Below, piece after piece: positions 1 to 64,000 of a stretch of DNA of 64,000 bases (positions are counted from its first letter, which is position 1; each line of letters starts with the position of its first letter). The notes under the pieces were generated by a model. It searched no databases. It was not told where the DNA came from and saw only the letters and a list, made by a program, of their open reading frames with translations. The DNA lies in contig JAQUGR010000002.1 of assembly GCA_028683955.1 (NCBI GenBank), positions 124,001 to 188,000 on the forward strand. Direction: 5' to 3'. The DNA is from Bacillota bacterium (GTDB lineage Bacteria > Bacillota > TC1). The position numbers and the translations under genes were made by a program.

Positions 1-831
1 GGTTTTCTTGAGGGTGATATTGATATTCTTTTATGTACTACTTTGATAGAAAATGGTCTTAATATAAAAAATGCTAATACGTTGATTGTTGATGATGCTG
101 ATAATCTAGGCCTGGCTCAAATATATCAGCTCAAAGGCAGGGTTGGTAGGAGTAATAGGGTGGCTTATGCTTATTTTATGTTTGATAAGCATAAGATTTT
201 AAGTGAAACTGCTCAAAGAAGATTGAAGGCAGTTAGGGAATTGACGGAGTTGGGTTCTGGGTTTAAGATTGCTATGTTGGACTTGGAAATTAGGGGTGCT
301 GGCAATCTGCTTGGTAAGGAGCAACATGGTCATATGGTTTCTGTTGGTTTTGATTTGTATTGTAAGATCTTGGAGGATGAGGTTAACAGGTTGGCGAATG
401 TTTCTATTGAAGAGGATGCTCCTGTTGAGCTTGATTTAAATATTGATGGTCATCTGCCTGGTAATTATATTGGTGACGATATGGTTAAGGTGGAGATTTA
501 TAAGAAGATTGCTGATGTTACTAAGAGGGAAGATTTGCTTAGTTTAATTGATGAGGTGACGGATAGGTTTGGTACAATTCCTAGTGTGGCTGAAAATCTT
601 TTTCTTATGGCTAATATTAGAATTTTGGCACATGAGGCTTTTGTTATTAAAATTAAAAAAGATGGTTTGAACTTTAATGTTTTTATTAAGTCTGGGGAAT
701 ATAATTTGGAAGAGCTTCAGAAGATTAGACAGAAGTTTAAGGGTAAGGTTATGTTTAATGAGAATTCTATTGTGTTTTTTGGTGAGGGTAAACTTTATCT
801 TCTGGAGCATTTTTTGAAGGAGTTAAAATAA
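1..831 (+). CDS. mfd: Transcription-repair coupling factor Mfd, C-terminal part (5' end outside window)
   Basis: Mfd frees RNA polymerase stalled at DNA lesions and recruits UvrA. The reading frame is open from base 1, so the gene begins upstream and only its last 276 residues are visible. They hold the end of the second helicase lobe, with the ENGLNI and YQLKGRVGRS motifs (residues 18-52 of the visible part), then the TRCF C-terminal domain. The coding strand is very rich in T and G. It heads the mfd-to-ftsH backbone known from Bacillus. The partner genes uvrA and uvrC lie 55 kb away in this window. Confidence 0.96.
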   Translation, partial: GFLEGDIDILLCTTLIENGLNIKNANTLIVDDADNLGLAQIYQLKGRVGRSNRVAYAYFMFDKHKILSETAQRRLKAVRELTELGSGFKIAMLDLEIRGAGNLLGKEQHGHMVSVGFDLYCKILEDEVNRLANVSIEEDAPVELDLNIDGHLPGNYIGDDMVKVEIYKKIADVTKREDLLSLIDEVTDRFGTIPSVAENLFLMANIRILAHEAFVIKIKKDGLNFNVFIKSGEYNLEELQKIRQKFKGKVMFNENSIVFFGEGKLYLLEHFLKELK

Positions 832-936
832 TTTTCACTAGTTTATCACATTAAAATCAGTATATTTATATTTGATTGTAGTAAAGTTAGGTTTATGCTA
901 TTATTTAGTTTATATAGAAATTCAGGAGGTAGAAAA

Positions 937-1968
937 TTGAAAGTTAAAAAAATAATTATAATTGTAATATTAAGTCTAATTGCACTGGCTGTATTAATTG
1001 GAGGAATATTCTTTGTTGCTACAAAGGCTTTCCCAGATAAATTTACGAGTTTTAATGTTATAGCGGTTGTTAATGGTGATAAGATTTATGAATCTGATTT
1101 TAACAATATGGTAAGTGGTCTTTATGGGTCTTCTAATGATGCCACGGAGGCGGAAAAGCAAAGTATATATGAGAGTTTGATTAATACGAAGTTGATTGAA
1201 CAAGAATGTAATGCGAGAAAGCTTAGTATAACTGATAAGGATATAGATGCTTATTTAGAAGAGGTTATTGCTGCTAATGGTGTTGCTAGTAAGGATGATT
1301 TCTATCAGCAATTGGAGACTACTTATGGTTATAATAAAGCTTTTGTTGATAGTTTGATTAAGAGTTCTATGGAAGAGAAAAAATTGTATGATGATGTTAT
1401 AGCTAGTGAGGTTACTATTGATGAGGCTGTGCTTAAAAAAGCTTATGATGATAATCCAAGTGCTTATAAACTAGTTGAGGTTAGTCATATTTTGATTTCT
1501 GTTGATGATACTACGACTCAGGCGGTTGCTTTAGCTAAAGCAAAGGCTCTTATTGTTAGGTTGAATGCTGGTGAGGATTTTGCTGCTTTGGCTAAGGCTA
1601 ATAGTGCTGATACTGGTAGTTCTGTAAATGGTGGTGTGTTGACTGGTTATTTTGGAGCTGATAATACTACTTATGTTGCTGAGTTTGTTGCTGGTGCTGT
1701 GAAGCTTAATAAGGGTGAATATACAAAAGATCCTGTTTTGTCTCAGTTTGGTTATCATATAATCAAGGCTGATGATGTTAAGTCTAGTTATGAGGATGTT
1801 AAGGATAATGTGACTGAGATCATTTATGGACCTATTAAAGAGAAGGCTTTTATAGATTTTGTTGCTAAATTGGCAGAAGATGGTAAGATAGAAAGAAAGA
1901 TGACATTTGATTTGACTAAAGATGAAGCTGATACTTCTAGTAATCAAACTGATACTACTAATCAATAA
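937..1968 (+). CDS. Membrane-anchored peptidyl-prolyl isomerase/foldase (PrsA/SurA-like, parvulin domain)
   Basis: Probably an extracytoplasmic chaperone that helps exported proteins fold. The TTG start at 937 is chosen because a perfect AGGAGG lies 7 bases upstream (924-929); the frame runs 14 codons further up without a ribosome site. Of 343 residues, 1-28 form one hydrophobic membrane segment without a lipobox cysteine, so it is a membrane-anchored protein and not a PrsA lipoprotein. A SurA-like N-terminal region follows, then a parvulin (PpiC) domain at about 185-290 with VSHILIS and the FGYHIIK ending. The tail is rich in Thr, Asp and Asn. In Bacillus the post-mfd position is held by spoVT, which is absent here. 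Confidence 0.85.
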   Translation: MKVKKIIIIVILSLIALAVLIGGIFFVATKAFPDKFTSFNVIAVVNGDKIYESDFNNMVSGLYGSSNDATEAEKQSIYESLINTKLIEQECNARKLSITDKDIDAYLEEVIAANGVASKDDFYQQLETTYGYNKAFVDSLIKSSMEEKKLYDDVIASEVTIDEAVLKKAYDDNPSAYKLVEVSHILISVDDTTTQAVALAKAKALIVRLNAGEDFAALAKANSADTGSSVNGGVLTGYFGADNTTYVAEFVAGAVKLNKGEYTKDPVLSQFGYHIIKADDVKSSYEDVKDNVTEIIYGPIKEKAFIDFVAKLAEDGKIERKMTFDLTKDEADTSSNQTDTTNQ

Positions 1969-1990
1969 ATTAAAAATATGGTTTAAAAAC

Positions 1991-2019
1991 TTGCATTGCT
2001 ACTAGATTTTATGTAGAAT
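1991..2019 (+). promoter_or_regulatory. Sigma-A-type promoter of the HU gene
   Basis: TTGCAT (1991-1996) and TAGAAT (2014-2019) are separated by 17 bases, 46 bases before the HU start. It fits an independently transcribed, highly expressed gene. Confidence 0.55.
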
Positions 2020-2064
2020 ATAGCATATAAGGAATTAAAAACATTATTTCGAGGAGGTTTTGTA

Positions 2065-2340
2065 ATGAACAAAGGTGAGTTAGTTAGCAGCGTTGCTGCA
2101 GACGCAGGATTATCTAAAAAGGATGCTGAAAAAGCAGTTGCAGCAGTTTTCGATTCAATTACTGAAGCATTAGCACAAGGAGATAAAGTACAACTAGTTG
2201 GTTTTGGAACTTTTGAAGTTAGAGACAGAGCGGCTAGAACAGGACATAATCCAAAAACAAATGAATCAATTCAAATTCCAGCTTCTAAAGTACCAGCATT
2301 TAAAGCGGGTAAAGCTTTAAAGGATACAGTAAAGAAATAG
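2065..2340 (+). CDS. hup: HU family DNA-binding protein
   Basis: Small histone-like protein that bends and compacts DNA. The 91 residues span the whole family length, with the MNKGELV start, the [15 protein letters not shown] arm signature (about 46-60) and the [11 protein letters not shown] end. The GAGGAGG ribosome site is strong. Codon use (A-ending, many GCA and AAA) differs from the T/G-rich genes on both sides, as expected for a very highly expressed gene. It has its own promoter and terminator, so it is a single-gene unit inserted in the mfd-rqcP backbone. Confidence 0.97.
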
Positions 2341-2347
2341 TATGAAA

Positions 2348-2373
2348 AGACCGGAATTTACCGGTCTTTTTTT
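2348..2373 (+). terminator. Intrinsic terminator after HU
   Basis: Stem AGACCGG (2348-2354) with CCGGTCT (2361-2367), six-base loop, then seven T. It ends only 10 bases before the rqcP start codon. Confidence 0.85.
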
Positions 2374-2383
2374 ATGAAAAATT

Positions 2384-2647
2384 ATGAGGATAGATAAGTA
2401 TTTGAAGATCACTAGACTTGTTAAGAGAAGAAGCGTTGGCAAGGAGCTTTGTGATAGTAAGAAGATTGTAGTTAATGATAAGTTTGTTAAAGGTAGTTAT
2501 GAGGTTAAGATCGGGGATGTTATTCAAATCATATTTGGTAGCAGAAAGACTATTGTTAAGGTTGCTGATATTAAAGAGGTTGTTAAAAAGGATGATGTTG
2601 GTTTTCTTTATGATTTAATTGGTGTGGAGAGAATAGGTGATGATTAA
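2384..2647 (+). CDS. rqcP: S4-domain ribosome quality control protein RqcP (YabO)
   Basis: RqcP acts with RqcH to add alanine tails to peptides on obstructed large ribosomal subunits. The 87 residues are nearly all one S4 RNA-binding domain, opening with MRIDKYLKITRLVKRRS, and the length matches the family. The ATG at 2384 follows the HU terminator by 10 bases and has no clear Shine-Dalgarno sequence, which is odd here. The next gene starts on its stop codon (TAATG), so the two are coupled. It lies close to mfd and divIC as in Bacillus. Confidence 0.9.
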   Translation: MRIDKYLKITRLVKRRSVGKELCDSKKIVVNDKFVKGSYEVKIGDVIQIIFGSRKTIVKVADIKEVVKKDDVGFLYDLIGVERIGDD

Positions 2648-3483
2648 TGAAGGTTGATTTTCATATTCATGTAACTCCGGATGATTTGATTAGGGATTAT
2701 AGGAGTATTTATGATAAGGAGCCTTATTGGGCTTTGTTGAGTGAGAGTCCTATTAATAAGTTTGCTAATGGAGAGGCTGTTATTGCTGATTTAGATAGTA
2801 GTGGTTTTGATGTGGGTGTTGTCACTGGTTTTTCTTTTAGGGATCTTGGTTTGTGTAGGTATGTTAATGATTATACTATCGAATTGGTTAGGAAATATCC
2901 TGGTAGAATTAAGGGTATGATGGCTATTTCTCCTAAAGAGAAGGGTTTTGAGGCTGAGTTTGTCAGGTGTATTGAGGCTGGTTTGGTTGGTGTTGGTGAG
3001 ATGTTCTTAAGTGGTCAGGGTGTAGATCCTTTTAGGAGGGATGATTTGGCTGGTTTAATGGGTCTTGCGAAGGAAGTTGATGTTCCTATTGTTATTCATA
3101 GTAATGAGCCTGTGGGGCATGATTATGTGGGTAAGGTTGAGGTTACTCCTAAGGAGATTTGTAATATTGCTCTTGATTTTCCTGATAATAAGTTGGTTTT
3201 TGCTCATTTTGGTGGTGGTTTGCCTTTCTATGAGTTGATGAGGGAGATTGGTTCTGGTTTGTCTAATGTGTTTTATGATACTGCGGCTGGTATTTATTTA
3301 TATAGGCCGGAGGTTTTTAGGGTGCTAAGGGAGATTGGAATTTTAGATAAGATTTTGTTTGGTAGTGATTTTCCTTTGTTGTCGATTGTAAGGTATAAGT
3401 CGTATTTTGAGAAAAGTGGGCTTAATAGTGATGAATTAGATCAGATTCTTGGGGAGAATGCTTGTAGATTGTTGAATTTATAG
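2647..3483 (+). CDS. Amidohydrolase-2 family metal-dependent hydrolase (TIM barrel)
   Basis: Member of the COG2159/amidohydrolase-2 superfamily; the substrate cannot be told from sequence. The 278 residues show the family metal-site motifs: DFHIH at 4-8, VIHSNEP near 160, FAHFGGG near 195 and LFGSDFP near 244. It overlaps the rqcP stop by one base. In Bacillus this spot between rqcP and divIC is held by the spore-coat genes yabP and yabQ, so this gene replaces them. Coding composition is extremely T/G-rich. Confidence 0.82.
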   Translation: MKVDFHIHVTPDDLIRDYRSIYDKEPYWALLSESPINKFANGEAVIADLDSSGFDVGVVTGFSFRDLGLCRYVNDYTIELVRKYPGRIKGMMAISPKEKGFEAEFVRCIEAGLVGVGEMFLSGQGVDPFRRDDLAGLMGLAKEVDVPIVIHSNEPVGHDYVGKVEVTPKEICNIALDFPDNKLVFAHFGGGLPFYELMREIGSGLSNVFYDTAAGIYLYRPEVFRVLREIGILDKILFGSDFPLLSIVRYKSYFEKSGLNSDELDQILGENACRLLNL

Positions 3484-3500
3484 GGTTTTTTTCGTATAAT
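3472..3500 (+). promoter_or_regulatory. Sigma-A-type promoter of divIC
   Basis: TTGAAT (3472-3477), 17-base spacer, perfect TATAAT (3495-3500), 28 bases before the TTG start of divIC. The -35 box overlaps the last codons of the preceding gene. Confidence 0.6.
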
Positions 3501-3528
3501 ATGCGTAGAGTACCTAGGGGGTCATGAT

Positions 3529-3885
3529 TTGGGTGTTGATAATAAAAAGAGAAGATTGGTTTCTGAAGCCAAGGTTATTAAGGTAAAGAAGGATAAGGTT
3601 AAGTTTAGGTTTTCTTTGTTTAATTTCTTGGTTATGTCTACTGTGTTTGTTATTGTAGGTTTTTTTGTTTTTAATATCATTAAGAGTGTTGTTGAAAGTG
3701 TTGATTTATATAATCAGAATTTGGCTCTGGAGTCTAGGATTAATGAATTGTATTATGAGAAGGAAATGTTGCTGGTGCAGCAGGAGAATTTGTTGAGTGA
3801 TGCTGAGATTGAACTTATGGCTAAGGAAAAGTTAGGTTTAATAAAGCCTGGTGAGGTTGTTTATGTTTTGGATAATATTAATTGA
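3529..3885 (+). CDS. divIC: Septum formation initiator, DivIC/FtsB family
   Basis: Bitopic division protein that works with FtsL and DivIB at the septum. Start TTG at 3529, seven bases after the AGGGGG ribosome site (3516-3521); an ATG at 3524 is in another frame and short. The 118 residues have a basic N-terminal tail, one membrane helix at about 30-52, a coiled coil at about 58-90 and the DivIC C-terminal motif with KEKLGLIKPGE. It is followed by an S1-domain gene and tRNA-Met exactly as in Bacillus (divIC-yabR-trnSL). Confidence 0.9.
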   Translation: MGVDNKKRRLVSEAKVIKVKKDKVKFRFSLFNFLVMSTVFVIVGFFVFNIIKSVVESVDLYNQNLALESRINELYYEKEMLLVQQENLLSDAEIELMAKEKLGLIKPGEVVYVLDNIN

Positions 3886-3899
3886 TTATGGGAGGACAG

Positions 3900-4310
3900 A
3901 TGGAGTTTAGCAAAGATCAAATTGTTGAAGGTGTAATTACTGGTATTACTACTTTTGGAGCATTTGTGAAAATTAATAATGAGGTTACTGGTTTGGTTCA
4001 TATTTCTGAGGTATCTTCTGATTTTGTGAAGGATATTAAGGATATTTATAAAATTGGTGATGTTGTTAATGTTAAGGTATTAAAGGTTGAAGATAATGGT
4101 AAGTTGGTATTGTCTATTAAGAAGGCTCAGGATAATGTAGCTCCTGCTAAGGCGGCTCCTTTTGCTCCTTATAAGAAGAGAGTTACGGAGGCAGTCAAGC
4201 CTGAGAATTTTGAGGATAAGCTTGCTAAGTTTCTAAAAGAGAGTGAAGAAATCCAGCTGGATGCTAAAAGAAGTCTAGACTTATCTAGGAAAAAGAAGAA
4301 GAAGAACTAA
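3900..4310 (+). CDS. S1 RNA-binding domain protein (YabR-like)
   Basis: General RNA-binding protein of the YabR type; its exact role is not established. Start ATG at 3900, preceded by GGGAGGA at 3890-3896; earlier in-frame TTG and ATG codons lie inside or before that ribosome site. Residues 3-75 form one S1 domain (VEGVITGITTFGAFVKI), followed by a basic tail ending in a run of lysines, total 136 residues. It sits 15 bases after divIC and just before the tRNA-Met gene. Confidence 0.85.
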   Translation: MEFSKDQIVEGVITGITTFGAFVKINNEVTGLVHISEVSSDFVKDIKDIYKIGDVVNVKVLKVEDNGKLVLSIKKAQDNVAPAKAAPFAPYKKRVTEAVKPENFEDKLAKFLKESEEIQLDAKRSLDLSRKKKKKN

Positions 4311-4334
4311 AACCCTTGACAAAAGGGTTTTATA
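4311..4334 (+). terminator. Short terminator after the S1-domain gene, overlapping the tRNA promoter
   Basis: AACCCTT (4311-4317) pairs with AAGGGTT (4323-4329), then a weak T run. The TTGACA of the tRNA promoter lies within the hairpin. Confidence 0.55.
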
Positions 4335-4345
4335 TTTTGTAAAAT
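4316..4345 (+). promoter_or_regulatory. Promoter of tRNA-Met
   Basis: TTGACA (4316-4321), 18-base spacer and TAAAAT (4340-4345), placing the start a few bases before the mature tRNA at 4361. Confidence 0.65.
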
Positions 4346-4360
4346 AGATAGGTAGCATTT

Positions 4361-4437
4361 GGCGATGTAGCTCAGATGGTTAGAGCGCACGGCTCATACC
4401 CGTGAGGTCGCTGGTTCGATCCCAGCCGTCGCTACCA
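4361..4437 (+). tRNA. tRNA-Met (CAT), elongator type
   Basis: 77 bases with encoded CCA. The acceptor arms GGCGATG and CGTCGCT pair (with G-T wobbles). The anticodon stem CACGG/CCGTG encloses loop CTCATAC, anticodon CAT. The T arm contains GGTTCGATCCC. Sequence and position match Bacillus trnSL-Met1, the elongator type; an Ile2 (lysidine) tRNA also reads CAT at gene level but looks less similar. Its 3' end is the insertion site of the mini-element that follows. Confidence 0.93.
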
Positions 4438-4440
4438 ATA
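4422..4440 (+). repeat. attL-like copy of the 19-bp direct repeat (tRNA-Met 3' end)
   Basis: The 19 bases ending in GTCGCTACCAATA cover the T arm and acceptor 3' strand, CCA and three downstream bases. They recur exactly at 6625-6643. A tRNA 3' end duplicated at the far side of an insertion is the usual footprint of tyrosine-recombinase integration. Confidence 0.85.
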
Positions 4441-4446
4441 TTTTAG

Positions 4447-4480
4447 AACCCCCATTGGCAGTAGCCTTTAGGGGTTTTTT
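4447..4480 (+). terminator. Terminator just inside the mini-element
   Basis: AACCCC (4447-4452) pairs with GGGGTT (4471-4476), with an inner GGC/GCC pair, then six T. It serves the tRNA now, but lies on the element side of the 19-bp repeat. Confidence 0.8.
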
Positions 4481-4720
4481 ATTTACTTTGTGGGAACACT
4501 TTGGGAATATTTATATTATTTTTCTCACAACTAATTTATTTTAGAAGTACTTTAGTTAATATTATTATTTTAAACTTTTGCAAAATCATAAGCAATATAT
4601 GGTCTTAATTGTTTAATAATTGTAATGAATAAGGTTAAGATAAATATTTATCAATATTTTAAATATGATATAATTACAAACATATAAGTAGAGATACAGG
4701 TTGTTTTGGAGGGGATAATT

Positions 4721-6238
4721 ATGATTAGTGAAGAAAATATGACAGTGAATGAATTCGAAGAATATATTAAAAAAACTAGGGAAAACTACCAGTTGGAATA
4801 TAAAGAATCTAGTGGGAGTTTACCAAAATCATTTTGGGAAACATATTCAGCATTTTCTAATACAAAGGGCGGATATATTATTCTTGGTGTAGCTGAAGAT
4901 TATCCGGAAAATAAAATCGTAGGTGTAAATAATCATAATGAAATTACAAAAAATTTATGGGATTTATTATCCAATAAGGAAAAAGTTAGTTATAGTACAA
5001 TAAATAACGAAGATGTTTCATGTATAAATATTAATGAAAAGATTATAGTTTCTATTAAAGTTAATGAAGCTCCAGATTCAAATAAACCTGTATATTTAAA
5101 AAATAATTTTCATAATTCATATATTAGAACAGGTGATGGAGATAGAATGATTTCTGATAACGAATTAAAAATGTTATTTAGAAATTCAAATCCTGAAAGT
5201 GATTTTTCATTGCTTGATAGATTTACAATAGAAGATCTTGATGAATTATCTGTTGTATCATTTAAAGAAAAAGTAAGTGCACGAAATCCAAGTAAAGGTT
5301 ATACCAAATTAAATATTGAGGAATTTCTACTAAATATTGGTGCTGTTACAAAGAATCGTGAAACAGGTAATATTCAAATAAAAAGAGGAACATTGTTATT
5401 TTTAGGAAAATATACATCAATTCGCGAAGTGTATCCATACTATCATTTAGATTATTTTAATAGGAAGGAAAATAATTTACGATGGATTGATAGAGTAGCA
5501 ACAGATGAACCAAACGAATATGAGATGAACATATTTAATTTTTACAATATTGTTTCTGAAAAATTGAAATTAGTTTTGAAAGAGGCATTTCAGTTGGATG
5601 ATGGGAATGAGAGAGTTGGGGTAAGTGATTTTGATGAGTCTATAAGAGAAGCTCTCGTAAATTGTCTAGTACATGCAGATTATTTAAATGAACACCCTTC
5701 AACAAAAATTGAAGTATTCGATGGTTGGTTTCATTTTGTTAATCCTGGGAAAATGTTGGTATCAATAGAAAAATTTACAAGTGGTGGTGATTCACGACCA
5801 AGGAACGAGACTATTATGACAATGTTTAGACATTTAGGAGTTGCGGAAAGACAAGGCTTTGGAGGTTGGCAAATATTTTCATCTGCAGTAAAGAATAAAT
5901 ATCGTATTCCTGAAATTGAAAGTGATTTAGAAAAAACAGATTTAAAAATATGGAATATAGATTTGGCTGATGCATACCCGGAATTATCTAAAAATGAAAA
6001 ATTAGTATATTCTTGTATTGTTAAATCTCTTGGAGCTATTTCTCAAAAAGAAATTCAAACATGTACTAAATTATCCGAGCACCACACACGTAAAGCAATA
6101 AGAAGTCTAATAAAAAGTAATCATGTTCAAATTATAGGAGGTGGTAAAACTACAGCATACTTACCTAAAATTGGTACTGCTGAATCAGTTATGCATATTC
6201 AGTTAATGTTAGAACAACTACAAAAGAAAAGAAAGTAA
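4721..6238 (+). CDS. AlbA_2 (Schlafen-type) / GHKL-ATPase-like / winged-helix protein (COG2865)
   Basis: Predicted DNA-binding regulator of a family common on genomic islands and sometimes linked to defence; no function is proven for this member. Start ATG 4721, with GGAGGGG at 4708-4714; the frame extends to a TTG at 4706 inside that ribosome site. Of 505 residues, about 15-135 form the AlbA_2 domain (LEYKES, FSNTKGGYIILGV, SYIRTGDGD). About 295-410 match the HATPase_c_4 region (REALVNCLVHADY, VNPGKM), and 425-490 a winged helix. It is the only gene of the tRNA-Met mini-element and is followed after 19 bases by the 63-bp repeats, which could be its binding sites. Codons are A-rich, unlike the T/G-rich backbone genes before it. 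Confidence 0.82.
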   Translation: MISEENMTVNEFEEYIKKTRENYQLEYKESSGSLPKSFWETYSAFSNTKGGYIILGVAEDYPENKIVGVNNHNEITKNLWDLLSNKEKVSYSTINNEDVSCININEKIIVSIKVNEAPDSNKPVYLKNNFHNSYIRTGDGDRMISDNELKMLFRNSNPESDFSLLDRFTIEDLDELSVVSFKEKVSARNPSKGYTKLNIEEFLLNIGAVTKNRETGNIQIKRGTLLFLGKYTSIREVYPYYHLDYFNRKENNLRWIDRVATDEPNEYEMNIFNFYNIVSEKLKLVLKEAFQLDDGNERVGVSDFDESIREALVNCLVHADYLNEHPSTKIEVFDGWFHFVNPGKMLVSIEKFTSGGDSRPRNETIMTMFRHLGVAERQGFGGWQIFSSAVKNKYRIPEIESDLEKTDLKIWNIDLADAYPELSKNEKLVYSCIVKSLGAISQKEIQTCTKLSEHHTRKAIRSLIKSNHVQIIGGGKTTAYLPKIGTAESVMHIQLMLEQLQKKRK

Positions 6239-6257
6239 TTAATATCAATTAATTATT

Positions 6258-6474
6258 CGTGAGATATACGTGAGAAATTTATAAAAATATATAAAAAATG
6301 TTTACTTAATAATAAATATACGTGAGATATACGTGAGAAATTTATAAAAATATATAAAGAATGTTTACTTAATAATAAATATACGTGAGATATACGTGAG
6401 AAATTTATAAAAATATACAAAAAATGTTTGCTTAATAATAAATATACGTGAGATATACGTGAGAAAATTATTAA
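6258..6474. repeat. Tandem repeat, period exactly 63 bp, four copies of a CGTGAG(A) pair
   Basis: Copies start at 6258, 6321, 6384 and 6447, each exactly 63 bases apart and almost identical; the last is partial (conserved to about 6466). Every unit opens with two CGTGAG motifs spaced 11 bases, about one helical turn, followed by an AT-rich stretch. 63 bases are about six turns, so all eight motifs face the same side of the helix. All frames contain stops, so it is not coding. It resembles an iteron or operator array. Confidence 0.9.
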
Positions 6475-6624
6475 ATCATATTTCGATAAATATTAATGGT
6501 GTTACATAGAAAGTACAGAAAAAGAACAGTTGTAGCAATACTACCCAATATCAGACAATGGAAACACTAGTATAATAAGGCTTCATATTGTGTAGTATTT
6601 TATAGCATAATATATAAACAGTTA

Positions 6625-6643
6625 CCAGCCGTCGCTACCAATA
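6625..6643 (+). repeat. attR-like copy of the 19-bp repeat
   Basis: Exact duplicate of 4422-4440. The bases upstream do not resemble the rest of a tRNA, so it is a fragment and not a second tRNA gene. Confidence 0.85.
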
Positions 6644-6648
6644 CTATC

Positions 6649-6685
6649 AAACCCTCAGTATCAATAGATATTGAGGGTTTTTGTT
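6649..6685 (+). terminator. Terminator downstream of the attR-like repeat (probable original tRNA terminator)
   Basis: AAACCCTCA (6649-6657) pairs with TGAGGGTTT (6672-6680), followed by a T run. It sits at the same distance from the repeat as the terminator that now follows the intact tRNA. Confidence 0.8.
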
Positions 6686-6787
6686 TATTCTCTTTTCCTA
6701 AATTTAGAGAATGCCGATATATAATCAAATATTGTTTATAAATATAGATAGTGATATTATCAAATAAAAGTATAAGGAGTTAAAAAA

Positions 6788-6991
6788 ATGAAAAAGTATA
6801 TATTTAGTATAATATTTCTAATATTAGGTCTTGTGAGTTTTATTGTTTATTTAGTTAATGGTTCTTCTGTTAAGGCTGATGGTACCTTGGTTGAGGCTTT
6901 TGCTTTTATTCCTATTGGTTATTTGTTAGTATCTATTGGGCTAGTTAGTGGGGTTTTTATTGCTATAGTAACTAAGGTTAAGAAGAAATAA
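6788..6991 (+). CDS. Small two-helix membrane protein, DUF3955-like
   Basis: 67 residues with two membrane helices at about 4-23 and 38-62 around a short outer loop. The ADGTLVEAFAFIPIGYL stretch resembles DUF3955, a family of unknown function. AAGGAG lies 7 bases before the ATG. It stands alone between two terminators just outside the mini-element. Confidence 0.6.
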   Translation: MKKYIFSIIFLILGLVSFIVYLVNGSSVKADGTLVEAFAFIPIGYLLVSIGLVSGVFIAIVTKVKKK

Positions 6992-7031
6992 AAATACTGT
7001 GTGTTTAAAGAAATAGTATATAGAAATAGTT

Positions 7032-7064
7032 TAGAGTTCAAGAACTATCTTGGACTCTATTTTT
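7032..7064 (+). terminator. Terminator after the DUF3955-like gene
   Basis: TAGAGTTCAAG (7032-7042) pairs with CTTGGACTCTA (7049-7059) with one G-T pair, then five T. Confidence 0.85.
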
Positions 7065-7177
7065 ATGAGCAATATATATATTAAATTTATATTGCTAAAT
7101 TAATCTATATATAGTACTATATATAATAGATATAAATTTTAAATTGATTTTATAATCAATTGGTAAGGAGGTTATAA

Positions 7178-7882
7178 GTGATTAAGGTTAATGATTTATC
7201 ATTTGCTTATGATGATAAAAATGAGGTTCTAAAGAATATAAGTCTTAATATTGACAGTCAAAAAGTAACTGCGATATTAGGTCATAATGGAGCCGGCAAG
7301 ACAACATTATTCAAATGCATTACAGGTCTATTAAAACCCCAAAGTGGTTCAATAGAAATAAAATTAAATAGTAATGAAGAATCTTGCCTAGAAAAATACA
7401 TATCATACATGCCAGATACGGGTGGTCTGTATCCACTTCTTAGTCCAATGGAAAATCTAATATTTCGAGCAAGTTTTTATCAAAATAATAATGAAGCTAA
7501 AGAGTCAGCAATGTACTGGCTTGATAAGGCAAGATTAAATAAATCAGTAGTGAGGTTTTCAGGTAACTTATCTCATGGTATACAAAAGAGACTATCCTTT
7601 GCCTGTGCCTTGATTAATAGTCCCAAAATAATACTATTAGATGAACCAACAAATGGATTAGATCCAGAAAGTATAGATATTATATCTAATATAATAAATG
7701 AAAAAAATAAACAGGACACAACAATACTAATAAATACTCATGACTTAAATTTAGTTAGAGAAGTATGTGATAAAGTTTTTTTTCTACAAAATGGAAAAGT
7801 AATTGGAGAGAACAAAGTATCAGAGATTGAAAAAAACCTAAAAGAGTATTATCTGAAAAAGGTAGGAGCATTTAATGGTTAA
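7178..7882 (+). CDS. ABC transporter ATP-binding protein (ABC-2 exporter type)
   Basis: Energises the membrane protein encoded directly downstream. GTG start with AAGGAGG just before it. The 234 residues contain Walker A GHNGAGKTT (about 35-43), signature LSHGIQKR (about 128-135), Walker B IILLDEPTNGLD and the H-loop NTHD. The LSxGxxxR form of the signature is usual in ABC-2 exporters, so it is not a defect. It overlaps the permease gene by 8 bases. The cargo is unknown; no peptide or immunity gene is recognisable nearby. Confidence 0.9.
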   Translation: MIKVNDLSFAYDDKNEVLKNISLNIDSQKVTAILGHNGAGKTTLFKCITGLLKPQSGSIEIKLNSNEESCLEKYISYMPDTGGLYPLLSPMENLIFRASFYQNNNEAKESAMYWLDKARLNKSVVRFSGNLSHGIQKRLSFACALINSPKIILLDEPTNGLDPESIDIISNIINEKNKQDTTILINTHDLNLVREVCDKVFFLQNGKVIGENKVSEIEKNLKEYYLKKVGAFNG

Positions 7883-8558
7883 AGTAATATTGCTAATAGT
7901 AAAAAAAGAAATAATAGAAACTATCAGTAATAAAAGAAAACTATGGCCTTTTATTTTTGCAATATTGCCAATATTTATGTTTTTTTATACAAAAGGATCT
8001 GATAGTATGTTTGATATTGGTTCAGGAGTCTACATTTTACCAATATTTATAACAACTATTATAGCCATGCAGCTTTCAAGTACCTCAATATTAAATGAAA
8101 AAAGCACTAAAATGCTTGATATTATTTTAGGAATGAAAATAAATGCAGTAATGTTAGTAATTGCAAAAAACACTTTTTCTACAATTTTTTCTATGCTTAT
8201 AGGTCTTATTATTATATTAACAATGAAATTTGGAAGCATATATGCTTTCAGAGAAGATATATTAATTATTAATTTTGGCTATTTGTTTCTATTTTTAACA
8301 ATAACTTATTTTTCGTCGGTTCTTACATTTCTTATTTCATTAATTATAAGAGAGTTAAGTGTTATACCAATTGTTTCTACCTTAGCTTTAATTCTATTTA
8401 CTGGAACCATATATAAGCTTCTAATTCTGATTGATATCTATATTTTTTCTAATACAATCTTGTTTAGCCTTGCCATTTTTTTCATAATAATAAATATAGT
8501 CATGACATTTATCGATGCTTATTGTTTAACAAGGTCACAATTCCTTATATCTATATAG
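7875..8558 (+). CDS. ABC-2 type permease, six membrane helices
   Basis: Partner of the preceding ATPase. 227 residues begin with a short cytoplasmic KKEIIETISNKRK segment, then about six hydrophobic segments in the ABC-2/CcmB-like arrangement. Translational coupling through the 8-base overlap supports a two-subunit exporter. Substrate unknown. No terminator is obvious before the next gene. Confidence 0.78.
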   Translation: MVKVILLIVKKEIIETISNKRKLWPFIFAILPIFMFFYTKGSDSMFDIGSGVYILPIFITTIIAMQLSSTSILNEKSTKMLDIILGMKINAVMLVIAKNTFSTIFSMLIGLIIILTMKFGSIYAFREDILIINFGYLFLFLTITYFSSVLTFLISLIIRELSVIPIVSTLALILFTGTIYKLLILIDIYIFSNTILFSLAIFFIIINIVMTFIDAYCLTRSQFLISI

Positions 8559-8691
8559 GTTAGACTATTAGTAATTAAAATAAATATGAAACTTTAATAA
8601 TAATATTTGTAGGTGTATAATCATAATATAAGCCAACATAAAAATATTGAGTATTCTAGTTTACTCGAAAAAATAAAAAGGCGGTGTTTAA

Positions 8692-8949
8692 ATGAGAGTT
8701 ACAGATATTGAACCATGCATTAAAGTAACAAAAGAAGGAGAAATTCCTGGAACTGGACTGTATATAGAATTTGGAGATCAAGTTAGAATTACAGACAGTG
8801 AAGGCGTAAAAACAGAAGGTAGATTCTATTTGTTTGAATCAGGAGCTGGTTTAGATGAGGATGATATGTTGTATATAATATTAGAGGATGAAAACCAGTT
8901 TAGAATAGGTGTCAGCTCAATCGATGATTTAGAAAAAATAGAAAAATAG
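8692..8949 (+). CDS. Small acidic protein of unknown function
   Basis: 85 residues, strongly acidic (many D/E in the second half), no signal or membrane segment. Alternating hydrophobic stretches such as GLYIEFGDQVRITD and GRFYLFES suggest a small beta barrel. AAGGCGGTG ribosome site and good coding pattern, followed by a strong terminator, so it is a real single-gene unit. I do not recognise the family. Confidence 0.65.
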   Translation: MRVTDIEPCIKVTKEGEIPGTGLYIEFGDQVRITDSEGVKTEGRFYLFESGAGLDEDDMLYIILEDENQFRIGVSSIDDLEKIEK

Positions 8950-9003
8950 ATTTAGATAAAATATTATTTGATTGGATAGATAATTTAATATAAAATAAGA
9001 ATT

Positions 9004-9046
9004 GAAAGTAAAAGGAACCTAATATGGCTCCTTTTACTTTCTTTAA
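9004..9046. terminator. Strong hairpin terminator
   Basis: GAAAGTAAAAGGAACC (9004-9019) pairs with GGCTCCTTTTACTTTC (9026-9041), with T-rich flank downstream. It ends the 8692-8949 gene. Confidence 0.85.
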
Positions 9047-9300
9047 TTTAGGTTATTTCATAAGTGAACCGTTAAATCACCAAGAGCATTCGTGAAAGCT
9101 TTTCCTATTGCATTCCATAAAAGTTGATTGAAGAAATAGTTCTTTTATATTTAGAATTACATAGTCTTTTCGCTTAGTTGATCCAATAGCTTCTTATGAA
9201 CTAAATCAAGTATCCTTAATAATTACTTTAACCTTTTTAAGCTGAAATTCATTAACTAAAAGATTGGATTTCTTTTGTAAATGGTTGAAAAATAAATTTC
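9047..9300 (-). pseudogene. Decayed coding remnant (unidentified)
   Basis: About 250 bases with no intact gene. The minus strand shows protein-like stretches broken by stops and at least one frameshift: LLVNEFQLKKVKVIIKDT, then EAIGSTKRKDYVIL, then in another frame GKAFTNALGDLTVHL before a stop near 9060. Together they look like the degraded C-terminal end of one gene, but I cannot name it. It lies directly downstream of the ABC importer on the same strand, so it may have been a fourth operon gene. Confidence 0.35.
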
Positions 9301-9302
9301 TT

Positions 9303-10043
9303 TTAAATATTTTTATTAAATAACTTATAATCTAAGTCATAAACTTTATTAGATAAATTAACAAATGAATAATCCTGAGTATCTTCAATCTGTTTAGAAA
9401 AAATATCTTGAACAGTTCCTAATTGTCGAATTTGGCCATTAACAAGTACAACAATTCTATCTGCTAACTTTCGAGCTTCAACAAGGTTATGAGTAACATA
9501 AAGTATAGTTAAATTCAATCGTTTTTGCAATTCTTTCAATTCTTTACGAATGCTCTTTGAAGTGGCAGCATCTAGACTAGATAGTGGTTCATCAAGAAGT
9601 AAAATTTTCGGTTCCATAATAATAGAACGTGCTAAGCCTATCCTTTGTTTTTCTCCTCCACTTAGATTCTTTGGATAACGTTTACTTAAATGGGATATAT
9701 GCAAAAGAGAAAGAACTTCTTTGACCTTATCATTTATTAAATCATTACAATATCCCCTAGCCCTTAATCCAAAAGCAATATTTTCAAAAGTATTGAGATG
9801 GGGAAATAGATAAACTTCCTGGAAAAGATAACCTACATTTCGTTTTTCTGTTGGTATTAGATTAACATCTTTTTGATTGAAAAGTACATTACCCTTATAT
9901 TCAGTTAAACCTGCAATTACATTGAGCAAAGTACTCTTCCCTGCCCCTGTAAATCCTAGAACCACAATAAACTCTCCATCTTGAATATCTAGAGTCACAT
10001 CATTTAAACAATGAGAAGTAGTAATGTTTTTTAAACTTATCAT
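9303..10043 (-). CDS. ABC importer ATP-binding protein (oxyanion/NitT-TauT type)
   Basis: ATPase of an importer with the next two genes. Start ATG at 10043, because GGAGATG, overlapping the permease stop, precedes it; the frame is open to a GTG at 10064. The 246 residues show Walker A GFTGAGKST, Q-loop LFQE, signature LSGGEKQR and Walker B ILLLDEPLSSLD, then the H-loop THN. The P-loop begins GFTG where GPSG or GHNG is usual. The short C-terminal extension resembles molybdate/tungstate ATPases but has no complete TOBE domain. Divergent regulator context supports a molybdate or tungstate importer. Confidence 0.85.
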   Translation of the reverse strand: MISLKNITTSHCLNDVTLDIQDGEFIVVLGFTGAGKSTLLNVIAGLTEYKGNVLFNQKDVNLIPTEKRNVGYLFQEVYLFPHLNTFENIAFGLRARGYCNDLINDKVKEVLSLLHISHLSKRYPKNLSGGEKQRIGLARSIIMEPKILLLDEPLSSLDAATSKSIRKELKELQKRLNLTILYVTHNLVEARKLADRIVVLVNGQIRQLGTVQDIFSKQIEDTQDYSFVNLSNKVYDLDYKLFNKNI

Positions 10044-10050
10044 ATTGCAT

Positions 10051-10803
10051 TCATCTCCAATCACCTGAAACTTTATTTTCTATCCATAAAAATATATGCT
10101 CAAAAGTTGAACTCATAAATGATAGCAAAACCAAACATACCATAATAACATCTACACGGATTAAAGATTCCGCATTCATCAACAAAGAACCAATACCATT
10201 TGGAATAGCAAACATTTCTGCGGCAATAACAGTTTTCCAAACCATTCCTGCCTCAAGACGTAACCCGGTAAAAATATTTGGCGAAGCAATAGGCATAATA
10301 ACGTGCCATAGAATATACCAGTAAGAAGCGCCAAGTGTACGTGCCGCTTTAATATATTCTGCTTTCACTTCTTTTATTCCGGTCAAGGTATTATAAGCTA
10401 CTGGAAAAAATGCACAGATAAATATTAATGTAATAGGTAAAGTCTCATTGATTCCTATCCATAACATTAACAAAGGTAACCATCCTAAAGTAGGAATCGG
10501 GAAAAGAATACTTATAATTGGTCTTAAACTATATTCAATTACTTTATTAACACCCATAATTATGCCAACAAGTAATCCCATCAAACAACCTAAAATATAA
10601 CCTATTACAACTCTTATAAAACTTGCTCCTAAACTCTTAAGAAGAATTCCATTGGTTAAAAGAACGCCGAATTCTACAATAACTTTACTGAAAGGAGGAA
10701 ATAATTGAGTATTTGCAATACATCCAGCTATTTCCCAAGTAGCGAGAAACAATCCAATAGGTATAAGAAATAGTAACTTATTTTTAAAAAGTGTTAGTTT
10801 CAT
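10051..10803 (-). CDS. ABC importer permease (SsuC/TauC-like)
   Basis: 250 residues with about six membrane helices and the inner-membrane-component EAA loop (VKAEYIKAARTLGASYWYILWHVIMP, in which LGAS and P are conserved). Family members import sulfonates, nitrate, taurine or similar anions. AGGTGA ribosome site before ATG 10803. It is the middle gene of a minus-strand operon, 20 bases after the binding-protein gene. Confidence 0.88.
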   Translation of the reverse strand: MKLTLFKNKLLFLIPIGLFLATWEIAGCIANTQLFPPFSKVIVEFGVLLTNGILLKSLGASFIRVVIGYILGCLMGLLVGIIMGVNKVIEYSLRPIISILFPIPTLGWLPLLMLWIGINETLPITLIFICAFFPVAYNTLTGIKEVKAEYIKAARTLGASYWYILWHVIMPIASPNIFTGLRLEAGMVWKTVIAAEMFAIPNGIGSLLMNAESLIRVDVIMVCLVLLSFMSSTFEHIFLWIENKVSGDWR

Positions 10804-10823
10804 TAGCAGTTTATCACCTATCC

Positions 10824-11870
10824 TTAATTTATTGCCATGATTTCTTTAGCATTAAAAGATTTTGTTAAATATCCTAATTCATACATTTTATCGATTATAG
10901 TCTGGACTTCTTTAATGCTTATTTCTGGGGTCATGTTTAAATTCTTAATTGAAGCGGCGGCAAGTGTAGGAGTTAATTCCAAATTAGCCTCTGGACTTTT
11001 TGTTTCTTCCTTTATTATTTCTTGATTTATATTTAAAACTTGAGATATTATATTGGCTGCATCTTGGGGATTTGAATTCATAAGTTGGATACTTTTACTA
11101 TTAATCTGTTTTAATTCTTCTACAATTTTTGGATTATTGTTAATTAAAGCATCTGTTACCACAAGTACACTACCTTGCATATCCGGCCAAATGTCAGAGC
11201 TTTTAACCAACATTTTCATACCAGGAAATGATGCTGCCAAAGTAGCAAAGTGTTCAGGCACAAACACAGCATCAACTTTACCATTTAGCAAGGCCATAAG
11301 TTGTTTGGCTGCATTCATTCTAACAGTATTCGACATAATTTTATCAGTATTTAAATTTTCCTTTTCAATCAGTAGCATTTGTAAGAAGTCTGTGGTGGTA
11401 CCTTGAGGACCATTTGCTATTTTTATTCCACTATTTTCTAAATCGCTTATTTTTTTAATTTTGGAGCTATTTACAACGAGAGCATAGCCATTTTTATGAG
11501 TTCCGGCAATAATCTTGATAGGTACACCACCATTTGCATAAGTAAAAATTGCAGGAACCAAACACATATAACTAACATCAAAATCACCTTTTGTAAAGGC
11601 TGCAGCTACACCTACTCCACTTGCATATACCTTAACATCATTAATATCAATTCCTGACTTTTGAAAAAGATCTTTATCCTGAGCATAGTAAAAAGAAGCT
11701 GCATGATCTGTGTATTCAACTGCAATATTTATAGTATTTTCTTTTTCTGGTTTTGTTTGGACTGAGTTGATTTTAGAGCAACCATAAAATAATAATCCAG
11801 TAAATGAGGCTAGAATTAATAAAATAGTTGAAACTCTAATTGAAATTTTTAATTTGTTTAAAAAAAACAT
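10824..11870 (-). CDS. Substrate-binding lipoprotein of the ABC importer (NMT1/SsuA-like)
   Basis: Extracellular receptor of the importer. The 348 residues open with a basic N-region and a hydrophobic helix ending in the lipobox LFYGC, so Cys31 would be acylated. The rest is a periplasmic-binding fold of the NMT1/SsuA type, with DAVFVPEHFATLA and VVTDALI segments. AAGGAG precedes the ATG. First gene of the operon, divergent from the HTH regulator with about 200 bases between. Confidence 0.85.
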   Translation of the reverse strand: MFFLNKLKISIRVSTILLILASFTGLLFYGCSKINSVQTKPEKENTINIAVEYTDHAASFYYAQDKDLFQKSGIDINDVKVYASGVGVAAAFTKGDFDVSYMCLVPAIFTYANGGVPIKIIAGTHKNGYALVVNSSKIKKISDLENSGIKIANGPQGTTTDFLQMLLIEKENLNTDKIMSNTVRMNAAKQLMALLNGKVDAVFVPEHFATLAASFPGMKMLVKSSDIWPDMQGSVLVVTDALINNNPKIVEELKQINSKSIQLMNSNPQDAANIISQVLNINQEIIKEETKSPEANLELTPTLAAASIKNLNMTPEISIKEVQTIIDKMYELGYLTKSFNAKEIMAIN

Positions 11871-11946
11871 GGCAATTATCTCCTTATTAAATAAAATTTT
11901 TCAACTTAATTGAACTTTATATATTCATTTTCATCTTAATTCACAC

Positions 11947-11975
11947 TTGTAATAAAATTAAATGTGCGATATAAT
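11947..11975 (+). promoter_or_regulatory. Promoter of the divergent regulator
   Basis: TTGTAA (11947-11952), 17-base spacer, perfect TATAAT (11970-11975). It leaves an untranslated leader of about 95 bases before 12077, and lies in the shared space with the importer operon. Confidence 0.5.
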
Positions 11976-12076
11976 ATGAATAAGGATATAAATGCTCTAT
12001 TAAAGTATTTTAAGTCTAATTATACATTGTTTCACACATATTTTCAATTAGAAGTTTTTTATAAAGGAGTTTGGAA

Positions 12077-13015
12077 ATGAACCAAAAGAATGCACTATCT
12101 ACACAAGAAGTTGCAGAAATGCTTAATGTAAGTAAAAGTACAATTTATGACTTGATTAAAAAAGGTGAAATACGTTCATATAAGGTAGGGAGAAAGGTTA
12201 GGTTCACAGAAGCAGATTTAAATGAATATATTTCCCGTTCAAGGCACATTCAATCTATTGGAAATATTACTGCTGACACAACAGATTTCAATCTTTCAGG
12301 AAATGATCTTAAAACTGATGGTTTTATTATTTGTGGGCAGGATTTGATTTTGGATGTATTGTCTAACTATATGAGATTGCATGATGTCCCAGCTCTTAGA
12401 GCATATATTGGCAGTTATGATAGTTTGATTTCTTTATACAGAAAAAAAATTAATGTTGCATCTGCTCACTTGTGGGATGGGGATACCGATTCGTATAATA
12501 TTCCTTATGTAAGAAGACTTATACCTGGTATTCCAACAGTTATAATTCATCTGACTTGGAGAATGCAGGGGCTTTATGTTGCGAAGGGGAATCCGAAAAA
12601 TATAAAGAACTGGTCAGATTTTGGACGCGAAGATATTATTATAATTAATAGAGAAAAAGGTGCAGGCTCAAGAGTCCTTCTAGATGAAAACCTTAAAATT
12701 CTTGGTATAGAAGGTAGCTCTATCAAAGGATATAATAATGAAATATCATCACATTTTGCAGTTGCAAGTGCTGTAAGCAGTGGCAAAGCTGATGTAGCTA
12801 TTGGGAGTGAAAAAATGGCAAGACAGGTCGATAATATTGAATTTATTCCCTTGCAGAAAGAAAGATATGATCTTGTAATTAGAAAAGAGGATATGAATAC
12901 AAAGGAAATCGAAATGCTCTTAAAAATCATTCGCTCTGAAGCTTTTAAAAATGAATTTGAAAACATAGGAGGATATGATACAAGTGATATGGGGAAAATA
13001 GCGACTGAGGTTTAG
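12077..13015 (+). CDS. Excisionase-type HTH fused to a periplasmic-binding-protein-like domain (COG1910 type), probable Mo/W regulator
   Basis: One-component sensor: residues 5-55 form a MerR/excisionase-type HTH (LSTQEVAEMLNVSKSTIYDLIKKGE, KVGRKVRF). Residues 80-300 are a binding-protein-like domain with AHLWDGDTDSYNIPY and GAGSRVLLDE, as in regulators linked to molybdate and tungstate uptake. Start ATG 12077 with AAGGAG seven bases upstream; an in-frame TTG lies two codons earlier. Divergent orientation suggests it controls the importer at 9303-11870 in response to its substrate. 312 residues. Confidence 0.78.
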   Translation: MNQKNALSTQEVAEMLNVSKSTIYDLIKKGEIRSYKVGRKVRFTEADLNEYISRSRHIQSIGNITADTTDFNLSGNDLKTDGFIICGQDLILDVLSNYMRLHDVPALRAYIGSYDSLISLYRKKINVASAHLWDGDTDSYNIPYVRRLIPGIPTVIIHLTWRMQGLYVAKGNPKNIKNWSDFGREDIIIINREKGAGSRVLLDENLKILGIEGSSIKGYNNEISSHFAVASAVSSGKADVAIGSEKMARQVDNIEFIPLQKERYDLVIRKEDMNTKEIEMLLKIIRSEAFKNEFENIGGYDTSDMGKIATEV

Positions 13016-13035
13016 ATCCTGTATGAGCCTTCTGG

Positions 13036-13064
13036 TTGACACTAAATGTTAATGAATCTATAAT
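13036..13064 (+). promoter_or_regulatory. Strong sigma-A promoter of the TauE/SafE leader
   Basis: Perfect TTGACA (13036-13041), 17-base spacer, perfect TATAAT (13059-13064). Transcription would begin near 13071 and give a leader of about 228 bases before the permease gene. Confidence 0.8.
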
Positions 13065-13094
13065 AAAATTGAAATACTTTAAAGTAGATAAATA

Positions 13095-13272
13095 AAAATT
13101 TCTGAGCCATTATTTCTAAAAGATAAATTCTCACGAATAAATGGCCTGAGTTATTAACTCACGGGTTTATTGAGAAATTAGTAAGCCTTCCGCGTTTGAG
13201 AAAGAAATTACATTATTAACTGAGTAACTAACCTCGGTTTATTATGCCTGTTCTCAAACAGGCATTTTTATT
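13095..13272 (+). ncRNA. Riboswitch-type leader with antiterminator/terminator; candidate Mo/W cofactor (MOCO) RNA
   Basis: Seen: GCCAT (13106-13110) pairs with ATGGC (13141-13145); GAGTTATTAACTC forms a hairpin near 13148-13160, followed by ACGGGTTTATT and AAGCCTTCCGCG. A terminator with stem ATGCCTGTT/AACAGGCAT (13244-13265) and a T run ends at 13272. GTTTGAGA (13194-13201) is the exact reverse complement of TCTCAAAC (13252-13259) in that terminator, so the aptamer 3' part can act as antiterminator. The order of stems and conserved blocks resembles the MOCO RNA motif from memory. The switch architecture is well supported; the ligand is inferred partly from the neighbouring Mo/W-type regulator. 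Confidence 0.6.
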
Positions 13273-13298
13273 TGAAAAAAATATGATGGAGGTAAGAA

Positions 13299-14114
13299 AT
13301 GAAAAATACCAAAAAAACACTTCTCGCAATTATAACAGGAACACCAATAGGAACCTTAGGTGGCTTGATAGGACTAGGAGGAGCAGAATTTAGACTACCA
13401 ATACTAGTAGGACTATTTAAATACAGACCAAGGAAAGCAATAGCATTAAATATACTAATTAGTTTAATAACTGTTTTATCTTCACTATTTTTTAGATTTG
13501 GGAAATTTAATATTAGCACCTTAACACCCCTGTTATTAATAATTGTCTCAATAATAGCAGGATCAATGACAGGAGCATTCTTTGGAGCAGATCTATCCTC
13601 CAAGGTATCCGAAAAACTTCTAAAAAGAATAATACTTGGACTACTAATATGCATAGGATCACTACTAATCTTTGAAAGCTTCGTACCCTTTACTTCAGGC
13701 CTAATAGCCTTTTCAGCAACCTATCAAAAAGTCATACTAGCCTTACTTTTAGGTGTAGTAATAGGACTTATAAGCAGTATGCTAGGAGTAGCTGGTGGAG
13801 AACTTATCATTCCAACCCTAATCTTAATATTTGGTGTAGATGTTAAACTAGCAGGAACTGCCAGCTTACTAATTAGTCTACCAACAATGCTAATAGGCAT
13901 AGGCAGACACAAAGCCAATAAAGTATACGATGATAAATCAGATATTCTTAGTCTAGTAGTACCAATGGGTATTGCCTCAATTATCGGGGCCTTTATAGGA
14001 GCAGCCTTAATAAATTATGTATCATCAAATACACTAAAACTAATACTAGGTCTAATACTAATGGCCTCAGCAATAAAACTATTTATGGAAAAAAAGAAAA
14101 ACAGCACTAATTAA
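13299..14114 (+). CDS. TauE/SafE family membrane permease
   Basis: 271 residues, about eight membrane segments in two halves, each opening with a glycine-rich motif (GTLGGLIGLGGAEFRLP near 17-31 and SSMLGVAGGELIIPT near 159-173), typical of COG0730 transporters of sulfite, sulfonates or other anions. GGAGG lies 6 bases before ATG. The structured leader upstream indicates ligand control. Its coding strand is A-rich, and the same DNA strand stays A/C-rich through the convergent CLC gene. Confidence 0.85.
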   Translation: MKNTKKTLLAIITGTPIGTLGGLIGLGGAEFRLPILVGLFKYRPRKAIALNILISLITVLSSLFFRFGKFNISTLTPLLLIIVSIIAGSMTGAFFGADLSSKVSEKLLKRIILGLLICIGSLLIFESFVPFTSGLIAFSATYQKVILALLLGVVIGLISSMLGVAGGELIIPTLILIFGVDVKLAGTASLLISLPTMLIGIGRHKANKVYDDKSDILSLVVPMGIASIIGAFIGAALINYVSSNTLKLILGLILMASAIKLFMEKKKNSTN

Positions 14115-14126
14115 GTGCTGTTTTTA
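14096..14126. terminator. Bidirectional terminator between TauE/SafE and CLC genes
   Basis: ACAGCACT (14101-14108) pairs with AGTGCTGT (14114-14121), with A run before and T run after. It can serve both convergent genes. Confidence 0.8.
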
Positions 14127-14148
14127 ATAAACATTAATCTTTATATAT

Positions 14149-15375
14149 TTAATTATCAATACTATCTAAATAACTATATGATTTTTGTGCTTTGTAAATA
14201 CTTCTATTACCATTAAAGACATAAGCCAAAGAACAAACAATAACAAACAACAAAGTATTATTAGCACCAAAGACCTCAACACCAATAAGAATAGGAGCCA
14301 AAAGAGTATTAGTAGCGCTACCAAACACAGCAGCATAACCAAGAGCCCCAATCAAAACAGGAGGAAGTCCCAAGAGACTAGCTAGAACAACACCCAAAGT
14401 AGCACCGATAGCAAAAAGAGGAGTAACCTCACCACCTTGGTAACCTGCTGATAGAGTTAAAATAGTTAGAGAGAATTTAAAAAACCAATCATAAAAATTA
14501 ATACTATCACCATTAAAACTAGCACTGATTAAATTAGTACCAAGACCAGTATATCTACCCAATCCTAAAACTAACAAGAGAATAGATAGACCAACACCCA
14601 TAATAAAAATCCTCCTTAGAGGATTAACCAAAATCTTAGCAAAAAACCTCTTAGAAGAATCAAGAATATGAGCAAAGCCACCACCGACTATTCCAAAAAT
14701 AATACCAATAATCACTAACTTAAATATAGTAGAAGAATTAATATCCAAACTATCCTTAACAACAAAAGAAAACTTTTCCAAACCTAAATAATGTGAAGTA
14801 AAACTAGCAACATAAGAACCAACCAAAGCCGGCAACAAAGCCTCATAAACAAGACTACCAGCCACCATAACCTCCATGGCAAAAAAAGTAGCAGCCAAAG
14901 GAGTCTGAAACAAACCAGCAAAACCAGCAGCCATACCAGCAATCATCAAAACCCTAGAATTATCCGACAATTTTAACTTCCTACCTATATTATGAGAAAT
15001 TGCACCACCTAACTGAACCGCAACACTCTCACGTCCAGCACTGCCACCAAACAAATGAGTCAACCAAGTACTAACCATAACTAAAGGAATAAGCATCTTC
15101 GGTATTTTCTCATTATTTCCATGACAAGTTTCAAAAATCAAAGACATTCCCTTAAGGCTATGATTACTAAACTTTCTATATAAAAGAATAATTATAACAC
15201 CAGCTAAAGGAAGTAAAGGAACAAAAACAAATATATAATTATCCCTGATTTCTGATACTTTCAATAAGCCAAGACCAAAAATAGTATCGATTATTCCCAC
15301 AACGATACCAATCAAAGCTGCAAGAAAAGTGTGATACAAAATTTCTCTATAGTTGTCTATAATTTTACGAATCAT
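14149..15375 (-). CDS. CLC-type fluoride/proton antiporter (CLC-F-like)
   Basis: Exports fluoride to protect enzymes such as pyrophosphatase and enolase. Start ATG at 15375 with AAGGAG nine bases upstream; the frame is open 18 codons further into the riboswitch terminator, which cannot be coding. The 408 residues have about ten helices with CLC motifs GGSAGRESVAVQLGG, FQTPLAATFFAMEV and GYQGGEVTPLF. Assignment to fluoride and not chloride rests on the fluoride riboswitch directly upstream. Confidence 0.9.
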   Translation of the reverse strand: MIRKIIDNYREILYHTFLAALIGIVVGIIDTIFGLGLLKVSEIRDNYIFVFVPLLPLAGVIIILLYRKFSNHSLKGMSLIFETCHGNNEKIPKMLIPLVMVSTWLTHLFGGSAGRESVAVQLGGAISHNIGRKLKLSDNSRVLMIAGMAAGFAGLFQTPLAATFFAMEVMVAGSLVYEALLPALVGSYVASFTSHYLGLEKFSFVVKDSLDINSSTIFKLVIIGIIFGIVGGGFAHILDSSKRFFAKILVNPLRRIFIMGVGLSILLLVLGLGRYTGLGTNLISASFNGDSINFYDWFFKFSLTILTLSAGYQGGEVTPLFAIGATLGVVLASLLGLPPVLIGALGYAAVFGSATNTLLAPILIGVEVFGANNTLLFVIVCSLAYVFNGNRSIYKAQKSYSYLDSIDN

Positions 15376-15406
15376 AATTTTACTCCTTATATAGTGGTGA
15401 TAATAT

Positions 15407-15455
15407 AAAAAAACTGATGTTTCCTGCATTAATTTAATACTGCAGAAGTCATCAG
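15407..15455 (-). terminator. Terminator of the fluoride riboswitch
   Basis: On the minus strand CATCAG (plus 15414-15419 as CTGATG) closes a stem with CTGATG (plus 15450-15455), with a second TGCAG/CTGCA block inside, then seven T. Its 5' arm is part of the aptamer, so ligand binding and termination exclude each other. Confidence 0.85.
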
Positions 15456-15502
15456 CATAAATGCGGTTTAGGTTTTAGCCTGGGGAGTACTTCATTCCCA
15501 CT
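15439..15502 (-). ncRNA. Fluoride (crcB) riboswitch aptamer
   Basis: The minus strand reads GGGAATGAAGTACTCCC, a small hairpin region, then GCTGATGACTTCTGC. This matches the fluoride aptamer layout: an AUGAAGU-type segment that forms a pseudoknot/stem with ACUUC in the conserved CUGAUGrCUYCU tail. The same tail starts the terminator. The regulated gene, a CLC antiporter, is one of the standard targets of this riboswitch. Confidence 0.9.
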
Positions 15503-15704
15503 ATAAATAATATACCAAATAATTATATTAAGTACAAGAAAATGAGAGTAATATAGATTTCTTTGGTAGTCGAGATATAATATTTTGGTTATTTTAATGC
15601 TAAATTTATAAAGAGATTTGATGGAACCTTTATAGTGAGGGTCTTTTCTACCCACTAATTATGATATAATATAACGAGATTTAAAGATTATGGGGAGTGT
15701 GATT

Positions 15705-16286
15705 ATGGATAATAAAGAAAGATTCTTACAAATATATAAAGAATTAATTACCAGAGAAGGTAGTGATAAATTGCTAGAATATCTGGAAAAATCAGATTTT
15801 TTTACAGCCCCAGCAAGTACTAGATTTCATGGATCATATCCAGGCGGCCTAGTAGAGCATAGTCTTAATGTTTACGATTGTCTAAAAGACTATATGGAAA
15901 GACCAAGAGTACAAGAAACTTATAATCTTAAAGCCGAACCTGAATCAATAGCCCTAGTAGCCTTATTGCATGATATTTGTAAGGTCAATTGCTATAGACC
16001 AGGAACAAGAAACGTCAAAGGAGCAGATGGAGTTTGGCAACAAGTACCATCTTACGACTATATAGATAATCTACCCTATGGACATGGAGAAAAATCAGTC
16101 TATATTATAAACGGCTTTATTAGATTAACAAGAGACGAAGCCTTTGCTATTAGATACCATATGGGATTTTCAGGAACAGAGGACAAAAGGATGATCGGTG
16201 ACAGCATGGAAAAATTCCCGCTAGCATTAGCATTAGTAACAGCAGATATGGAAGCAACCTTCTTTTTAGAAAAGAATAATAAATAA
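15705..16286 (+). CDS. HD-domain hydrolase
   Basis: Metal-dependent phosphohydrolase fold; substrate unknown. Start ATG 15705 with GGGGAG upstream; the frame is open five codons earlier without a ribosome site. The 193 residues carry the first His in VEHSLNVYDCL (about 50), HD in LLHDICKVN (about 90) and a later RYHMGFSG, an arrangement seen in short HD proteins annotated as hydrolases in Firmicutes. Single-gene unit ending in a terminator at 16362. Confidence 0.78.
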   Translation: MDNKERFLQIYKELITREGSDKLLEYLEKSDFFTAPASTRFHGSYPGGLVEHSLNVYDCLKDYMERPRVQETYNLKAEPESIALVALLHDICKVNCYRPGTRNVKGADGVWQQVPSYDYIDNLPYGHGEKSVYIINGFIRLTRDEAFAIRYHMGFSGTEDKRMIGDSMEKFPLALALVTADMEATFFLEKNNK

Positions 16287-16361
16287 TTAAGTACTGGAAA
16301 TTTAATATTTGTTTTAAAGAGTATTCTATCAATAGAAAACTTCTTAAATATATTTGGTCTA

Positions 16362-16402
16362 CAAACAAGGGGATGTTTAACTATCATTCCCTTGTTTGTT
16401 TT
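16362..16402 (+). terminator. Terminator after the HD gene
   Basis: CAAACAAGGG (16362-16371) pairs with CCCTTGTTTG (16389-16398), then T run. Confidence 0.75.
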
Positions 16403-16459
16403 CATATGATATGATGTAATGTAATAAATATCTTAGTTATCTTGAAAGGGTGATTATAA

Positions 16460-16990
16460 ATGAACATATGGCATGATATAGCAAAAGAAAGAATTAAAAG
16501 CACAGATTTTACTGCAGTTATAGAAATTCCAAAAGGAAGCAAAGCTAAATATGAACTAGATAAAGAAACAGGAATGCTAAGTTTAGACAGAGTTCTTTAT
16601 ACATCAACCCATTATCCTGCTAACTATGGCTTTATTCCTAGAACCTATGGTTTTGATAATGATCCACTTGATGTTTTAGTATTATGTTCAGAAGAAATAG
16701 TACCATTAACATTAGTTAGGTGCTATACAATTGGAGTAATTATAATGGAAGACCAAGGCTATAAGGATGAAAAAGTTATTGCCATCCCTTTTGGTGACCC
16801 TATGTTTAACTCTTATAAAGATATAAAAGAACTTCCTAAACATATTTTTGACGAGATGAGTCATTTCTTTACAGTCTACAAGATGCTTGAAGGTAAAGAA
16901 ACAGCCTTAATTGGAATAAAAGGTAATGAAGATGCCAAAAAATTAATTGATGAATGCATATTACACTATGAAGAACACTTTGATAAATAA
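16460..16990 (+). CDS. ppa: Inorganic pyrophosphatase, family I
   Basis: Hydrolyses pyrophosphate to phosphate in the cytoplasm. 176 residues with the family I signature DNDPLDVLVL (about 72-81), YGFIPRTYG before it and KDIKELP after it. The length equals bacterial family I enzymes. GAAAGGGTG ribosome site. Family I enzymes are classic fluoride targets, which gives the nearby fluoride exporter a possible link, although they are not in one operon. Confidence 0.95.
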   Translation: MNIWHDIAKERIKSTDFTAVIEIPKGSKAKYELDKETGMLSLDRVLYTSTHYPANYGFIPRTYGFDNDPLDVLVLCSEEIVPLTLVRCYTIGVIIMEDQGYKDEKVIAIPFGDPMFNSYKDIKELPKHIFDEMSHFFTVYKMLEGKETALIGIKGNEDAKKLIDECILHYEEHFDK

Positions 16991-17118
16991 TGATATATGT
17001 TGCAGAGGATAGTATAAAAAGATTTGATAATATAATATGATTTACTTATTGAAGAAAAGTGTTACTCCTTGCTATACTTAGATGGAAAAGATAAGCATAA
17101 AGAAGGAGTGAGCATAAA

Positions 17119-17718
17119 ATGAAAAAAATCTTAAGTACAAAAGTTCTAATTTTAATCGCAGTTGGTGTTGTTTTTAACATAGTATTATCAATGCTTGGTA
17201 ATACAGTCGGTGGAGGAGTATTATTCCTAGATACAGTTGGAACAATATTCATTGCTGCATTTTTAGGACCTATTCCTGGAATCTTGACTGGTGTATTAAC
17301 TAACTTAATCAATGGAGTACTTGTTGGGCCAACAGAAATTCCATTCTTATTAGTAAATGGTGCTATTGGTCTAATAGTTGGTTTAATAGCCCAAAAACAA
17401 AAAAACTTCAATTTACCAATTGCTATAATAGTTGGGTTAATAATAGCTGTAGTGGCTCCATTAATTGGAACACCAATTGCTATCTTCCTATTTGGGGGAC
17501 TAACAGGTTCAGGTATGGATTTCATGATTATATGGTTAAAAACATCAGGACAAAACCTATTTTCAGCTGTATTTTTAACTAAAATAGTCAATAACCTTAT
17601 AGATAAAATTGGATCAAGTTTATTAGTATTTGCAGTACTTAAAGCACTACCATATTCAATAATCAAAGATTCTATTTTAGACAAAATGAAAGATGAAAAG
17701 AGTAAAAAAATTGGCTAA
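17119..17718 (+). CDS. ECF transporter S component (CD3073-like)
   Basis: Substrate-capture subunit of an energy-coupling-factor vitamin or nucleobase-type importer; the energising module is not in the window. 199 residues, about six helices, with GGGVLFLDTVGTIFIAAFLGP and TNLINGVLVGPTEIPF typical of S components. GAAGGAG before the ATG. Its last 26 bases overlap a TudS-type desulfidase gene; this pairing is known from clostridia (CD3073-CD3072) and suggests a sulfur-bearing, perhaps thio-nucleobase, substrate. Confidence 0.8.
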   Translation: MKKILSTKVLILIAVGVVFNIVLSMLGNTVGGGVLFLDTVGTIFIAAFLGPIPGILTGVLTNLINGVLVGPTEIPFLLVNGAIGLIVGLIAQKQKNFNLPIAIIVGLIIAVVAPLIGTPIAIFLFGGLTGSGMDFMIIWLKTSGQNLFSAVFLTKIVNNLIDKIGSSLLVFAVLKALPYSIIKDSILDKMKDEKSKKIG

Positions 17719-18232
17719 TATTGCTTTTATAAGTCATTGTTTATTAAATAATCTCTCAAAGGTAGAGTTTTTTGAAAATAAAAATAAAGAACTCATCACT
17801 TTTTTGTTGGAAAATAATATAGACTTGGTACAAATGCCTTGTCCAGAATATACCCTATACGGTGGCAGGAGATTTGGTCAAGTAAAAGAACAATATGACA
17901 CACCATTTTTCAGGAAGCATTGTAAAGAGATATCCATTTCTATAATGGAACAAATCGATGAGTATTTAAGAAATGGACACAAGGTTATTGGAGTACTAGC
18001 AATAAAAGGAAGCCCTACCTGTGGTTATTTACATACAGTATCTGGTCCATCATGGCAGGGAGAAATAAAAGACCAAGGAGACAAGCTTTTAAAAGATGCT
18101 CATCTAGTTGAAGGTTCGGGTGTATACATAGAAGAGTTATTTAAAAACCTAAATGACAAGGTTAGCATATTAGAAGTAGATGAGGCTAATATAGAAATAG
18201 TAAAAAAAGATATTCTTGAATTATTAAAATAA
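17693..18232 (+). CDS. TudS-related putative desulfidase (CD3072-like, DUF523-related)
   Basis: Predicted [4Fe-4S]-dependent enzyme that removes sulfur from thiolated compounds. 179 residues with the three cysteines expected as cluster ligands: SHCLLN (Cys16), MPCPEY (Cys50) and SPTCGY (Cys110); Cys77 is extra. It overlaps the ECF S-component gene by 26 bases, so uptake and desulfuration are probably coupled. The ribosome site is weak, fitting coupled translation. Followed by a strong terminator. Confidence 0.8.
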   Translation: MKRVKKLANIAFISHCLLNNLSKVEFFENKNKELITFLLENNIDLVQMPCPEYTLYGGRRFGQVKEQYDTPFFRKHCKEISISIMEQIDEYLRNGHKVIGVLAIKGSPTCGYLHTVSGPSWQGEIKDQGDKLLKDAHLVEGSGVYIEELFKNLNDKVSILEVDEANIEIVKKDILELLK

Positions 18233-18249
18233 GACATATATAAGTTGTT

Positions 18250-18282
18250 AAAAAACAGACATGTGATACATGTCTGTTTTTT
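18250..18282 (+). terminator. Terminator after the desulfidase gene
   Basis: AAAAAACAGACATGT (18250-18264) and ACATGTCTGTTTTTT (18268-18282) are perfect inverted arms around a 3-base loop. Confidence 0.9.
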
Positions 18283-18298
18283 ATATGAAAATTTAGTG

Positions 18299-18403
18299 TT
18301 GCAAGTTATACGATATATGATAGAATTATATAAAATGTACATTTTTTCAGTAAACTCCCAATTAAATACTATTTACACTAATATCGTATTTTTGTTCTTG
18401 CAA
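18299..18403 (+). promoter_or_regulatory. Long two-part inverted repeat upstream of the amino-acid permease
   Basis: TTGCAAG (18299-18305) matches CTTGCAA (18397-18403), and ATACGATAT (18308-18316) matches ATATCGTAT (18381-18389). Together they form a 16-bp stem with a small internal loop closing about 64 bases. The first arm could also be a -35 box (TTGCAA, then TAGAAT at 18321-18326). It may be a structured leader or an operator; I cannot tell which. Confidence 0.5.
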
Positions 18404-18469
18404 AACATAGTAGTAAGAATGACTATAAAAGACAGAATAGACCAAATATATTTATGAAAGGTGAGAACA

Positions 18470-19855
18470 ATGGAACAAGGATTAACTAAAAAGTACGGAT
18501 TGATAACCGCAATCGCAATGGTTGTTGGTATCGTAATCGGTAGTGGTGTTTTTTTCAAAGCAGAAAAAATACTAGTTGCTACCGGAGGAAATTTAACACT
18601 TGGTATCCTAGGCTGGATTATCGGTGGTGTAATCATGGTAGCCTGTGCTTATACTTTTGCTATAATGGCAACAAGATATGAGTATGTAAATGGCGTAGTT
18701 GACTATGCCGAAGCTACACTAGGAAAGACTTATGCTTATTATGTTGGTTGGTTTATGGCTCTTATTTATTATCCAACAATAACATCAGTATTAGCTTGGG
18801 TATCAGCAAGATTTACTGGAGTACTTCTAGGATGGGATATTGTAGGTCCAGAAACTATGGTACTTGCTGGATTCTTCCTAGTAGGCAGTTATGCTTTAAA
18901 TGCACTGTCACCAATTCTAGCTGGTAAGTTCCAAGTATCAGCAACTGTAATCAAACTAATTCCACTTGCACTAATGGCAGTTGTGGGAACTATTGTTGGC
19001 TTGACTAACGGAATGACAGCAATGAACTTTACAACAATTGTTACTAATGTAAATCCATGGACTGCAATTTTTACAGCAGTTGTAGCAACAGCATTTGCTT
19101 ATGAAGGTTGGATAATTGCAACAAGTATTAATGCAGAATTAAGAGATTCTAAGAAAAATCTGCCTAGAGCTTTAGTTCTTGGATCTTTCATAATTATAGC
19201 TGTATACATACTTTACTACATAGGATTAGCTGGAGCAGTTTCAAATGAAGTAATGATGGCCGGAGGACAAGAAGGAGCGAGAATCGCTTTCTCCACAATT
19301 TTCACTAACATTGGTGGAACTCTGCTATTTGTATTTATTATTATCTCTTGCCTAGGAACATTGAATGGTCTAATGTTAGGTTGTGTAAGAGGAATGTACT
19401 CAATAGCAGTAAGAAACGAAGGACCTAAAGTTGAAGTTATGAGCGAAATAGACAAAGCTACTAACATGCCAAACAACTCAGCAATTTTCGGCTTATTATT
19501 AAGCGCTGCATGGTTAGTATATTTTTATGGTGCAAATCTAACAGCACCTTGGTTTGGAACATTAGGTATTTTGAATTTCAATTTTGACTCTTCTGAAATA
19601 CCGATTGTAACAATCTATGCTCTATACATCCCAATTTTCTTGGGAATGATGATGAAAGAAAAAGATCTTTCAAACTGGAAACGTTTTATAGTTCCAGCAT
19701 TAGCTATTTTAGGCTGTATCTTCATGGTTGTTGCCGCTGTGTTCTCACACGGTATAGAAAGAGTATTAGGATACTTAGTTATTTTTGGAGTAATAATGAT
19801 AATTGGAGTATTCTTAAAAGGAAACAAAGGTAAATCAGTTATTAAAAACAAATAA
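18470..19855 (+). CDS. APC superfamily amino-acid permease
   Basis: Secondary transporter for an amino acid or amine. Start ATG 18470 after AAAGGTGAG; an in-frame GTG lies within that ribosome site. 461 residues, about twelve helices, with the APC helix-1 motif VVGIVIGSGVFF near 17-28 and FAYEGWIIATSINAELRDSKKNLPRAL in the middle. Substrate not predictable. Own terminator; upstream inverted repeat suggests regulation. Confidence 0.88.
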   Translation: MEQGLTKKYGLITAIAMVVGIVIGSGVFFKAEKILVATGGNLTLGILGWIIGGVIMVACAYTFAIMATRYEYVNGVVDYAEATLGKTYAYYVGWFMALIYYPTITSVLAWVSARFTGVLLGWDIVGPETMVLAGFFLVGSYALNALSPILAGKFQVSATVIKLIPLALMAVVGTIVGLTNGMTAMNFTTIVTNVNPWTAIFTAVVATAFAYEGWIIATSINAELRDSKKNLPRALVLGSFIIIAVYILYYIGLAGAVSNEVMMAGGQEGARIAFSTIFTNIGGTLLFVFIIISCLGTLNGLMLGCVRGMYSIAVRNEGPKVEVMSEIDKATNMPNNSAIFGLLLSAAWLVYFYGANLTAPWFGTLGILNFNFDSSEIPIVTIYALYIPIFLGMMMKEKDLSNWKRFIVPALAILGCIFMVVAAVFSHGIERVLGYLVIFGVIMIIGVFLKGNKGKSVIKNK

Positions 19856-19882
19856 TATATTATATTAATTAATCATGATAAA

Positions 19883-19919
19883 GTACACTCTCTAATAATA
19901 TAGGGAGTGTGCTTTTTTA
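19883..19919 (+). terminator. Terminator after the permease gene
   Basis: ACACTCTCTA (19885-19894) pairs with TAGGGAGTGT (19901-19910), then a T run. Confidence 0.85.
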
Positions 19920-19921
19920 TA

Positions 19922-19953
19922 ATAGTTAATTAAGATATATCTTAATTAACTAT
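19922..19953. promoter_or_regulatory. Perfect 32-bp palindrome over the -35 region of tilS
   Basis: The 32 bases centred between 19937 and 19938 are fully self-complementary (half-site ATAGTTAATTAAGATA). It lies directly before TATAAT (19958-19963) and covers the -35 region of the tilS promoter. No T run follows, so it is an operator candidate and not a terminator. Confidence 0.7.
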
Positions 19954-19971
19954 ATGATATAATGAAGTTGT

Positions 19972-21363
19972 ATGAATAAGAAAAGAGTGGTGAATTTGGA
20001 AGATATTTTTTTAAAAAATATAAGGGAAAAAATAGAGATTAAACCTGGCTACAAGATACTTGTAGCAGTATCAGGTGGAATGGACTCTGTTCTATTACTG
20101 TATCTATTAAATAAATATAGCCAAGAATTAGGAATCAATATAGAAGCAGCCCATGTTAATCATATGTTAAGAGGAAAAGACAGTGACAAAGACCAAGAAT
20201 ATGTTAGAGAATTATGTGATAAGTGGTCCATACCTTTCCATACTATTAAGATAGATGTTAAAAAAATATCTAAAAAAAATAAATGGTCACTTGAAGAAGG
20301 AGCTAGAAAACTAAGATACGATTATTTAAATAACATTAAGGGAAAGTATGGTTGTAATAAAATTGCCGTTGCTCATCATCAAAAAGATCAAGCCGAAACT
20401 ATTTTGATGCATTTAATTAGAGGTACTGGAGCAGAAGGCTTAAGAGGGATGTTTTTTGAAAAGGATGATATTGTCAGACCTTTACTTAATATCACTAGAG
20501 AAGATATAGAAAAGAAAATAAATGAAATAAAACTTGAATATAGAACTGATAAAAGCAATCTCCAAACTAAACACACCAGAAACAAGATCAGATTAAAACT
20601 TCTTCCTATATTAAAGAAGTATAATCCTCAAATAGAGAATAATTTAGTAAAGACAGGTGAAATAATTGGTGAAGATAATAGCTTTATCCAATCTGAAGTA
20701 GATAAATTCTATAAGTTATTAATAGAAAGAAAAGATCAATATATTATTTTTAATAAAAAAGTTATTGAACTGCACCCTGCTATTAGAAGAAGATTGATAA
20801 TTGAAGCCTATAAGGATTTAACACATAAGTATTTAGAATATAAATATGTTATAAAAGCAGATGACTATCTAGAAAATACATATGATAAGAAACTTGGGCT
20901 GCCAAATGATGTTAAATTATATTTTAAGAATAACGAAATATTACTTGATAGAAGAACTAATATAATAGATATAATGGATTTTGAAACTATAATAGATAAA
21001 CCAGGCCAATATGAAATTGCTGATAAAGTCTTAAAACTTGAGATCATAACAGAAAAGTTAGAGAAAGCTATATACAATAATAGAAGTGAGAGCGAAGGTT
21101 ATGTTGATTTTAACAATTTATCTTGGCCACTTCTGGTAAGAAACAGAAAAGCTGGAGACATATTTTATGTTATGGGTGACAAAACTGGTCGAAAATTAAA
21201 AAAGTTGTTTATTGAAAAGAAGATTGATAGAGAAAATAGAGATAAATTACCTTTAATTTTTACAGAAAATGGTGAGTTAGTGTTCATTCCAGGGCTTGGT
21301 GTTAGTGAATTAGCTAAAATAAATGACAATACAGAAATAATTTTGCATTTTTCTTATAGATAA
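19972..21363 (+). CDS. tilS: tRNA(Ile)-lysidine synthase
   Basis: Modifies the CAU anticodon of tRNA-Ile2 to lysidine, so it reads AUA. 463 residues with PP-loop SGGMDS at 34-39, the TilS N-terminal domain with RGTGAEGLRGM, and C-terminal domain (RKAGDIF, GRKLKKLFIEKKI). TATAAT at 19958-19963 would place the transcript start almost on this ATG. A TTG at 19996, after a weak AGAGTGGTG, may be the true start and would shorten the protein by eight residues. In Bacillus hprT lies between tilS and ftsH; it is missing here. Confidence 0.94.
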   Translation: MNKKRVVNLEDIFLKNIREKIEIKPGYKILVAVSGGMDSVLLLYLLNKYSQELGINIEAAHVNHMLRGKDSDKDQEYVRELCDKWSIPFHTIKIDVKKISKKNKWSLEEGARKLRYDYLNNIKGKYGCNKIAVAHHQKDQAETILMHLIRGTGAEGLRGMFFEKDDIVRPLLNITREDIEKKINEIKLEYRTDKSNLQTKHTRNKIRLKLLPILKKYNPQIENNLVKTGEIIGEDNSFIQSEVDKFYKLLIERKDQYIIFNKKVIELHPAIRRRLIIEAYKDLTHKYLEYKYVIKADDYLENTYDKKLGLPNDVKLYFKNNEILLDRRTNIIDIMDFETIIDKPGQYEIADKVLKLEIITEKLEKAIYNNRSESEGYVDFNNLSWPLLVRNRKAGDIFYVMGDKTGRKLKKLFIEKKIDRENRDKLPLIFTENGELVFIPGLGVSELAKINDNTEIILHFSYR

Positions 21364-21433
21364 AATTGTATTGAAATTGCAGATATGGTAAAATGATATA
21401 TGTAGTTTTATGCGCTGAAAAGGAGATAATAAT

Positions 21434-23245
21434 TTGAAAGAGAATATTAAGAGAATAATAATAGGTATGGCTATTGCTGGTTTAATACTTTTATCCTTCA
21501 TTTTTTATAATGGAGATAATACACAAGAAGTTAAAAGTAGCTTTTTAGAATTCACCCAGATGGCTGATCGTGGAGAAATTGATGCTGCTAAGGTAGATGT
21601 AATAGATAATAGTAGAGTAGTAGTTACTTGGCAAACAAATAAGGATAGCACAAAAACCTATACCTTTGAAGATAATGTTAATTTAATAAGCGATTCTATA
21701 AATCTAGTTGCAAAAACAGCCAACATTGCCCTTACTACTACTAGTAATAGTAGTGTTAATGCTTTTGATATTATAAATATTGTTTTAATTGGAGGAGTTT
21801 TTGTATTCTTCTTGTTTATGATATTTAATAAAAATGGTGGTGGTGCTGGTGGAGCTATGCAATTTGGCAAGAGTAAAGCCAAATTAGCTAGTGAAGATGT
21901 TATTACTAAAACAACATTTAAAGATGTTGCTGGTATAGATGAAGTTAAGGAAGAATTACAAGAGGTTATTGATTTCTTGAAAAGTCCTGATAAATTTACT
22001 AGATTTGGTGCTAAGATACCTAAAGGTGTATTACTTTCAGGAGCACCTGGTACAGGTAAGACTTTGGTAGCTAAAGCAGTTGCTGGAGAAGCAAATGTAC
22101 CATTTTATTCAATCAGTGGTTCAGAATTTGTGGAACTATATGTTGGTGTGGGTGCTTCAAGAGTAAGAGATTTATTTGATAGAGCTAAAAAGACATCACC
22201 ATGTATTGTATTTATAGATGAAATTGATGCTGTAGGTCGTCAAAGAGGTGCAGGTGTTGGTGGTGGACATGATGAAAGAGAACAAACCTTAAATCAACTT
22301 TTAGTTGAGATGGATGGTTTTATAAATAATGAAGCAATAATTGTTATGGCTGCTACAAATAGGCCTGATATCCTGGATTCAGCCCTACTAAGACCAGGTA
22401 GATTTGACAGACAAATTGTTATTTCAGCTCCAGATGTTAAAGGTAGAGAAGAAATATTAAAAATACATAGTAAAAACAAACCATTGGCTGATGATGTAGA
22501 TTTAAGTATTATAGCTAAAAGAACTCCTGGATTTAATGGTGCTGATTTAGCTAATATTATCAATGAAGCAGCTTTACTAGCTGTAAGAAAAAATGAATTA
22601 AAAATATCAATGCAAAGTGTTGAACAAGCTATTGAAAGAGAAATAGCTGGACCTGAAAAGAAAAGTAAAGTGATGAATGACAAGGAAAGAAAACTTGTAG
22701 CTTTTCATGAAACAGGTCATGCAGTAACTAGTTATTATCTGGATAATACTGATCCAGTACATAAAATATCTATTATTCCTAGAGGTTTAGCTGGTGGTTA
22801 TACCATTTCTTTACCTGATGAGGATAAGAATTACATTACTAAAAAAGATATGCTTGATAGTGTTTGTTTGCTATTAGGTGGTAGAATTTCAGAAGAGTTA
22901 GAGCTTGGTGATATTAGCACAGGTGCATCTAATGATTTGGAAAGAGCATCATCTATTATTAGAGCTATGATTACTGTATATGGCATGACTGATGAACTAG
23001 GTGCATTAACTTATGGACATAAGTCTGGTGAAGTATTCCTTGGTAGGGATTTTGTTAAAGAAAAAAACTACTCTGAGGAAATTGCAGCTAAAATTGATAA
23101 TACATCTAAGATGTATATGGATATGTGCTATGAAAGAACTAAAACAATTCTGATGGCGCATAGAGACAAATTAACCAAGGTAGCCGAAAAATTAATGGAG
23201 CAAGAAGTATTAAGTAGAGATGAATTTGAGGCTTTGATGGAATAA
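21434..23245 (+). CDS. ftsH: ATP-dependent zinc metalloprotease FtsH
   Basis: Membrane-bound AAA+ protease that degrades misfolded membrane and regulatory proteins. TTG start with AAGGAG upstream. The 603 residues have membrane helices near 8-25 and 113-131, Walker A GAPGTGKT near 200, Walker [12 protein letters not shown], and second region RPGRFDR. The protease site HETGH (HExxH) lies near 415. Full length for Gram-positive FtsH. It ends the mfd-ftsH backbone and is followed after 22 bases by ndk. Confidence 0.97.
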
Positions 23246-23267
23246 ACTTTTAAGAAAGGAAGATAGC

Positions 23268-23687
23268 ATGGAAAAAACATTTGTAATGTTGAAATCTGAT
23301 GGATTAAAAAGAGGTTTGCTAGGCGAAGTTCTTAGTCGTATTGAGAAAAAGGGCTACAAAGTATTAGCGCTTAAAATTCAAAATTTGACAAAAGAGCAAT
23401 TAGATAAACACTACTATGAGCATTTAGACAGACCGTATTTTCCGTCTTTAGTTGAGTATTTAACTTCTGGTCCTGTTGTTCACATGGTTATTGGAGGAGA
23501 TAACGTGATTTCAGGTATTCGTAAGTTAAATGGAGCTACAGACCCAGAGAAAGCAGAAATGGGAAGTATAAGAGGTGACTTAGCTGTTAATATGACTAAG
23601 AACCTAATACACGCATCTGATTCTTTAGAAAATGCTGAAAGAGAAATTAGTCTCTATTTCAGTGATGATGAAATCGTTCAAAATTAA
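23268..23687 (+). CDS. ndk: Nucleoside diphosphate kinase
   Basis: Transfers the gamma-phosphate between nucleoside triphosphates. 139 residues, standard length, with the active site NLIHASDSLENAEREI; the phosphorylated histidine is in IHASD. MEKTFVMLKSDGLKRG is the family N-terminus. GAAAGGAAG ribosome site. It lies between ftsH and fhs in the same direction with short gaps, so they are probably cotranscribed. Confidence 0.97.
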   Translation: MEKTFVMLKSDGLKRGLLGEVLSRIEKKGYKVLALKIQNLTKEQLDKHYYEHLDRPYFPSLVEYLTSGPVVHMVIGGDNVISGIRKLNGATDPEKAEMGSIRGDLAVNMTKNLIHASDSLENAEREISLYFSDDEIVQN

Positions 23688-23710
23688 TTTAATATAAAGG
23701 AGAGTACAAA

Positions 23711-25387
23711 ATGAGTTTTAAAAGTGACATTGAAATCGCTCAAGAAGCGGAGAAAAATCCTATAATTAATGTAGCTAAGAAATTAGGCCTTAGCGATGAG
23801 GATTTAGAGTTTTATGGTAAATATAAAGCTAAAATCTCTATGGAAACAGTTAAAAGATTAAGAAAAGAAAAAGATGGTAATCTGATTCTTGTAACTGCTA
23901 TTAGCCCAACACCAGCTGGTGAAGGTAAAACAACTACATCTGTTGGTTTAGCCGATGGCCTTGCTAAAATTGGTAAAAAAGTTATGGTTTGTTTAAGAGA
24001 GCCATCTCTTGGACCTAGTTTTGGTGTTAAAGGTGGAGCAGCAGGTGGAGGATATGCACAAGTAGTTCCTATGGATGATATTAATCTACACTTTACTGGT
24101 GACTTACATGCTATCACTTATGCACACAATTTATTGGCTGCTATGATTGATAACAGTATTCAACAAGGTAACCCATTAAACATCGACCCAAGAACAATCG
24201 TTTTCCGTCGTGTTATCGACTTAAACGACAGATCTCTAAGAGATATCGTTATTGGCTTAGGTGGAAAAGCTAATGGAGTTCCTCGTGAAAATGGTTTTGA
24301 CATTACTGTTGCTTCTGAAGTTATGGCTATTTTGTGCCTAGCTGATGATTTAATGGATATGAAAGAGCGTTTTTCAAGAATAGTAATTGGTTACACATAT
24401 GATAAAAAACCTGTAACTGCTGCTGACTTAAAAGCTCAAGGTGCTATGGCTTTATTGATGAAAGATGCAATTAAACCAAACCTTGTTCAAACTTTAGAAA
24501 ATACACCTGCGTTTATACATGGTGGACCTTTTGCTAATATTGCTCACGGTTGTAACAGTGTTAATGCTACTAAAACAGCTATGAAATTAGCTGACTATAC
24601 AGTAACTGAAGCTGGCTTTGGTGCAGACCTTGGAGCTGAGAAGTTCTTTGATTTAAAATGTAGATTTGCTGGACTTAAGCCTGCAGTAACAGTTATTGTT
24701 GCTACAGTTCGTGCTCTTAAAATGCATGGTGGTGTAGCTAAAGCTGATCTTGCTGAAGAAAATCTAGAAGCAGTTTCTAAAGGTTTTGCTAACTTGGAAA
24801 AACACATTGAAAACGTAGGTAAATTTGGTGTTCCAGTTATTGTTGCTATCAATGCATTCCCACTTGACACTAAAGCTGAATTAGATTTAGTTGAAAAGAA
24901 CTGTAATGCTTTAGGCGTTGAAGTTTCTTTATCAGAAGTTTGGGCTAAAGGCGGAGAAGGCGGAAGAGACTTGGCTGAGAAAGTTGTTAAAACTATCGAA
25001 TCTAAAGAATCTAACTTTAAAGTACTTTATGACACAAAATTACCTATTAAAGAAAAAGCTAACATAATTGCTCAACAAATTTATGGAGCAGATAAAGTTG
25101 TATTTACATCTGCTGCTGAAAAAACAATTAAGCAATTAACTGATCTTGGTTATGGCGAATTGCCAATTTGTATGGCTAAGACTCAATATTCATTTACAGA
25201 TGATCAAACTAAATTAGGACGTCCTACTGGTTTTGATATTACTATTACAGAAATTAGATTATCAGCAGGTGCTGGTTTCCTAGTTTGTCTAACTGGTAGT
25301 ATTATGACTATGCCTGGTCTTCCTAAAGTTCCTTCAGCTTGTAACATCGATATCGATGATGAAGGTGTTATCACAGGCTTATTCTAG
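23711..25387 (+). CDS. fhs: Formate-tetrahydrofolate ligase
   Basis: Makes 10-formyl-THF from formate, THF and ATP; used for purine synthesis, and in anaerobes for reductive or oxidative one-carbon flow. 558 residues, full length. ATP site [17 protein letters not shown] at about 62-78, [14 protein letters not shown], and [21 protein letters not shown] near the end. AAAGGAG ribosome site. Codon use is that of a highly expressed gene. Last gene of the ftsH-ndk-fhs run, closed by a perfect palindromic terminator. Confidence 0.98.
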
Positions 25388-25417
25388 GACATTATAGGAA
25401 TATAAAAGTTTTGAGAT

Positions 25418-25453
25418 AAAAAAATAGCGATACAATTGTATCGCTATTTTTAT
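25418..25453. terminator. Bidirectional terminator between fhs and the GH25 gene
   Basis: 25421-25450 is a perfect 30-base palindrome (half AAAATAGCGATACAA) flanked by A and T runs, so it can end both convergent genes. Confidence 0.9.
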
Positions 25454-25470
25454 TTTAATAATTAAGTAAC

Positions 25471-26220
25471 TTAGTTTGTAATTAACATGATGTCTTCTTT
25501 ATCACCTTGGAAGTTATTAAAGTCTACTGGTCCGTCTATACCGTTAACACTGCCACTATCAGTAAATTGCCAAAAGGTCCAATTTTCAATTGGTGGTGGA
25601 TTGTTGTATATAGCGTACCAAATCAAATAGTCTTCAAAATTATCTCTAATGTATAATTCGTATGTTCGGTTATTTACATAAAATATTGGTTTTATTCCAT
25701 AATAGGCTTCTAAGGTGTCAGCGCACTGTCGTAGTTCTACAATTAGTTTTGCTTGATCTTCTCCAGTTTCTTCAATATCTATAACTGGTGGAAGAGTATG
25801 TTTTTCTTTTGGTACAATACTAATATAATGCTCAGCTTGTGTTTTTCCATCATCATTTACATTGTAATAGTGGTAGGCTCCAACTAAAAAACCAGCATCC
25901 TGTGATTCATTCCAGTTTTTGCTAAAACTTTTATCTACAAAATTAATACCTTCGGTTGCTTTTATAAATGCAAAATTAATTAAATTTTGATCTATAGCTT
26001 TCCAGTTAATAGATCCTTGATGATTAGATACATCAATACCTTCCAAGGTTTCTTTGTTATCGGGTACAGATGTAATTGTCCAATTTTTAATAGTTGGTTC
26101 AATTGCCAGAAATATTGTTGTAGCAATAATAATTATAATAAGGATTAAAAAAAACAAATTTGATTTAATCCTATTCTTATATCGACTACGTACTTCTTTT
26201 GTATTATTTAAAGCTCCCAT
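25471..26220 (-). CDS. Glycoside hydrolase family 25 lysozyme-like protein, membrane anchored
   Basis: Predicted muramidase acting on the cell's own wall. 249 residues: one membrane helix at about 22-42, then a GH25 barrel from GIDVSNHQG (about 63) to the end. Family acidic residues are visible in IDVS, KATEG and VIDIEE. There are no wall-binding repeats, so the N-terminal helix provides the anchor. AGGAGG before ATG. Probably cotranscribed with folE upstream (25-base gap). Confidence 0.88.
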   Translation of the reverse strand: MGALNNTKEVRSRYKNRIKSNLFFLILIIIIIATTIFLAIEPTIKNWTITSVPDNKETLEGIDVSNHQGSINWKAIDQNLINFAFIKATEGINFVDKSFSKNWNESQDAGFLVGAYHYYNVNDDGKTQAEHYISIVPKEKHTLPPVIDIEETGEDQAKLIVELRQCADTLEAYYGIKPIFYVNNRTYELYIRDNFEDYLIWYAIYNNPPPIENWTFWQFTDSGSVNGIDGPVDFNNFQGDKEDIMLITN

Positions 26221-26245
26221 TTAAACCTCCTGTGAGGTAGTCTCT

Positions 26246-26776
26246 TTATCTAGTCGCGTAAGCGCTTGATCTAGTCTTAGTCATACTACCTATAGCTTGT
26301 ATACCTCTTGCTGTCATGCAAGTATGTTCTGCTTCTATTATAACCTCAGCAGACCTTGCTTTACCATACTTAACTATTGCATCTGCAATTTGTTGACCTA
26401 AACGTTCTTGCAGTTGAAATCTTCTAGCATAAGCTTCAACTACACGTGGTATTTTACTTAATCCTAACACAAAATTGCCAGGGATGTATTTAATTGTCAT
26501 CCTTCCAAAAAATGGCATCATGTGATGTTCACACATACTATAGAAAGGAATATTGTTTATTTCTATTTCTTCTGGGTTTTTAGCGGTGTTTGGAAATAGT
26601 TTTACTATATCCTGTGGATGCATGTGGTAGCCCTTAAGTAATTCATTACCCCACATTTTAGCAACCCTTGAAGGTGTATCTGCCATTGATTCGTCAAAAA
26701 CGTTACCACCACAACTATCTTCTAGATTAGTGATAATATCTTTAAATAGATTTTCGATCTTTTCTTTGTTTTTCAT
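26246..26776 (-). CDS. folE: GTP cyclohydrolase I
   Basis: First step of tetrahydrofolate synthesis, converting GTP to dihydroneopterin triphosphate. 176 residues, slightly short but complete: CEHHMMPFFG supplies zinc ligands Cys and His near 83-86, and EHTCMTARGI the third ligand. No other folate gene is adjacent. The formate-THF ligase on the opposite strand uses the product pathway. Confidence 0.95.
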   Translation of the reverse strand: MKNKEKIENLFKDIITNLEDSCGGNVFDESMADTPSRVAKMWGNELLKGYHMHPQDIVKLFPNTAKNPEEIEINNIPFYSMCEHHMMPFFGRMTIKYIPGNFVLGLSKIPRVVEAYARRFQLQERLGQQIADAIVKYGKARSAEVIIEAEHTCMTARGIQAIGSMTKTRSSAYATR

Positions 26777-26876
26777 TTTTTATACTCCATAATTCTAAAA
26801 TTTAATGATTCCTATATAAAATACTAACATAAAAAAGCATGCTTTTCTATTAATTAGTTAGATTTCCTAAAATATA

Positions 26877-26905
26877 TTGACACTTGCTCTTAATTTATAT
26901 ATAAT
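26877..26905 (+). promoter_or_regulatory. Promoter of rplM-rpsI
   Basis: Perfect TTGACA (26877-26882), 17-base spacer, perfect TATAAT (26900-26905). The leader from about 26912 to 27015 is roughly 105 bases. Confidence 0.85.
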
Positions 26906-26911
26906 GAGTTG

Positions 26912-27010
26912 TGAGTTTTATGAATGTTTTTTTAGCAAAGAGCCCAGCTTTTAAGATGGTCATAGAGTGAAGTGATTTAAGAAAAATTAAATAAAAAGTA
27001 AAGAGGAGGA
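26912..27010 (+). ncRNA. Candidate L13 autoregulatory leader
   Basis: Between promoter and rplM lie TGAATGTTTTTTTAGCAAAG and a hairpin CCAGCTT/AAGATGG (26952-26967, one mismatch) followed by a GTGAAGTG stretch. Position and sequence resemble the L13 ribosomal leader of Firmicutes as I remember it, in which L13 represses its own operon. Confidence 0.4.
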
Positions 27011-27015
27011 TTCCT

Positions 27016-27450
27016 ATGAAAACATATATGGCTACACCTAGTACTATTGAAAGAAAATGGTATGTTGTAGATGCAGAAGGACAAACTCTTGGACGTTTAG
27101 CTACAGAAGTTGCTTCAGTCCTAAGAGGAAAACACAAACCTACTTATACACCTCACCTGGATTCAGGAGATTTTGTTATAGTGGTCAATGCAGAAAAGAT
27201 TAAATTAACTGGTAAAAAAGAATCACAAAAAATGTATTACAGACATACTGGTTATGTTGGTAATTTGAAAAAGATTCCATATAAAACTATGATGGAGAAA
27301 CATCCTGAAAGAATCATTGAGATGGCTGTTAAAGGTATGGTGCCTCACAATGTATTGGGAAGACAAATATTAGACAAACTTCATGTGTATCCTGGCAGTG
27401 GACATCCACACCAAGCACAAAAACCTGAAGTTTTAGAAATTAAAGGATAA
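27016..27450 (+). CDS. rplM: Ribosomal protein L13 (uL13)
   Basis: Large-subunit protein. 144 residues, standard length, starting [20 protein letters not shown] and carrying the signature [20 protein letters not shown] near 113-132. AGAGGAGG ribosome site. Paired with rpsI after 11 bases as in most bacteria. Confidence 0.98.
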
Positions 27451-27461
27451 GGAGGAATACG

Positions 27462-27854
27462 ATGGCTGATATACAATTTTATGGAACTGGAAGAAGAAAA
27501 AATGCTATTGCTAGAGTTTACCTCAAACCTGGTAAAGGTGAGATAACAGTAAATAATAGAGAAGTTAAAGAATACTTAAGCCAAGATATTTTAGTTATGA
27601 TCGTTAAACAACCATTGGTTGTTACAGAAAGCGAAAATAAATTCGATGTTATTGCTAAAGTAACTGGTGGTGGTGTAGCTGGACAAGCCGGAGCTATTCG
27701 TCATGGTATTTCAAGAGCTTTGCTTGAAGCAGATGCTACTTTAAGACCTGCTTTAAAAAGAGAAGGTTTCTTAACAAGAGACCCAAGAATGAAAGAAAGA
27801 AGAAAATATGGTTTGAAAAAAGCCAGAAAAGCTTCACAATTCTCAAAAAGATAA
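27462..27854 (+). CDS. rpsI: Ribosomal protein S9 (uS9)
   Basis: Small-subunit protein whose C-terminal tail reaches the P-site tRNA. 130 residues, with [14 protein letters not shown] at the start, [19 protein letters not shown] in the middle and the conserved [12 protein letters not shown] end. AAGGAGG ribosome site. Confidence 0.98.
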
Positions 27855-27873
27855 TATTAAATATATTTATATT

Positions 27874-27908
27874 AAAAATGACTCAGTTATTAAAACTGAG
27901 TCATTTTT
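27874..27908. terminator. Bidirectional terminator between rpsI and the Nudix gene
   Basis: AAAAATGACTCAGTT (27874-27888) and AACTGAGTCATTTTT (27894-27908) are perfect arms. The stop codon of the minus-strand Nudix gene lies in this hairpin. Confidence 0.9.
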
Positions 27909-28399
27909 GTATTCATTATCATATAATAGGCTAATTGGCTTTTAGTATCACGTATTTCTCTAATTTCTATTTTTTCTAGAAATTCTTCTGGGGTTATCCA
28001 TAGAGTTTCAAAAACATCTTCATCATCAATTGTTTTATTAGTACCTACTCCATTATATTTACAATAATATAGTCGGTAACTACCTCGACTTATACCAATA
28101 TTAGGGCAGGAATCACTTATTAATTTTAAATCACTGACGTTTACTTTGATATCAGCTTCCTCTTGTAGTTCTTCTACCATTATCTCTTCTGGAGTAAGTC
28201 CATCTTTATCGATACAACCTGCTGGTATTTCCAAAGAGTTTCTATCAAGAGGTACTCTAAATTGTCTAACTAGTAGAAACTTTCCATTTGAATCTTCAAC
28301 AAGAGCTCCAACAGCATCTTTATCTTCTAAAACTTCAAAAGTTCTGCTTTTATATTCTTTCTTATGAATCTTTAACCAACCCTTATATAAATAGTCCAC
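27890..28399 (-). CDS. Nudix hydrolase, ADP-ribose pyrophosphatase-like
   Basis: Likely cleaves ADP-ribose or a related nucleotide sugar. GTG start at 28399 overlaps the HAD stop by one base and has GGAGG nearby; an in-frame ATG at 28414 lies before that ribosome site. 169 residues. The Nudix box is recognisable (EIPAGCIDKDGLTPEEIMVE then ELQEEADI) but the usual Arg of REUxEE is Glu and the final Gly is Asp. The metal-binding Glu pair is kept. Downstream partner of a HAD phosphatase. Confidence 0.78.
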   Translation of the reverse strand: MDYLYKGWLKIHKKEYKSRTFEVLEDKDAVGALVEDSNGKFLLVRQFRVPLDRNSLEIPAGCIDKDGLTPEEIMVEELQEEADIKVNVSDLKLISDSCPNIGISRGSYRLYYCKYNGVGTNKTIDDEDVFETLWITPEEFLEKIEIREIRDTKSQLAYYMIMNTKMTQF

Positions 28400-29127
28400 T
28401 ACATATCCTCCCATATAACCTTTTCCTTAACAATTAGTTCATTAATATTGTTGATAACAATTGTTGCTTGACCTTCTAGTAAAGACCTTGTTCCTGTGCC
28501 TGATAATACCCCTACAATAAGTCCAGCACCACTATTGGTCCCGAAGTTCATATCAGCCATGGTATCACCTACAACTGCCACTTCTGCTGGCTTAAGGGCA
28601 TATCTTTCGCAGAAGACGTTCATGTAGTCTATGGCTGGTTTAGGATTTATAATTCCATCATCAGCTCCAATATAGTCAAAATATATATCAAGACCAGTTT
28701 TTTTTAGGAATAGTTTGGCATTTTCAAAAGAATCAGCAGTTGAAAGACCAATTAAATATCCAGCATACTTAAGTTTTTTAATAGTATTAACTCCACCAAC
28801 TACGGGAAAGAAAGGTAATGAAGCAGCAACTCTATTAAATAAATCTGTAGACCATTGTATATATTCTTCCTTATTAATATTATTATTTGTTTTTATTATT
28901 ACGGATAGCATATCTAAGGCTACATCTTTATTTGTTCCAGCTGATAATGATCCATTTGGGTCAATACTATCTGAAAATAATCCAATGGATTGTGCAAGTG
29001 CTGCTTTATCATTTATGGCATACTTTATTGCTACTTCATCAACTACTTGGTTAGCTATAGGTCTCCATGTTTTATTAAATTCTAATAAGGTTCCATCTTT
29101 ATCGAAAAGAACACCTTTTATTTTCAT
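28399..29127 (-). CDS. HAD family phosphatase (phosphoglycolate phosphatase-like)
   Basis: 242 residues with HAD motif I FDKDGT (residues 8-13; the usual DxDGT form with Lys at x), motif II GLSTAD, and motifs III/IV around NPKPAIDYM and VVGDTMADMNFG. Phosphate-ester substrate not predictable. It starts 3 bases after the aldolase stop and overlaps the Nudix gene, so fba, HAD and Nudix form one operon on the minus strand. Confidence 0.85.
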   Translation of the reverse strand: MKIKGVLFDKDGTLLEFNKTWRPIANQVVDEVAIKYAINDKAALAQSIGLFSDSIDPNGSLSAGTNKDVALDMLSVIIKTNNNINKEEYIQWSTDLFNRVAASLPFFPVVGGVNTIKKLKYAGYLIGLSTADSFENAKLFLKKTGLDIYFDYIGADDGIINPKPAIDYMNVFCERYALKPAEVAVVGDTMADMNFGTNSGAGLIVGVLSGTGTRSLLEGQATIVINNINELIVKEKVIWEDM

Positions 29128-29129
29128 AA

Positions 29130-30059
29130 TTAAGCCTTTCCACTACAGCCTAGTACTTCAACTATTTTATGTTCAACTATTTCTCTAATAGCATCTCTAG
29201 CTGGTATTAGGAATTTTCGTGGATCAAAGTTTTTAGGATCAGCATCAAGTGCTTCTCTAACTTTAGCTGTCATAGCTAAACGAAGGTCAGAGTCGATGTT
29301 GATTTTACAAACTGCCATAGTTGAGGCACGTTTTAGCATATCTTCAGGTACTCCTTTAGCTCCGGAAATATCTCCACCGTGTTCATTTATTATTTTGACA
29401 TATTCTGGAACTACTGATGAGGCACCATGTAGTACAATTGGGAAACCAGGAAGTCTTTTACTAACTTCTTCAAGGATATCAAATCTTAATTTAGCTTCTC
29501 CCTTAAATTTAAAGGCCCCATGGCTAGTTCCTATTGCTATTGCAAGAGAATCTACCCCAGTTCTTTTAACAAATTCTTCTACTTCTTCTGGTTTTGTATA
29601 ACTAGCATCTTCTGAATTTACATTTATTTCATCTTCCACTCCAGCAAGTCTACCTAATTCACCTTCTACTGATACGTTTCTAGGTTTGGCATAATCTACG
29701 ACTTTTTTGGTTAGAGCAATATTTTCTTCAAATGATAGATGTGAACCATCGATCATAACAGAAGTAAATCCTCCATCAATACAGGCTTTGCATAGTTCAA
29801 AAGAGTCTCCGTGATCTAAGTGTAATGCAATTGGTAAGTCTGTTTCTATGATTGCTGCTTCTACTAATTTTACTAGGTATGTGTGATTAGCATACTTTCT
29901 TGCTCCTGATGATACTTGTAGTATAAGTGGCGCTTGCTGATTTTTGGCAGCTTCTGTTATTCCTTGTATTATCTCCATGTTATTAACATTGAAAGCACCT
30001 ATGGCATATCCTTCATCATAGGCTTTTTTGAACATTTCTTTAGTGTTTACTAAAGGCAT
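29130..30059 (-). CDS. fba: Class II fructose-bisphosphate aldolase
   Basis: Glycolytic cleavage of fructose 1,6-bisphosphate, zinc dependent. Start ATG at 30059 gives the family beginning MPLVNTKEMF; an ATG four codons earlier is also open, and neither has a strong ribosome site (GGATGTG). 309 residues, with zinc ligands in LHLDHGD near 82-88, VEGELG near 132, and VLHGASS near 207. The promoterless-looking gap upstream holds a terminator of a leader RNA, so expression may be attenuated. Confidence 0.93.
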   Translation of the reverse strand: MPLVNTKEMFKKAYDEGYAIGAFNVNNMEIIQGITEAAKNQQAPLILQVSSGARKYANHTYLVKLVEAAIIETDLPIALHLDHGDSFELCKACIDGGFTSVMIDGSHLSFEENIALTKKVVDYAKPRNVSVEGELGRLAGVEDEINVNSEDASYTKPEEVEEFVKRTGVDSLAIAIGTSHGAFKFKGEAKLRFDILEEVSKRLPGFPIVLHGASSVVPEYVKIINEHGGDISGAKGVPEDMLKRASTMAVCKINIDSDLRLAMTAKVREALDADPKNFDPRKFLIPARDAIREIVEHKIVEVLGCSGKA

Positions 30060-30112
30060 TTTACAACACATCCATTCTATTTAATTTCTTTAATCATTTT
30101 ACCAAATAAAGT

Positions 30113-30147
30113 AAAAAAAGACCACCTAGACATTTGCCTAAGTGGTC
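30113..30147 (-). terminator. Intrinsic terminator in the fba leader
   Basis: On the minus strand GACCACTTAG pairs with CTAGGTGGTC (one G-T) around GCAAATGT, followed by seven T (plus 30113-30119). It ends about 50 bases before the fba start, so transcription into fba must pass it or begin after it. Confidence 0.85.
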
Positions 30148-30345
30148 AGAATGAAAAAGAAAGTTATTTATTTTTTATTCTCTTTGTTTTATATATATTT
30201 TATACTTTGTACTCTTTACTTATTTTATTATTTTACCTCGATTTTTAATTATATATACCTCCTTATTTTATTTTGACCCGTTATTCATATACCACCTCCC
30301 TTTCTTTATGAGACTAGTATAATCCTGATATATGTAAATTGTGTG
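30148..30345 (-). promoter_or_regulatory. fba leader with two mini-ORF signals
   Basis: Minus strand. First, GGGAGGTGGT (plus 30291-30300) precedes ATG at 30288 for a six-residue peptide MNNGSK. Second, AAGGAGGT (plus 30257-30264) precedes, eight bases on, ATT AAA AAT CGA GGT, an open frame of nine codons ending at 30220 with no canonical start. A TATACT-like -10 occurs near 30318. Together with the terminator this resembles translational attenuation, but no regulatory codon run is evident. Confidence 0.45.
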
Positions 30346-30457
30346 AATATTAACGGGAAGTTGCTTGAAATTTCATATCGATAGGTATAGATATTTGATG
30401 TGTTTATGGTATAATTATGTAGGTGGAAACACTAAATAATTATATGGATGTGGATTT

Positions 30458-32179
30458 ATGTTAAATATAGAAAATAAAGAGTCTTTGGAAAAATATTCTT
30501 CTGCTGTCAGTTTGTCAGATATGGAGATTTTTATCTTTCCTGAATTGATGTTCTCATTGGTTTTAGCCAATATTATGTCGCCTGTTATTTGGAAGTGGAA
30601 AGAAGATCCTTGGTTCAAGAACATTGGGAAGATGAATTTAAATAAAAAATTACAAAGAATTAAACAATTTATAATGAATCAATATGATTTTAATCTTGAT
30701 CTTGATACTTGGGGTTTAACAACTAAAGATAAGGAACTAAAAAGATTTGATCAATTTATTGATCTTGATACCTTGAAACAGAGTAATGCTCTTTTTGGCT
30801 ATGAAGGTGATAAATACTATTTTGATATAGATATAAGAAAGCATTTTGGTTTAGATAAGTATACAACTGATTCTATTCCTTACTGGAAGACAGAGACTAT
30901 AGAGTCTATGAGCTCTTTTCATTTAAAGGAAGGTTATCATAAAGGTGCAGGTGAGTGTGTTTCTTTATCTACTATGTACTATGCAGCTCTATTTATTATA
31001 GGTGGTCTGGCTATGGAGGATATTTATATGATAGCAACTCCTCTACATTCACAGAATTTTGTTGATGTAGGAACAGGACAGATTACTAATAATAGAAGAC
31101 TTGTTACTAAGAATATGTGGTTTAATGGTACAGAAATATCTATGAAAGCAAGACGTGCTATTGAAAATGAGCAAATAACTTTTATAGCAAATAATTTAGG
31201 TTATGTGCATAGAATATATAAGGAAGCTACAATGCCTAAGGAAGTTTACCTTGGTTTTAAAGAAAAGATAACAGATTACTTAGAAACTGAAGTTGACTAT
31301 ACTACAATTGCGAGTTTTTTAAGAAATTCTGCCTTGAAACAAATGTGTTTTCAGTTTGAACATGATATTTTTGGAAAGAAACACTTTATAGAAGCCGAGA
31401 AGGTTTTCCCATATGAACATGGTTCTCCATATCTAATTGGAACTTCAACTCAAAATAAGTTGTTGGAAGAAATTGATGCTATGGAGTTTTATCAAGAGCC
31501 TATCGAGGGAAGAATAAATCTAAAAGATATTGAAACTGCTTTTGTTAAAAGTGGTTTAAAGGTTAGGGAATTACAAGCCCATCCTGAAGTAGCGGAGAAT
31601 ATTGTTGCTAAAGTATGTAGTAAGGAAAAAGAATTAATTAATGATTTAATAGATTTTTGTAAAATTGAACCTCAAATTCCTAATATTGAAGATAAAGATT
31701 TTGTGGAAACAGAACCTATTTTATTGACTAATGAGATGACTAGGGAAGAGATTATAGATTATCTTGAAAATAGACGAGATAATAGTGAGGTTGCTGATTT
31801 AGCATTTTTGGCGTATAGAGATATTAAAGGCAAGGCTTATTTAAAGGCTTTTATGAAAGCTGCTATAGAAAGAAATCCTGTTGCTATTGTTGGGGCTGAA
31901 GATATGAGTATTGATGAGGCTTTTAGATATTTAGATAATTTAGGTAAAGACTCTATTTATAGTGATAATAGACTTGCTCAACCTGACGAGGTATGGAACT
32001 TTAGTACTGGTGATGGTTTAGAAAAAGGTATTGCTCTTCTTGATATTGCCAGAAGCAGAGGTTTGGAAAGCTGGTTGGAAACTGTGCCTGGAAGTGTTAA
32101 AATTATAGTTGAAAATAAAATTTATGAATTTATGGCTAATAAATATGTAGATATTTGTAAGGAAGATTCAAATATATAA
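30458..32179 (+). CDS. Large protein with transglutaminase-like core, function unknown
   Basis: 573 residues, no signal peptide or membrane helix, so cytoplasmic. Residues about 160-215 resemble the transglutaminase/cysteine-protease core: GAGECVSLSTMYYAAL with Cys167 at a helix start, then TPLHSQNFVDVG with His197 and an Asp three residues after it. The remaining N- and C-terminal regions (including about 230-420) match nothing I recognise. It is followed after 11 bases by a MoCF-domain protein, so the two are probably cotranscribed. The catalytic assignment is an inference from motif spacing only. Confidence 0.55.
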   Translation: MLNIENKESLEKYSSAVSLSDMEIFIFPELMFSLVLANIMSPVIWKWKEDPWFKNIGKMNLNKKLQRIKQFIMNQYDFNLDLDTWGLTTKDKELKRFDQFIDLDTLKQSNALFGYEGDKYYFDIDIRKHFGLDKYTTDSIPYWKTETIESMSSFHLKEGYHKGAGECVSLSTMYYAALFIIGGLAMEDIYMIATPLHSQNFVDVGTGQITNNRRLVTKNMWFNGTEISMKARRAIENEQITFIANNLGYVHRIYKEATMPKEVYLGFKEKITDYLETEVDYTTIASFLRNSALKQMCFQFEHDIFGKKHFIEAEKVFPYEHGSPYLIGTSTQNKLLEEIDAMEFYQEPIEGRINLKDIETAFVKSGLKVRELQAHPEVAENIVAKVCSKEKELINDLIDFCKIEPQIPNIEDKDFVETEPILLTNEMTREEIIDYLENRRDNSEVADLAFLAYRDIKGKAYLKAFMKAAIERNPVAIVGAEDMSIDEAFRYLDNLGKDSIYSDNRLAQPDEVWNFSTGDGLEKGIALLDIARSRGLESWLETVPGSVKIIVENKIYEFMANKYVDICKEDSNI

Positions 32180-32190
32180 AGAGGTGAAGT

Positions 32191-33165
32191 ATGAAAATCA
32201 TTCCTATCGAAGAGGCTGTTGGTAAGCAATTATCTCATGAGTTAACTGGAATTATTCCAGGGAAGAGTGAGAATATTACTTTTATGAGAGGTTATATTGT
32301 AAAGGTTGAAGATGTTGAAACTTTAAAAAACATGGGTAAATATCATGTAAATGTTATAGATGACAATAGTGATTTGATTCATGAAAATGATGGTGCTTTA
32401 ATGCTAGCTAATAAAGCAATTGGCAAAGGTGTTACTTTAAGTGAACCAAAAGAAGGTAAAGTTCATGCTTATGCTAATGAAAAGGGTATTTTTATTTCGA
32501 ATATAAGTAAGCTGGAGGAAATTAATCTTATAGATGGTATTAAAATTTCAACAAAAAGGAAGTATAGTGTAGTTGAAGCTGGTCAAAAGGTGACTACTTT
32601 TGGTATTACTCCTTTAGAAATAGAAAAAGATTTAATGAATTTTGGTCTATCTTTGATAGAAGAACCTTTTATTTCTGTTGCTCCATTTAGTAGTTTGAGA
32701 ATTGGTATTATAACTACAGGAAGTGAAGTTTATGAAGGTAGGATTAAGGATGCTTTTATGCCTTATCTTAAGGGGAAATTAGAGGCTTTTGATTTTAATG
32801 TTATTGAGCAAACTATTGTTCCTGATAATCAAGAGATTATTAAAGGGGCGATTGATGATTTTATAAAGAGAGACTTTGAATTATTATTTTTGACTGGTGG
32901 ATTATCTGTTGATGCTGATGATTTTACTTTAAAAACAGTTAAGGAGCATGAAAAGGTTGAAATTGTTATTTATGGTTCTCCGGTTCTTCCTGGTGCTATG
33001 TTTATGGCAGCATATTATGATGGTAAGGTCCCTTTGATTGGATTACCTGCTGGATTACTTAGGGGTGGAAACTCAATTCTTGATTTTGTATTACCATTAT
33101 TAATGGCTAAAGTAAAGGTAACTAAGAATTTCATTGCTAGTTTAGGTGATGGAGGGTTGCTTTAA
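32191..33165 (+). CDS. Molybdopterin-binding (MoCF) domain protein
   Basis: 324 residues. The first 165 contain a SAF/hammerhead-like region; 170-315 form the MoCF domain, with IGIITTGSEVYEGRI, LFLTGGLSVDADDFT and LPGAMFMAAYYDGKVPLIGLPAG, as in MoeA, MogA and CinA. It is shorter than MoeA and lacks its full domain set. GAGGTG ribosome site. Its stop overlaps the stop of the convergent minus-strand gene by 4 bases with no terminator. Confidence 0.82.
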   Translation: MKIIPIEEAVGKQLSHELTGIIPGKSENITFMRGYIVKVEDVETLKNMGKYHVNVIDDNSDLIHENDGALMLANKAIGKGVTLSEPKEGKVHAYANEKGIFISNISKLEEINLIDGIKISTKRKYSVVEAGQKVTTFGITPLEIEKDLMNFGLSLIEEPFISVAPFSSLRIGIITTGSEVYEGRIKDAFMPYLKGKLEAFDFNVIEQTIVPDNQEIIKGAIDDFIKRDFELLFLTGGLSVDADDFTLKTVKEHEKVEIVIYGSPVLPGAMFMAAYYDGKVPLIGLPAGLLRGGNSILDFVLPLLMAKVKVTKNFIASLGDGGLL

Positions 33166-33806
33166 CTAAAGTAGTTAAGTATTTTCCTAACAGCTAATCG
33201 ATTGATTTCATTTATATATATTTTTGGAACTAAAGGATTTATTTTCTTTAGTTCTTTTTTTTGTGTAAAATTCAAACCCTTATAAATAGTGGGTAGCTTT
33301 ATATTTTTACAAGAATCTATTTTGCTTTGTTCTGCATAAATAAGGGTTTTTATAGGTTGATCTGCTAGATATTTAGAATATTTTGCCTTAATAAGAAGAT
33401 ATTTCTTGTTGTTGCTCAAAAGATTAGTGAGATTATCTAAATCTTTTGAATGTTCAAAGTATAAAATTCTTAATTCTTCACGGTTATCATAAAAATTTTC
33501 AGGCTTTATAATATCTTTTTTTAAATGAGGCAGAAGAAACTTAGAAAATTGGAATTTTAATTCATGATTTTGGTGATAAAAGATATGTGTATTACCAGTA
33601 TCTTTAAGATTAATATTGTTTGTTATGATTATAAGGTTTTCTGGAATGTGGAATGAGGATGTATCAATGTTATTCAATTCATAAATGATAAGGTTGTTTA
33701 CCTCCCAACCTATAAAGTCTTCCACATGCCAGCCTAATAGTTGTAAGCCTTTTGATACCTTTTCTTTTAAAGTTTCACTTCCGATATAATAAATTATTTT
33801 GTTCAT
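33162..33806 (-). CDS. Protein of unknown function
   Basis: 214 residues, no membrane helix, rich in Asn, Lys and Ile. Strong GGAGGTG ribosome site before ATG, so it is translated. Alternating hydrophobic strands (KIIYYIGS, NLIIYELNN, NLIIITNN) in the first 65 residues suggest a receiver-like or Rossmann-like fold, but no phosphorylation motif is visible. It is divergent from the tad operon with a 100-base gap, so a regulatory role in pilus expression is possible but unsupported. Confidence 0.6.
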   Translation of the reverse strand: MNKIIYYIGSETLKEKVSKGLQLLGWHVEDFIGWEVNNLIIYELNNIDTSSFHIPENLIIITNNINLKDTGNTHIFYHQNHELKFQFSKFLLPHLKKDIIKPENFYDNREELRILYFEHSKDLDNLTNLLSNNKKYLLIKAKYSKYLADQPIKTLIYAEQSKIDSCKNIKLPTIYKGLNFTQKKELKKINPLVPKIYINEINRLAVRKILNYFS

Positions 33807-33907
33807 GCTGCACCTCCAATTTCTATTATATTCAGGAAATGTAAGATAGAAGTTAAAAATATGAAATTATTTATTTTAGGGATAAAAATTATTTAGAGGT
33901 GGTTGAA

Positions 33908-34837
33908 TTGGTGGGGAAAATAGTTGAAGTTGGTATTTTTACTGATGGGGATTTATTTATTAAATCTATTGGGGAAGAATTAATAAAAGAAAATCATAAA
34001 AATATTAACTTTAGTTTTTTTGATGAACAGAGTTTAATAGAGCCAGATTATTTAATTTTGAATTATAAAAATAAAGGGAAGGTAAATAAGTGTAATGCTA
34101 TTTTTTTAAGTGAAAATTTTAATGATGGTGGAATTTTCCTTTTCCAAGCAAAAGGAAAAATTAAGAAGGAAATCTTAAATATTATAAGGGCAGAAGACAT
34201 GGTAAATGAATTTGAGGTGATTTCTGGAATATCTCCATATAATCTAGCTTATGCAACTCTATTTAATCATTTTTTAGCTTCCCGACTAAGCAAGGAAGGT
34301 TTAAAGGTTTGTTTTCTTTCCTTGAATATTAATTTTCCTTATAAGTATTTAGGGTGGAATTTAGATAATAAAGGTTTACTTAAAGCAATATACTATTATC
34401 AAAATAAGGAAAAATTTAATCCGGGTATAATTAGCAAACATCAAAGTGATAATTATTACTTTGTTGAGATGGATTTGAAAATTAATGAAGTTGATGGGAT
34501 AAGTGAAGACTTTATTAAAATGCTATTAGAATTTTTCAAAACAGAAGAATTTAGATATGTAGTTTTTGATTATGGAATTTTTTATTGGCAAATATCAAAT
34601 TTTAGTGATTCAATATTCTATCTTCAAAATAATCAAAATACTTTATTACGGGAAATGGAAAATAATAATCTCTCAAATATGAATACTTTCACAAATCAAG
34701 GTAGAAATGAAATTATTGAAATAGATGATTTGGATAATGTATATGTGATTAAAAATGGGAAATTAAGTTTCAATTGTGAAATGGAGGATATAAAAGGTTG
34801 GAAAAGGAGCTTAAAGAGGAAATTATTGAAGAATTAA
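33908..34837 (+). CDS. tadZ: TadZ/CpaE-like protein with degenerate P-loop
   Basis: Localises the Tad pilus machine in characterised systems. Start TTG 33908 is chosen for GAGGTGG at 33896-33902; GTG codons at 33899 and 33911 are alternatives. About 309 residues: an N-terminal atypical receiver region, then a ParA-like domain near 105-235. The deviant Walker A is replaced by ISGISPYNLAYATLFNHF, without the GK(T/S) lysine, so ATP hydrolysis is unlikely. Recognition depends on operon position before tadA and on the SRLSKEGLKVCFLSLN strand. Confidence 0.65.
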   Translation: MVGKIVEVGIFTDGDLFIKSIGEELIKENHKNINFSFFDEQSLIEPDYLILNYKNKGKVNKCNAIFLSENFNDGGIFLFQAKGKIKKEILNIIRAEDMVNEFEVISGISPYNLAYATLFNHFLASRLSKEGLKVCFLSLNINFPYKYLGWNLDNKGLLKAIYYYQNKEKFNPGIISKHQSDNYYFVEMDLKINEVDGISEDFIKMLLEFFKTEEFRYVVFDYGIFYWQISNFSDSIFYLQNNQNTLLREMENNNLSNMNTFTNQGRNEIIEIDDLDNVYVIKNGKLSFNCEMEDIKGWKRSLKRKLLKN

Positions 34838-35970
34838 GAGATAAAGGAATAATGAGTGAAATAGAAATAAAAGATTTTATCATTGACAAGGTTATAGATA
34901 AAAGCAGAGAAATTGAGCTTGATATTGGCTCTAAAAATGAACTAATCAAAAATATATTTAATAGTATATGCCGTTATGATCTTCTTCAAATCATGCTGGA
35001 TAATAAAGAAATTGATGAAATTATGGTTAATGGACCTAATACTATATTTTATGAGATGAAAGGGAAAATATATAAAGAAGAGAGAACTTTTGAAAATATT
35101 GAACAATTAGAGAATATTATACAAACAATTGTTGGAAAAATGAATAGGATGGTTAATCAAGCAAATCCTATAGTTGATGTGAGATTAGGAGATGGTTCGA
35201 GAGTTAATGTGGTTTTAAAACCAGTTGCTATTGATGGACCAATTCTAACTATAAGAAAGTTTAATAAAGATTTTTTGGATATGAAGGATTTACTTTTAAA
35301 AGAATCTATTAATAAGGAAGTTATAGATTTATTAAAAGTATTAGTTAGATATAAATACAATATATTTATTAGTGGAGGTGCTAGTTCTGGTAAAACTACC
35401 TTTTTAAATTTATTGGCTGGTTTTATACCAAAAGATGAGAGGATTGTTACAATTGAAGATTCTGCGGAATTAGCTATTAGAAATTTAGAAAATATAGTTA
35501 GACTTGAAGCCAGACAGTTAAACCAAGAGAGTATAGATTCAAATATTGATATTCGTAGTTTAATTAAAACTGCTTTAAGAATGAGACCTGACAGAATAAT
35601 AGTTGGTGAAGTAAGAGGTCATGAGGCTTTTGATATGTTAACTGCTATGAATACAGGTCATGAAGGATCTATGTCTACAGGGCATGCTAATAGTGCAAAG
35701 GACATGTTATTACGTCTCTTAACTATGGTAATAGTTGGTAATAATTTAAAAGAAGAGGTAGGGATTAATCTAATTAAAACAGGGATTGATATTATTGTCC
35801 ACTTACAAAGACAAAAAGTTGGGAGGAAAGTTATTGGAGTTTATGAAATAGAGAAGGAGGAAGAAGGGTTGGTTTTAAATACATTATTTGAAAGAAATAG
35901 TTCAGGGAAGTTAACTAGAAAAAATAATATTAAATATCTGGAGAAGTTAAATGTCTATTCCGAAAATTAA
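34798..35970 (+). CDS. tadA: Tad/Flp pilus assembly ATPase TadA (CpaF)
   Basis: Hexameric secretion ATPase that powers pilus extension (and, in Caulobacter, retraction). TTG start, GGAGG ten bases upstream, overlapping tadZ by 40 bases. 390 residues, with N-terminal helices, then Walker A GGASSGKTTFLN near 196-207, the Asp box ITIEDSAEL, Walker B RIIVGEVRGHEAFDML and His box STGHANSAKDMLLRL. All catalytic motifs intact. Confidence 0.93.
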   Translation: MEKELKEEIIEELRDKGIMSEIEIKDFIIDKVIDKSREIELDIGSKNELIKNIFNSICRYDLLQIMLDNKEIDEIMVNGPNTIFYEMKGKIYKEERTFENIEQLENIIQTIVGKMNRMVNQANPIVDVRLGDGSRVNVVLKPVAIDGPILTIRKFNKDFLDMKDLLLKESINKEVIDLLKVLVRYKYNIFISGGASSGKTTFLNLLAGFIPKDERIVTIEDSAELAIRNLENIVRLEARQLNQESIDSNIDIRSLIKTALRMRPDRIIVGEVRGHEAFDMLTAMNTGHEGSMSTGHANSAKDMLLRLLTMVIVGNNLKEEVGINLIKTGIDIIVHLQRQKVGRKVIGVYEIEKEEEGLVLNTLFERNSSGKLTRKNNIKYLEKLNVYSEN

Positions 35971-36697
35971 TCTTAATAAAATAAATTCTAGATTGTTTCA
36001 ATTTATTCTAATTTGTTTTTTTATATCATTATTGTATTTTATTTTACTAACAGAAAATATTATTTTTGCCTTTATTATAAGTTGTTTAACTATATTTTTA
36101 GTTCCATATTTCCAAAGATTAATAATTAAAAGGACCAAATATAGGATGATAATAGAATTTCAAGATTTCATTTATCTATTAAATGGTAGTTTACAAGGTG
36201 GTAATTCTTATGATAATGCTTTAGTTGAAACTAAATTTAATTTATTTAGTATGTATGGGGATGATACTTTACTTGGGAAAGAATTAGAAAAAATTATTTA
36301 CTGGAATAAAATTGGGATAGGTTATGAAAAAGGGTTTTTAATGTTAGAAGAGGAATATAAGATTGGATTTTTTAAGGAGTTTTCTACTGTTTTAAACATA
36401 ACCAGGAATAAAGGGGGGAATTTTAAAGAAGTATTGGAACAAACTAATAATACTTTAAGCGAAAGGTTGGAGATTGAAAGAGAAATTGGGACTTTGTTGG
36501 CAAAGCAAAGAATTGAAGTTTTAATGCTTAGAGTAATTCCTTTTATTATGATGTTAGGGTTAAAGTTTATTTATCCAGAAATGATTATATTTCTAACTAC
36601 TAGTATATTAGGGGGTATAACTTTCTTTGGAGTTGGTTTGATATTTGCTTTATCTTTTTATATTAGTAATAAGTTGATGGAGGTAGTATGGGATTAG
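35951..36697 (+). CDS. tadB: Tad pilus inner-membrane platform protein TadB-like
   Basis: T2SSF-type membrane platform protein. 248 residues, two helices near the start (about 17-52), a cytoplasmic domain with GGSYDNAL-like GGNSYDNALVE and RNKGGNFKEVLEQT, then two helices at the end. Overlaps tadA by 20 bases and tadC by 10. AGGAG-like ribosome site GGAGAAG. Confidence 0.85.
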   Translation: MSIPKINLNKINSRLFQFILICFFISLLYFILLTENIIFAFIISCLTIFLVPYFQRLIIKRTKYRMIIEFQDFIYLLNGSLQGGNSYDNALVETKFNLFSMYGDDTLLGKELEKIIYWNKIGIGYEKGFLMLEEEYKIGFFKEFSTVLNITRNKGGNFKEVLEQTNNTLSERLEIEREIGTLLAKQRIEVLMLRVIPFIMMLGLKFIYPEMIIFLTTSILGGITFFGVGLIFALSFYISNKLMEVVWD

Positions 36698-37467
36698 TAT
36701 TTTTTGTTTATCTTGGTATAAGTATATTGTTTTTGTTAAAAGATATTCCCATTCCATATGTGATTAAATGTAAATATCGGTTCCCGGTTGGTGTTAAAGA
36801 GAAAGAAGTTTTGAAGTATTATAATGGTGTTTATAATCTTTCAAAGAATATTAAAGAATATGAAAATCAGGTTTTTAAAAATATCATTTTATTTATACCT
36901 TTAGTATTTTTTGGTTTTATAACAGATGCTGGGTTGGCTTTTTTAGCTTTAGGCTTATTATTTTTTGCTTATAGATTTAAATATTTTCAAATTAAAAAAA
37001 AAGTGGAAAAAAGGCGTATAGAATTTTTTAAAGAATATCCTGGTTTTTTAAATAGTTTAAAACTATATTTACAATCTGGGCTGACTTTGGAAAATGCTTT
37101 AGCAACATATTTTTCATGTGGGAGTCCGGGTTATTATCTTAATTTAATAAAAACGGGATTAGATGGTATTGGTTTGGGTCTTAATAGAAAGTCAGCTTTT
37201 CTTGAAATTATATTGGGTACTAGAGAAAGGGAACTAATAAAATTGGTTAATTTTTTTGTTCAATTTTATCAAGTGGGCTTTGAAGGTAATAGTTATTTAA
37301 TACAACTGGGTGATGAAGCTTGGAAATTGAAGAAGGAGACAATAAAACGGATAGCAGAGGAAGGTTCGGCTAAAATGGTAATACCGATGATGTTAATCTT
37401 TATTGGTGTTAGTATTTTGGTTTTAATACCTAGTGTTTATTCTATTATTAATGGAAATGGGTTTTAG
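36688..37467 (+). CDS. tadC: Tad pilus inner-membrane platform protein TadC-like
   Basis: Second platform protein. 259 residues with hydrophobic segments near 1-16, 68-95 and at the end (about 229-255), and a T2SSF-like middle with LQSGLTLENALATY. GGAGG before ATG. The tadB/tadC pair is diagnostic for Tad-type rather than classical type IV pili. Confidence 0.83.
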   Translation: MGLVFFVYLGISILFLLKDIPIPYVIKCKYRFPVGVKEKEVLKYYNGVYNLSKNIKEYENQVFKNIILFIPLVFFGFITDAGLAFLALGLLFFAYRFKYFQIKKKVEKRRIEFFKEYPGFLNSLKLYLQSGLTLENALATYFSCGSPGYYLNLIKTGLDGIGLGLNRKSAFLEIILGTRERELIKLVNFFVQFYQVGFEGNSYLIQLGDEAWKLKKETIKRIAEEGSAKMVIPMMLIFIGVSILVLIPSVYSIINGNGF

Positions 37468-37475
37468 GAGGCTTT

Positions 37476-37682
37476 ATGTTTAAAAAGATATTTATTAAAT
37501 TATATAATGTTTTAAAAAAGGATAGAGGAATAGAGACTATTGAGGTAGTTATAATATTGGTTATTCTTGTTGCTTTGGGTTTTGCTTTTAGAAATGTAAT
37601 TACTGGTTGGTACAATCATTTAGTTAGTGGGATTGATGGTCAAATAATGAACGGCTCGAGTGAAGTTCCAAATGGTTTATAG
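37476..37682 (+). CDS. Flp-type pilin (type IVb, small)
   Basis: Major pilin candidate: 68 residues with a basic leader, the prepilin-like cleavage region RGIETIEVVI (Glu five residues after the Gly) and a hydrophobic helix to about residue 42. AGGAGG ribosome site. No prepilin peptidase (TadV/CpaA) lies in the operon, so processing must use a protein encoded elsewhere. Confidence 0.8.
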   Translation: MFKKIFIKLYNVLKKDRGIETIEVVIILVILVALGFAFRNVITGWYNHLVSGIDGQIMNGSSEVPNGL

Positions 37683-38325
37683 TGATGAAAGGGGGAGCTC
37701 TACTATTGAAGGGGCAATAGTATTTCCAATTATATTACTTTTAATTTTCAGTTTATTCTCTCTTACTTTTAAAATATTTAATAAGTTTTCTGTAATTAAT
37801 AGTCTTGGTCATGCCTTAAGGGTTGGTTCTTATAGTTGGTATAATGATAAGAAACTTTATGATGATATTATCTATGACTTTGATGGAACTAAGGCTACTA
37901 TTAAAAAACTGAAACAGACAAATGTTCTTTATAAAAGTATTTTAAAACCAGTTTATTCTGAGAGTAAGGCATCCTTTTCTTTATCTAATTTAATTCTGTA
38001 CCGAAGTATTAATGGCAAGGTGGATAATATTGAGGGAAAATACCCAATATACAGGGGTGCTATGTTTGTTAGAGGGAGTCAATATGCTAAGGAATTATTG
38101 GAGGATGCATTTAGTAATTTAGAGGAAAATATGCCTGATAGTCAGGAAGTTTATATAGTGGATGATGATATTGATGAGTATGAGTATGATCGTGTATATC
38201 ATCTTTATAGTGATTGTAGTTATTTGAAGAATGGCTATAAGAGCAAAACTACTCTAGGTGAAGGGAGGGGGATGGGATTTAGAGTTTGTAGAATATGTCT
38301 GGCCAGAAAAACAGGTATGGACTAA
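37672..38325 (+). CDS. TadE-like pseudopilin with a C-terminal cysteine cluster
   Basis: Minor pilin or assembly factor. An ATG at 37672 is taken as start; a GTG at 37660 is also possible, and both overlap the pilin gene. About 217 residues: TadE signature GSSTIEGAIVFPIILLLIF at the N-terminus, then an exported domain. The last 45 residues contain YHLYSDCSYLKNG and FRVCRICLARK, i.e. three cysteines and a histidine spaced like the small zinc-binding motif YHxxxC...CxxC. This is uncommon in TadE proteins. Confidence 0.78.
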   Translation: MVYSDERGSSTIEGAIVFPIILLLIFSLFSLTFKIFNKFSVINSLGHALRVGSYSWYNDKKLYDDIIYDFDGTKATIKKLKQTNVLYKSILKPVYSESKASFSLSNLILYRSINGKVDNIEGKYPIYRGAMFVRGSQYAKELLEDAFSNLEENMPDSQEVYIVDDDIDEYEYDRVYHLYSDCSYLKNGYKSKTTLGEGRGMGFRVCRICLARKTGMD

Positions 38326-38362
38326 TGGTATATTTAAAGGTAAAATAGTAAAAGAGGTGAGT

Positions 38363-38548
38363 ATGATGTACCAAGAAGGAATGATTGTAATTATGAAAAA
38401 ACCTCATCCTTGTGGTGGATATACTTGGAAGATTTTAAGGGTGGGTGCAGATTTTAGAATTGAATGTACTACTTGTAAAAGAAGTGTTATGATATCTAGA
38501 GAGAATTTCACTAAACGTGTTAAAAAAATATTGTCAGAAGAAGAGTAG
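38363..38548 (+). CDS. DUF951 family protein
   Basis: 61 residues, start ATG 38363 (or the next codon, also ATG) after AGAGGTGA. Motifs GMIVIMKKPHPCGGYTWKILRVGADFRIEC and TCKRSV show the paired cysteines of DUF951, a small conserved Firmicutes protein of unknown function that often lies near rpsF-ssb-rpsR. Here only ssb follows, after 10 bases. Confidence 0.85.
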   Translation: MMYQEGMIVIMKKPHPCGGYTWKILRVGADFRIECTTCKRSVMISRENFTKRVKKILSEEE

Positions 38549-38558
38549 GAGGAAGAAA

Positions 38559-38969
38559 ATGTATAATAAGGTAACTTTAGTTGGTAGATTAGTTAGGGAT
38601 CCTGAGCTTAGGTATACTCCATCAGGTAAAGCTGTTGCTAATTTCACATTGGCAGTGGACAGAGGTTTTAAAGATAAAGAGACTGGTGAAAGCACTGCGG
38701 ATTTCATCAAGATTACTACTTGGGATAAGCAAGCTGAAAATGTTGGCAATATCTTAAAAAAAGGTAGATTGGTTTTGGTAGATGGTAGTATTAGAACTGG
38801 TAGTTATGAAAAAGATGGACAAAAAGTTTATACTACTGATGTTCAAGCTAGCAGGGTTGTATTCCTTGATAGAGATAAATCTTCAGAAAGTTCTGGGGGC
38901 GGCGGAAGTAATGTAGAAGATGTATTCTTCCCAAGTCAAGGATTAGAGGATGATGACGTACCATTTTAG
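38559..38969 (+). CDS. ssb: Single-stranded DNA-binding protein
   Basis: Coats ssDNA in replication and repair. Start ATG 38559 with AGGAGG at 38547-38552; the open frame upstream overlaps DUF951 and is not coding. 136 residues: OB fold (MYNKVTLVGRLVRDPELRYTPSGKAVANF...), glycine/serine linker, acidic tip DDDVPF that binds partner proteins. The usual neighbours rpsF and rpsR are missing. Confidence 0.97.
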   Translation: MYNKVTLVGRLVRDPELRYTPSGKAVANFTLAVDRGFKDKETGESTADFIKITTWDKQAENVGNILKKGRLVLVDGSIRTGSYEKDGQKVYTTDVQASRVVFLDRDKSSESSGGGGSNVEDVFFPSQGLEDDDVPF

Positions 38970-39003
38970 GTATAAGGAAGTTATAAATATTTAGTTATGA
39001 GTA

Positions 39004-39041
39004 AGTCAGTAACAATTAAAAATTGTTGCTGACTTTTTAAT
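39004..39041 (+). terminator. Terminator after ssb
   Basis: AGTCAGTAACAAT (39004-39016) pairs with ATTGTTGCTGACT (39022-39034) with one G-T pair, then five T. Confidence 0.85.
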
Positions 39042-39147
39042 ATATAGTTAGATAATATCTCTATTTGATAGAATAATATAGTGTCTGTTTTAATAAATAC
39101 TGATATAATATTTAAAATGACTAAATTAAGGGAGAATAATCTAAATT

Positions 39148-39762
39148 ATGGATAAATTGTTAGATGGAATTATTAATTTTAAAAATAAAGACTTTAAAGA
39201 TCATGAGAAGTTATTTGCAGATTTAAAAAATATACAAAAACCTCATACTTTATTTATTACCTGTTCGGATTCTAGGATTGATCCTAATATGATTACAGGT
39301 TCTCTACCTGGGGAATTATTTATTATTCGTAATGTTGCTAATATTATTCCTCCAAACAGGGAAACTTCTGATTATGTGGCTACTACTTCTGCGGTGGAGT
39401 ATGCTGTACAGGTTTTAGGTGTTGAAAATATTATTGTATGTGGTCATTCTAATTGTGGAGGCTGTGCAGCTAGTCTTTATTCTATGGATATAATTAACGA
39501 GTTACCTCATACTAGTAAATGGTTGGAGTTATTGGATAATGTTAAAGAGAAAATAATGAAGAGCAATAAGAAGGAAGCTTGGGAGTGGATGTTAGAGCAA
39601 GCTAATGTTGTTGAGCAAATTAATAATTTGAAGACCTATCCCTTTATCTCAGAGCGTATAAAGGATAAGACGCTGAGTGTTAGTGGCTGGTACTATATTA
39701 TTGAAACTGGGGAAGTATATATATTTGATAATGAAACTAAGGCTTTTATGTTATCTAATTAG
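39148..39762 (+). CDS. Beta-class carbonic anhydrase
   Basis: Interconverts CO2 and bicarbonate. 204 residues with zinc ligands in TCSDSRID (Cys and Asp near 39-41) and HSNCGGC (His and Cys near 99-102). RNVANIIPP matches the family. GGGAGAA ribosome site. It stands alone; bicarbonate supply for carboxylating anaerobic enzymes such as the KorAB complex nearby is plausible. Confidence 0.93.
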   Translation: MDKLLDGIINFKNKDFKDHEKLFADLKNIQKPHTLFITCSDSRIDPNMITGSLPGELFIIRNVANIIPPNRETSDYVATTSAVEYAVQVLGVENIIVCGHSNCGGCAASLYSMDIINELPHTSKWLELLDNVKEKIMKSNKKEAWEWMLEQANVVEQINNLKTYPFISERIKDKTLSVSGWYYIIETGEVYIFDNETKAFMLSN

Positions 39763-40353
39763 TTAGGATATATCAGTATTTATGAAAATGCAGTTTTTTA
39801 ACATAATTACATCACACAATATACATTAATATTAGATAAATTAATATTAATTATAAAATAGTTATAGATAATAATAAAAATCCTAAGAAATATAATTTTA
39901 TTAAAAATTTAAATAAGAGATTAAGAAACCATCATAAAATTATTGGTATGATCTTGATTAGAACTGGTTTAGTTCATGGGTTGTACTAAATTGAACCTGT
40001 ACTAAGTCTTAATTTGGGTTTTATCTATTTTACTTAGTTTGTCTTTTATGTATAGGGGGTCATTTTCTAAATATAAGGGGTGGATGTGTAATTTACTAGT
40101 GTAGCTACTTATAGTTCTAATGATATTACCAATTCTAATAATAGTGACTTGGATCATGCTTTGATTAAATAAAAAAACTGAAAAACATCAAAATTTTTAT
40201 GCGATTGTTGTAAAGAAGTCCTCAAAGAAGGGCTTCTTTTTATATATATAATTAGTAAATTAAAATATTTAGACGTATAATGTAACTAACGAATTAAAGC
40301 AGAAAAAAAGATAGAAGATACTAGAATAGAATATAAGACAGGAGGTAACATAA
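39763..40353. other. 590-base intergenic stretch with terminator and a possible gene remnant
   Basis: Mostly AT-rich and non-coding. On the plus strand a 22-codon frame ending at about 40171 (tail NDITNSNNSDLDHALIK, stop TAA) is preceded by stops and has no ribosome site. It could be the tail of a lost gene. A terminator follows at 40212-40243. The korA ribosome site AGGAGG is at 40341-40346. I see no complete gene. Confidence 0.4.
40212..40243 (+). terminator. Orphan terminator upstream of korA
   Basis: AAAGAAGTCC (40212-40221) pairs with GGGCTTCTTT (40230-40239), then a T run. It is 450 bases from the carbonic anhydrase stop. Confidence 0.75.
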
Positions 40354-42000
40354 ATGAACACAACATCAATAATGATAGCCGGACAAACAGGATATGGCAT
40401 ACACGAAGCAGGAATCCTAGTAGGCCGACTACTTGGAGAAATGGGATACAACATCTACATGATGGACGACTACCCATCACTAATAAGAGGAGGCTATCAG
40501 TTTGTAATCATAAGAGCCTCTCAAGAGAAGATCGCAGCACATTATGACCAAGTAGATATACTCCTAGCTATGAACCAAGACGCCATCAATCACAATAAAA
40601 ACAAAATAAATGAAAAAACAATCCTAATATACAATGCAGATAAAGTAAACGCCGAAAAAGGAGTAAGTCTCTCCATAAATGAAATACTAAAAGAAGAAGA
40701 AACCCCAGGAAAAGAACTATACTTAATGATAGGAGCCCTAGCAAAAACATTAGACCTACCTTGGATAGTAATAGAAAAAGTCTTTGAAAAACACGAAAAA
40801 GATGATTTGAAAATAAAATTGAAAGCAACAGCCAGAGGATATAAAAGCACAAAAACATCAGAACCACTAACAAAAGGAACAGTAAAGAAACTACCACTAA
40901 TTAGTGGATCACAAGCAATAAGCATAGGACTACTTAAAGCAGGCTTAAATGCTCTAGTAGGATATCCAATGACTCCAACATCACCAATACTCGAATTTAT
41001 GGCAAAATATGAAAAAGAATTAGGCATACACGTAGTCCTACCAGAAAGCGAAATTGCAGTAATAATGATGGCCCTAGGCTATTCCTATATGGGCAAAAGA
41101 AGCGCAGTAGCCACCTCAGGAGGAGGCTTTAGTCTAATGGTAGAGTCTCTGGGACTAGCCGCACAGTCAGAACTTCCAATAGTAATAGTAATGGGACAAA
41201 GAGCAGGACCATCAACAGGAATGCCAACCTATACAGCTCAAACAGACTTAAACTTTGTCCTACATTCAAGTCAAGGAGAATTTCCAAGACTTATAGTAGC
41301 ACCAGGAGATGCAGAAGAAGGAGCATATTGGTCAGCAGTAGCCTTAAATAAAGCCTGGAAATATCAAATACCAGCTTTTATCCTAACCGACAAAACCCAC
41401 TGTCTAGGCTACTTTACCTATGATGAAGAAACAATCCCTAAAATTAGTAAAGAAGAACCAGCACTATGGGATGGAAATGGGGAATATATGAGATATAAAA
41501 ATTCAGAAGATGGAATATCCCCACTCGCCTTCCCACCATTAAAGGATCAGGTAGTAAAGGCAACAGGATATGTGCATGATCAATTTGGCATAACAACAGA
41601 AAACCCAGATATTGCCAAAGAAATTTCAAATAAACGCTTTAAAAAAGAAAGATTCTTAGCAGAAGAAATGAAAAATTATGAAACAGTCAAGACTTATGGG
41701 ACAGGAAAGACAGCACTACTATGTTGGGGATCTAACAAAGGAGTTTGTCTAGAAACAGCAAAGCTATTAGACCTAAAAGTAGTACAAATGGTTATGCTCT
41801 CACCTTTCCCTAAGGAAGCTTTAAATAAAGCACTTGATGGTGTTGACCAACTAATAAATGTTGAATGTAATGCAGAAGGACAACTGGGAATTCTATTAAA
41901 ACAAAATGGATTTAGGGTAGATGAAAATGTACTTAAATATGATGGGAGAGCATTTTCAGTTGAAAAACTAGTAGAAGAAGTTAAGAAGGTGATAAAATGA
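40354..42000 (+). CDS. korA: 2-oxoacid:ferredoxin oxidoreductase, fused gamma-alpha subunit
   Basis: Oxidative decarboxylation of a 2-oxoacid (2-oxoglutarate type most likely) to acyl-CoA with ferredoxin reduction. 548 residues: gamma domain at 1-185 (IMIAGQTGYGIHEAGILVGRLL), alpha domain from about 188 (SGSQAISIGLLKAGLNALVGYPMTPTSPI) to the end. AGGAGG before ATG. The first kilobase is extremely A-rich on the coding strand, which eases off toward the 3' end. It overlaps korB by 4 bases (ATGA). Confidence 0.9.
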   Translation: MNTTSIMIAGQTGYGIHEAGILVGRLLGEMGYNIYMMDDYPSLIRGGYQFVIIRASQEKIAAHYDQVDILLAMNQDAINHNKNKINEKTILIYNADKVNAEKGVSLSINEILKEEETPGKELYLMIGALAKTLDLPWIVIEKVFEKHEKDDLKIKLKATARGYKSTKTSEPLTKGTVKKLPLISGSQAISIGLLKAGLNALVGYPMTPTSPILEFMAKYEKELGIHVVLPESEIAVIMMALGYSYMGKRSAVATSGGGFSLMVESLGLAAQSELPIVIVMGQRAGPSTGMPTYTAQTDLNFVLHSSQGEFPRLIVAPGDAEEGAYWSAVALNKAWKYQIPAFILTDKTHCLGYFTYDEETIPKISKEEPALWDGNGEYMRYKNSEDGISPLAFPPLKDQVVKATGYVHDQFGITTENPDIAKEISNKRFKKERFLAEEMKNYETVKTYGTGKTALLCWGSNKGVCLETAKLLDLKVVQMVMLSPFPKEALNKALDGVDQLINVECNAEGQLGILLKQNGFRVDENVLKYDGRAFSVEKLVEEVKKVIK

Positions 42001-42845
42001 GTGAATTAAAAACATATGCACCAATAGAATGGTGTCCTGGTTGTGGTAATTTTGGTATCCTTTCTGAGATAGAAACTATCCTTATGGAAATGAAAGAAGC
42101 CGGAGAACCTATGGAAAACATCATAATATTAAGTGGTGTTGGCAACCATGCAAAAATAGTAGACTATATTAATGTGAATAGTTTTTATACCATTCATGGA
42201 AGAGCAGTCCCAGCTGCTGAAGCAATTAAGCTTGCAAAACCTGGAACAAAGGTAATCTGTTTTGTGGGGGATGGTGATGGCTTTGCAGAAGGCTTAAGTC
42301 ATTTAATCTTTGCTGCCAAGCGTAATGTGGATATAACAGTACTGGTTCATGATAATAGAGCCTATGCTTTAGCAACTGGTCAGTTTACTCCAACTTCTCA
42401 ATCCTCATATATTGCCAGCACAATGCCAGAGGGGGCTAAAGAGGTATCTTTTAATCCTCTAGAACTTATGATGGTAAGTGGTGCTACTTTTATTGCAAGA
42501 GGTTATCCTTTAAGAAAAGAGCATTTTAAGAAAATACTTCGTGAAGCAATAAATCATAAGGGTTTTTCTGTAGTTGATATCCTTCAGGTTTGTATTACCT
42601 TTAATAATTTATATAAAGACTATAACGAGAAAGTAGAGGAACTAATTCTAAAAGATACTACTAATAGAAAGGAAGCACTTAAAGCAATTCGTAGTTGGGA
42701 TTATTCAGGAACTAAAGCTCCTATCCCAGTGGGTGTTTTCTACCAAGAGGCTAGAAAAGGTTTTGAAGATTATTATTCAACATTTAATGAAAATCAAGAA
42801 GATAGAGAAAAAATCCTAAATCAAATACTTGATACTTTAATATAG
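41997..42845 (+). CDS. korB: 2-oxoacid:ferredoxin oxidoreductase, beta subunit
   Basis: Thiamine-diphosphate-binding subunit. 282 residues with IEWCPGCGNFGIL (CxxC), and the TPP motif GDGDGFAEGLSHLIFAAKRN with VLVHDNRAYALATGQ. No ferredoxin domain, as in KorB-type two-subunit enzymes. Two small genes of unknown function follow in the same direction within 25 bases, so they may belong to the operon. Confidence 0.92.
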   Translation: MSELKTYAPIEWCPGCGNFGILSEIETILMEMKEAGEPMENIIILSGVGNHAKIVDYINVNSFYTIHGRAVPAAEAIKLAKPGTKVICFVGDGDGFAEGLSHLIFAAKRNVDITVLVHDNRAYALATGQFTPTSQSSYIASTMPEGAKEVSFNPLELMMVSGATFIARGYPLRKEHFKKILREAINHKGFSVVDILQVCITFNNLYKDYNEKVEELILKDTTNRKEALKAIRSWDYSGTKAPIPVGVFYQEARKGFEDYYSTFNENQEDREKILNQILDTLI

Positions 42846-42866
42846 AAATTTAAGGAGTGATTGTAA

Positions 42867-43331
42867 ATGTCCTATACTGTTGATTTTAAAAAAATTTCTA
42901 CAGTTGGTTTAGAGACTTCACCAGTATTTGAAGCTCTTGCAGGCTTACGAGCTAATGAAGCAAGATATTTTATGAATAAATACAAACATGAATTTATAGT
43001 AGTACCAGCTAGTGAAAGTAAAGAAACCCTTGAGTATGTGAAAAGAATATTAAAAGAAGAAAGAGACATAGAATTTTCGGCAAAACCTCTGGAAACATCT
43101 AGCTTTCAAGTAGAAAATATTAAATTCACCTATGTTTTTTATGAGGATGGTTTAGCGATAAATGTTATGTACGCTTTAGATGATAAAAAGAAAAGAGCAG
43201 TAGGTTTTAAGCTGTCAGATGGGATGGAAATACCAAAAGAGCTAGAAAACAAATTTAAATTTGCTCGTCAAAAGTCTAAACTTGCTGGAACTATAAGGGG
43301 ATCATTTTTTGTAATTAAAGGTGAATATTAA
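42867..43331 (+). CDS. Protein of unknown function downstream of korB
   Basis: 154 residues, no signal or membrane segment, mixed alpha/beta by eye (VDFKKISTVGLETSPVFEALAGL at the start; GFKLSDGMEIPKELENKFKF later). AAGGAG ribosome site 7-8 bases before ATG. Position 21 bases after korB suggests cotranscription. I do not recognise the family. Confidence 0.65.
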   Translation: MSYTVDFKKISTVGLETSPVFEALAGLRANEARYFMNKYKHEFIVVPASESKETLEYVKRILKEERDIEFSAKPLETSSFQVENIKFTYVFYEDGLAINVMYALDDKKKRAVGFKLSDGMEIPKELENKFKFARQKSKLAGTIRGSFFVIKGEY

Positions 43332-43348
43332 TAAAGGAGTTGAAATAA

Positions 43349-43843
43349 TTGGCTAAACCACAAACTTGGAAAATACAAATAGGTGATATTACTCATGAAG
43401 TAGTATTAAAAAAAGACGTTTTATTTAATAAACATAAATTGATAATTGATGGAACAGAAAAGAATTTATCTAATAGCTTAAAAAACAACTGGATTGGAAT
43501 TGATGAACCAATAATGATTGGTAATAAGGAAGCAATATTTACCAGAAGGGGAAGTACATTTGATATAGTTATTGATGGATTTTATGTAGACAGTAAAAAA
43601 GAATACAAACCATTAAATAAGATGGCCTGGTGGTCATGGATATTTGTAGTTTTATGTTTACTTATTCCCTTATTAGCAATTGGTGGTATTTTACCAGTGC
43701 TATTTGGAATTTCTGGTGCAGTACTTTGTGTTCAAGTATCTACTAATCCAACAATGAAATTACTTATGAAAATATTATTGAACATACTTATAACTGTAAT
43801 AGCTTGGTTTTGTTTTTATGTATTATATTTATCTATAATTTAA
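43349..43843 (+). CDS. Membrane protein with FAIM1-like beta repeats
   Basis: 164 residues, TTG start after AAAGGAG. Residues 5-40 (TWKIQIGDITHEVVLKKD, KHKLIIDGTEK) and 48-85 (PIMIGNKEAIFTRRG, FDIVIDGFYVDSKK) look like two copies of a beta motif ending in (I/V)DG, resembling bacterial FAIM1-like domains. Three hydrophobic segments from about 92 follow (about 92-110, 112-128, 137-162). Function unknown; placed after korAB and ended by a strong terminator. Confidence 0.55.
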   Translation: MAKPQTWKIQIGDITHEVVLKKDVLFNKHKLIIDGTEKNLSNSLKNNWIGIDEPIMIGNKEAIFTRRGSTFDIVIDGFYVDSKKEYKPLNKMAWWSWIFVVLCLLIPLLAIGGILPVLFGISGAVLCVQVSTNPTMKLLMKILLNILITVIAWFCFYVLYLSII

Positions 43844-43852
43844 TTAATAATG

Positions 43853-43888
43853 AAAAAGAAGATATGACGCTGTCATATCTTCTTTAAA
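43853..43888. terminator. Bidirectional terminator between the plus-strand genes and selC
   Basis: AAAGAAGATATGAC (43855-43868) and GTCATATCTTCTTT (43872-43885) are perfect arms around GCT. On the minus strand it ends selC. Confidence 0.9.
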
Positions 43889-43909
43889 TCTATAAATTAT
43901 TAATGTTTT

Positions 43910-44006
43910 TGGCGAGAGTGAATAGGAATCGAACCTACCAAGGATGGGTCCACCACCCAACATCGGATTTGAAGTCCGTGTCGCCCACCAGGACGAAACC
44001 ACTCTC
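43910..44006 (-). tRNA. selC: Selenocysteine tRNA (UCA anticodon)
   Basis: 97 bases on the minus strand with encoded CCA. Acceptor GAGAGTG pairs with CACTCTC, extended to eight pairs by a G-T. The D arm is long, the anticodon arm CGGACTTCAAATCCG carries TCA, the variable arm is long (TTGGGTGGTGGACCCATCC region), and the T arm has GGTTCGATTCC. These are the hallmarks of bacterial tRNA-Sec. Its first two bases are the last two of the stop codon of the gene upstream, so it is probably cut from that transcript. No selA, selB or selD in the window. Confidence 0.95.
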
Positions 44007-44889
44007 AGACAAACAAAGTAATACGTTTTTTAGAAACTTCAACAGAAAGAGGCAATCTTTCACCCTTTTCACCATCAAAAACAATTGGTAAATTCAAAGG
44101 ACCGTCAATATAAAAAGACTCACCCTGGAAAAATCTCACATGTTTCTGATTAGCAAATTGACCTCTAAAAATATTAAATACAATATTTGGAAGTTCATAA
44201 TATGAACAATCATCAATAATAAACAAATCTAACTTACCATCAGTTAACTCAGCCTCATTAAGTATATTATTAAAACCAGCTATTTGAGAACCAGTACCAA
44301 TTGCAAACATGATAGCGCTAAACTTATGCAGAGTACCATCAATAACAATAGATAATTCAAAAGGTTTAATAGATGTAAATTTAGTGGCTGCTTTAAAATA
44401 ATAGGCGAATTGCTTTATATTCTTCTTGGCGCTTACTGGAGTATCATAAGTAGCAGGCATAAAATAACCACCAGCACAACTACTAAAAAAGTAAGTATCA
44501 TCATTAATTACCCCAACATCAATTGCCAGCTTCTTGCCTTTAAGAGGCACAAGAGCAGCTTCTTTGATATTTTTTGGCAAACCAAGACTATTAGCTAAAT
44601 CATTACAAGTACCAGCAGGTAATATACCAACAGGCAAATCAATATCATTATCTAACAAAAAACTCAAAACAGATCTAATAGAACCGTCTCCACCAGATAT
44701 TAGAACTCCGGTAAATTCCTTGTGTTTTAAAAGAGGTAAAAAATCCTCCTTACTGCCTATGTTAAGACAAAAAGGAGTCAAAATAATACCATGCTCCTGA
44801 TAAATAGGAACAATCTCTGTTAAAAGACTATCAATACTATCTGAGCCGGATGCCTTGTTATATATTAGTAAATATCGTTCAAGAATCAT
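44005..44889 (-). CDS. Diacylglycerol kinase-family (DagK/YegS/BmrU) lipid kinase
   Basis: 294 residues with the DAGK catalytic motifs: LLIYNKASGS near 7-16, SGGDGSIRSVLSFL near 65 and GILPAGTCNDLA near 88-99. Phosphorylates diacylglycerol or a similar lipid alcohol. GGAGGG ribosome site. Its stop codon TGA (minus 44007-44005) shares GA with the first two bases of tRNA-Sec. Confidence 0.9.
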   Translation of the reverse strand: MILERYLLIYNKASGSDSIDSLLTEIVPIYQEHGIILTPFCLNIGSKEDFLPLLKHKEFTGVLISGGDGSIRSVLSFLLDNDIDLPVGILPAGTCNDLANSLGLPKNIKEAALVPLKGKKLAIDVGVINDDTYFFSSCAGGYFMPATYDTPVSAKKNIKQFAYYFKAATKFTSIKPFELSIVIDGTLHKFSAIMFAIGTGSQIAGFNNILNEAELTDGKLDLFIIDDCSYYELPNIVFNIFRGQFANQKHVRFFQGESFYIDGPLNLPIVFDGEKGERLPLSVEVSKKRITLFV

Positions 44890-44999
44890 TCTGAACCCTC
44901 CACAGGGAACATTATAACATATTTATAATCTAAAGTCTTTATATAAAAAATTGTATTTGGTATAATAAGAATAATATAAAAGAAGGCGGTAAAACTAAA

Positions 45000-47129
45000 A
45001 TGGTAAAAAACTTCTTTATCAGTCATATAGAAAATGACAACATCATCAAAAAGGCTATAGAAGATATCAATCTATTACCAGATGTAGAAAAAGTAACTTA
45101 TCAAAGTTTTCAACAAAAAATTAAAGTTACTTTCTCAAAAGATGCAGATGAAAAAATAGCAACAAAGGACATAATAGATATTATTCATAATTATGATGAT
45201 AATATTAATGTCTCAGACAAGATGCTATCAATAAACGGTAAAATAAATAGACCCAACGTAATATTATATATTATTGGTATAGTAATATCAGGAGTAACCT
45301 ATACCCAATACATACCGGTGGATTATAAATGGATAGGCTATTTAATTGGTTTGTTATTATGCTCAAAGGTTTTGATAAAAAAAGTATATAACACAGTATT
45401 TCTAGAAAGAAGAATTAATGAATCCCTACTTATAGCACTAGCGATAATAGGTGCTTTTCTTATTAAAGATTATAAAGAGGCCTTAATAGTATTATCAATA
45501 TATTTATTAGCCAACTATTTAAGTTGGAAAGCATCTATACTAGCTAAAAAAGATGTTTCTGATATTTTGCATAAGGAAGAAACCATAGTTTATAAATTAA
45601 ATGATAAGGTGGTACTGGCAACACCAATTAAAGAAATTCAAGAAAAAGATATAATCATTGTTAGGCCAGGAGAAATAATACCTTTGACCACAAGGGTTTT
45701 AGAAGGCAGATCAGTTATTGATATGTCACCAATTTCAAATGAAAACTTCCAAGAGGAAGCAAAACCTGGAGTAATTCTAAAAAGTGGTGGTATAAATCTA
45801 GATAAACCATTAAAACTCTTAGTCTTGAAAAGATATAATGAAGGACTTTTAAAAGAACTAATAACAAAAACAGAAGAAGCCATGGAACACAAAAAAGGTT
45901 TTGCTAAAACCAGTGAAACTATTGGAGAAATATATGTGAAAGTAGTAGCTGGTCTTGCAGCATTACTTTTGATATACAGCTTTTTTTCTGGTAACCCATC
46001 ACAATTCATATATAAGGGCTTAATACTACTAGCAACCTCATGTCCATGGGCAATGTTACTGTCAACTCCAATAGCCCATAACTACGCACTAAGTCTTGCT
46101 AAAAAACTTGGAGTATTAATTAAAGATACAGGTTCAATAGATGCTATAGGTAAAATGCGCACCTTGTTTTTTACTAAAACAGGAATACTAACAACAGGAC
46201 AATATAAAATAAAAGAAATAAGACCATATAAAAATATCAAAGAAGACTATATTTTAACTTATGCAGCTATTGGTGAATTACAAGCTAAACATCCAATTGC
46301 ACAGGCAGTAAGAAAAGCGTTAAATAAAGAACTTAATATAGATTTATTAGAAAAGTATCGTGAAGAAAAAGGTAAAGGTGCCATGGCAATCTATGGAGGC
46401 AAGACTATCGTAGTTGGAACAGAAAACTTCCTAGATGAACAAGGAGTTGATGTTGTTAATGATTATAGTGGCACTCAAATACATGTAGGAGTAGATGGAC
46501 AATATATCGGTTCTATAGCACTTGAAGAAAACCTCAAACCAGAGGGAATAGAAGTTATAGAAAAATTAAAACAATTAAAAATTGATAAGGTAGCTGTATT
46601 AACTGGAGAAATTAAACAAGGCGCTACAGAAGTATTAGCTCCATTAAAAATATCTAAAATCTATGGGGAACTAAATATTGAAGATAAAGTTAGTCGAATT
46701 AGAAGAGAACATAATAGACTAAAAGGTAAAACAGTAGCCTTTGTAGGAGATACTATAAGTGACTCGCAGGTTATGGCAGCTTCAGATGTAAGTTTTGCCT
46801 TCCTAAAAGGTAGTCTTGACAGGGTTACAGAAGTAGCTGATGTTGTATTAATGAAAGAAGATCTTAACTTAATATTTGAGTCAATAAACTTAGGAAAAAG
46901 AACATATAGTATAATTCAACAAAATATAATTATCACACTGATTACAAAACTTATAATCATAATCTATATTATGTTTAACAAAGTTCCAACAGGATTTTTG
47001 ATGGTTGCTATAGGTATAGATTTAGTTATATCATTGCTGACAATATTAAATTGTTTTAGAATCACCAAACGTTTTAATGATATCCTTAGTGTTTTGGCAT
47101 CAAAGTTCTCAAGAAACAAGGAGCAATAA
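45000..47129 (+). CDS. P1B-type ATPase homologue lacking catalytic motifs (pseudo-pump)
   Basis: 709 residues with the full heavy-metal P-type layout: N-terminal HMA-like region (no CxxC), helices near 80-180, actuator domain, helices near 310-360, P/N domains and two C-terminal helices. Key residues are changed. The phosphorylated Asp of DKTGTLT is Thr392 (FTKTGILT). TGE of the actuator is SNE (246-248). The CPC metal site is CPW (348-350), and GDGxND is GDTISD (583-588). The HP of the N domain remains. The frame is intact over 2.1 kb, so the protein is kept but cannot cycle through an aspartyl-phosphate. Possible regulator, scaffold or channel. Confidence 0.85.
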   Translation: MVKNFFISHIENDNIIKKAIEDINLLPDVEKVTYQSFQQKIKVTFSKDADEKIATKDIIDIIHNYDDNINVSDKMLSINGKINRPNVILYIIGIVISGVTYTQYIPVDYKWIGYLIGLLLCSKVLIKKVYNTVFLERRINESLLIALAIIGAFLIKDYKEALIVLSIYLLANYLSWKASILAKKDVSDILHKEETIVYKLNDKVVLATPIKEIQEKDIIIVRPGEIIPLTTRVLEGRSVIDMSPISNENFQEEAKPGVILKSGGINLDKPLKLLVLKRYNEGLLKELITKTEEAMEHKKGFAKTSETIGEIYVKVVAGLAALLLIYSFFSGNPSQFIYKGLILLATSCPWAMLLSTPIAHNYALSLAKKLGVLIKDTGSIDAIGKMRTLFFTKTGILTTGQYKIKEIRPYKNIKEDYILTYAAIGELQAKHPIAQAVRKALNKELNIDLLEKYREEKGKGAMAIYGGKTIVVGTENFLDEQGVDVVNDYSGTQIHVGVDGQYIGSIALEENLKPEGIEVIEKLKQLKIDKVAVLTGEIKQGATEVLAPLKISKIYGELNIEDKVSRIRREHNRLKGKTVAFVGDTISDSQVMAASDVSFAFLKGSLDRVTEVADVVLMKEDLNLIFESINLGKRTYSIIQQNIIITLITKLIIIIYIMFNKVPTGFLMVAIGIDLVISLLTILNCFRITKRFNDILSVLASKFSRNKEQ

Positions 47130-47130
47130 A

Positions 47131-48669
47131 ATTATTGATATTGAATTAAAAGAGGCTCTTAAAAGCTATTTTGGCTATGAGAGTTTTAGAGAACCTCAAG
47201 AACAAATCATTACAAATATATTAAATAAGAAAGACAGCATAGGGATTTTACCTACAGGAAAGGGTAAATCCCTATGTTATCAATTACCGGCAATTTTCTT
47301 TGATAATTTAACAATTGTCATATCTCCACTTGTGGCATTGATGAAGGATCAAGTTGATACCTTCAATGCCAGAGGAGTACCCGCAACCTCTTTAAATAGT
47401 CATTTAACACCAAAACAAATGAGAGAAAAAATAGAAGAAATAAAAGAGGATAAATACAAAGTTATATATATAGCCCCGGAGAAATTATTTTCAGAAGATT
47501 TCATGGATGTTTTTATTTCTTTAAAAATTGATCATATAGCAGTAGACGAAGCACATTGTATATCACAATGGGGACATGATTTTAGACCTAAATACAAAAA
47601 AATAGGTTTAGTATTAGATAAACTACCTCATAGACCTGTTATTTCTGCCTTTACAGCCACAGCTAATGAAAGAGTTATTGATGATATATGTAAACTTTTA
47701 AAACTCAAGGAGCCTGCTATTTTTAAGACTACCTTTGATAGACCTAATCTATTTATAGATATAAAATTATATGAAGATAAATCTAACTATGTAATAAAAT
47801 ACCTTAAATCTAGACAACCTGAAATAGGGCTTGGTTTAATTTATTCCAATACTAGACTAGATGCTGAAAGATTAAGTAAAAAATTAACTAAAGAAGGCTT
47901 TAAAGTAGGCCTTTATCATGCAGGATTAACAAAAAAAGAAAGAAATAGAGTACAAGAAGAGTTTTTTGCAAACCAATACCAGGTTTTGGTAGCAACAAAT
48001 GCATTTGGAATGGGACTAGATAAAGATAACATTAGGTTTATAATACATTTAAATATGCCAGCTAGTATTGAGTCATATTATCAAGAAATTGGACGGGGTG
48101 GCAGAGATGGGTTACCTTGTGATTGTATTCTGCTTTTTGGACTTAAGGATGTTATGGTAAACAGAGCTCTTGGTAAGTCCAGAGTCTATTTCAAATGGCG
48201 TCTTAAAGAGAAGGAAGACTGGCTGGTTGAGATGGTTAAGTTTTCTCACTTGAAGAGTTGCTATAAACAGTTTGTATTAGAGCATTTTGGTGAAATAATA
48301 GAGCCCTGTGGCAATTGTGGTAATTGTGTGGCTGAAATAATTGATGTAGATCAAACCACTGAGGCACAAAAGGTACTATCCGCTATGTATCATACAAAGG
48401 GCTATTATGGACAAGGTACTATTTCAACTATGCTAAAAGGTAAACTAAATCAACGAATAAAAGATAAAAAACTCGATAAACTTAGTGTTTTTGGAATAAT
48501 GAAAGACTGGACAGAGGGACAAATAAATACCCTCATTACAGAATTGTTAATAACCGGATATTTAGAAAAAGAACAGGAAAAGCAAGAAGAACGTTTTTTA
48601 ATTACAAAAAAGGGTGTAGAAGTTATTAAAGGTGAGGCAAAGTTTTTAAATAAAGTGAAGATTGTTTGA
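47131..48669 (+). CDS. recQ: ATP-dependent DNA helicase RecQ
   Basis: 3'-5' helicase for recombination repair. Two starts are possible: ATG 47077, inside the previous gene and without a ribosome site, or ATT 47131, exactly seven bases after AAGGAG (47118-47123) and two bases after the previous stop. ATT is chosen as the better-supported one and gives the family N-terminus. 512 residues: Walker A PTGKGKS at 41-47, DEAHCISQWGHDFRP, QEIGRGGRDG, zinc-binding CGNCGNC and a winged helix; no HRDC domain. Confidence 0.87.
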   Translation: MIDIELKEALKSYFGYESFREPQEQIITNILNKKDSIGILPTGKGKSLCYQLPAIFFDNLTIVISPLVALMKDQVDTFNARGVPATSLNSHLTPKQMREKIEEIKEDKYKVIYIAPEKLFSEDFMDVFISLKIDHIAVDEAHCISQWGHDFRPKYKKIGLVLDKLPHRPVISAFTATANERVIDDICKLLKLKEPAIFKTTFDRPNLFIDIKLYEDKSNYVIKYLKSRQPEIGLGLIYSNTRLDAERLSKKLTKEGFKVGLYHAGLTKKERNRVQEEFFANQYQVLVATNAFGMGLDKDNIRFIIHLNMPASIESYYQEIGRGGRDGLPCDCILLFGLKDVMVNRALGKSRVYFKWRLKEKEDWLVEMVKFSHLKSCYKQFVLEHFGEIIEPCGNCGNCVAEIIDVDQTTEAQKVLSAMYHTKGYYGQGTISTMLKGKLNQRIKDKKLDKLSVFGIMKDWTEGQINTLITELLITGYLEKEQEKQEERFLITKKGVEVIKGEAKFLNKVKIV

Positions 48670-48726
48670 TAAGTAAATTGATATATAAAACATATTATCA
48701 ATAAAATATTAATATACATTTCAATA

Positions 48727-48770
48727 ATAATAAATAACATATTGACAATTGTCGATATGTTATTTATTAT
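48727..48770. promoter_or_regulatory. 44-bp palindromic operator enclosing the arsR-permease promoter
   Basis: Bases 48727-48770 are self-complementary except for one T-G pair (48743/48754), centred on ACAATTGT. The core AACATATTGACAATTGTCGA is like the 12-2-12 sites bound by SmtB/CzrA/ArsR-family sensors. TTGACA (48742-48747), 17 bases and TATTAT (48765-48770) place the promoter wholly inside it. Autoregulation by the gene at 48814 is the natural reading. Confidence 0.8.
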
Positions 48771-48813
48771 GTTAAAGTAAGATAAAATAAAGATTAATAA
48801 GGTGGTGAGTAGG

Positions 48814-49116
48814 TTGGGTAATTTAGAGTTAGATGAGAATATTGAAATTAGTAAAATATTCAAGGCACTTGGTGATGGAAACAGGTTATCTATCCTAAGG
48901 CTCTTAGATAAAGGTGAACTTTGTGGATGCCAGTTGTTGGCTAAGTTGGAAATTGGTCAGTCTACACTTTCTCATCATATGAAAATATTAGGAGAAGCAG
49001 GATTGATTAATTGTAATAAAGTAGGTAAGTGGTGTAATTATAGTCTTAATCAATCAGGTTGGAAGAGAGCCAAGTCAGAAATCATGAAAATTACTAAGTC
49101 ATTAGGAGATGAATAG
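48814..49116 (+). CDS. ArsR/SmtB family metal(loid)-responsive repressor
   Basis: Dimeric winged-helix repressor released by metal or metalloid. TTG start 48814 with GGTGGTGA upstream; a GTG four codons earlier is in that ribosome site. 100 residues: FKALGDGNRLSILRLL, recognition helix QSTLSHHMKIL, and GELCGCQLL with two cysteines at the place where ArsR-type sensors bind As(III)/Sb(III). Its stop (TAG) overlaps the next gene's start. Probably acts on the palindrome directly upstream. Confidence 0.9.
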   Translation: MGNLELDENIEISKIFKALGDGNRLSILRLLDKGELCGCQLLAKLEIGQSTLSHHMKILGEAGLINCNKVGKWCNYSLNQSGWKRAKSEIMKITKSLGDE

Positions 49117-49596
49117 ATGGAAGGTTTGTTTTTTTATAGTCTAGCTGTAATACTGCTAATAGTTTCTTTTATAAAAAGTCGCAGTAAGACCATGACTGGT
49201 TTAAAAAAAGCATGGAAGGCTTTTGAAAATATTTTGCCTCAATTGTTGATTGTATTGTTAATAGTTGGTTTAATATTAGCTATTTTGAATACAGTATTAA
49301 TATCTAAACTTATTGGTAGAGAATCAGGGGTTGTAGGTATTTTATTGGCAGCTGTGTTTGGTTCTATAACTATGATACCTGGTTTTGTAGCCTTTCCTAC
49401 TGCTGCTGCCTTGCTTGATGCAGGTGCAGGTTATACTCAAATTGCAGTATTTGTTTCTACTTTGATGATGGTGGGTATTGTTACTTTACCTTTGGAGATT
49501 AAATATTTTGGAGTTAAAACTGCCATTGGCAGGAATGTCTTAGCTTTTCTTTTTTCTTTTATAGTTGCGGGTATTATTGGATTGGTGGTGTATTAA
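49117..49596 (+). CDS. Permease, first half (COG0701/ArsP-like)
   Basis: 159 residues, five hydrophobic segments, with GSITMIPGFVAFPTAAALLD matching the internal repeat of COG0701 permeases (organoarsenical exporter ArsP and relatives). Full-length members carry two such repeats; here each is a separate gene. Start directly after the arsR stop, end overlapping the second half by one base. Confidence 0.75.
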   Translation: MEGLFFYSLAVILLIVSFIKSRSKTMTGLKKAWKAFENILPQLLIVLLIVGLILAILNTVLISKLIGRESGVVGILLAAVFGSITMIPGFVAFPTAAALLDAGAGYTQIAVFVSTLMMVGIVTLPLEIKYFGVKTAIGRNVLAFLFSFIVAGIIGLVVY

Positions 49597-50135
49597 TGAA
49601 AAAAGTATTAATTAGATATAAAGGTTTCTTGATTTTATTTATTGGGATGTTAATATTTACTATTATTAATTATCAAATAGGAATGAAGGCTTTTGGAATT
49701 ACTGCTAATTCATTAATAGAAGTGCTTTTTTTAATTCCTCCAATTTTTATTATTTTAGGATTACTTGATGTATGGGTACCTAGGGAGTTTATGGTTAAGT
49801 ATATGGGTGAGGGTTCTGGAGTTAGAGGTGTTATTATCTCCTTCATTTTAGGTTCTGCAGCTGCAGGTCCACTTTATGGTGCTTTTCCTATAGCGGCGGT
49901 ATTTATGAAAAAGGGTGTTAGTTTTACCAATATTTTAATCTTTATTGGTGCTTGGTCTACAACTAAGATACCTATGTTTTTGTTTGAAGTATCTTCCCTT
50001 GGACCTAAGTTTGCTTTTACAAGATTATTAATAAATATTCCAGGTATTATTATAATAGCTTTTATTCTTAAAAGATTTGTTAATAAGAAGGAACAAAAAG
50101 AGATATACATTAATGCAGAGGATGTGGATAGTTAA
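49596..50135 (+). CDS. Permease, second half (COG0701/ArsP-like)
   Basis: 179 residues, five to six hydrophobic segments, with GSAAAGPLYGAFPIAAVFMKKG, parallel to the motif in the preceding gene. The two would form a heterodimer equal to one ArsP-type permease. The ArsR partner with paired cysteines suggests arsenic or antimony resistance. Ends before a bidirectional terminator. Confidence 0.75.
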   Translation: MKKVLIRYKGFLILFIGMLIFTIINYQIGMKAFGITANSLIEVLFLIPPIFIILGLLDVWVPREFMVKYMGEGSGVRGVIISFILGSAAAGPLYGAFPIAAVFMKKGVSFTNILIFIGAWSTTKIPMFLFEVSSLGPKFAFTRLLINIPGIIIIAFILKRFVNKKEQKEIYINAEDVDS

Positions 50136-50191
50136 TAATTAGTAAATCAATTATTGATTTAACAAATAGATATTAAATATATTTTAGTTAT

Positions 50192-50227
50192 AAAAAATCA
50201 GATTGGAAATATCCAATCTGATTTTTT
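50192..50227. terminator. Bidirectional terminator between the permease and surface-protein genes
   Basis: AAAAAATCAGATTGGA (50192-50207) and TCCAATCTGATTTTTT (50212-50227) are perfect arms. Confidence 0.9.
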
Positions 50228-50257
50228 GCTTGTAATTAATTATTATATTGTTTTTCT

Positions 50258-53200
50258 TTAATAATCTTCTTGCTTATCTTTTTTAGTTTTTGTAAGTATT
50301 AAAAATCCTAATAAGGTAAGAGTTGTTCCAATTAACATAGCTGATAATATTTTACCACCTGTTTGTGGGATTAATGGAGTAAATGTATTATAGAAGTCAA
50401 TTGAATCAACAGCTACAAGACTTATATCATTTACTTTAAATAAGCTTTGCTCCAAGGCTAATGTGCCATCTTCATTTTGGACAACGGTAGCAGATATTAA
50501 AAATTTAGTAGCATCATATGTATAGAAAAGCTTATTATCATTTACTTCACTAACATTGAAGTAGAAAGTATTTCCAAGATCATCTAGGTTAAATGTAATA
50601 TCTTGGAAAGTAACATTTCCTGTTTCATCATTATGACCTGTAATAGGCTCACCAATTTTACTCTCATTATCAATATCAACTTGTTGTAATAAGAAGGCAA
50701 ATTCCTTATCTTCCATAGTTTTACCTGTTAAATGTTTAGATACTGTAAAATCCAATTTAGTATAACTGTTTATAAAATTAATATCTTCTACAATTATATC
50801 ATTATTATCTCTAGTTTTTGTAATACTCTCTATTGTACTAGTGATTGTTCCATCATCATTATCGGTAACTAGAAGCTCTACTGTATAGACAGAAGTATCA
50901 TAGGTATAACCATCTAAACCACTATTTTCTTCCAATATAGTGTAGGTTCTTAAACCAGCATCTCCTTGTGTGAAGTTTAAAGTTTCAAAGTTAACAACAC
51001 CAGTATATGAACCATCCTCATTTAACACACCTTCTTCATTGGAAGTTGTTTGTAATAAGGTTTCACCCTCATAAAGACTGAAATTAAATTGACCATCAGT
51101 AAGTTCATGACCTATTAGAGTCTTACTTACATCCAAGTTAAAGTCACCTGTTGCTGAGTATGAATTAAAGAACACTGGAATATTATCAATAGTAAAGTTA
51201 CCTTGATCATCAGATAAAACATTTCCAAATTCATCTTCAATAACTACTTTTAAATCTGCTTGGCCTTTAACATTATATATTTTTAAAACAAGCTGATAGG
51301 CATTATCATCTAAAATATATCCTGGTATTAGGGCATTAGACTCTCTCATCACTAAAGTTTTAGTAGTAGCAAGATATTCTGTTCCATCTTCATCATCAAG
51401 ACTAAAGATATGATCATCACTATAGGTTAGTAATTGCTCTGGAGCAATACCGTCATTTAAAGTGAAGGCTACATCATATCTTCCATCACTCACTAGATTA
51501 TTAGTTATACCAGAAAATACTTGCGTATCATTATCTAGTATTTCAAAATTAAAATCACGTACAAATGCTTTTCCACTTAAATCCTTTAAAGCGGTTGGAT
51601 TCCAGGTTCCATTTTTAATTGGTGTATTAAAAACAGTTATTGGATCCATATTACCACTAATATCAATAGGTACCTCTACCACAACAGGATCAGGATTATC
51701 GATAATATATCCTGAAGTAGGGCTTACTTCAGTTATAGTGTAAGTTTCACCTTTTGTTAAACCTCTAAAGAGAACTATTCCATCAGCAGTTATTAGATTT
51801 CTTACAAATACAGGATCAGTTGGATCTCCACCTCTTAACCAGTTTAAAGCAAAAGTGGTTCCATTAATAATCTCTCCATTATCATTATTATATTTATTTA
51901 CTGTTATTGAAGATTTAGTAGTTGAACCACCACCTACAGTCGCTGAAATAGTTAAGTTAGTAACACTTTCATTTTCTAGTACTGTACCTTCTCCAACATA
52001 ATAGGCTGAGTTGTTTATTTGAGTTCCTAGTAGACTGTTATCTATATCAGTATTAAATCTTAAAATATATGCTGTGTTATTATCAGGAAGATCAACAGTG
52101 AGTACATATCTTCCTTCCTCTCCAGGTTCTGTTGATAATTCATAAGTATAAGTAAATGGAACAGAAACCCCTTGGCTTTCTACAGTTGAACCAGTAACAA
52201 AGGCTCCATTAGATCCTATAACATTTGTATAAAGCTTTATGTTAGTTGGATCTAAGGTTAGTCCAAGTGGAAGAATATCCACAACTCTAGCACTAGTTAA
52301 TTCTAAATTGTGTTGATTCAAGTTAATAGTCCATTGTGCTTGTTGTTCTGCAACTAGATTTACTCCATATTTTCCAAGTAATTCATTACTAATCTCACTT
52401 GAATTACCAGTAGGAGTAGAGGTTACAATGCCAGTATTTAATCCAATACCTTCAATACTTGCTGTATTGCCACTGCATCTTATAACTCCATTTTCTTTAA
52501 AGATATCATTTTGACTAACATCTAATTCAGCTGTAAATGTAATAGTATATTTATCGTTTAAAGTACCACTGCCAAAATCCACATTGAGAATATCATCTAT
52601 GTAAGTAGAAGCATCTGCAATTGCAGCAAGGTCTAGAGTATCAGGAATATAGTGAGAAGCATTTTTAGTGATTGTTAAAGAGTCAGCCACATAAGTCCAT
52701 TTAACACCATTTACAGTTGTAAAAGAACTTTCACCACTTTTTTTAAACTGAGTTACTATTTGACTTAAATCATCATTTATCTGAACACCATTTAATTCCA
52801 TCAAGTTGCTATTTATAACAATATTGAAATTAACCCTTGGGTTTTCTCCTACTTGGGAGGTATTGCCTGTATAGGTGCTTGATGTTTTAGTTATAACATT
52901 ATTAGTGATATTTATAGAATCAGTATCATTTGAAGCTGCTAATTCAACATCTAAATCATCAAAGATTGCTACTCTAGCTGAATTTGTAAAATTCCTGCTA
53001 AGATTCTGGTCATAAACTGAATCTATTATTCTAGTTTTCACTGTAAAGGTTTGAATTGTTTTTAAAGCTTCATCAGTAGCAAAGGTTATGGTTAAAGTTC
53101 TACCATCTAAACTGATTTCTGCCTTTGGTTCGGTTGTAGTATTAATAGGAGTACTACCCCAATATATTTCATCAGGTAAAAATTCTTGATCACTTGGGAG

Positions 53201-54814
53201 TGTATCTACTATTTGGGATTTACCATAAGTACTTAAATTACTTACGGCTGTCATGGTCCAAGTGATTGTACCATTTCTCTTATCATCAGCAGTTAGTGCT
53301 AAATGGCCCTTGTTAATTGCTACATTTGGTACATTTACACCAGTAGTAGTTATATTACCAGTAGCTATAGTACCAACTCCATTACCATCTCCTATAAAAT
53401 TAGCATCTAGTGAAGCTGTATTAGTATAGCTAGGAGATGTAGTTGTAGCAGTTGTTGGAGCAACTACGCTTGTTTCCATTGTAATTGTTCTAAGTAAATT
53501 TGAAGAATTAGCAACTCCTCTAGGTAAATAAATATTTAAAGTTGAGGTACTATCAGGATTTAATATATATACACCATAAATTTCTGTATCACTTACTGGT
53601 GTATGAGAATCATCATAAACAGAGATTACTGTTCCTCCAAGTTTAACCGTAGTTTTATCAAGAACTAAATCTGCAGATAAATTATCAGTTATAACAGCGT
53701 TATACATATCTTGTCTTGTTGTATTGGCATTTATTGTCCATCTGATTTTATTACCTTCAATAACAGCCCCTGATTTAGAAAGCCAGTTAGGTGTTATTGT
53801 ATAATTTAATGAATTAGAATCAATATCTACATCAGCAGAACCTCCAGAAAGATTCGCTTGGTTATTTACTATAGTTGGAGTTGTACTACCATACAAATCT
53901 CTTTTAGCTGTAGCTGTAATTATAATGTTTTGATAAGCAGAACCATCTCTGCCGTCAGGTATTAAATAAGTAATTAAACCAGTGGCAGGATTATAGGTGT
54001 AATCAACATCTTGAACTAAATTGACGCTTCCATGTTTTAGGGATGCTAAATCAACTTTGGTAACATCTAATGTATCTGTAAAGGTACAGCCACTAAAGAC
54101 ACCAGTTGCTGGCAACATATTAACATTCCAGATAAGTGTTCTGGTTAATGGTGTATAGCTAGTTACAGTTTTTGTTAATGAGATAGGTGTTGTTACAGGT
54201 GGCAAAGGAACAGTAATTTTTAGATTTATACCATTATTGTCGTCTATAGGTATATATATAGTTTCTGTTGTGCCTTTGACTACTGTACTTAAATCAAAGG
54301 AAAAATCAAATTCCATGTTGCCATGAATATCATATTCATTAAGATCATCTACATAATCTGTAAACTCAACTCTTACTTTCCAAGTTAAATCAGGATCTTG
54401 AACAAAAGTATAATTGGCAATTGGTCTTCCTGCATTTCCTAGTATAGCTCCACCAGTAGAGCTTGATAATTGTATTTTATCAGGAAGGTCGATAGTATAA
54501 TAATCACCTTCATGTACTGTGCGTTCTGGTTCTCCAGTATCCGGATTAATATTATCTAAAATATCAAAACTATATAAGGCGCGAAAACTATCAATAAGCG
54601 TGCTATCAGTTATTTCGTAAGGAGAAACTAAATCTGTATATGTGCTACTACCTGTAAGCTTATAGCTTAACGCTAGTGATCTTACAATATCTGTATTTGC
54701 TGTTTGATCACTTGCGGCAAATACACTAGCATATGGTGTTAGTGTAGTCCCAATTATTAATAATGCAAAAAATACAGATTGAATTTTGTTTAGCTTCTTT
54801 TTTAGTTTTTTCAT
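50258..54814 (-). CDS. Sortase-anchored multidomain surface adhesin
   Basis: 1518 residues. Signal peptide at 1-33 (ends YASVFA). About 50-330 resembles adhesive fibrinogen/collagen-binding domains; 330-1000 holds repeated DUF11-like or isopeptide-forming beta domains. Then a Cna_B domain (INGTTFALNWLRGGDPTDPVF, TITEVSPTSGYI) and at least three pilin-type isopeptide repeats (DVSKTLIGHELTDGQFNFSL, FTVSKHLTGKTMEDKEFAFL). It ends with IPQTG, a hydrophobic helix and KTKKDKQEDY, a sortase signal with Ile in place of Leu. Sortase is not in the window. GGAGG ribosome site before ATG 54814. Confidence 0.88.
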   Translation of the reverse strand: MKKLKKKLNKIQSVFFALLIIGTTLTPYASVFAASDQTANTDIVRSLALSYKLTGSSTYTDLVSPYEITDSTLIDSFRALYSFDILDNINPDTGEPERTVHEGDYYTIDLPDKIQLSSSTGGAILGNAGRPIANYTFVQDPDLTWKVRVEFTDYVDDLNEYDIHGNMEFDFSFDLSTVVKGTTETIYIPIDDNNGINLKITVPLPPVTTPISLTKTVTSYTPLTRTLIWNVNMLPATGVFSGCTFTDTLDVTKVDLASLKHGSVNLVQDVDYTYNPATGLITYLIPDGRDGSAYQNIIITATAKRDLYGSTTPTIVNNQANLSGGSADVDIDSNSLNYTITPNWLSKSGAVIEGNKIRWTINANTTRQDMYNAVITDNLSADLVLDKTTVKLGGTVISVYDDSHTPVSDTEIYGVYILNPDSTSTLNIYLPRGVANSSNLLRTITMETSVVAPTTATTTSPSYTNTASLDANFIGDGNGVGTIATGNITTTGVNVPNVAINKGHLALTADDKRNGTITWTMTAVSNLSTYGKSQIVDTLPSDQEFLPDEIYWGSTPINTTTEPKAEISLDGRTLTITFATDEALKTIQTFTVKTRIIDSVYDQNLSRNFTNSARVAIFDDLDVELAASNDTDSINITNNVITKTSSTYTGNTSQVGENPRVNFNIVINSNLMELNGVQINDDLSQIVTQFKKSGESSFTTVNGVKWTYVADSLTITKNASHYIPDTLDLAAIADASTYIDDILNVDFGSGTLNDKYTITFTAELDVSQNDIFKENGVIRCSGNTASIEGIGLNTGIVTSTPTGNSSEISNELLGKYGVNLVAEQQAQWTINLNQHNLELTSARVVDILPLGLTLDPTNIKLYTNVIGSNGAFVTGSTVESQGVSVPFTYTYELSTEPGEEGRYVLTVDLPDNNTAYILRFNTDIDNSLLGTQINNSAYYVGEGTVLENESVTNLTISATVGGGSTTKSSITVNKYNNDNGEIINGTTFALNWLRGGDPTDPVFVRNLITADGIVLFRGLTKGETYTITEVSPTSGYIIDNPDPVVVEVPIDISGNMDPITVFNTPIKNGTWNPTALKDLSGKAFVRDFNFEILDNDTQVFSGITNNLVSDGRYDVAFTLNDGIAPEQLLTYSDDHIFSLDDEDGTEYLATTKTLVMRESNALIPGYILDDNAYQLVLKIYNVKGQADLKVVIEDEFGNVLSDDQGNFTIDNIPVFFNSYSATGDFNLDVSKTLIGHELTDGQFNFSLYEGETLLQTTSNEEGVLNEDGSYTGVVNFETLNFTQGDAGLRTYTILEENSGLDGYTYDTSVYTVELLVTDNDDGTITSTIESITKTRDNNDIIVEDINFINSYTKLDFTVSKHLTGKTMEDKEFAFLLQQVDIDNESKIGEPITGHNDETGNVTFQDITFNLDDLGNTFYFNVSEVNDNKLFYTYDATKFLISATVVQNEDGTLALEQSLFKVNDISLVAVDSIDFYNTFTPLIPQTGGKILSAMLIGTTLTLLGFLILTKTKKDKQEDY

Positions 54815-54840
54815 GTTCGAGCCTCCAAATTATGTTCTAA

Positions 54841-54873
54841 ATAATTAAATTATAATGAATATAATTTAATTAT
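54841..54873 (-). promoter_or_regulatory. Perfect 14-bp inverted repeat at the 5' end of the surface-protein transcript
   Basis: ATAATTAAATTATA (54841-54854) and TATAATTTAATTAT (54860-54873) around five bases. A minus-strand TATAAT (54883-54878) places the transcript start near 54871, so the mRNA would begin with this hairpin, as in 5' stabilisers; alternatively it is an operator. Confidence 0.5.
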
Positions 54874-55057
54874 CCATATTATAGTAACACATATATATAT
54901 CGATAGTAAATATAATATATTAAATTAATCTTAAATAATCATTAAATAAATATTATTTTTACTGATTGTTATTACAACAGGATTACTAAAATAATTCTGT
55001 TGTGATATATTAATAATGATCTTGTTTAACTTCAGTTATAAAGTTTATAGGAGTAAA

Positions 55058-55966
55058 ATGAAAAAAAAGGATTTATTTTTAGCGCTATTAGTTGTAACCA
55101 TTTGGGGATCAACCTTTACTGTAATTAAATTAGGCTTATTAGGCATGCCACCAATGATGTTAGTGGCATTTAGATTCACCTTAGCCGCAATACCAGCTGT
55201 TTTTTTTATTAAAAAACCTAATATAAGCTGGAAGTATATAGTAGCTTATGGGATGACAGCCTATTTTGGTCAGTTTGCTTGTGACATATATTCCTTGTAT
55301 TTAGGTATGCCTGCAGGGATTGCATCAGTTATAATGCAATCTAATGTTTTTTTCATATTTATATTTAGTGCTATATTATTGAAGGAAAAAATCAAGGCAA
55401 GAGAAATAATAGGCTTAGTTGTAGCGATTATAGGCATTATTCTTTTAAGTGTAAATGTTGGTATTGAAGATATAAAATCCATACCCACCATTACTATAGT
55501 ATTAGAGTTATTAGCTGCTGTTTTTTGGGCAGCTTCTTCTATAGTAGTAAGATTTGCAGTAAGAACCTCTAGACAACAAAATATAAAGCTTGATGTTTTT
55601 GGCCTGGTAGTCTGGGGGAGCCTAGTTCCTATAATCCCCTTTTTCTTATTAGGTATATTAATCGAATCTCCAATGGGTTTTTATAGAGCCCTAGTTAATC
55701 TAAATATTGGGGATATGCTAGTAGTTATATTTCTAGCATTTATAGCCACCTTATTTTGTTTTTCTGCCTGGAGCAGGTTGTTAAGATCATACAATGCCGG
55801 AAAAGTAGCAATGTTAACCTTATTAGTCCCAGTTAGTGGTTTAATAATTGCCTGGTTAGTTATGGGTGAGGTATTAACCTCTGTTCAAATTATTGGAGCT
55901 GCTATAGTAATATTAGGTTTGATAATTTCAAACTTTGGTATTACTAATTTTAAGTGGAATAGATAA
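55058..55966 (+). CDS. EamA/DMT superfamily transporter
   Basis: Metabolite exporter/importer of unknown substrate. Start ATG 55058 after TAGGAG; the frame is open 14 codons further up without a ribosome site. 302 residues, ten helices in two EamA repeats (WGSTFTVIKLGLLGMPPM near 17-34; FWAASSIVVRFAV near 160). Single gene. Confidence 0.87.
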   Translation: MKKKDLFLALLVVTIWGSTFTVIKLGLLGMPPMMLVAFRFTLAAIPAVFFIKKPNISWKYIVAYGMTAYFGQFACDIYSLYLGMPAGIASVIMQSNVFFIFIFSAILLKEKIKAREIIGLVVAIIGIILLSVNVGIEDIKSIPTITIVLELLAAVFWAASSIVVRFAVRTSRQQNIKLDVFGLVVWGSLVPIIPFFLLGILIESPMGFYRALVNLNIGDMLVVIFLAFIATLFCFSAWSRLLRSYNAGKVAMLTLLVPVSGLIIAWLVMGEVLTSVQIIGAAIVILGLIISNFGITNFKWNR

Positions 55967-56059
55967 TTAATTCTAATACAAAATCCCTATTAACTTGCTA
56001 GACTTTAAACTAAAAGGTATAATTTGAGGTAATGGAAACAAAACTAGAAAGGTTACAAA

Positions 56060-58900
56060 ATGAAAGACAAACTAATAATAAAAGGCGCAAGAGAACACAA
56101 CTTAAAAAATATAAATATAGAACTACCAAGAGATAAAATGATAGTAATGACAGGAGTATCAGGCAGTGGAAAAACATCACTAGCCTTTGATACAATATAT
56201 GCAGAAGGACAAAGAAGATACGTAGAATCACTATCCTCCTATGCCAGACAATTTTTAGGACAGATGGAAAAACCAGACATAGACTACATAGAAGGCTTGT
56301 CTCCTGCCATATCCATAGACCAAAAACACAGAAGTAAAAATCCAAGATCAACAGTAGGAACAGTAACAGAAATCCATGACTATTTAAGATTACTATATGC
56401 CAGAATAGGAACAGTATATTGCCACAACTGTGGAGCAGAAATAAAAAAACAATCAATACCACAAATGGTAGACAAAGTAATGCTACTAGAAGAAGGAACA
56501 AAAACCCTACTTCTAGCGCCACTAGTTAGAGGTAGAAAAGGCGAATATACAAAACTGTTTGAAAAATTAAAAAAAGACGGCTTTGTCAGAGTAAAAGTTG
56601 ATGGAGAAATAAGGGAAACCAGCGAAGAGATAATTCTAGATAAAAATAAGAAACACACCATAGAAGCAGTAGTAGACAGATTAATTATAAAAGAAGGAAT
56701 AGAAAGAAGAATAGCAGATTCCTTTGAAATTGCTCTAAAACTAGGGGAAGGTCTAGCTAAAATAGAACCAGAGGGCCAAGAAGAAATGCTTTTTAGCGAA
56801 AACTTTGTCTGTCTAGAATGTGGAGTAACCATAGAAGAAATAGAACCTAGGCTATTTTCCTTTAATACTCCCTATGGTAGTTGCCCAGAATGTACAGGAC
56901 TAGGCTTTACTCAAAACTTCTCAAAAGACATAATCATTCCAGACGAAAGCATATCTATAGAAGGAGGAGCCATAAATGTTCCACCTTGGAATTCAAAAGT
57001 AAGCGATTATTATCCAACACTTCTAGAAGGAATAGCAAAACACTATAACTTTAAATTAAGCACACCCTTTGAGAAACTAAGTGATGAAATACAAAACATT
57101 ATCCTATATGGCAGTAATGAACAAATACCTTTCACATATAAATCAAAAGAAGGAAGAATATGGAATTTCAATAAACCATTCGAAGGTATAATACCAAACC
57201 TTAAAAGAAGATATAGAGAAACCTCCAGCGAAGGTATAAAAGAAGAAATAGAAAGCTATATGGAAATAAAAAAATGCCCAGCTTGTAATGGTAAAAGACT
57301 AAAACCTGATGCCCTAAGCGTGCTAGTTGGAGGAATAAACATAGCAGATGTATCAGAACTATCAATTTCTGATACCTTAGAATTCTTTAACAAACTAGAG
57401 TTAAATGAAAGAGATACAATAATTGGTCACCAAATATTTAAAGAAATTAAAGAAAGACTAAACTTTCTTAACAATGTAGGCCTTAACTACCTCACACTTA
57501 GTAGAGGAGCTGCCACCCTATCAGGTGGAGAATCACAAAGAATTAGACTAGCAACTCAGATAGGATCTGGGTTAGTTGGAGTTCTATATATTTTAGATGA
57601 ACCAAGTATAGGGCTACACCAAAGAGATAATATAAAATTAATTGAATCACTAATGAACTTAAGAGACATTGGAAACACCCTAATAATCGTAGAGCATGAT
57701 GAAGAAACTATGATGAGTGCAGATGTTTTAGTCGATATTGGGCCAAGAGCAGGTCTTGAAGGTGGTAATATTGTAGCCATGGGAACACCGGCTGAAGTTA
57801 TTGCAAATCCTAATTCCCTAACTGGTGAATATTTAAGTGGAAAAAGAAAAATTAAAATACCAGAAACAAGACGAAAACATGGAGAAAACTATTTAGAAAT
57901 AACAGGAGCTAGTGAAAACAATCTTCAAAATGTAGATTTGAAAATACCACTTGGAGTTTTCACCTGCGTAACAGGAGTTTCAGGAAGTGGAAAAAGCACA
58001 CTTATAAATCAAATCCTCTACAAAGCACTTGCAAGACATATAAATAAAAGAAAAGAAAGCCCTGGTAAACATAAAAGTATGATTGGGGTTGAAAATATTG
58101 ATAAGATAATCGATATTGATCAATCACCAATAGGTAGAACACCAAGATCAAATCCAGCAACTTATACTGGAGTTTTTGATCATATTAGAGAACTTATGGC
58201 CTCAACAAAAGAATCCAAGAGCCGAGGCTATAAGACTGGAAGATTTAGCTTTAATGTAAAAGGTGGACGATGTGAAAACTGTAAAGGTGATGGAATAATT
58301 CAAATAGAAATGCACTTTTTACCTGATGTATATGTACCCTGTGAAGTTTGTGGTGGTAAACGCTATAATAGAGAAACATTAGATGTAACCTATAAAGGTA
58401 AGAACATCTCAGATATTTTAAACATGACAGTAGAAGAAGCTTTTCACTTCTTCGAACCAATACCAAAAATTAAAAGAAAAATGGAAACCCTTATGGATGT
58501 TGGACTAAGCTATATAAAACTTGGACAACCTGCCACCACCCTTTCAGGAGGAGAAGCTCAAAGAATTAAGCTTGCTACAGAATTATCAAAAAGAAGCACA
58601 GGCAAAACCTTCTATATTCTAGATGAACCTACAACAGGCTTGCATTTTTATGATATAGAAAAATTGCTTCATGTTTTAGACAAACTAGTTGATAAAGGAA
58701 ATACTGTAGTAGTTATAGAACATAACTTGGATGTTATAAAAACAGCAGACCACATAATTGACTTAGGTCCTGAAGGTGGTACAGGTGGAGGTTTGATTAT
58801 TGCAGAAGGTACCCCGGAAGAAGTAGCTCAAAATGATGCATCCTATACGGGGCAATATTTAAAGGATATATTAAGTGGAGAAATTAGAAACAAAGCTTAA
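56060..58900 (+). CDS. uvrA: Excinuclease ABC subunit A
   Basis: Damage-recognition ATPase of nucleotide excision repair. 946 residues, full length. First ATPase Walker [14 protein letters not shown] near 31-43, second near 641-650 ([11 protein letters not shown]). Zinc modules with [17 protein letters not shown] and CENCKGDG; two LSGGE signatures and two DEP Walker B motifs. Coding strand very A-rich in the first 2 kb. Overlaps uvrC by 26 bases. Confidence 0.98.
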
Positions 58901-60662
58901 GTCATTGCCAGCAGAACCTGGTATTTACGAAATGCTTGATGAAAAAGGAAAGATAATATATGTTGGTAAAGCTGTAAACCTTAAAAATAGGGTAAGCAGT
59001 TATTTTAAGGGTGTCAAAGACAGTAAGACTACTGCTTTGGTAGAAAAAATAAGAGATATAAACTGGACCATTACTGGAAATGAAATGGAAGCTCTAATTT
59101 TAGAGTCAAACCTAATCAAAGAAAACAAACCAAAATACAATATTATCCTAAGAGATGATAAACACTATCCCTATCTTAAAATAAATTTGAATGATAAATA
59201 TCCTAAAATACAGGTAGTTAGAAGAAAAACCAATGATGGAGCAATCTATTTTGGACCATATGCAACAATAGGTGGAGTTAAAGGAATCTTAAAATTAATA
59301 GAATCAATTTTTCCTTTAAGAACCTGTAGTGATAACGAATTAAAACATAGAAGTAGACCCTGTCTTCAATATCAGATTAAAAGATGTCTTGCTCCTTGTG
59401 TGAAATTTACAACACCAGAAGAGTACAAACAATTAGTTGAAGAAGCAGTTATGTTTTTGCGAGGTAAGGAAAGAGAACTAGTAAGAAGCTTAAAACAAAA
59501 AATGACTGATTATTCAAAGAACATGGAGTTTGAAAAAGCAGGTAAAGTTAGGGATCAAATAGAAGTTATAAGTAAATTAACAGCTAGCCAAATAATAGAT
59601 AAAGGACATGCTAAAGAACGAGATGTTATTGGTCTATACGAGGGAGAAAAGAAAACATCAGTAATGATACTCTTTATTAGAGATGGTAACATAATCAATA
59701 AGGAAAACTATTTTTTAGAACATCAATTAGATGAAAGTAAAGAGGATCTTTTAAAAGCATTTCTAGAGCAATACTATTTAAACCATATACCCGGCAAAGA
59801 AATACTATTGCCTTTGTCTTTCGATTTACAAAAAACACAGGAATATCTTAGCTATCTAAAAGGTAATAAAGTTAGTCTTTTAATTCCCCAGAAGGGTGAA
59901 AAAAAGCAATTGGTTGATTTCGCCAATATTAATGCACTGGAGAAATATAGACAAAAAGAAGAAGTTCGTCTAATGAAAGAAAAAGAACTTGAAGAGGGAC
60001 TTGTTAATCTAAAAAAATATCTTGATTTGAATAATGAACCTAAAAGAATAGAATGTTATGACATAAGTAATATTAGTGGAACCAATATTGTAGCAAGTAT
60101 GGTAGTATTTACAGATGGAGTAGCTGATAAAAAAGAATATAAAAAATTTAAAATAAGAACTGTTGAAGGGCAAAATGATTTTAAATCTATGGAGGAAGTT
60201 TTAACAAGAAGATTTAAAATCAAGGATTTACCAAAACCAGACTTAGTACTTATAGATGGAGGCAAGGGTCAACTATCAAGCGCCTTGAAAATAATGAAAG
60301 GTTATGGGATAGAAGATATAGATGTTCTTGGTCTGGCTAAAAAGGAAGAACTTCTTTTTAAGGAAGATCAAAGTGAGGGAATATTTATTCCTAGAGGGGA
60401 TAAAGCTCTTCATATTATGACCTCTATTAGAGATGAAGCCCATAGATTTGCCATAACATATCATCGTAATTTAAGAGACAAGGAAATGATATCTTCTGTG
60501 TTTGATGAGATAGAGGGTATTGGTCCTAAAAGAAAAAAACTACTTTTAAAAGAATTTGGTAGTGTTGGAGGTATCAGAAAAGCCAATATTAATGATATAA
60601 TAAATGTGTTAGGTAATGAAAAACTAGCTAGAAAAATAAAGGATGTAATTGGGGATGAATAA
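58875..60662 (+). CDS. uvrC: Excinuclease ABC subunit C
   Basis: Makes both incisions next to a UvrB-marked lesion. GTG start after AAGGA, inside the end of uvrA. 595 residues: GIY-YIG domain ([27 protein letters not shown]), UVR motif ([18 protein letters not shown]), RNase H-like nuclease ([31 protein letters not shown]) and C-terminal helix-hairpin-helix. uvrB is not in the window. Confidence 0.97.
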
Positions 60663-61458
60663 ATTAAAGTTAATAGCTATAGATATAGATGGCACATTAT
60701 TAAATGATGAAAGAGAAGTAAGCAGAGAAAATAAGGAAGCAATAAAACGAGCAGAAAGAAAAGGGATTTATGTAGTTTTAGCAACAGGCAGAATGTATAG
60801 AAGCGCTAAAAAATTTGAAAACCTTTTTACTACAAATATGCCATTAATTGCCTATAATGGGGGATTAATTAAAGAATTTAATGATGGGAAAGTCCTTTTT
60901 CAAAATGATATGCCCAAGGAAATGGTAAAACCAATTTATGAACATATTAATAGATATGGGTTTGCAGCTAATTTCTATATAGACGATAATTTATATGGTG
61001 ATGCAAATAATGAATATATTCATGGTTATGCAGAGTATATAGATGTACCCTACATTAAATTAAAGGATGAAGAAATTTTTAGATATATTGATGAAATGAA
61101 TATAATAAAGATGGTAGCCTTTGGTGAAGAAAAAAAATTGGATTTATTTCTTGAAAAAGAAAAAAAAGGATTAGAAGATAAAATACATCTTGTTAAATCA
61201 TTACCTTTTATGTTGGAAATAGCCAATAAGGATGTTAATAAAGGAACAGCTTTAGCTAATCTTGGTAAAGTATTGGGTATTAATGCTAGTGAAATGATGG
61301 GCATTGGTGATAATATGAACGATGAGGAAATGCTAGACTATGTTGGAAATCCATTTGTCATGGCTAATGGGAATGAACTTTTACTAATGAAAAATTATAT
61401 GAAAACCAAAAGTAATAACCAAGATGGAGTGGCTTATGCTATTTCCCAGTTTTTATAG
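60655..61458 (+). CDS. Cof-type HAD phosphatase
   Basis: Cytoplasmic phosphatase for sugar phosphates or cofactors. ATG 60655 overlaps the uvrC stop by 8 bases; a TTG two codons earlier is possible. 267 residues with IAIDIDGTLLND (motif I), LATGRMYRSA, the KGTALANLGKVLGI (motif III Lys) and GIGDNMNDEEMLDYVG (motif IV). Typical Cof/YidA family length. Confidence 0.92.
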   Translation: MNKLKLIAIDIDGTLLNDEREVSRENKEAIKRAERKGIYVVLATGRMYRSAKKFENLFTTNMPLIAYNGGLIKEFNDGKVLFQNDMPKEMVKPIYEHINRYGFAANFYIDDNLYGDANNEYIHGYAEYIDVPYIKLKDEEIFRYIDEMNIIKMVAFGEEKKLDLFLEKEKKGLEDKIHLVKSLPFMLEIANKDVNKGTALANLGKVLGINASEMMGIGDNMNDEEMLDYVGNPFVMANGNELLLMKNYMKTKSNNQDGVAYAISQFL

Positions 61459-61514
61459 AACATGCTAAAATATATTTAAAATTAAAAAATTGAAATTAGA
61501 AAGTTGAAGAATAG

Positions 61515-62246
61515 ATGAAACTAGATTTACACACACATACATTATTATCAGGACATGCTTATAGCACTATTAAAGAAAATGTTGAAGAAGCAAAAGCTAA
61601 AGGTCTTGAAGGTTTTGCTGTAACGGATCATGGTCCAGCAATGCCTAGTGCTCAGCAGGATGCTTATCACATTGTTAATATGCGTTTGGCAGTTCCTGAG
61701 TATTTAAATGATGTTAGGATAATTAGAGGCTTTGAAGCAAATATTGTCGATTATGATGGTAAAATAGATTTGCCTACAGATTATACTCCCTATGTTGAAT
61801 ATATTATTGGTTCTTTACATGAGATTTGTATTATTCCTCGTACAAAAAAAGAAAATACAGAAGGTGTAATTAACGCAATGGCTACTGGTTATGTTGATAC
61901 AATAGGCCATCCTGATGGTTTTGGATTTCCACTTGATTATCCAGCCTTAACTGAAGCTGCTAAGGAATATGAAGTGGCTTTAGAATTAAATAACAATACC
62001 CTAAAAGGTAGAGTAAGAGGCGATTGTAAGGAAAATTATCTAGAACTCCTCTATTATGCCAAGAAAAATGGAGTTTATATAAGTGTTGGCAGTGATGCTC
62101 ATTTTTATACTGGAATTGGAGAAATAAATCTTAGTGATGATTTGCTTACAGAAGTAGGTTATCCTGAAGAACTTATCATAAGTAAAAATTTAGAACAATT
62201 TGATAAATTTATGAGGATAAGAAAGCGCGAAAGGACAATATACTAA
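61515..62246 (+). CDS. PHP-domain phosphatase, YcdX type
   Basis: Trinuclear-zinc phosphoesterase. 243 residues: DLHTHTLLSGHAYST (metal ligands His6, His8), VTDHGP, GFEANI, SLHE, GHPD and SDAHFYTG match the ligands of the PHP fold in order. GAAGAATAG is a weak ribosome site. It ends on the start of rapZ, an arrangement frequent in Firmicutes. Confidence 0.88.
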   Translation: MKLDLHTHTLLSGHAYSTIKENVEEAKAKGLEGFAVTDHGPAMPSAQQDAYHIVNMRLAVPEYLNDVRIIRGFEANIVDYDGKIDLPTDYTPYVEYIIGSLHEICIIPRTKKENTEGVINAMATGYVDTIGHPDGFGFPLDYPALTEAAKEYEVALELNNNTLKGRVRGDCKENYLELLYYAKKNGVYISVGSDAHFYTGIGEINLSDDLLTEVGYPEELIISKNLEQFDKFMRIRKRERTIY

Positions 62247-63145
62247 TGAATAAAGAAAACTTAAGACTAATTATTGTATCAGGATTAAGTGGAGCTGGAA
62301 AATCTCAAGTTATGAATAACCTTGAGGATTCAGGCTATTTTTGTATAGACAATTTTCCACCTTATCTTTTAACTTCACTAGTTAGTAAATTAAAGGAAGA
62401 AACTCAAATATATAAATTGGCTGTAGCCATAGATATAAGAGGGGGTCATTTCCTTAAAGACTATAAAGAAGCTATGGCAGAACTCGACAGTAATGAATTA
62501 CCATATGAAACTATTTTTATGGAATCATCAAATAGAGCAATTATAGCCAGATATAAAATGACTAGAAGAAGACATCCTTTAATAGAAGAAGCTAAAGGCG
62601 ATATTCAACTTGCTATAAAAATGGAAAGAGAAATGCTATCAAGTATTAGAATTAAAGTAGATAGAATAATTGATACTACTGGTATATCTACTAGTCAGTG
62701 TAGAAAGATTATAGAGAATATAGTAGCAGAACAAGAAAAGACTAATTTTTTAATAACGATTTATTCTTTTGGATATAAGTATGGTTTACCTATTGATGCT
62801 GATTTGGTTATGGACGTACGTTTTTTACCAAATCCATTCTATCTAGAACATCTAAAGTTTTTAACTGGGGAGACTAACAAAGTTGAAGAATATGTTTTCT
62901 CCTTCAAGATAACAGAAGAATTTTTAGACAAATATGTTGATCTTCTTAAATTTTTAATACCTAAATATATGGAAGAAGGCAAAAGACAATTAGTTATAGC
63001 TATAGGTTGTACTGGTGGACAACATAGATCTGTTGTAATTAGTAGAGCATTAGAAAAAGCCATTCAAGGTGATGGAATAAGAACATATCTATACCATAGA
63101 GAAATATGGCGTCACCAAAAGGGAGATGAGGAAAATGTCTTTTAG
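62246..63145 (+). CDS. rapZ: RNase adapter/nucleotide-binding protein RapZ (YvcJ)
   Basis: P-loop protein; in Firmicutes (YvcJ) it hydrolyses GTP and affects competence, in E. coli it adapts RNase E to GlmZ. 299 residues with SGLSGAGKSQVMNNLEDSGY at 13-32, RR-containing TRRRHPL and C-terminal IGCTGGQHRSV. Overlaps whiA by 11 bases. The usual yvcK gene between rapZ and whiA is absent. Confidence 0.94.
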   Translation: MNKENLRLIIVSGLSGAGKSQVMNNLEDSGYFCIDNFPPYLLTSLVSKLKEETQIYKLAVAIDIRGGHFLKDYKEAMAELDSNELPYETIFMESSNRAIIARYKMTRRRHPLIEEAKGDIQLAIKMEREMLSSIRIKVDRIIDTTGISTSQCRKIIENIVAEQEKTNFLITIYSFGYKYGLPIDADLVMDVRFLPNPFYLEHLKFLTGETNKVEEYVFSFKITEEFLDKYVDLLKFLIPKYMEEGKRQLVIAIGCTGGQHRSVVISRALEKAIQGDGIRTYLYHREIWRHQKGDEENVF

Positions 63146-63977
63146 CCATGAGGTTAAGGAAACTATAAGTGGAATTATCTCAGAAACAAGAGGTGAGAGA
63201 AAAAAAGAACTTCAGGCTTTTTACTACCTGGTAGGTAGTCTAGAAAAAGAAGATTTAATAGTTTTTGCAACAGAAAATATTTTAGTTGCCAAGAAAATAA
63301 TTATATTACTTCATGAATTCTTTAAAGGAAAATATTCATTTAAAGTTCAATATAGAGGAAGATTTAAAAAAGTTTTTTACATTGTAAATCTATACACAAG
63401 AGATATAAAATTTTTTGAATTAAAAAAGATAATAAAGAGAAAAGAAAAAAGTGCTTTTTTAAGAAGTACTTTTTTAGCAAGAGGTTCTATAACAGACCCC
63501 AAAAAAGGCTATCACCTTGAACTTAGATGCCCAAGTTTTGCTGCCTATATCCTCCTAGGAGATCTACTAAGTTCATTTGGTGTTGAAGCTAAAGGAATAA
63601 CAAGGAAAAATGTATTTTTTCTTTATTTAAAAGATGGAGAAATGATTAGTGATTTCTTGAAAATTATTGGAGCATATCATTTTATGTTCGCCTTTGAAGA
63701 AACTAGAGTTATTAAGGAAATTAAGAATATGGCGAATAGGCGCAATAATTGCGACTTAGCCAATTTAGATAAGACTATAAAAGCTGCGAATAAACAAGTT
63801 AAAATTATAAATAAAATTGGTATAGGTAATTTACCAGTAGGTTTGAGAGAGGTTGCATCCTTGCGATTGGAACATCCAGAATTATCACTCGCTGAGTTAG
63901 GTGAACTATGTTCTCCTCCATTAAAAAGAGCAGCAGTAAACTATAGACTCAAAAAAATAGAAAATTTAAAGAGGTGA
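63135..63977 (+). CDS. whiA: Sporulation/cell-division regulator WhiA
   Basis: DNA-binding protein with a LAGLIDADG-like N-terminal fold and C-terminal HTH. ATG 63135 is chosen (GGGAG nine bases upstream, family start MSFS); an ATG at 63126 is too close to the ribosome site. 280 residues: AFLRSTFLARGSITDPKKGYHLE near 112, RRNNCDLANLDKTIKAANKQ near 196 and HTH LSLAELGELCSPPLKRAAVNYRL at the end. In non-spore-formers it acts in division and chromosome segregation. Confidence 0.93.
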   Translation: MSFSHEVKETISGIISETRGERKKELQAFYYLVGSLEKEDLIVFATENILVAKKIIILLHEFFKGKYSFKVQYRGRFKKVFYIVNLYTRDIKFFELKKIIKRKEKSAFLRSTFLARGSITDPKKGYHLELRCPSFAAYILLGDLLSSFGVEAKGITRKNVFFLYLKDGEMISDFLKIIGAYHFMFAFEETRVIKEIKNMANRRNNCDLANLDKTIKAANKQVKIINKIGIGNLPVGLREVASLRLEHPELSLAELGELCSPPLKRAAVNYRLKKIENLKR

Positions 63978-63981
63978 ATCA

Positions 63982-64000
63982 ATGACTAAATGGATCGATG
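63982..64000 (+). CDS. Start of a further gene (truncated by window end)
   Basis: ATG at 63982 follows GAGGTGA, which overlaps the whiA stop, by five bases and opens with MTKWID. Too short to identify; coupled to whiA. Confidence 0.45.

What the first reader, a model, noticed from the sequence alone, without database searches (positions are those of the whole stretch)
4422..6643. Integrase-less mini-element in tRNA-Met carrying one AlbA_2/GHKL gene and a phased repeat array
The last 16 bases of the tRNA plus three more recur exactly 2203 bases downstream, the usual mark of site-specific integration. The enclosed DNA has only one gene, an AlbA_2 (Schlafen-type) plus GHKL-like plus winged-helix protein, and an array of 63-bp repeats. 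There is no integrase, so it may be a satellite mobilised in trans, with the repeats as origin or recognition array and the protein as its regulator or a defence cargo. COG2865 proteins on islands are known; such a minimal tRNA-bounded unit with a dedicated repeat array is not one I know.
Basis: partly seen in the sequence, partly recalled or inferred. Interest (0 to 1): 0.8.

Follow-up and report, generated by a model that had tools for sequence, protein, structure and literature searches.

The report
Integrase-less Schlafen mini-island in tRNA-Met
A 2.2-kb insert with no integration enzyme sits at the end of a transfer-RNA gene and carries one gene, a bacterial relative of the antiviral Schlafen RNases, plus a precisely spaced DNA repeat array; the same kind of array accompanies this gene in prophages, satellites, plasmids and chromosomes, which suggests the gene and its array work together as one (probably anti-phage) unit.

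Summary
tRNA-Met (4361-4437) is followed by a 2203-bp unit between two exact 19-bp copies of its 3' end, holding one gene and a 63-bp array. Three congeneric genomes have empty sites; the native tRNA terminator lies beyond the right copy. The left end keeps a direct repeat typical of tyrosine-integrase ends, but the integrase is missing. It is therefore a CIME-like unit: attL and attR without recombinase. The gene is a bacterial Schlafen (SLFN/AlbA_2 RNase core with the catalytic Glu/Glu/acidic triad, GHKL-like domain, winged helix).

The array is not a mobility part. Pairs of ~9-bp boxes at 11-bp steps, in helically phased clusters, flank 40 of 51 members of this protein clade (6 of 85 outside it; 37 of 337 control ORFs), in prophages and satellites beside the integrase, on plasmids and in chromosomes. 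Box sequence differs between members but tracks protein similarity. I read it as the DNA-binding platform of the winged helix that controls the RNase; this is inferred. A second integrase-less unit lies at mnmG in Enterococcus lemanii, with an empty allele in a congener. Mobilisation in trans is possible but unproven. Interest 0.6.

The parts
4361..4437 (+). tRNA-Met (CAT), integration target
   Evidence: ARAGORN; Rfam RF00005
4422..4440 (+). attL core: last 16 bases of the tRNA plus ATA
   Evidence: exact 19-mer, second copy at 6625; single in congeners
4447..4480 (+). element-borne terminator next to the tRNA
   Evidence: differs from the native tRNA terminators of G001/G003/G004, which match the one right of attR
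4489..4508 (+). TGTGGGAACACTTTGGGAAT, putative arm-type integrase sites (direct repeat), 54 bp from the tRNA CCA
   Evidence: a 19-mer differing by one base occurs in 34 IMG/VR contigs; in 31 it lies 58-59 bp from a CCA and in 29 a convergent tyrosine integrase starts 66-85 bp further
4648..4674 (+). predicted promoter of the gene (TTATCA/TATAAT)
   Evidence: consensus scan only; no boxes here
4721..6238 (+). bacterial Schlafen: SLFN/AlbA_2 core (21-142), GHKL-like HATPase_c_4 (329-406), C-terminal winged helix (about 420-485)
   Evidence: Pfam; PDB sequence matches incl. SLFN14; AlphaFold2 pLDDT 86, best fold match 3lmm
6250..6475 (+). phased array: four doublets of the box TACGTGAGA, 11-bp step, 63-bp period
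   Evidence: TRF; four sites in genome, none in congeners
6559..6568 (+). possible right-end arm site TGGAAACACT
   Evidence: one mismatch to the left-end unit; four such sites in 64 kb; weak
6625..6643 (+). attR core
6650..6683 (+). native tRNA-Met terminator displaced by the insertion
   Evidence: alignment with empty sites of G001, G003, G004

Best explanation
A CIME-like unit: DNA that a tyrosine integrase once inserted at the 3' end of tRNA-Met, now reduced to attL, the arm-like repeat, one cargo gene with its array, and attR. The cargo is a bacterial Schlafen, probably an anti-phage RNase effector: a Schlafen core that cleaves tRNA or other RNA when activated, a GHKL-like ATP-binding domain that may sense or gate, and a winged helix that binds the phased boxes side by side, one per helical turn. 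Binding to the array would control its level and/or hold it inactive until infection. Shown: insertion, empty alleles, missing integrase, conserved catalytic residues, conserved gene-array pairing and phasing. Inferred: integrase-mediated origin, RNase activity, defence, array binding by this protein, control by the array.
For: Insertion. Left end like tyrosine-integrase attachment ends. Schlafen triad: E21 in 41/42, E26 in 42/42, E59 (E or D) in 42/42, aligned to SLFN14 residues 206/211/249; the matching SLFN13 residues are needed for tRNA cleavage (PMC5862951). Schlafen RNase-minimal kinase-wHTH proteins are described as backup suicidal effectors in BREX systems (PMC12839542). Relatives sit next to integrases in satellites and prophages, in a type I RM operon and on plasmids. 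Array pairs with the protein clade: 40/51 vs 6/85 outside, Fisher p = 5e-18, and 37/337 control ORFs. 66 of 86 short steps are 11 bp; inter-cluster gaps are phased, Rayleigh R 0.68, none of 2000 nulls as high. Box similarity tracks protein similarity, Mantel r 0.35, p 0.002. Precedent for wHTH subunits on 9-bp direct repeats with one turn per subunit: BldC, as described in PMC11963761.
Against: No experiment. In the window the array is downstream of the gene and not at the predicted promoter, so plain operator autorepression does not fit this copy. The Mantel test does not single out the winged helix over other domains. No intact integrase-bearing parent of this element was found. The one-base-different arm repeat comes from prophages at tRNA-Ser/Leu, not tRNA-Met. 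PADLOC has no good model for this protein.
Confidence: 0.6

Rival explanations
1. An active satellite-like mini-element: it never carried an integrase and is excised and inserted in trans by a helper integrase that recognises its retained arm sites.
For: Intact att copies, arm-like repeat and intact gene; a second clean integrase-less single-gene unit at mnmG in E. lemanii with an empty allele in a congener; a possible third in Clostridiaceae JG1575 (140-bp repeats at 84%, only two copies in that genome).
Against: No matching arm sites near the two non-Xer-like integrases examined in this genome or at the congeners' tRNA-Met loci; no identical unit elsewhere; the unit sits where prophages carry it beside int, so simple loss of the rest explains it; E. 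lemanii ends show no such arms by eye.
Confidence: 0.22
2. The array is the element's own origin, packaging or recombination site, and the protein its replication or mobility regulator.
For: The array lies about 150 bp from attR; winged-helix proteins such as RdfS control excision (PMC11963761).
Against: The same arrays go with the gene in prophages and satellites that have their own replication genes, on plasmids, and in chromosomes without any integrase within about 6 kb.
Confidence: 0.07
3. The boxes act as RNA: repeated motifs in the transcript are bound or cleaved by the Schlafen domain as feedback.
For: Boxes of the TCGTGA type examined keep the same orientation relative to the gene, upstream or downstream (by eye); the AlbA_2 fold is RNA-related.
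Against: Spacing of 11 bp and phased gaps over 40-110 bp are a DNA-helix signature; many distal clusters lie 120-170 bp or more upstream of the start codon.
Confidence: 0.1
4. A housekeeping transcriptional regulator (COG2865 label) with an operator array and no defence role.
For: COG2865 is annotated as a regulator (from memory); the wHTH is MarR/ArsR-like.
Against: Patchy distribution (7 of 398 phylum genomes at E<=1e-60), mobile and defence contexts, conserved RNase triad, no other box doublets in the genome.
Confidence: 0.1

Closest known systems
CIME (cis-mobilizable element; definition in PMC5704250)
   Same: attL and attR kept, integration genes lost, at the 3' end of a tRNA gene
   Different: only one cargo gene in 2.2 kb; kinship points to prophage or satellite cargo rather than an ICE; no evidence of cis-mobilisation
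Bacterial Schlafen RNase - minimal histidine kinase - wHTH proteins (COG2865; PMC12839542; preprint 10.1101/2025.07.24.666596 cited there, not readable here)
   Same: same three-domain layout and catalytic residues; defence contexts
   Different: stand-alone ~500-aa clade with a dedicated phased DNA array, which the BREX/type I RM-associated ~600-690-aa members examined here lack
Streptococcus satellite phages Javan593, 301, 341, 416, 72, 757
   Same: homologous gene (30-37% identity) between CI-like repressor and integrase, with the same kind of box array
   Different: complete 11-15-kb satellites with integrase and replication genes; array upstream of the gene
BldC-type cooperative wHTH assemblies on direct repeats
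   Same: about 9-bp direct repeats bound one subunit per helical turn
   Different: small regulators without enzyme domains; comparison is by geometry only
PICI / PICMI phage satellites (PMC6092414, PMC10803314)
   Same: small chromosomal island
   Different: no integrase, replication or packaging gene here

Membership tests
CIME | retains attL and attR | tested here: met
   19-bp copies, empty alleles
CIME | no integration or transfer genes | tested here: met
   single ORF; no PF00589 hit in the window
CIME | derives from an ICE or IME | tested here: inconclusive
   no parent found; relatives point to prophage or satellite
CIME | can be mobilised in cis after accretion with another element | not testable with these tools
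   needs experiment
Bacterial Schlafen (SLFN-GHKL-wHTH) | SLFN/AlbA_2 core with catalytic Glu/Glu/acidic triad | tested here: met
Bacterial Schlafen (SLFN-GHKL-wHTH) | minimal histidine-kinase-like domain and C-terminal wHTH | tested here: met
   PF13749; PDB and fold matches; G1-like motif is NPG, not the usual DxG
Bacterial Schlafen (SLFN-GHKL-wHTH) | RNase and anti-phage activity | not testable with these tools
   needs experiment
Phage satellite (PICI/PICMI) | own integrase | tested here: not met
Phage satellite (PICI/PICMI) | replication or packaging genes | tested here: not met
   one ORF in the unit
Prophage remnant | phage structural or replication genes left | tested here: not met
   none in the unit

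The most novel reading that the evidence does not exclude
Single-gene Schlafen-plus-array units form a class of integrase-less mobile defence elements, moved by integrases of resident prophages that share their arm sites, with the phased array acting as a DNA platform that holds the RNase inactive until infection.
Probability: 0.15. Interest if true: 0.85.

Novelty: new variant of a known kind. Interest (0 to 1): 0.6.

Why it matters
Bacterial Schlafens are newly linked to anti-phage defence and how they are held in check is open. A dedicated, helically phased DNA array conserved across a protein clade in several phyla, with box sequence tracking the protein, makes this testable with one purified protein and one DNA fragment. 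The tRNA-bounded single-gene unit is the smallest natural context for it found here and, together with the mnmG case, asks whether such units can move without an integrase of their own.

Tried and rejected
Single-protein scan of IMG/VR found no relative; exact box and exact end patterns found nothing there. NCBIfam had no model, PADLOC only a weak one. Rfam found only the tRNA. Looked for an integrase relic in six frames of both ends: none, only a possible 10-residue tail NIPKVFPQSK that overlaps the arm repeat. Tested whether boxes track the winged helix rather than other domains: not resolved. Repeats around L049 and L134 were rejected as clean att sites because they look like local duplications or dispersed repeats; those of L125 and L126 are the box arrays themselves. 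The arm-repeat scan used a 19-mer that differs from the window by one base; the exact window version gave no hit.

Full report
What is there. The window lies in a 1.59-Mb genome (contig C7, 124001-188000). tRNA-Met (4361-4437) is followed by a 2203-bp unit bounded by CCAGCCGTCGCTACCAATA at 4422 and 6625. The unit holds one ORF (4721-6238, 505 aa) and a 63-bp tandem array (6250-6475). No tyrosine-integrase domain was found in the window.

It is an insertion. Congeners G001, G003 and G004 carry the same S1-domain gene and tRNA-Met with a single copy of the repeat. Their native terminator, which directly follows the tRNA, matches the one to the right of attR in G000, while the terminator beside the tRNA in G000 is a different, element-borne one. 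These are sister species, so the test is between species, not strains.

The left end looks like an integrase attachment end without its integrase. TGTGGGAACACTTTGGGAA starts 54 bp from the start of the tRNA CCA. A 19-mer that differs by one base occurs in 34 IMG/VR contigs. In 31 of them it lies 58-59 bp from a CCA (tRNA-Ser or tRNA-Leu where ARAGORN was run and the tRNA was in the locus), and in 29 a convergent tyrosine integrase begins 66-85 bp further. In the window that place holds only an AT-rich spacer and the gene's promoter region. A single possible right-end site, TGGAAACACT at 6559, is weak. G000's own prophage at tRNA-Arg has the same order (tRNA, terminator, direct repeat, integrase) but another repeat sequence, so it is not an obvious helper.

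The protein. Pfam gives SLFN_AlbA_2 and HATPase_c_4; a family profile matches solved Schlafens, best SLFN14, and COG2865-type structures 2kyy and 3lmm. The AlphaFold2 model (pLDDT 86) has 3lmm as best fold match. E21, E26 and E59 are conserved in 41/42, 42/42 and 42/42 (E or D) members and align with SLFN14 206, 211 and 249; the equivalent SLFN13 residues are needed for tRNA cleavage (PMC5862951). Schlafen RNase-minimal histidine kinase-wHTH proteins are described as backup suicidal effectors in BREX systems (PMC12839542); that paper cites a preprint on bacterial Schlafens in anti-phage defence that I could not read.

The array belongs to the gene. Closest relatives lie in Streptococcus satellite phages between the repressor and the integrase, on Lactobacillus iners and Staphylococcus plasmids, in prophages directly upstream of the integrase, and in chromosomes with no integrase within about 6 kb. 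Near all but a few there are pairs or runs of ~9-bp boxes: TTATCTTGAGA, TTATCTCGTGA, TTCGCGTGA, AATACGGTAGA, GCGTGTGCGAAT and others, TACGTGAGA in the window. In a tree of 136 proteins the window's clade of 51 (support 0.98) has 40 positives by an automatic test against shuffles, and five more by eye; outside it 6 of 85 are positive. The test's background on 337 other ORFs in the same loci is 37, about 11%. Within clusters 66 of 86 short steps are exactly 11 bp, and gaps between clusters are phased (R 0.68 near 11.2 bp; none of 2000 uniform draws as high). Box similarity and protein similarity correlate (Mantel r 0.35, p 0.002), without favouring one domain. The array is usually upstream but lies downstream in the window, L111, L121 and L210 and on both sides in L120, L125 and L126, so it is not simply the operator of an upstream promoter.

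Mechanism. Most likely the winged helix lines up on the boxes, one per helical turn as described for BldC (PMC11963761), and this controls the amount or activity of the Schlafen RNase. Binding, RNase activity and defence are inferred. In upstream-array members the best promoter-like sites often lie between the clusters, which would suit autorepression, but the window's promoter-like site has no boxes.

How the unit came to be. Two clean cases of attachment-flanked, integrase-less, single-gene units were found: this one and Enterococcus lemanii L123, where a 1955-bp unit sits at the 3' end of mnmG between 110-bp repeats (98% identical), with an empty mnmG / O-acetylhomoserine sulfhydrylase-like junction in congener G402 (gene names by eye). 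L120 is a weaker third. Deletion of everything but the cargo from a prophage or satellite (a CIME-like product, PMC5704250) is the economical reading; mobilisation in trans is possible and untested.

Limits.

Noticed in passing
L260:3088-13483 (G000:C7:~311,000-321,500): Defence island beside a tyrosine integrase in the same genome: MkoA/MkoC-like helicase, type IIG restriction-methyltransferase, a 384-aa protein matching PADLOC candidate PDC-S50 (another AlbA_2-like N-terminus by eye) and a GmrSD/DUF262-like protein.
   Followed up: partly
L259:1-16511 (G000:C7:~30,000-46,500): Prophage-like region inserted at tRNA-Arg with the order tRNA, terminator, direct repeat (GGTGTCA type), 362-aa integrase.
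   Followed up: partly
L041 (G004 tRNA-Met locus): Congener G004 has TTGACACACTTTTGACACAC just after its tRNA-Met terminator, like a left-end arm repeat of another element at the same tRNA; no second tRNA copy was found.
   Followed up: partly
L128:1-5829: The contig has identical 99-bp ends, so it is probably a circular 5.73-kb element carrying the same Schlafen gene and box runs.
   Followed up: partly
L127:861-9085: In Gemella the Schlafen gene sits inside an apparent type I restriction-modification operon, between hsdM-like and hsdS-like genes (by eye).
   Followed up: no
L046:~7283 and 11976: 31-bp direct repeat (CTAAATCCCTTTTAATCGCTTGCCTGCTGAT) flanks the repressor-Schlafen segment of satellite Javan593; similar repeats in L047 and L119.
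   Followed up: no
window:43910-44006: tRNA-SeC on the minus strand.
   Followed up: no
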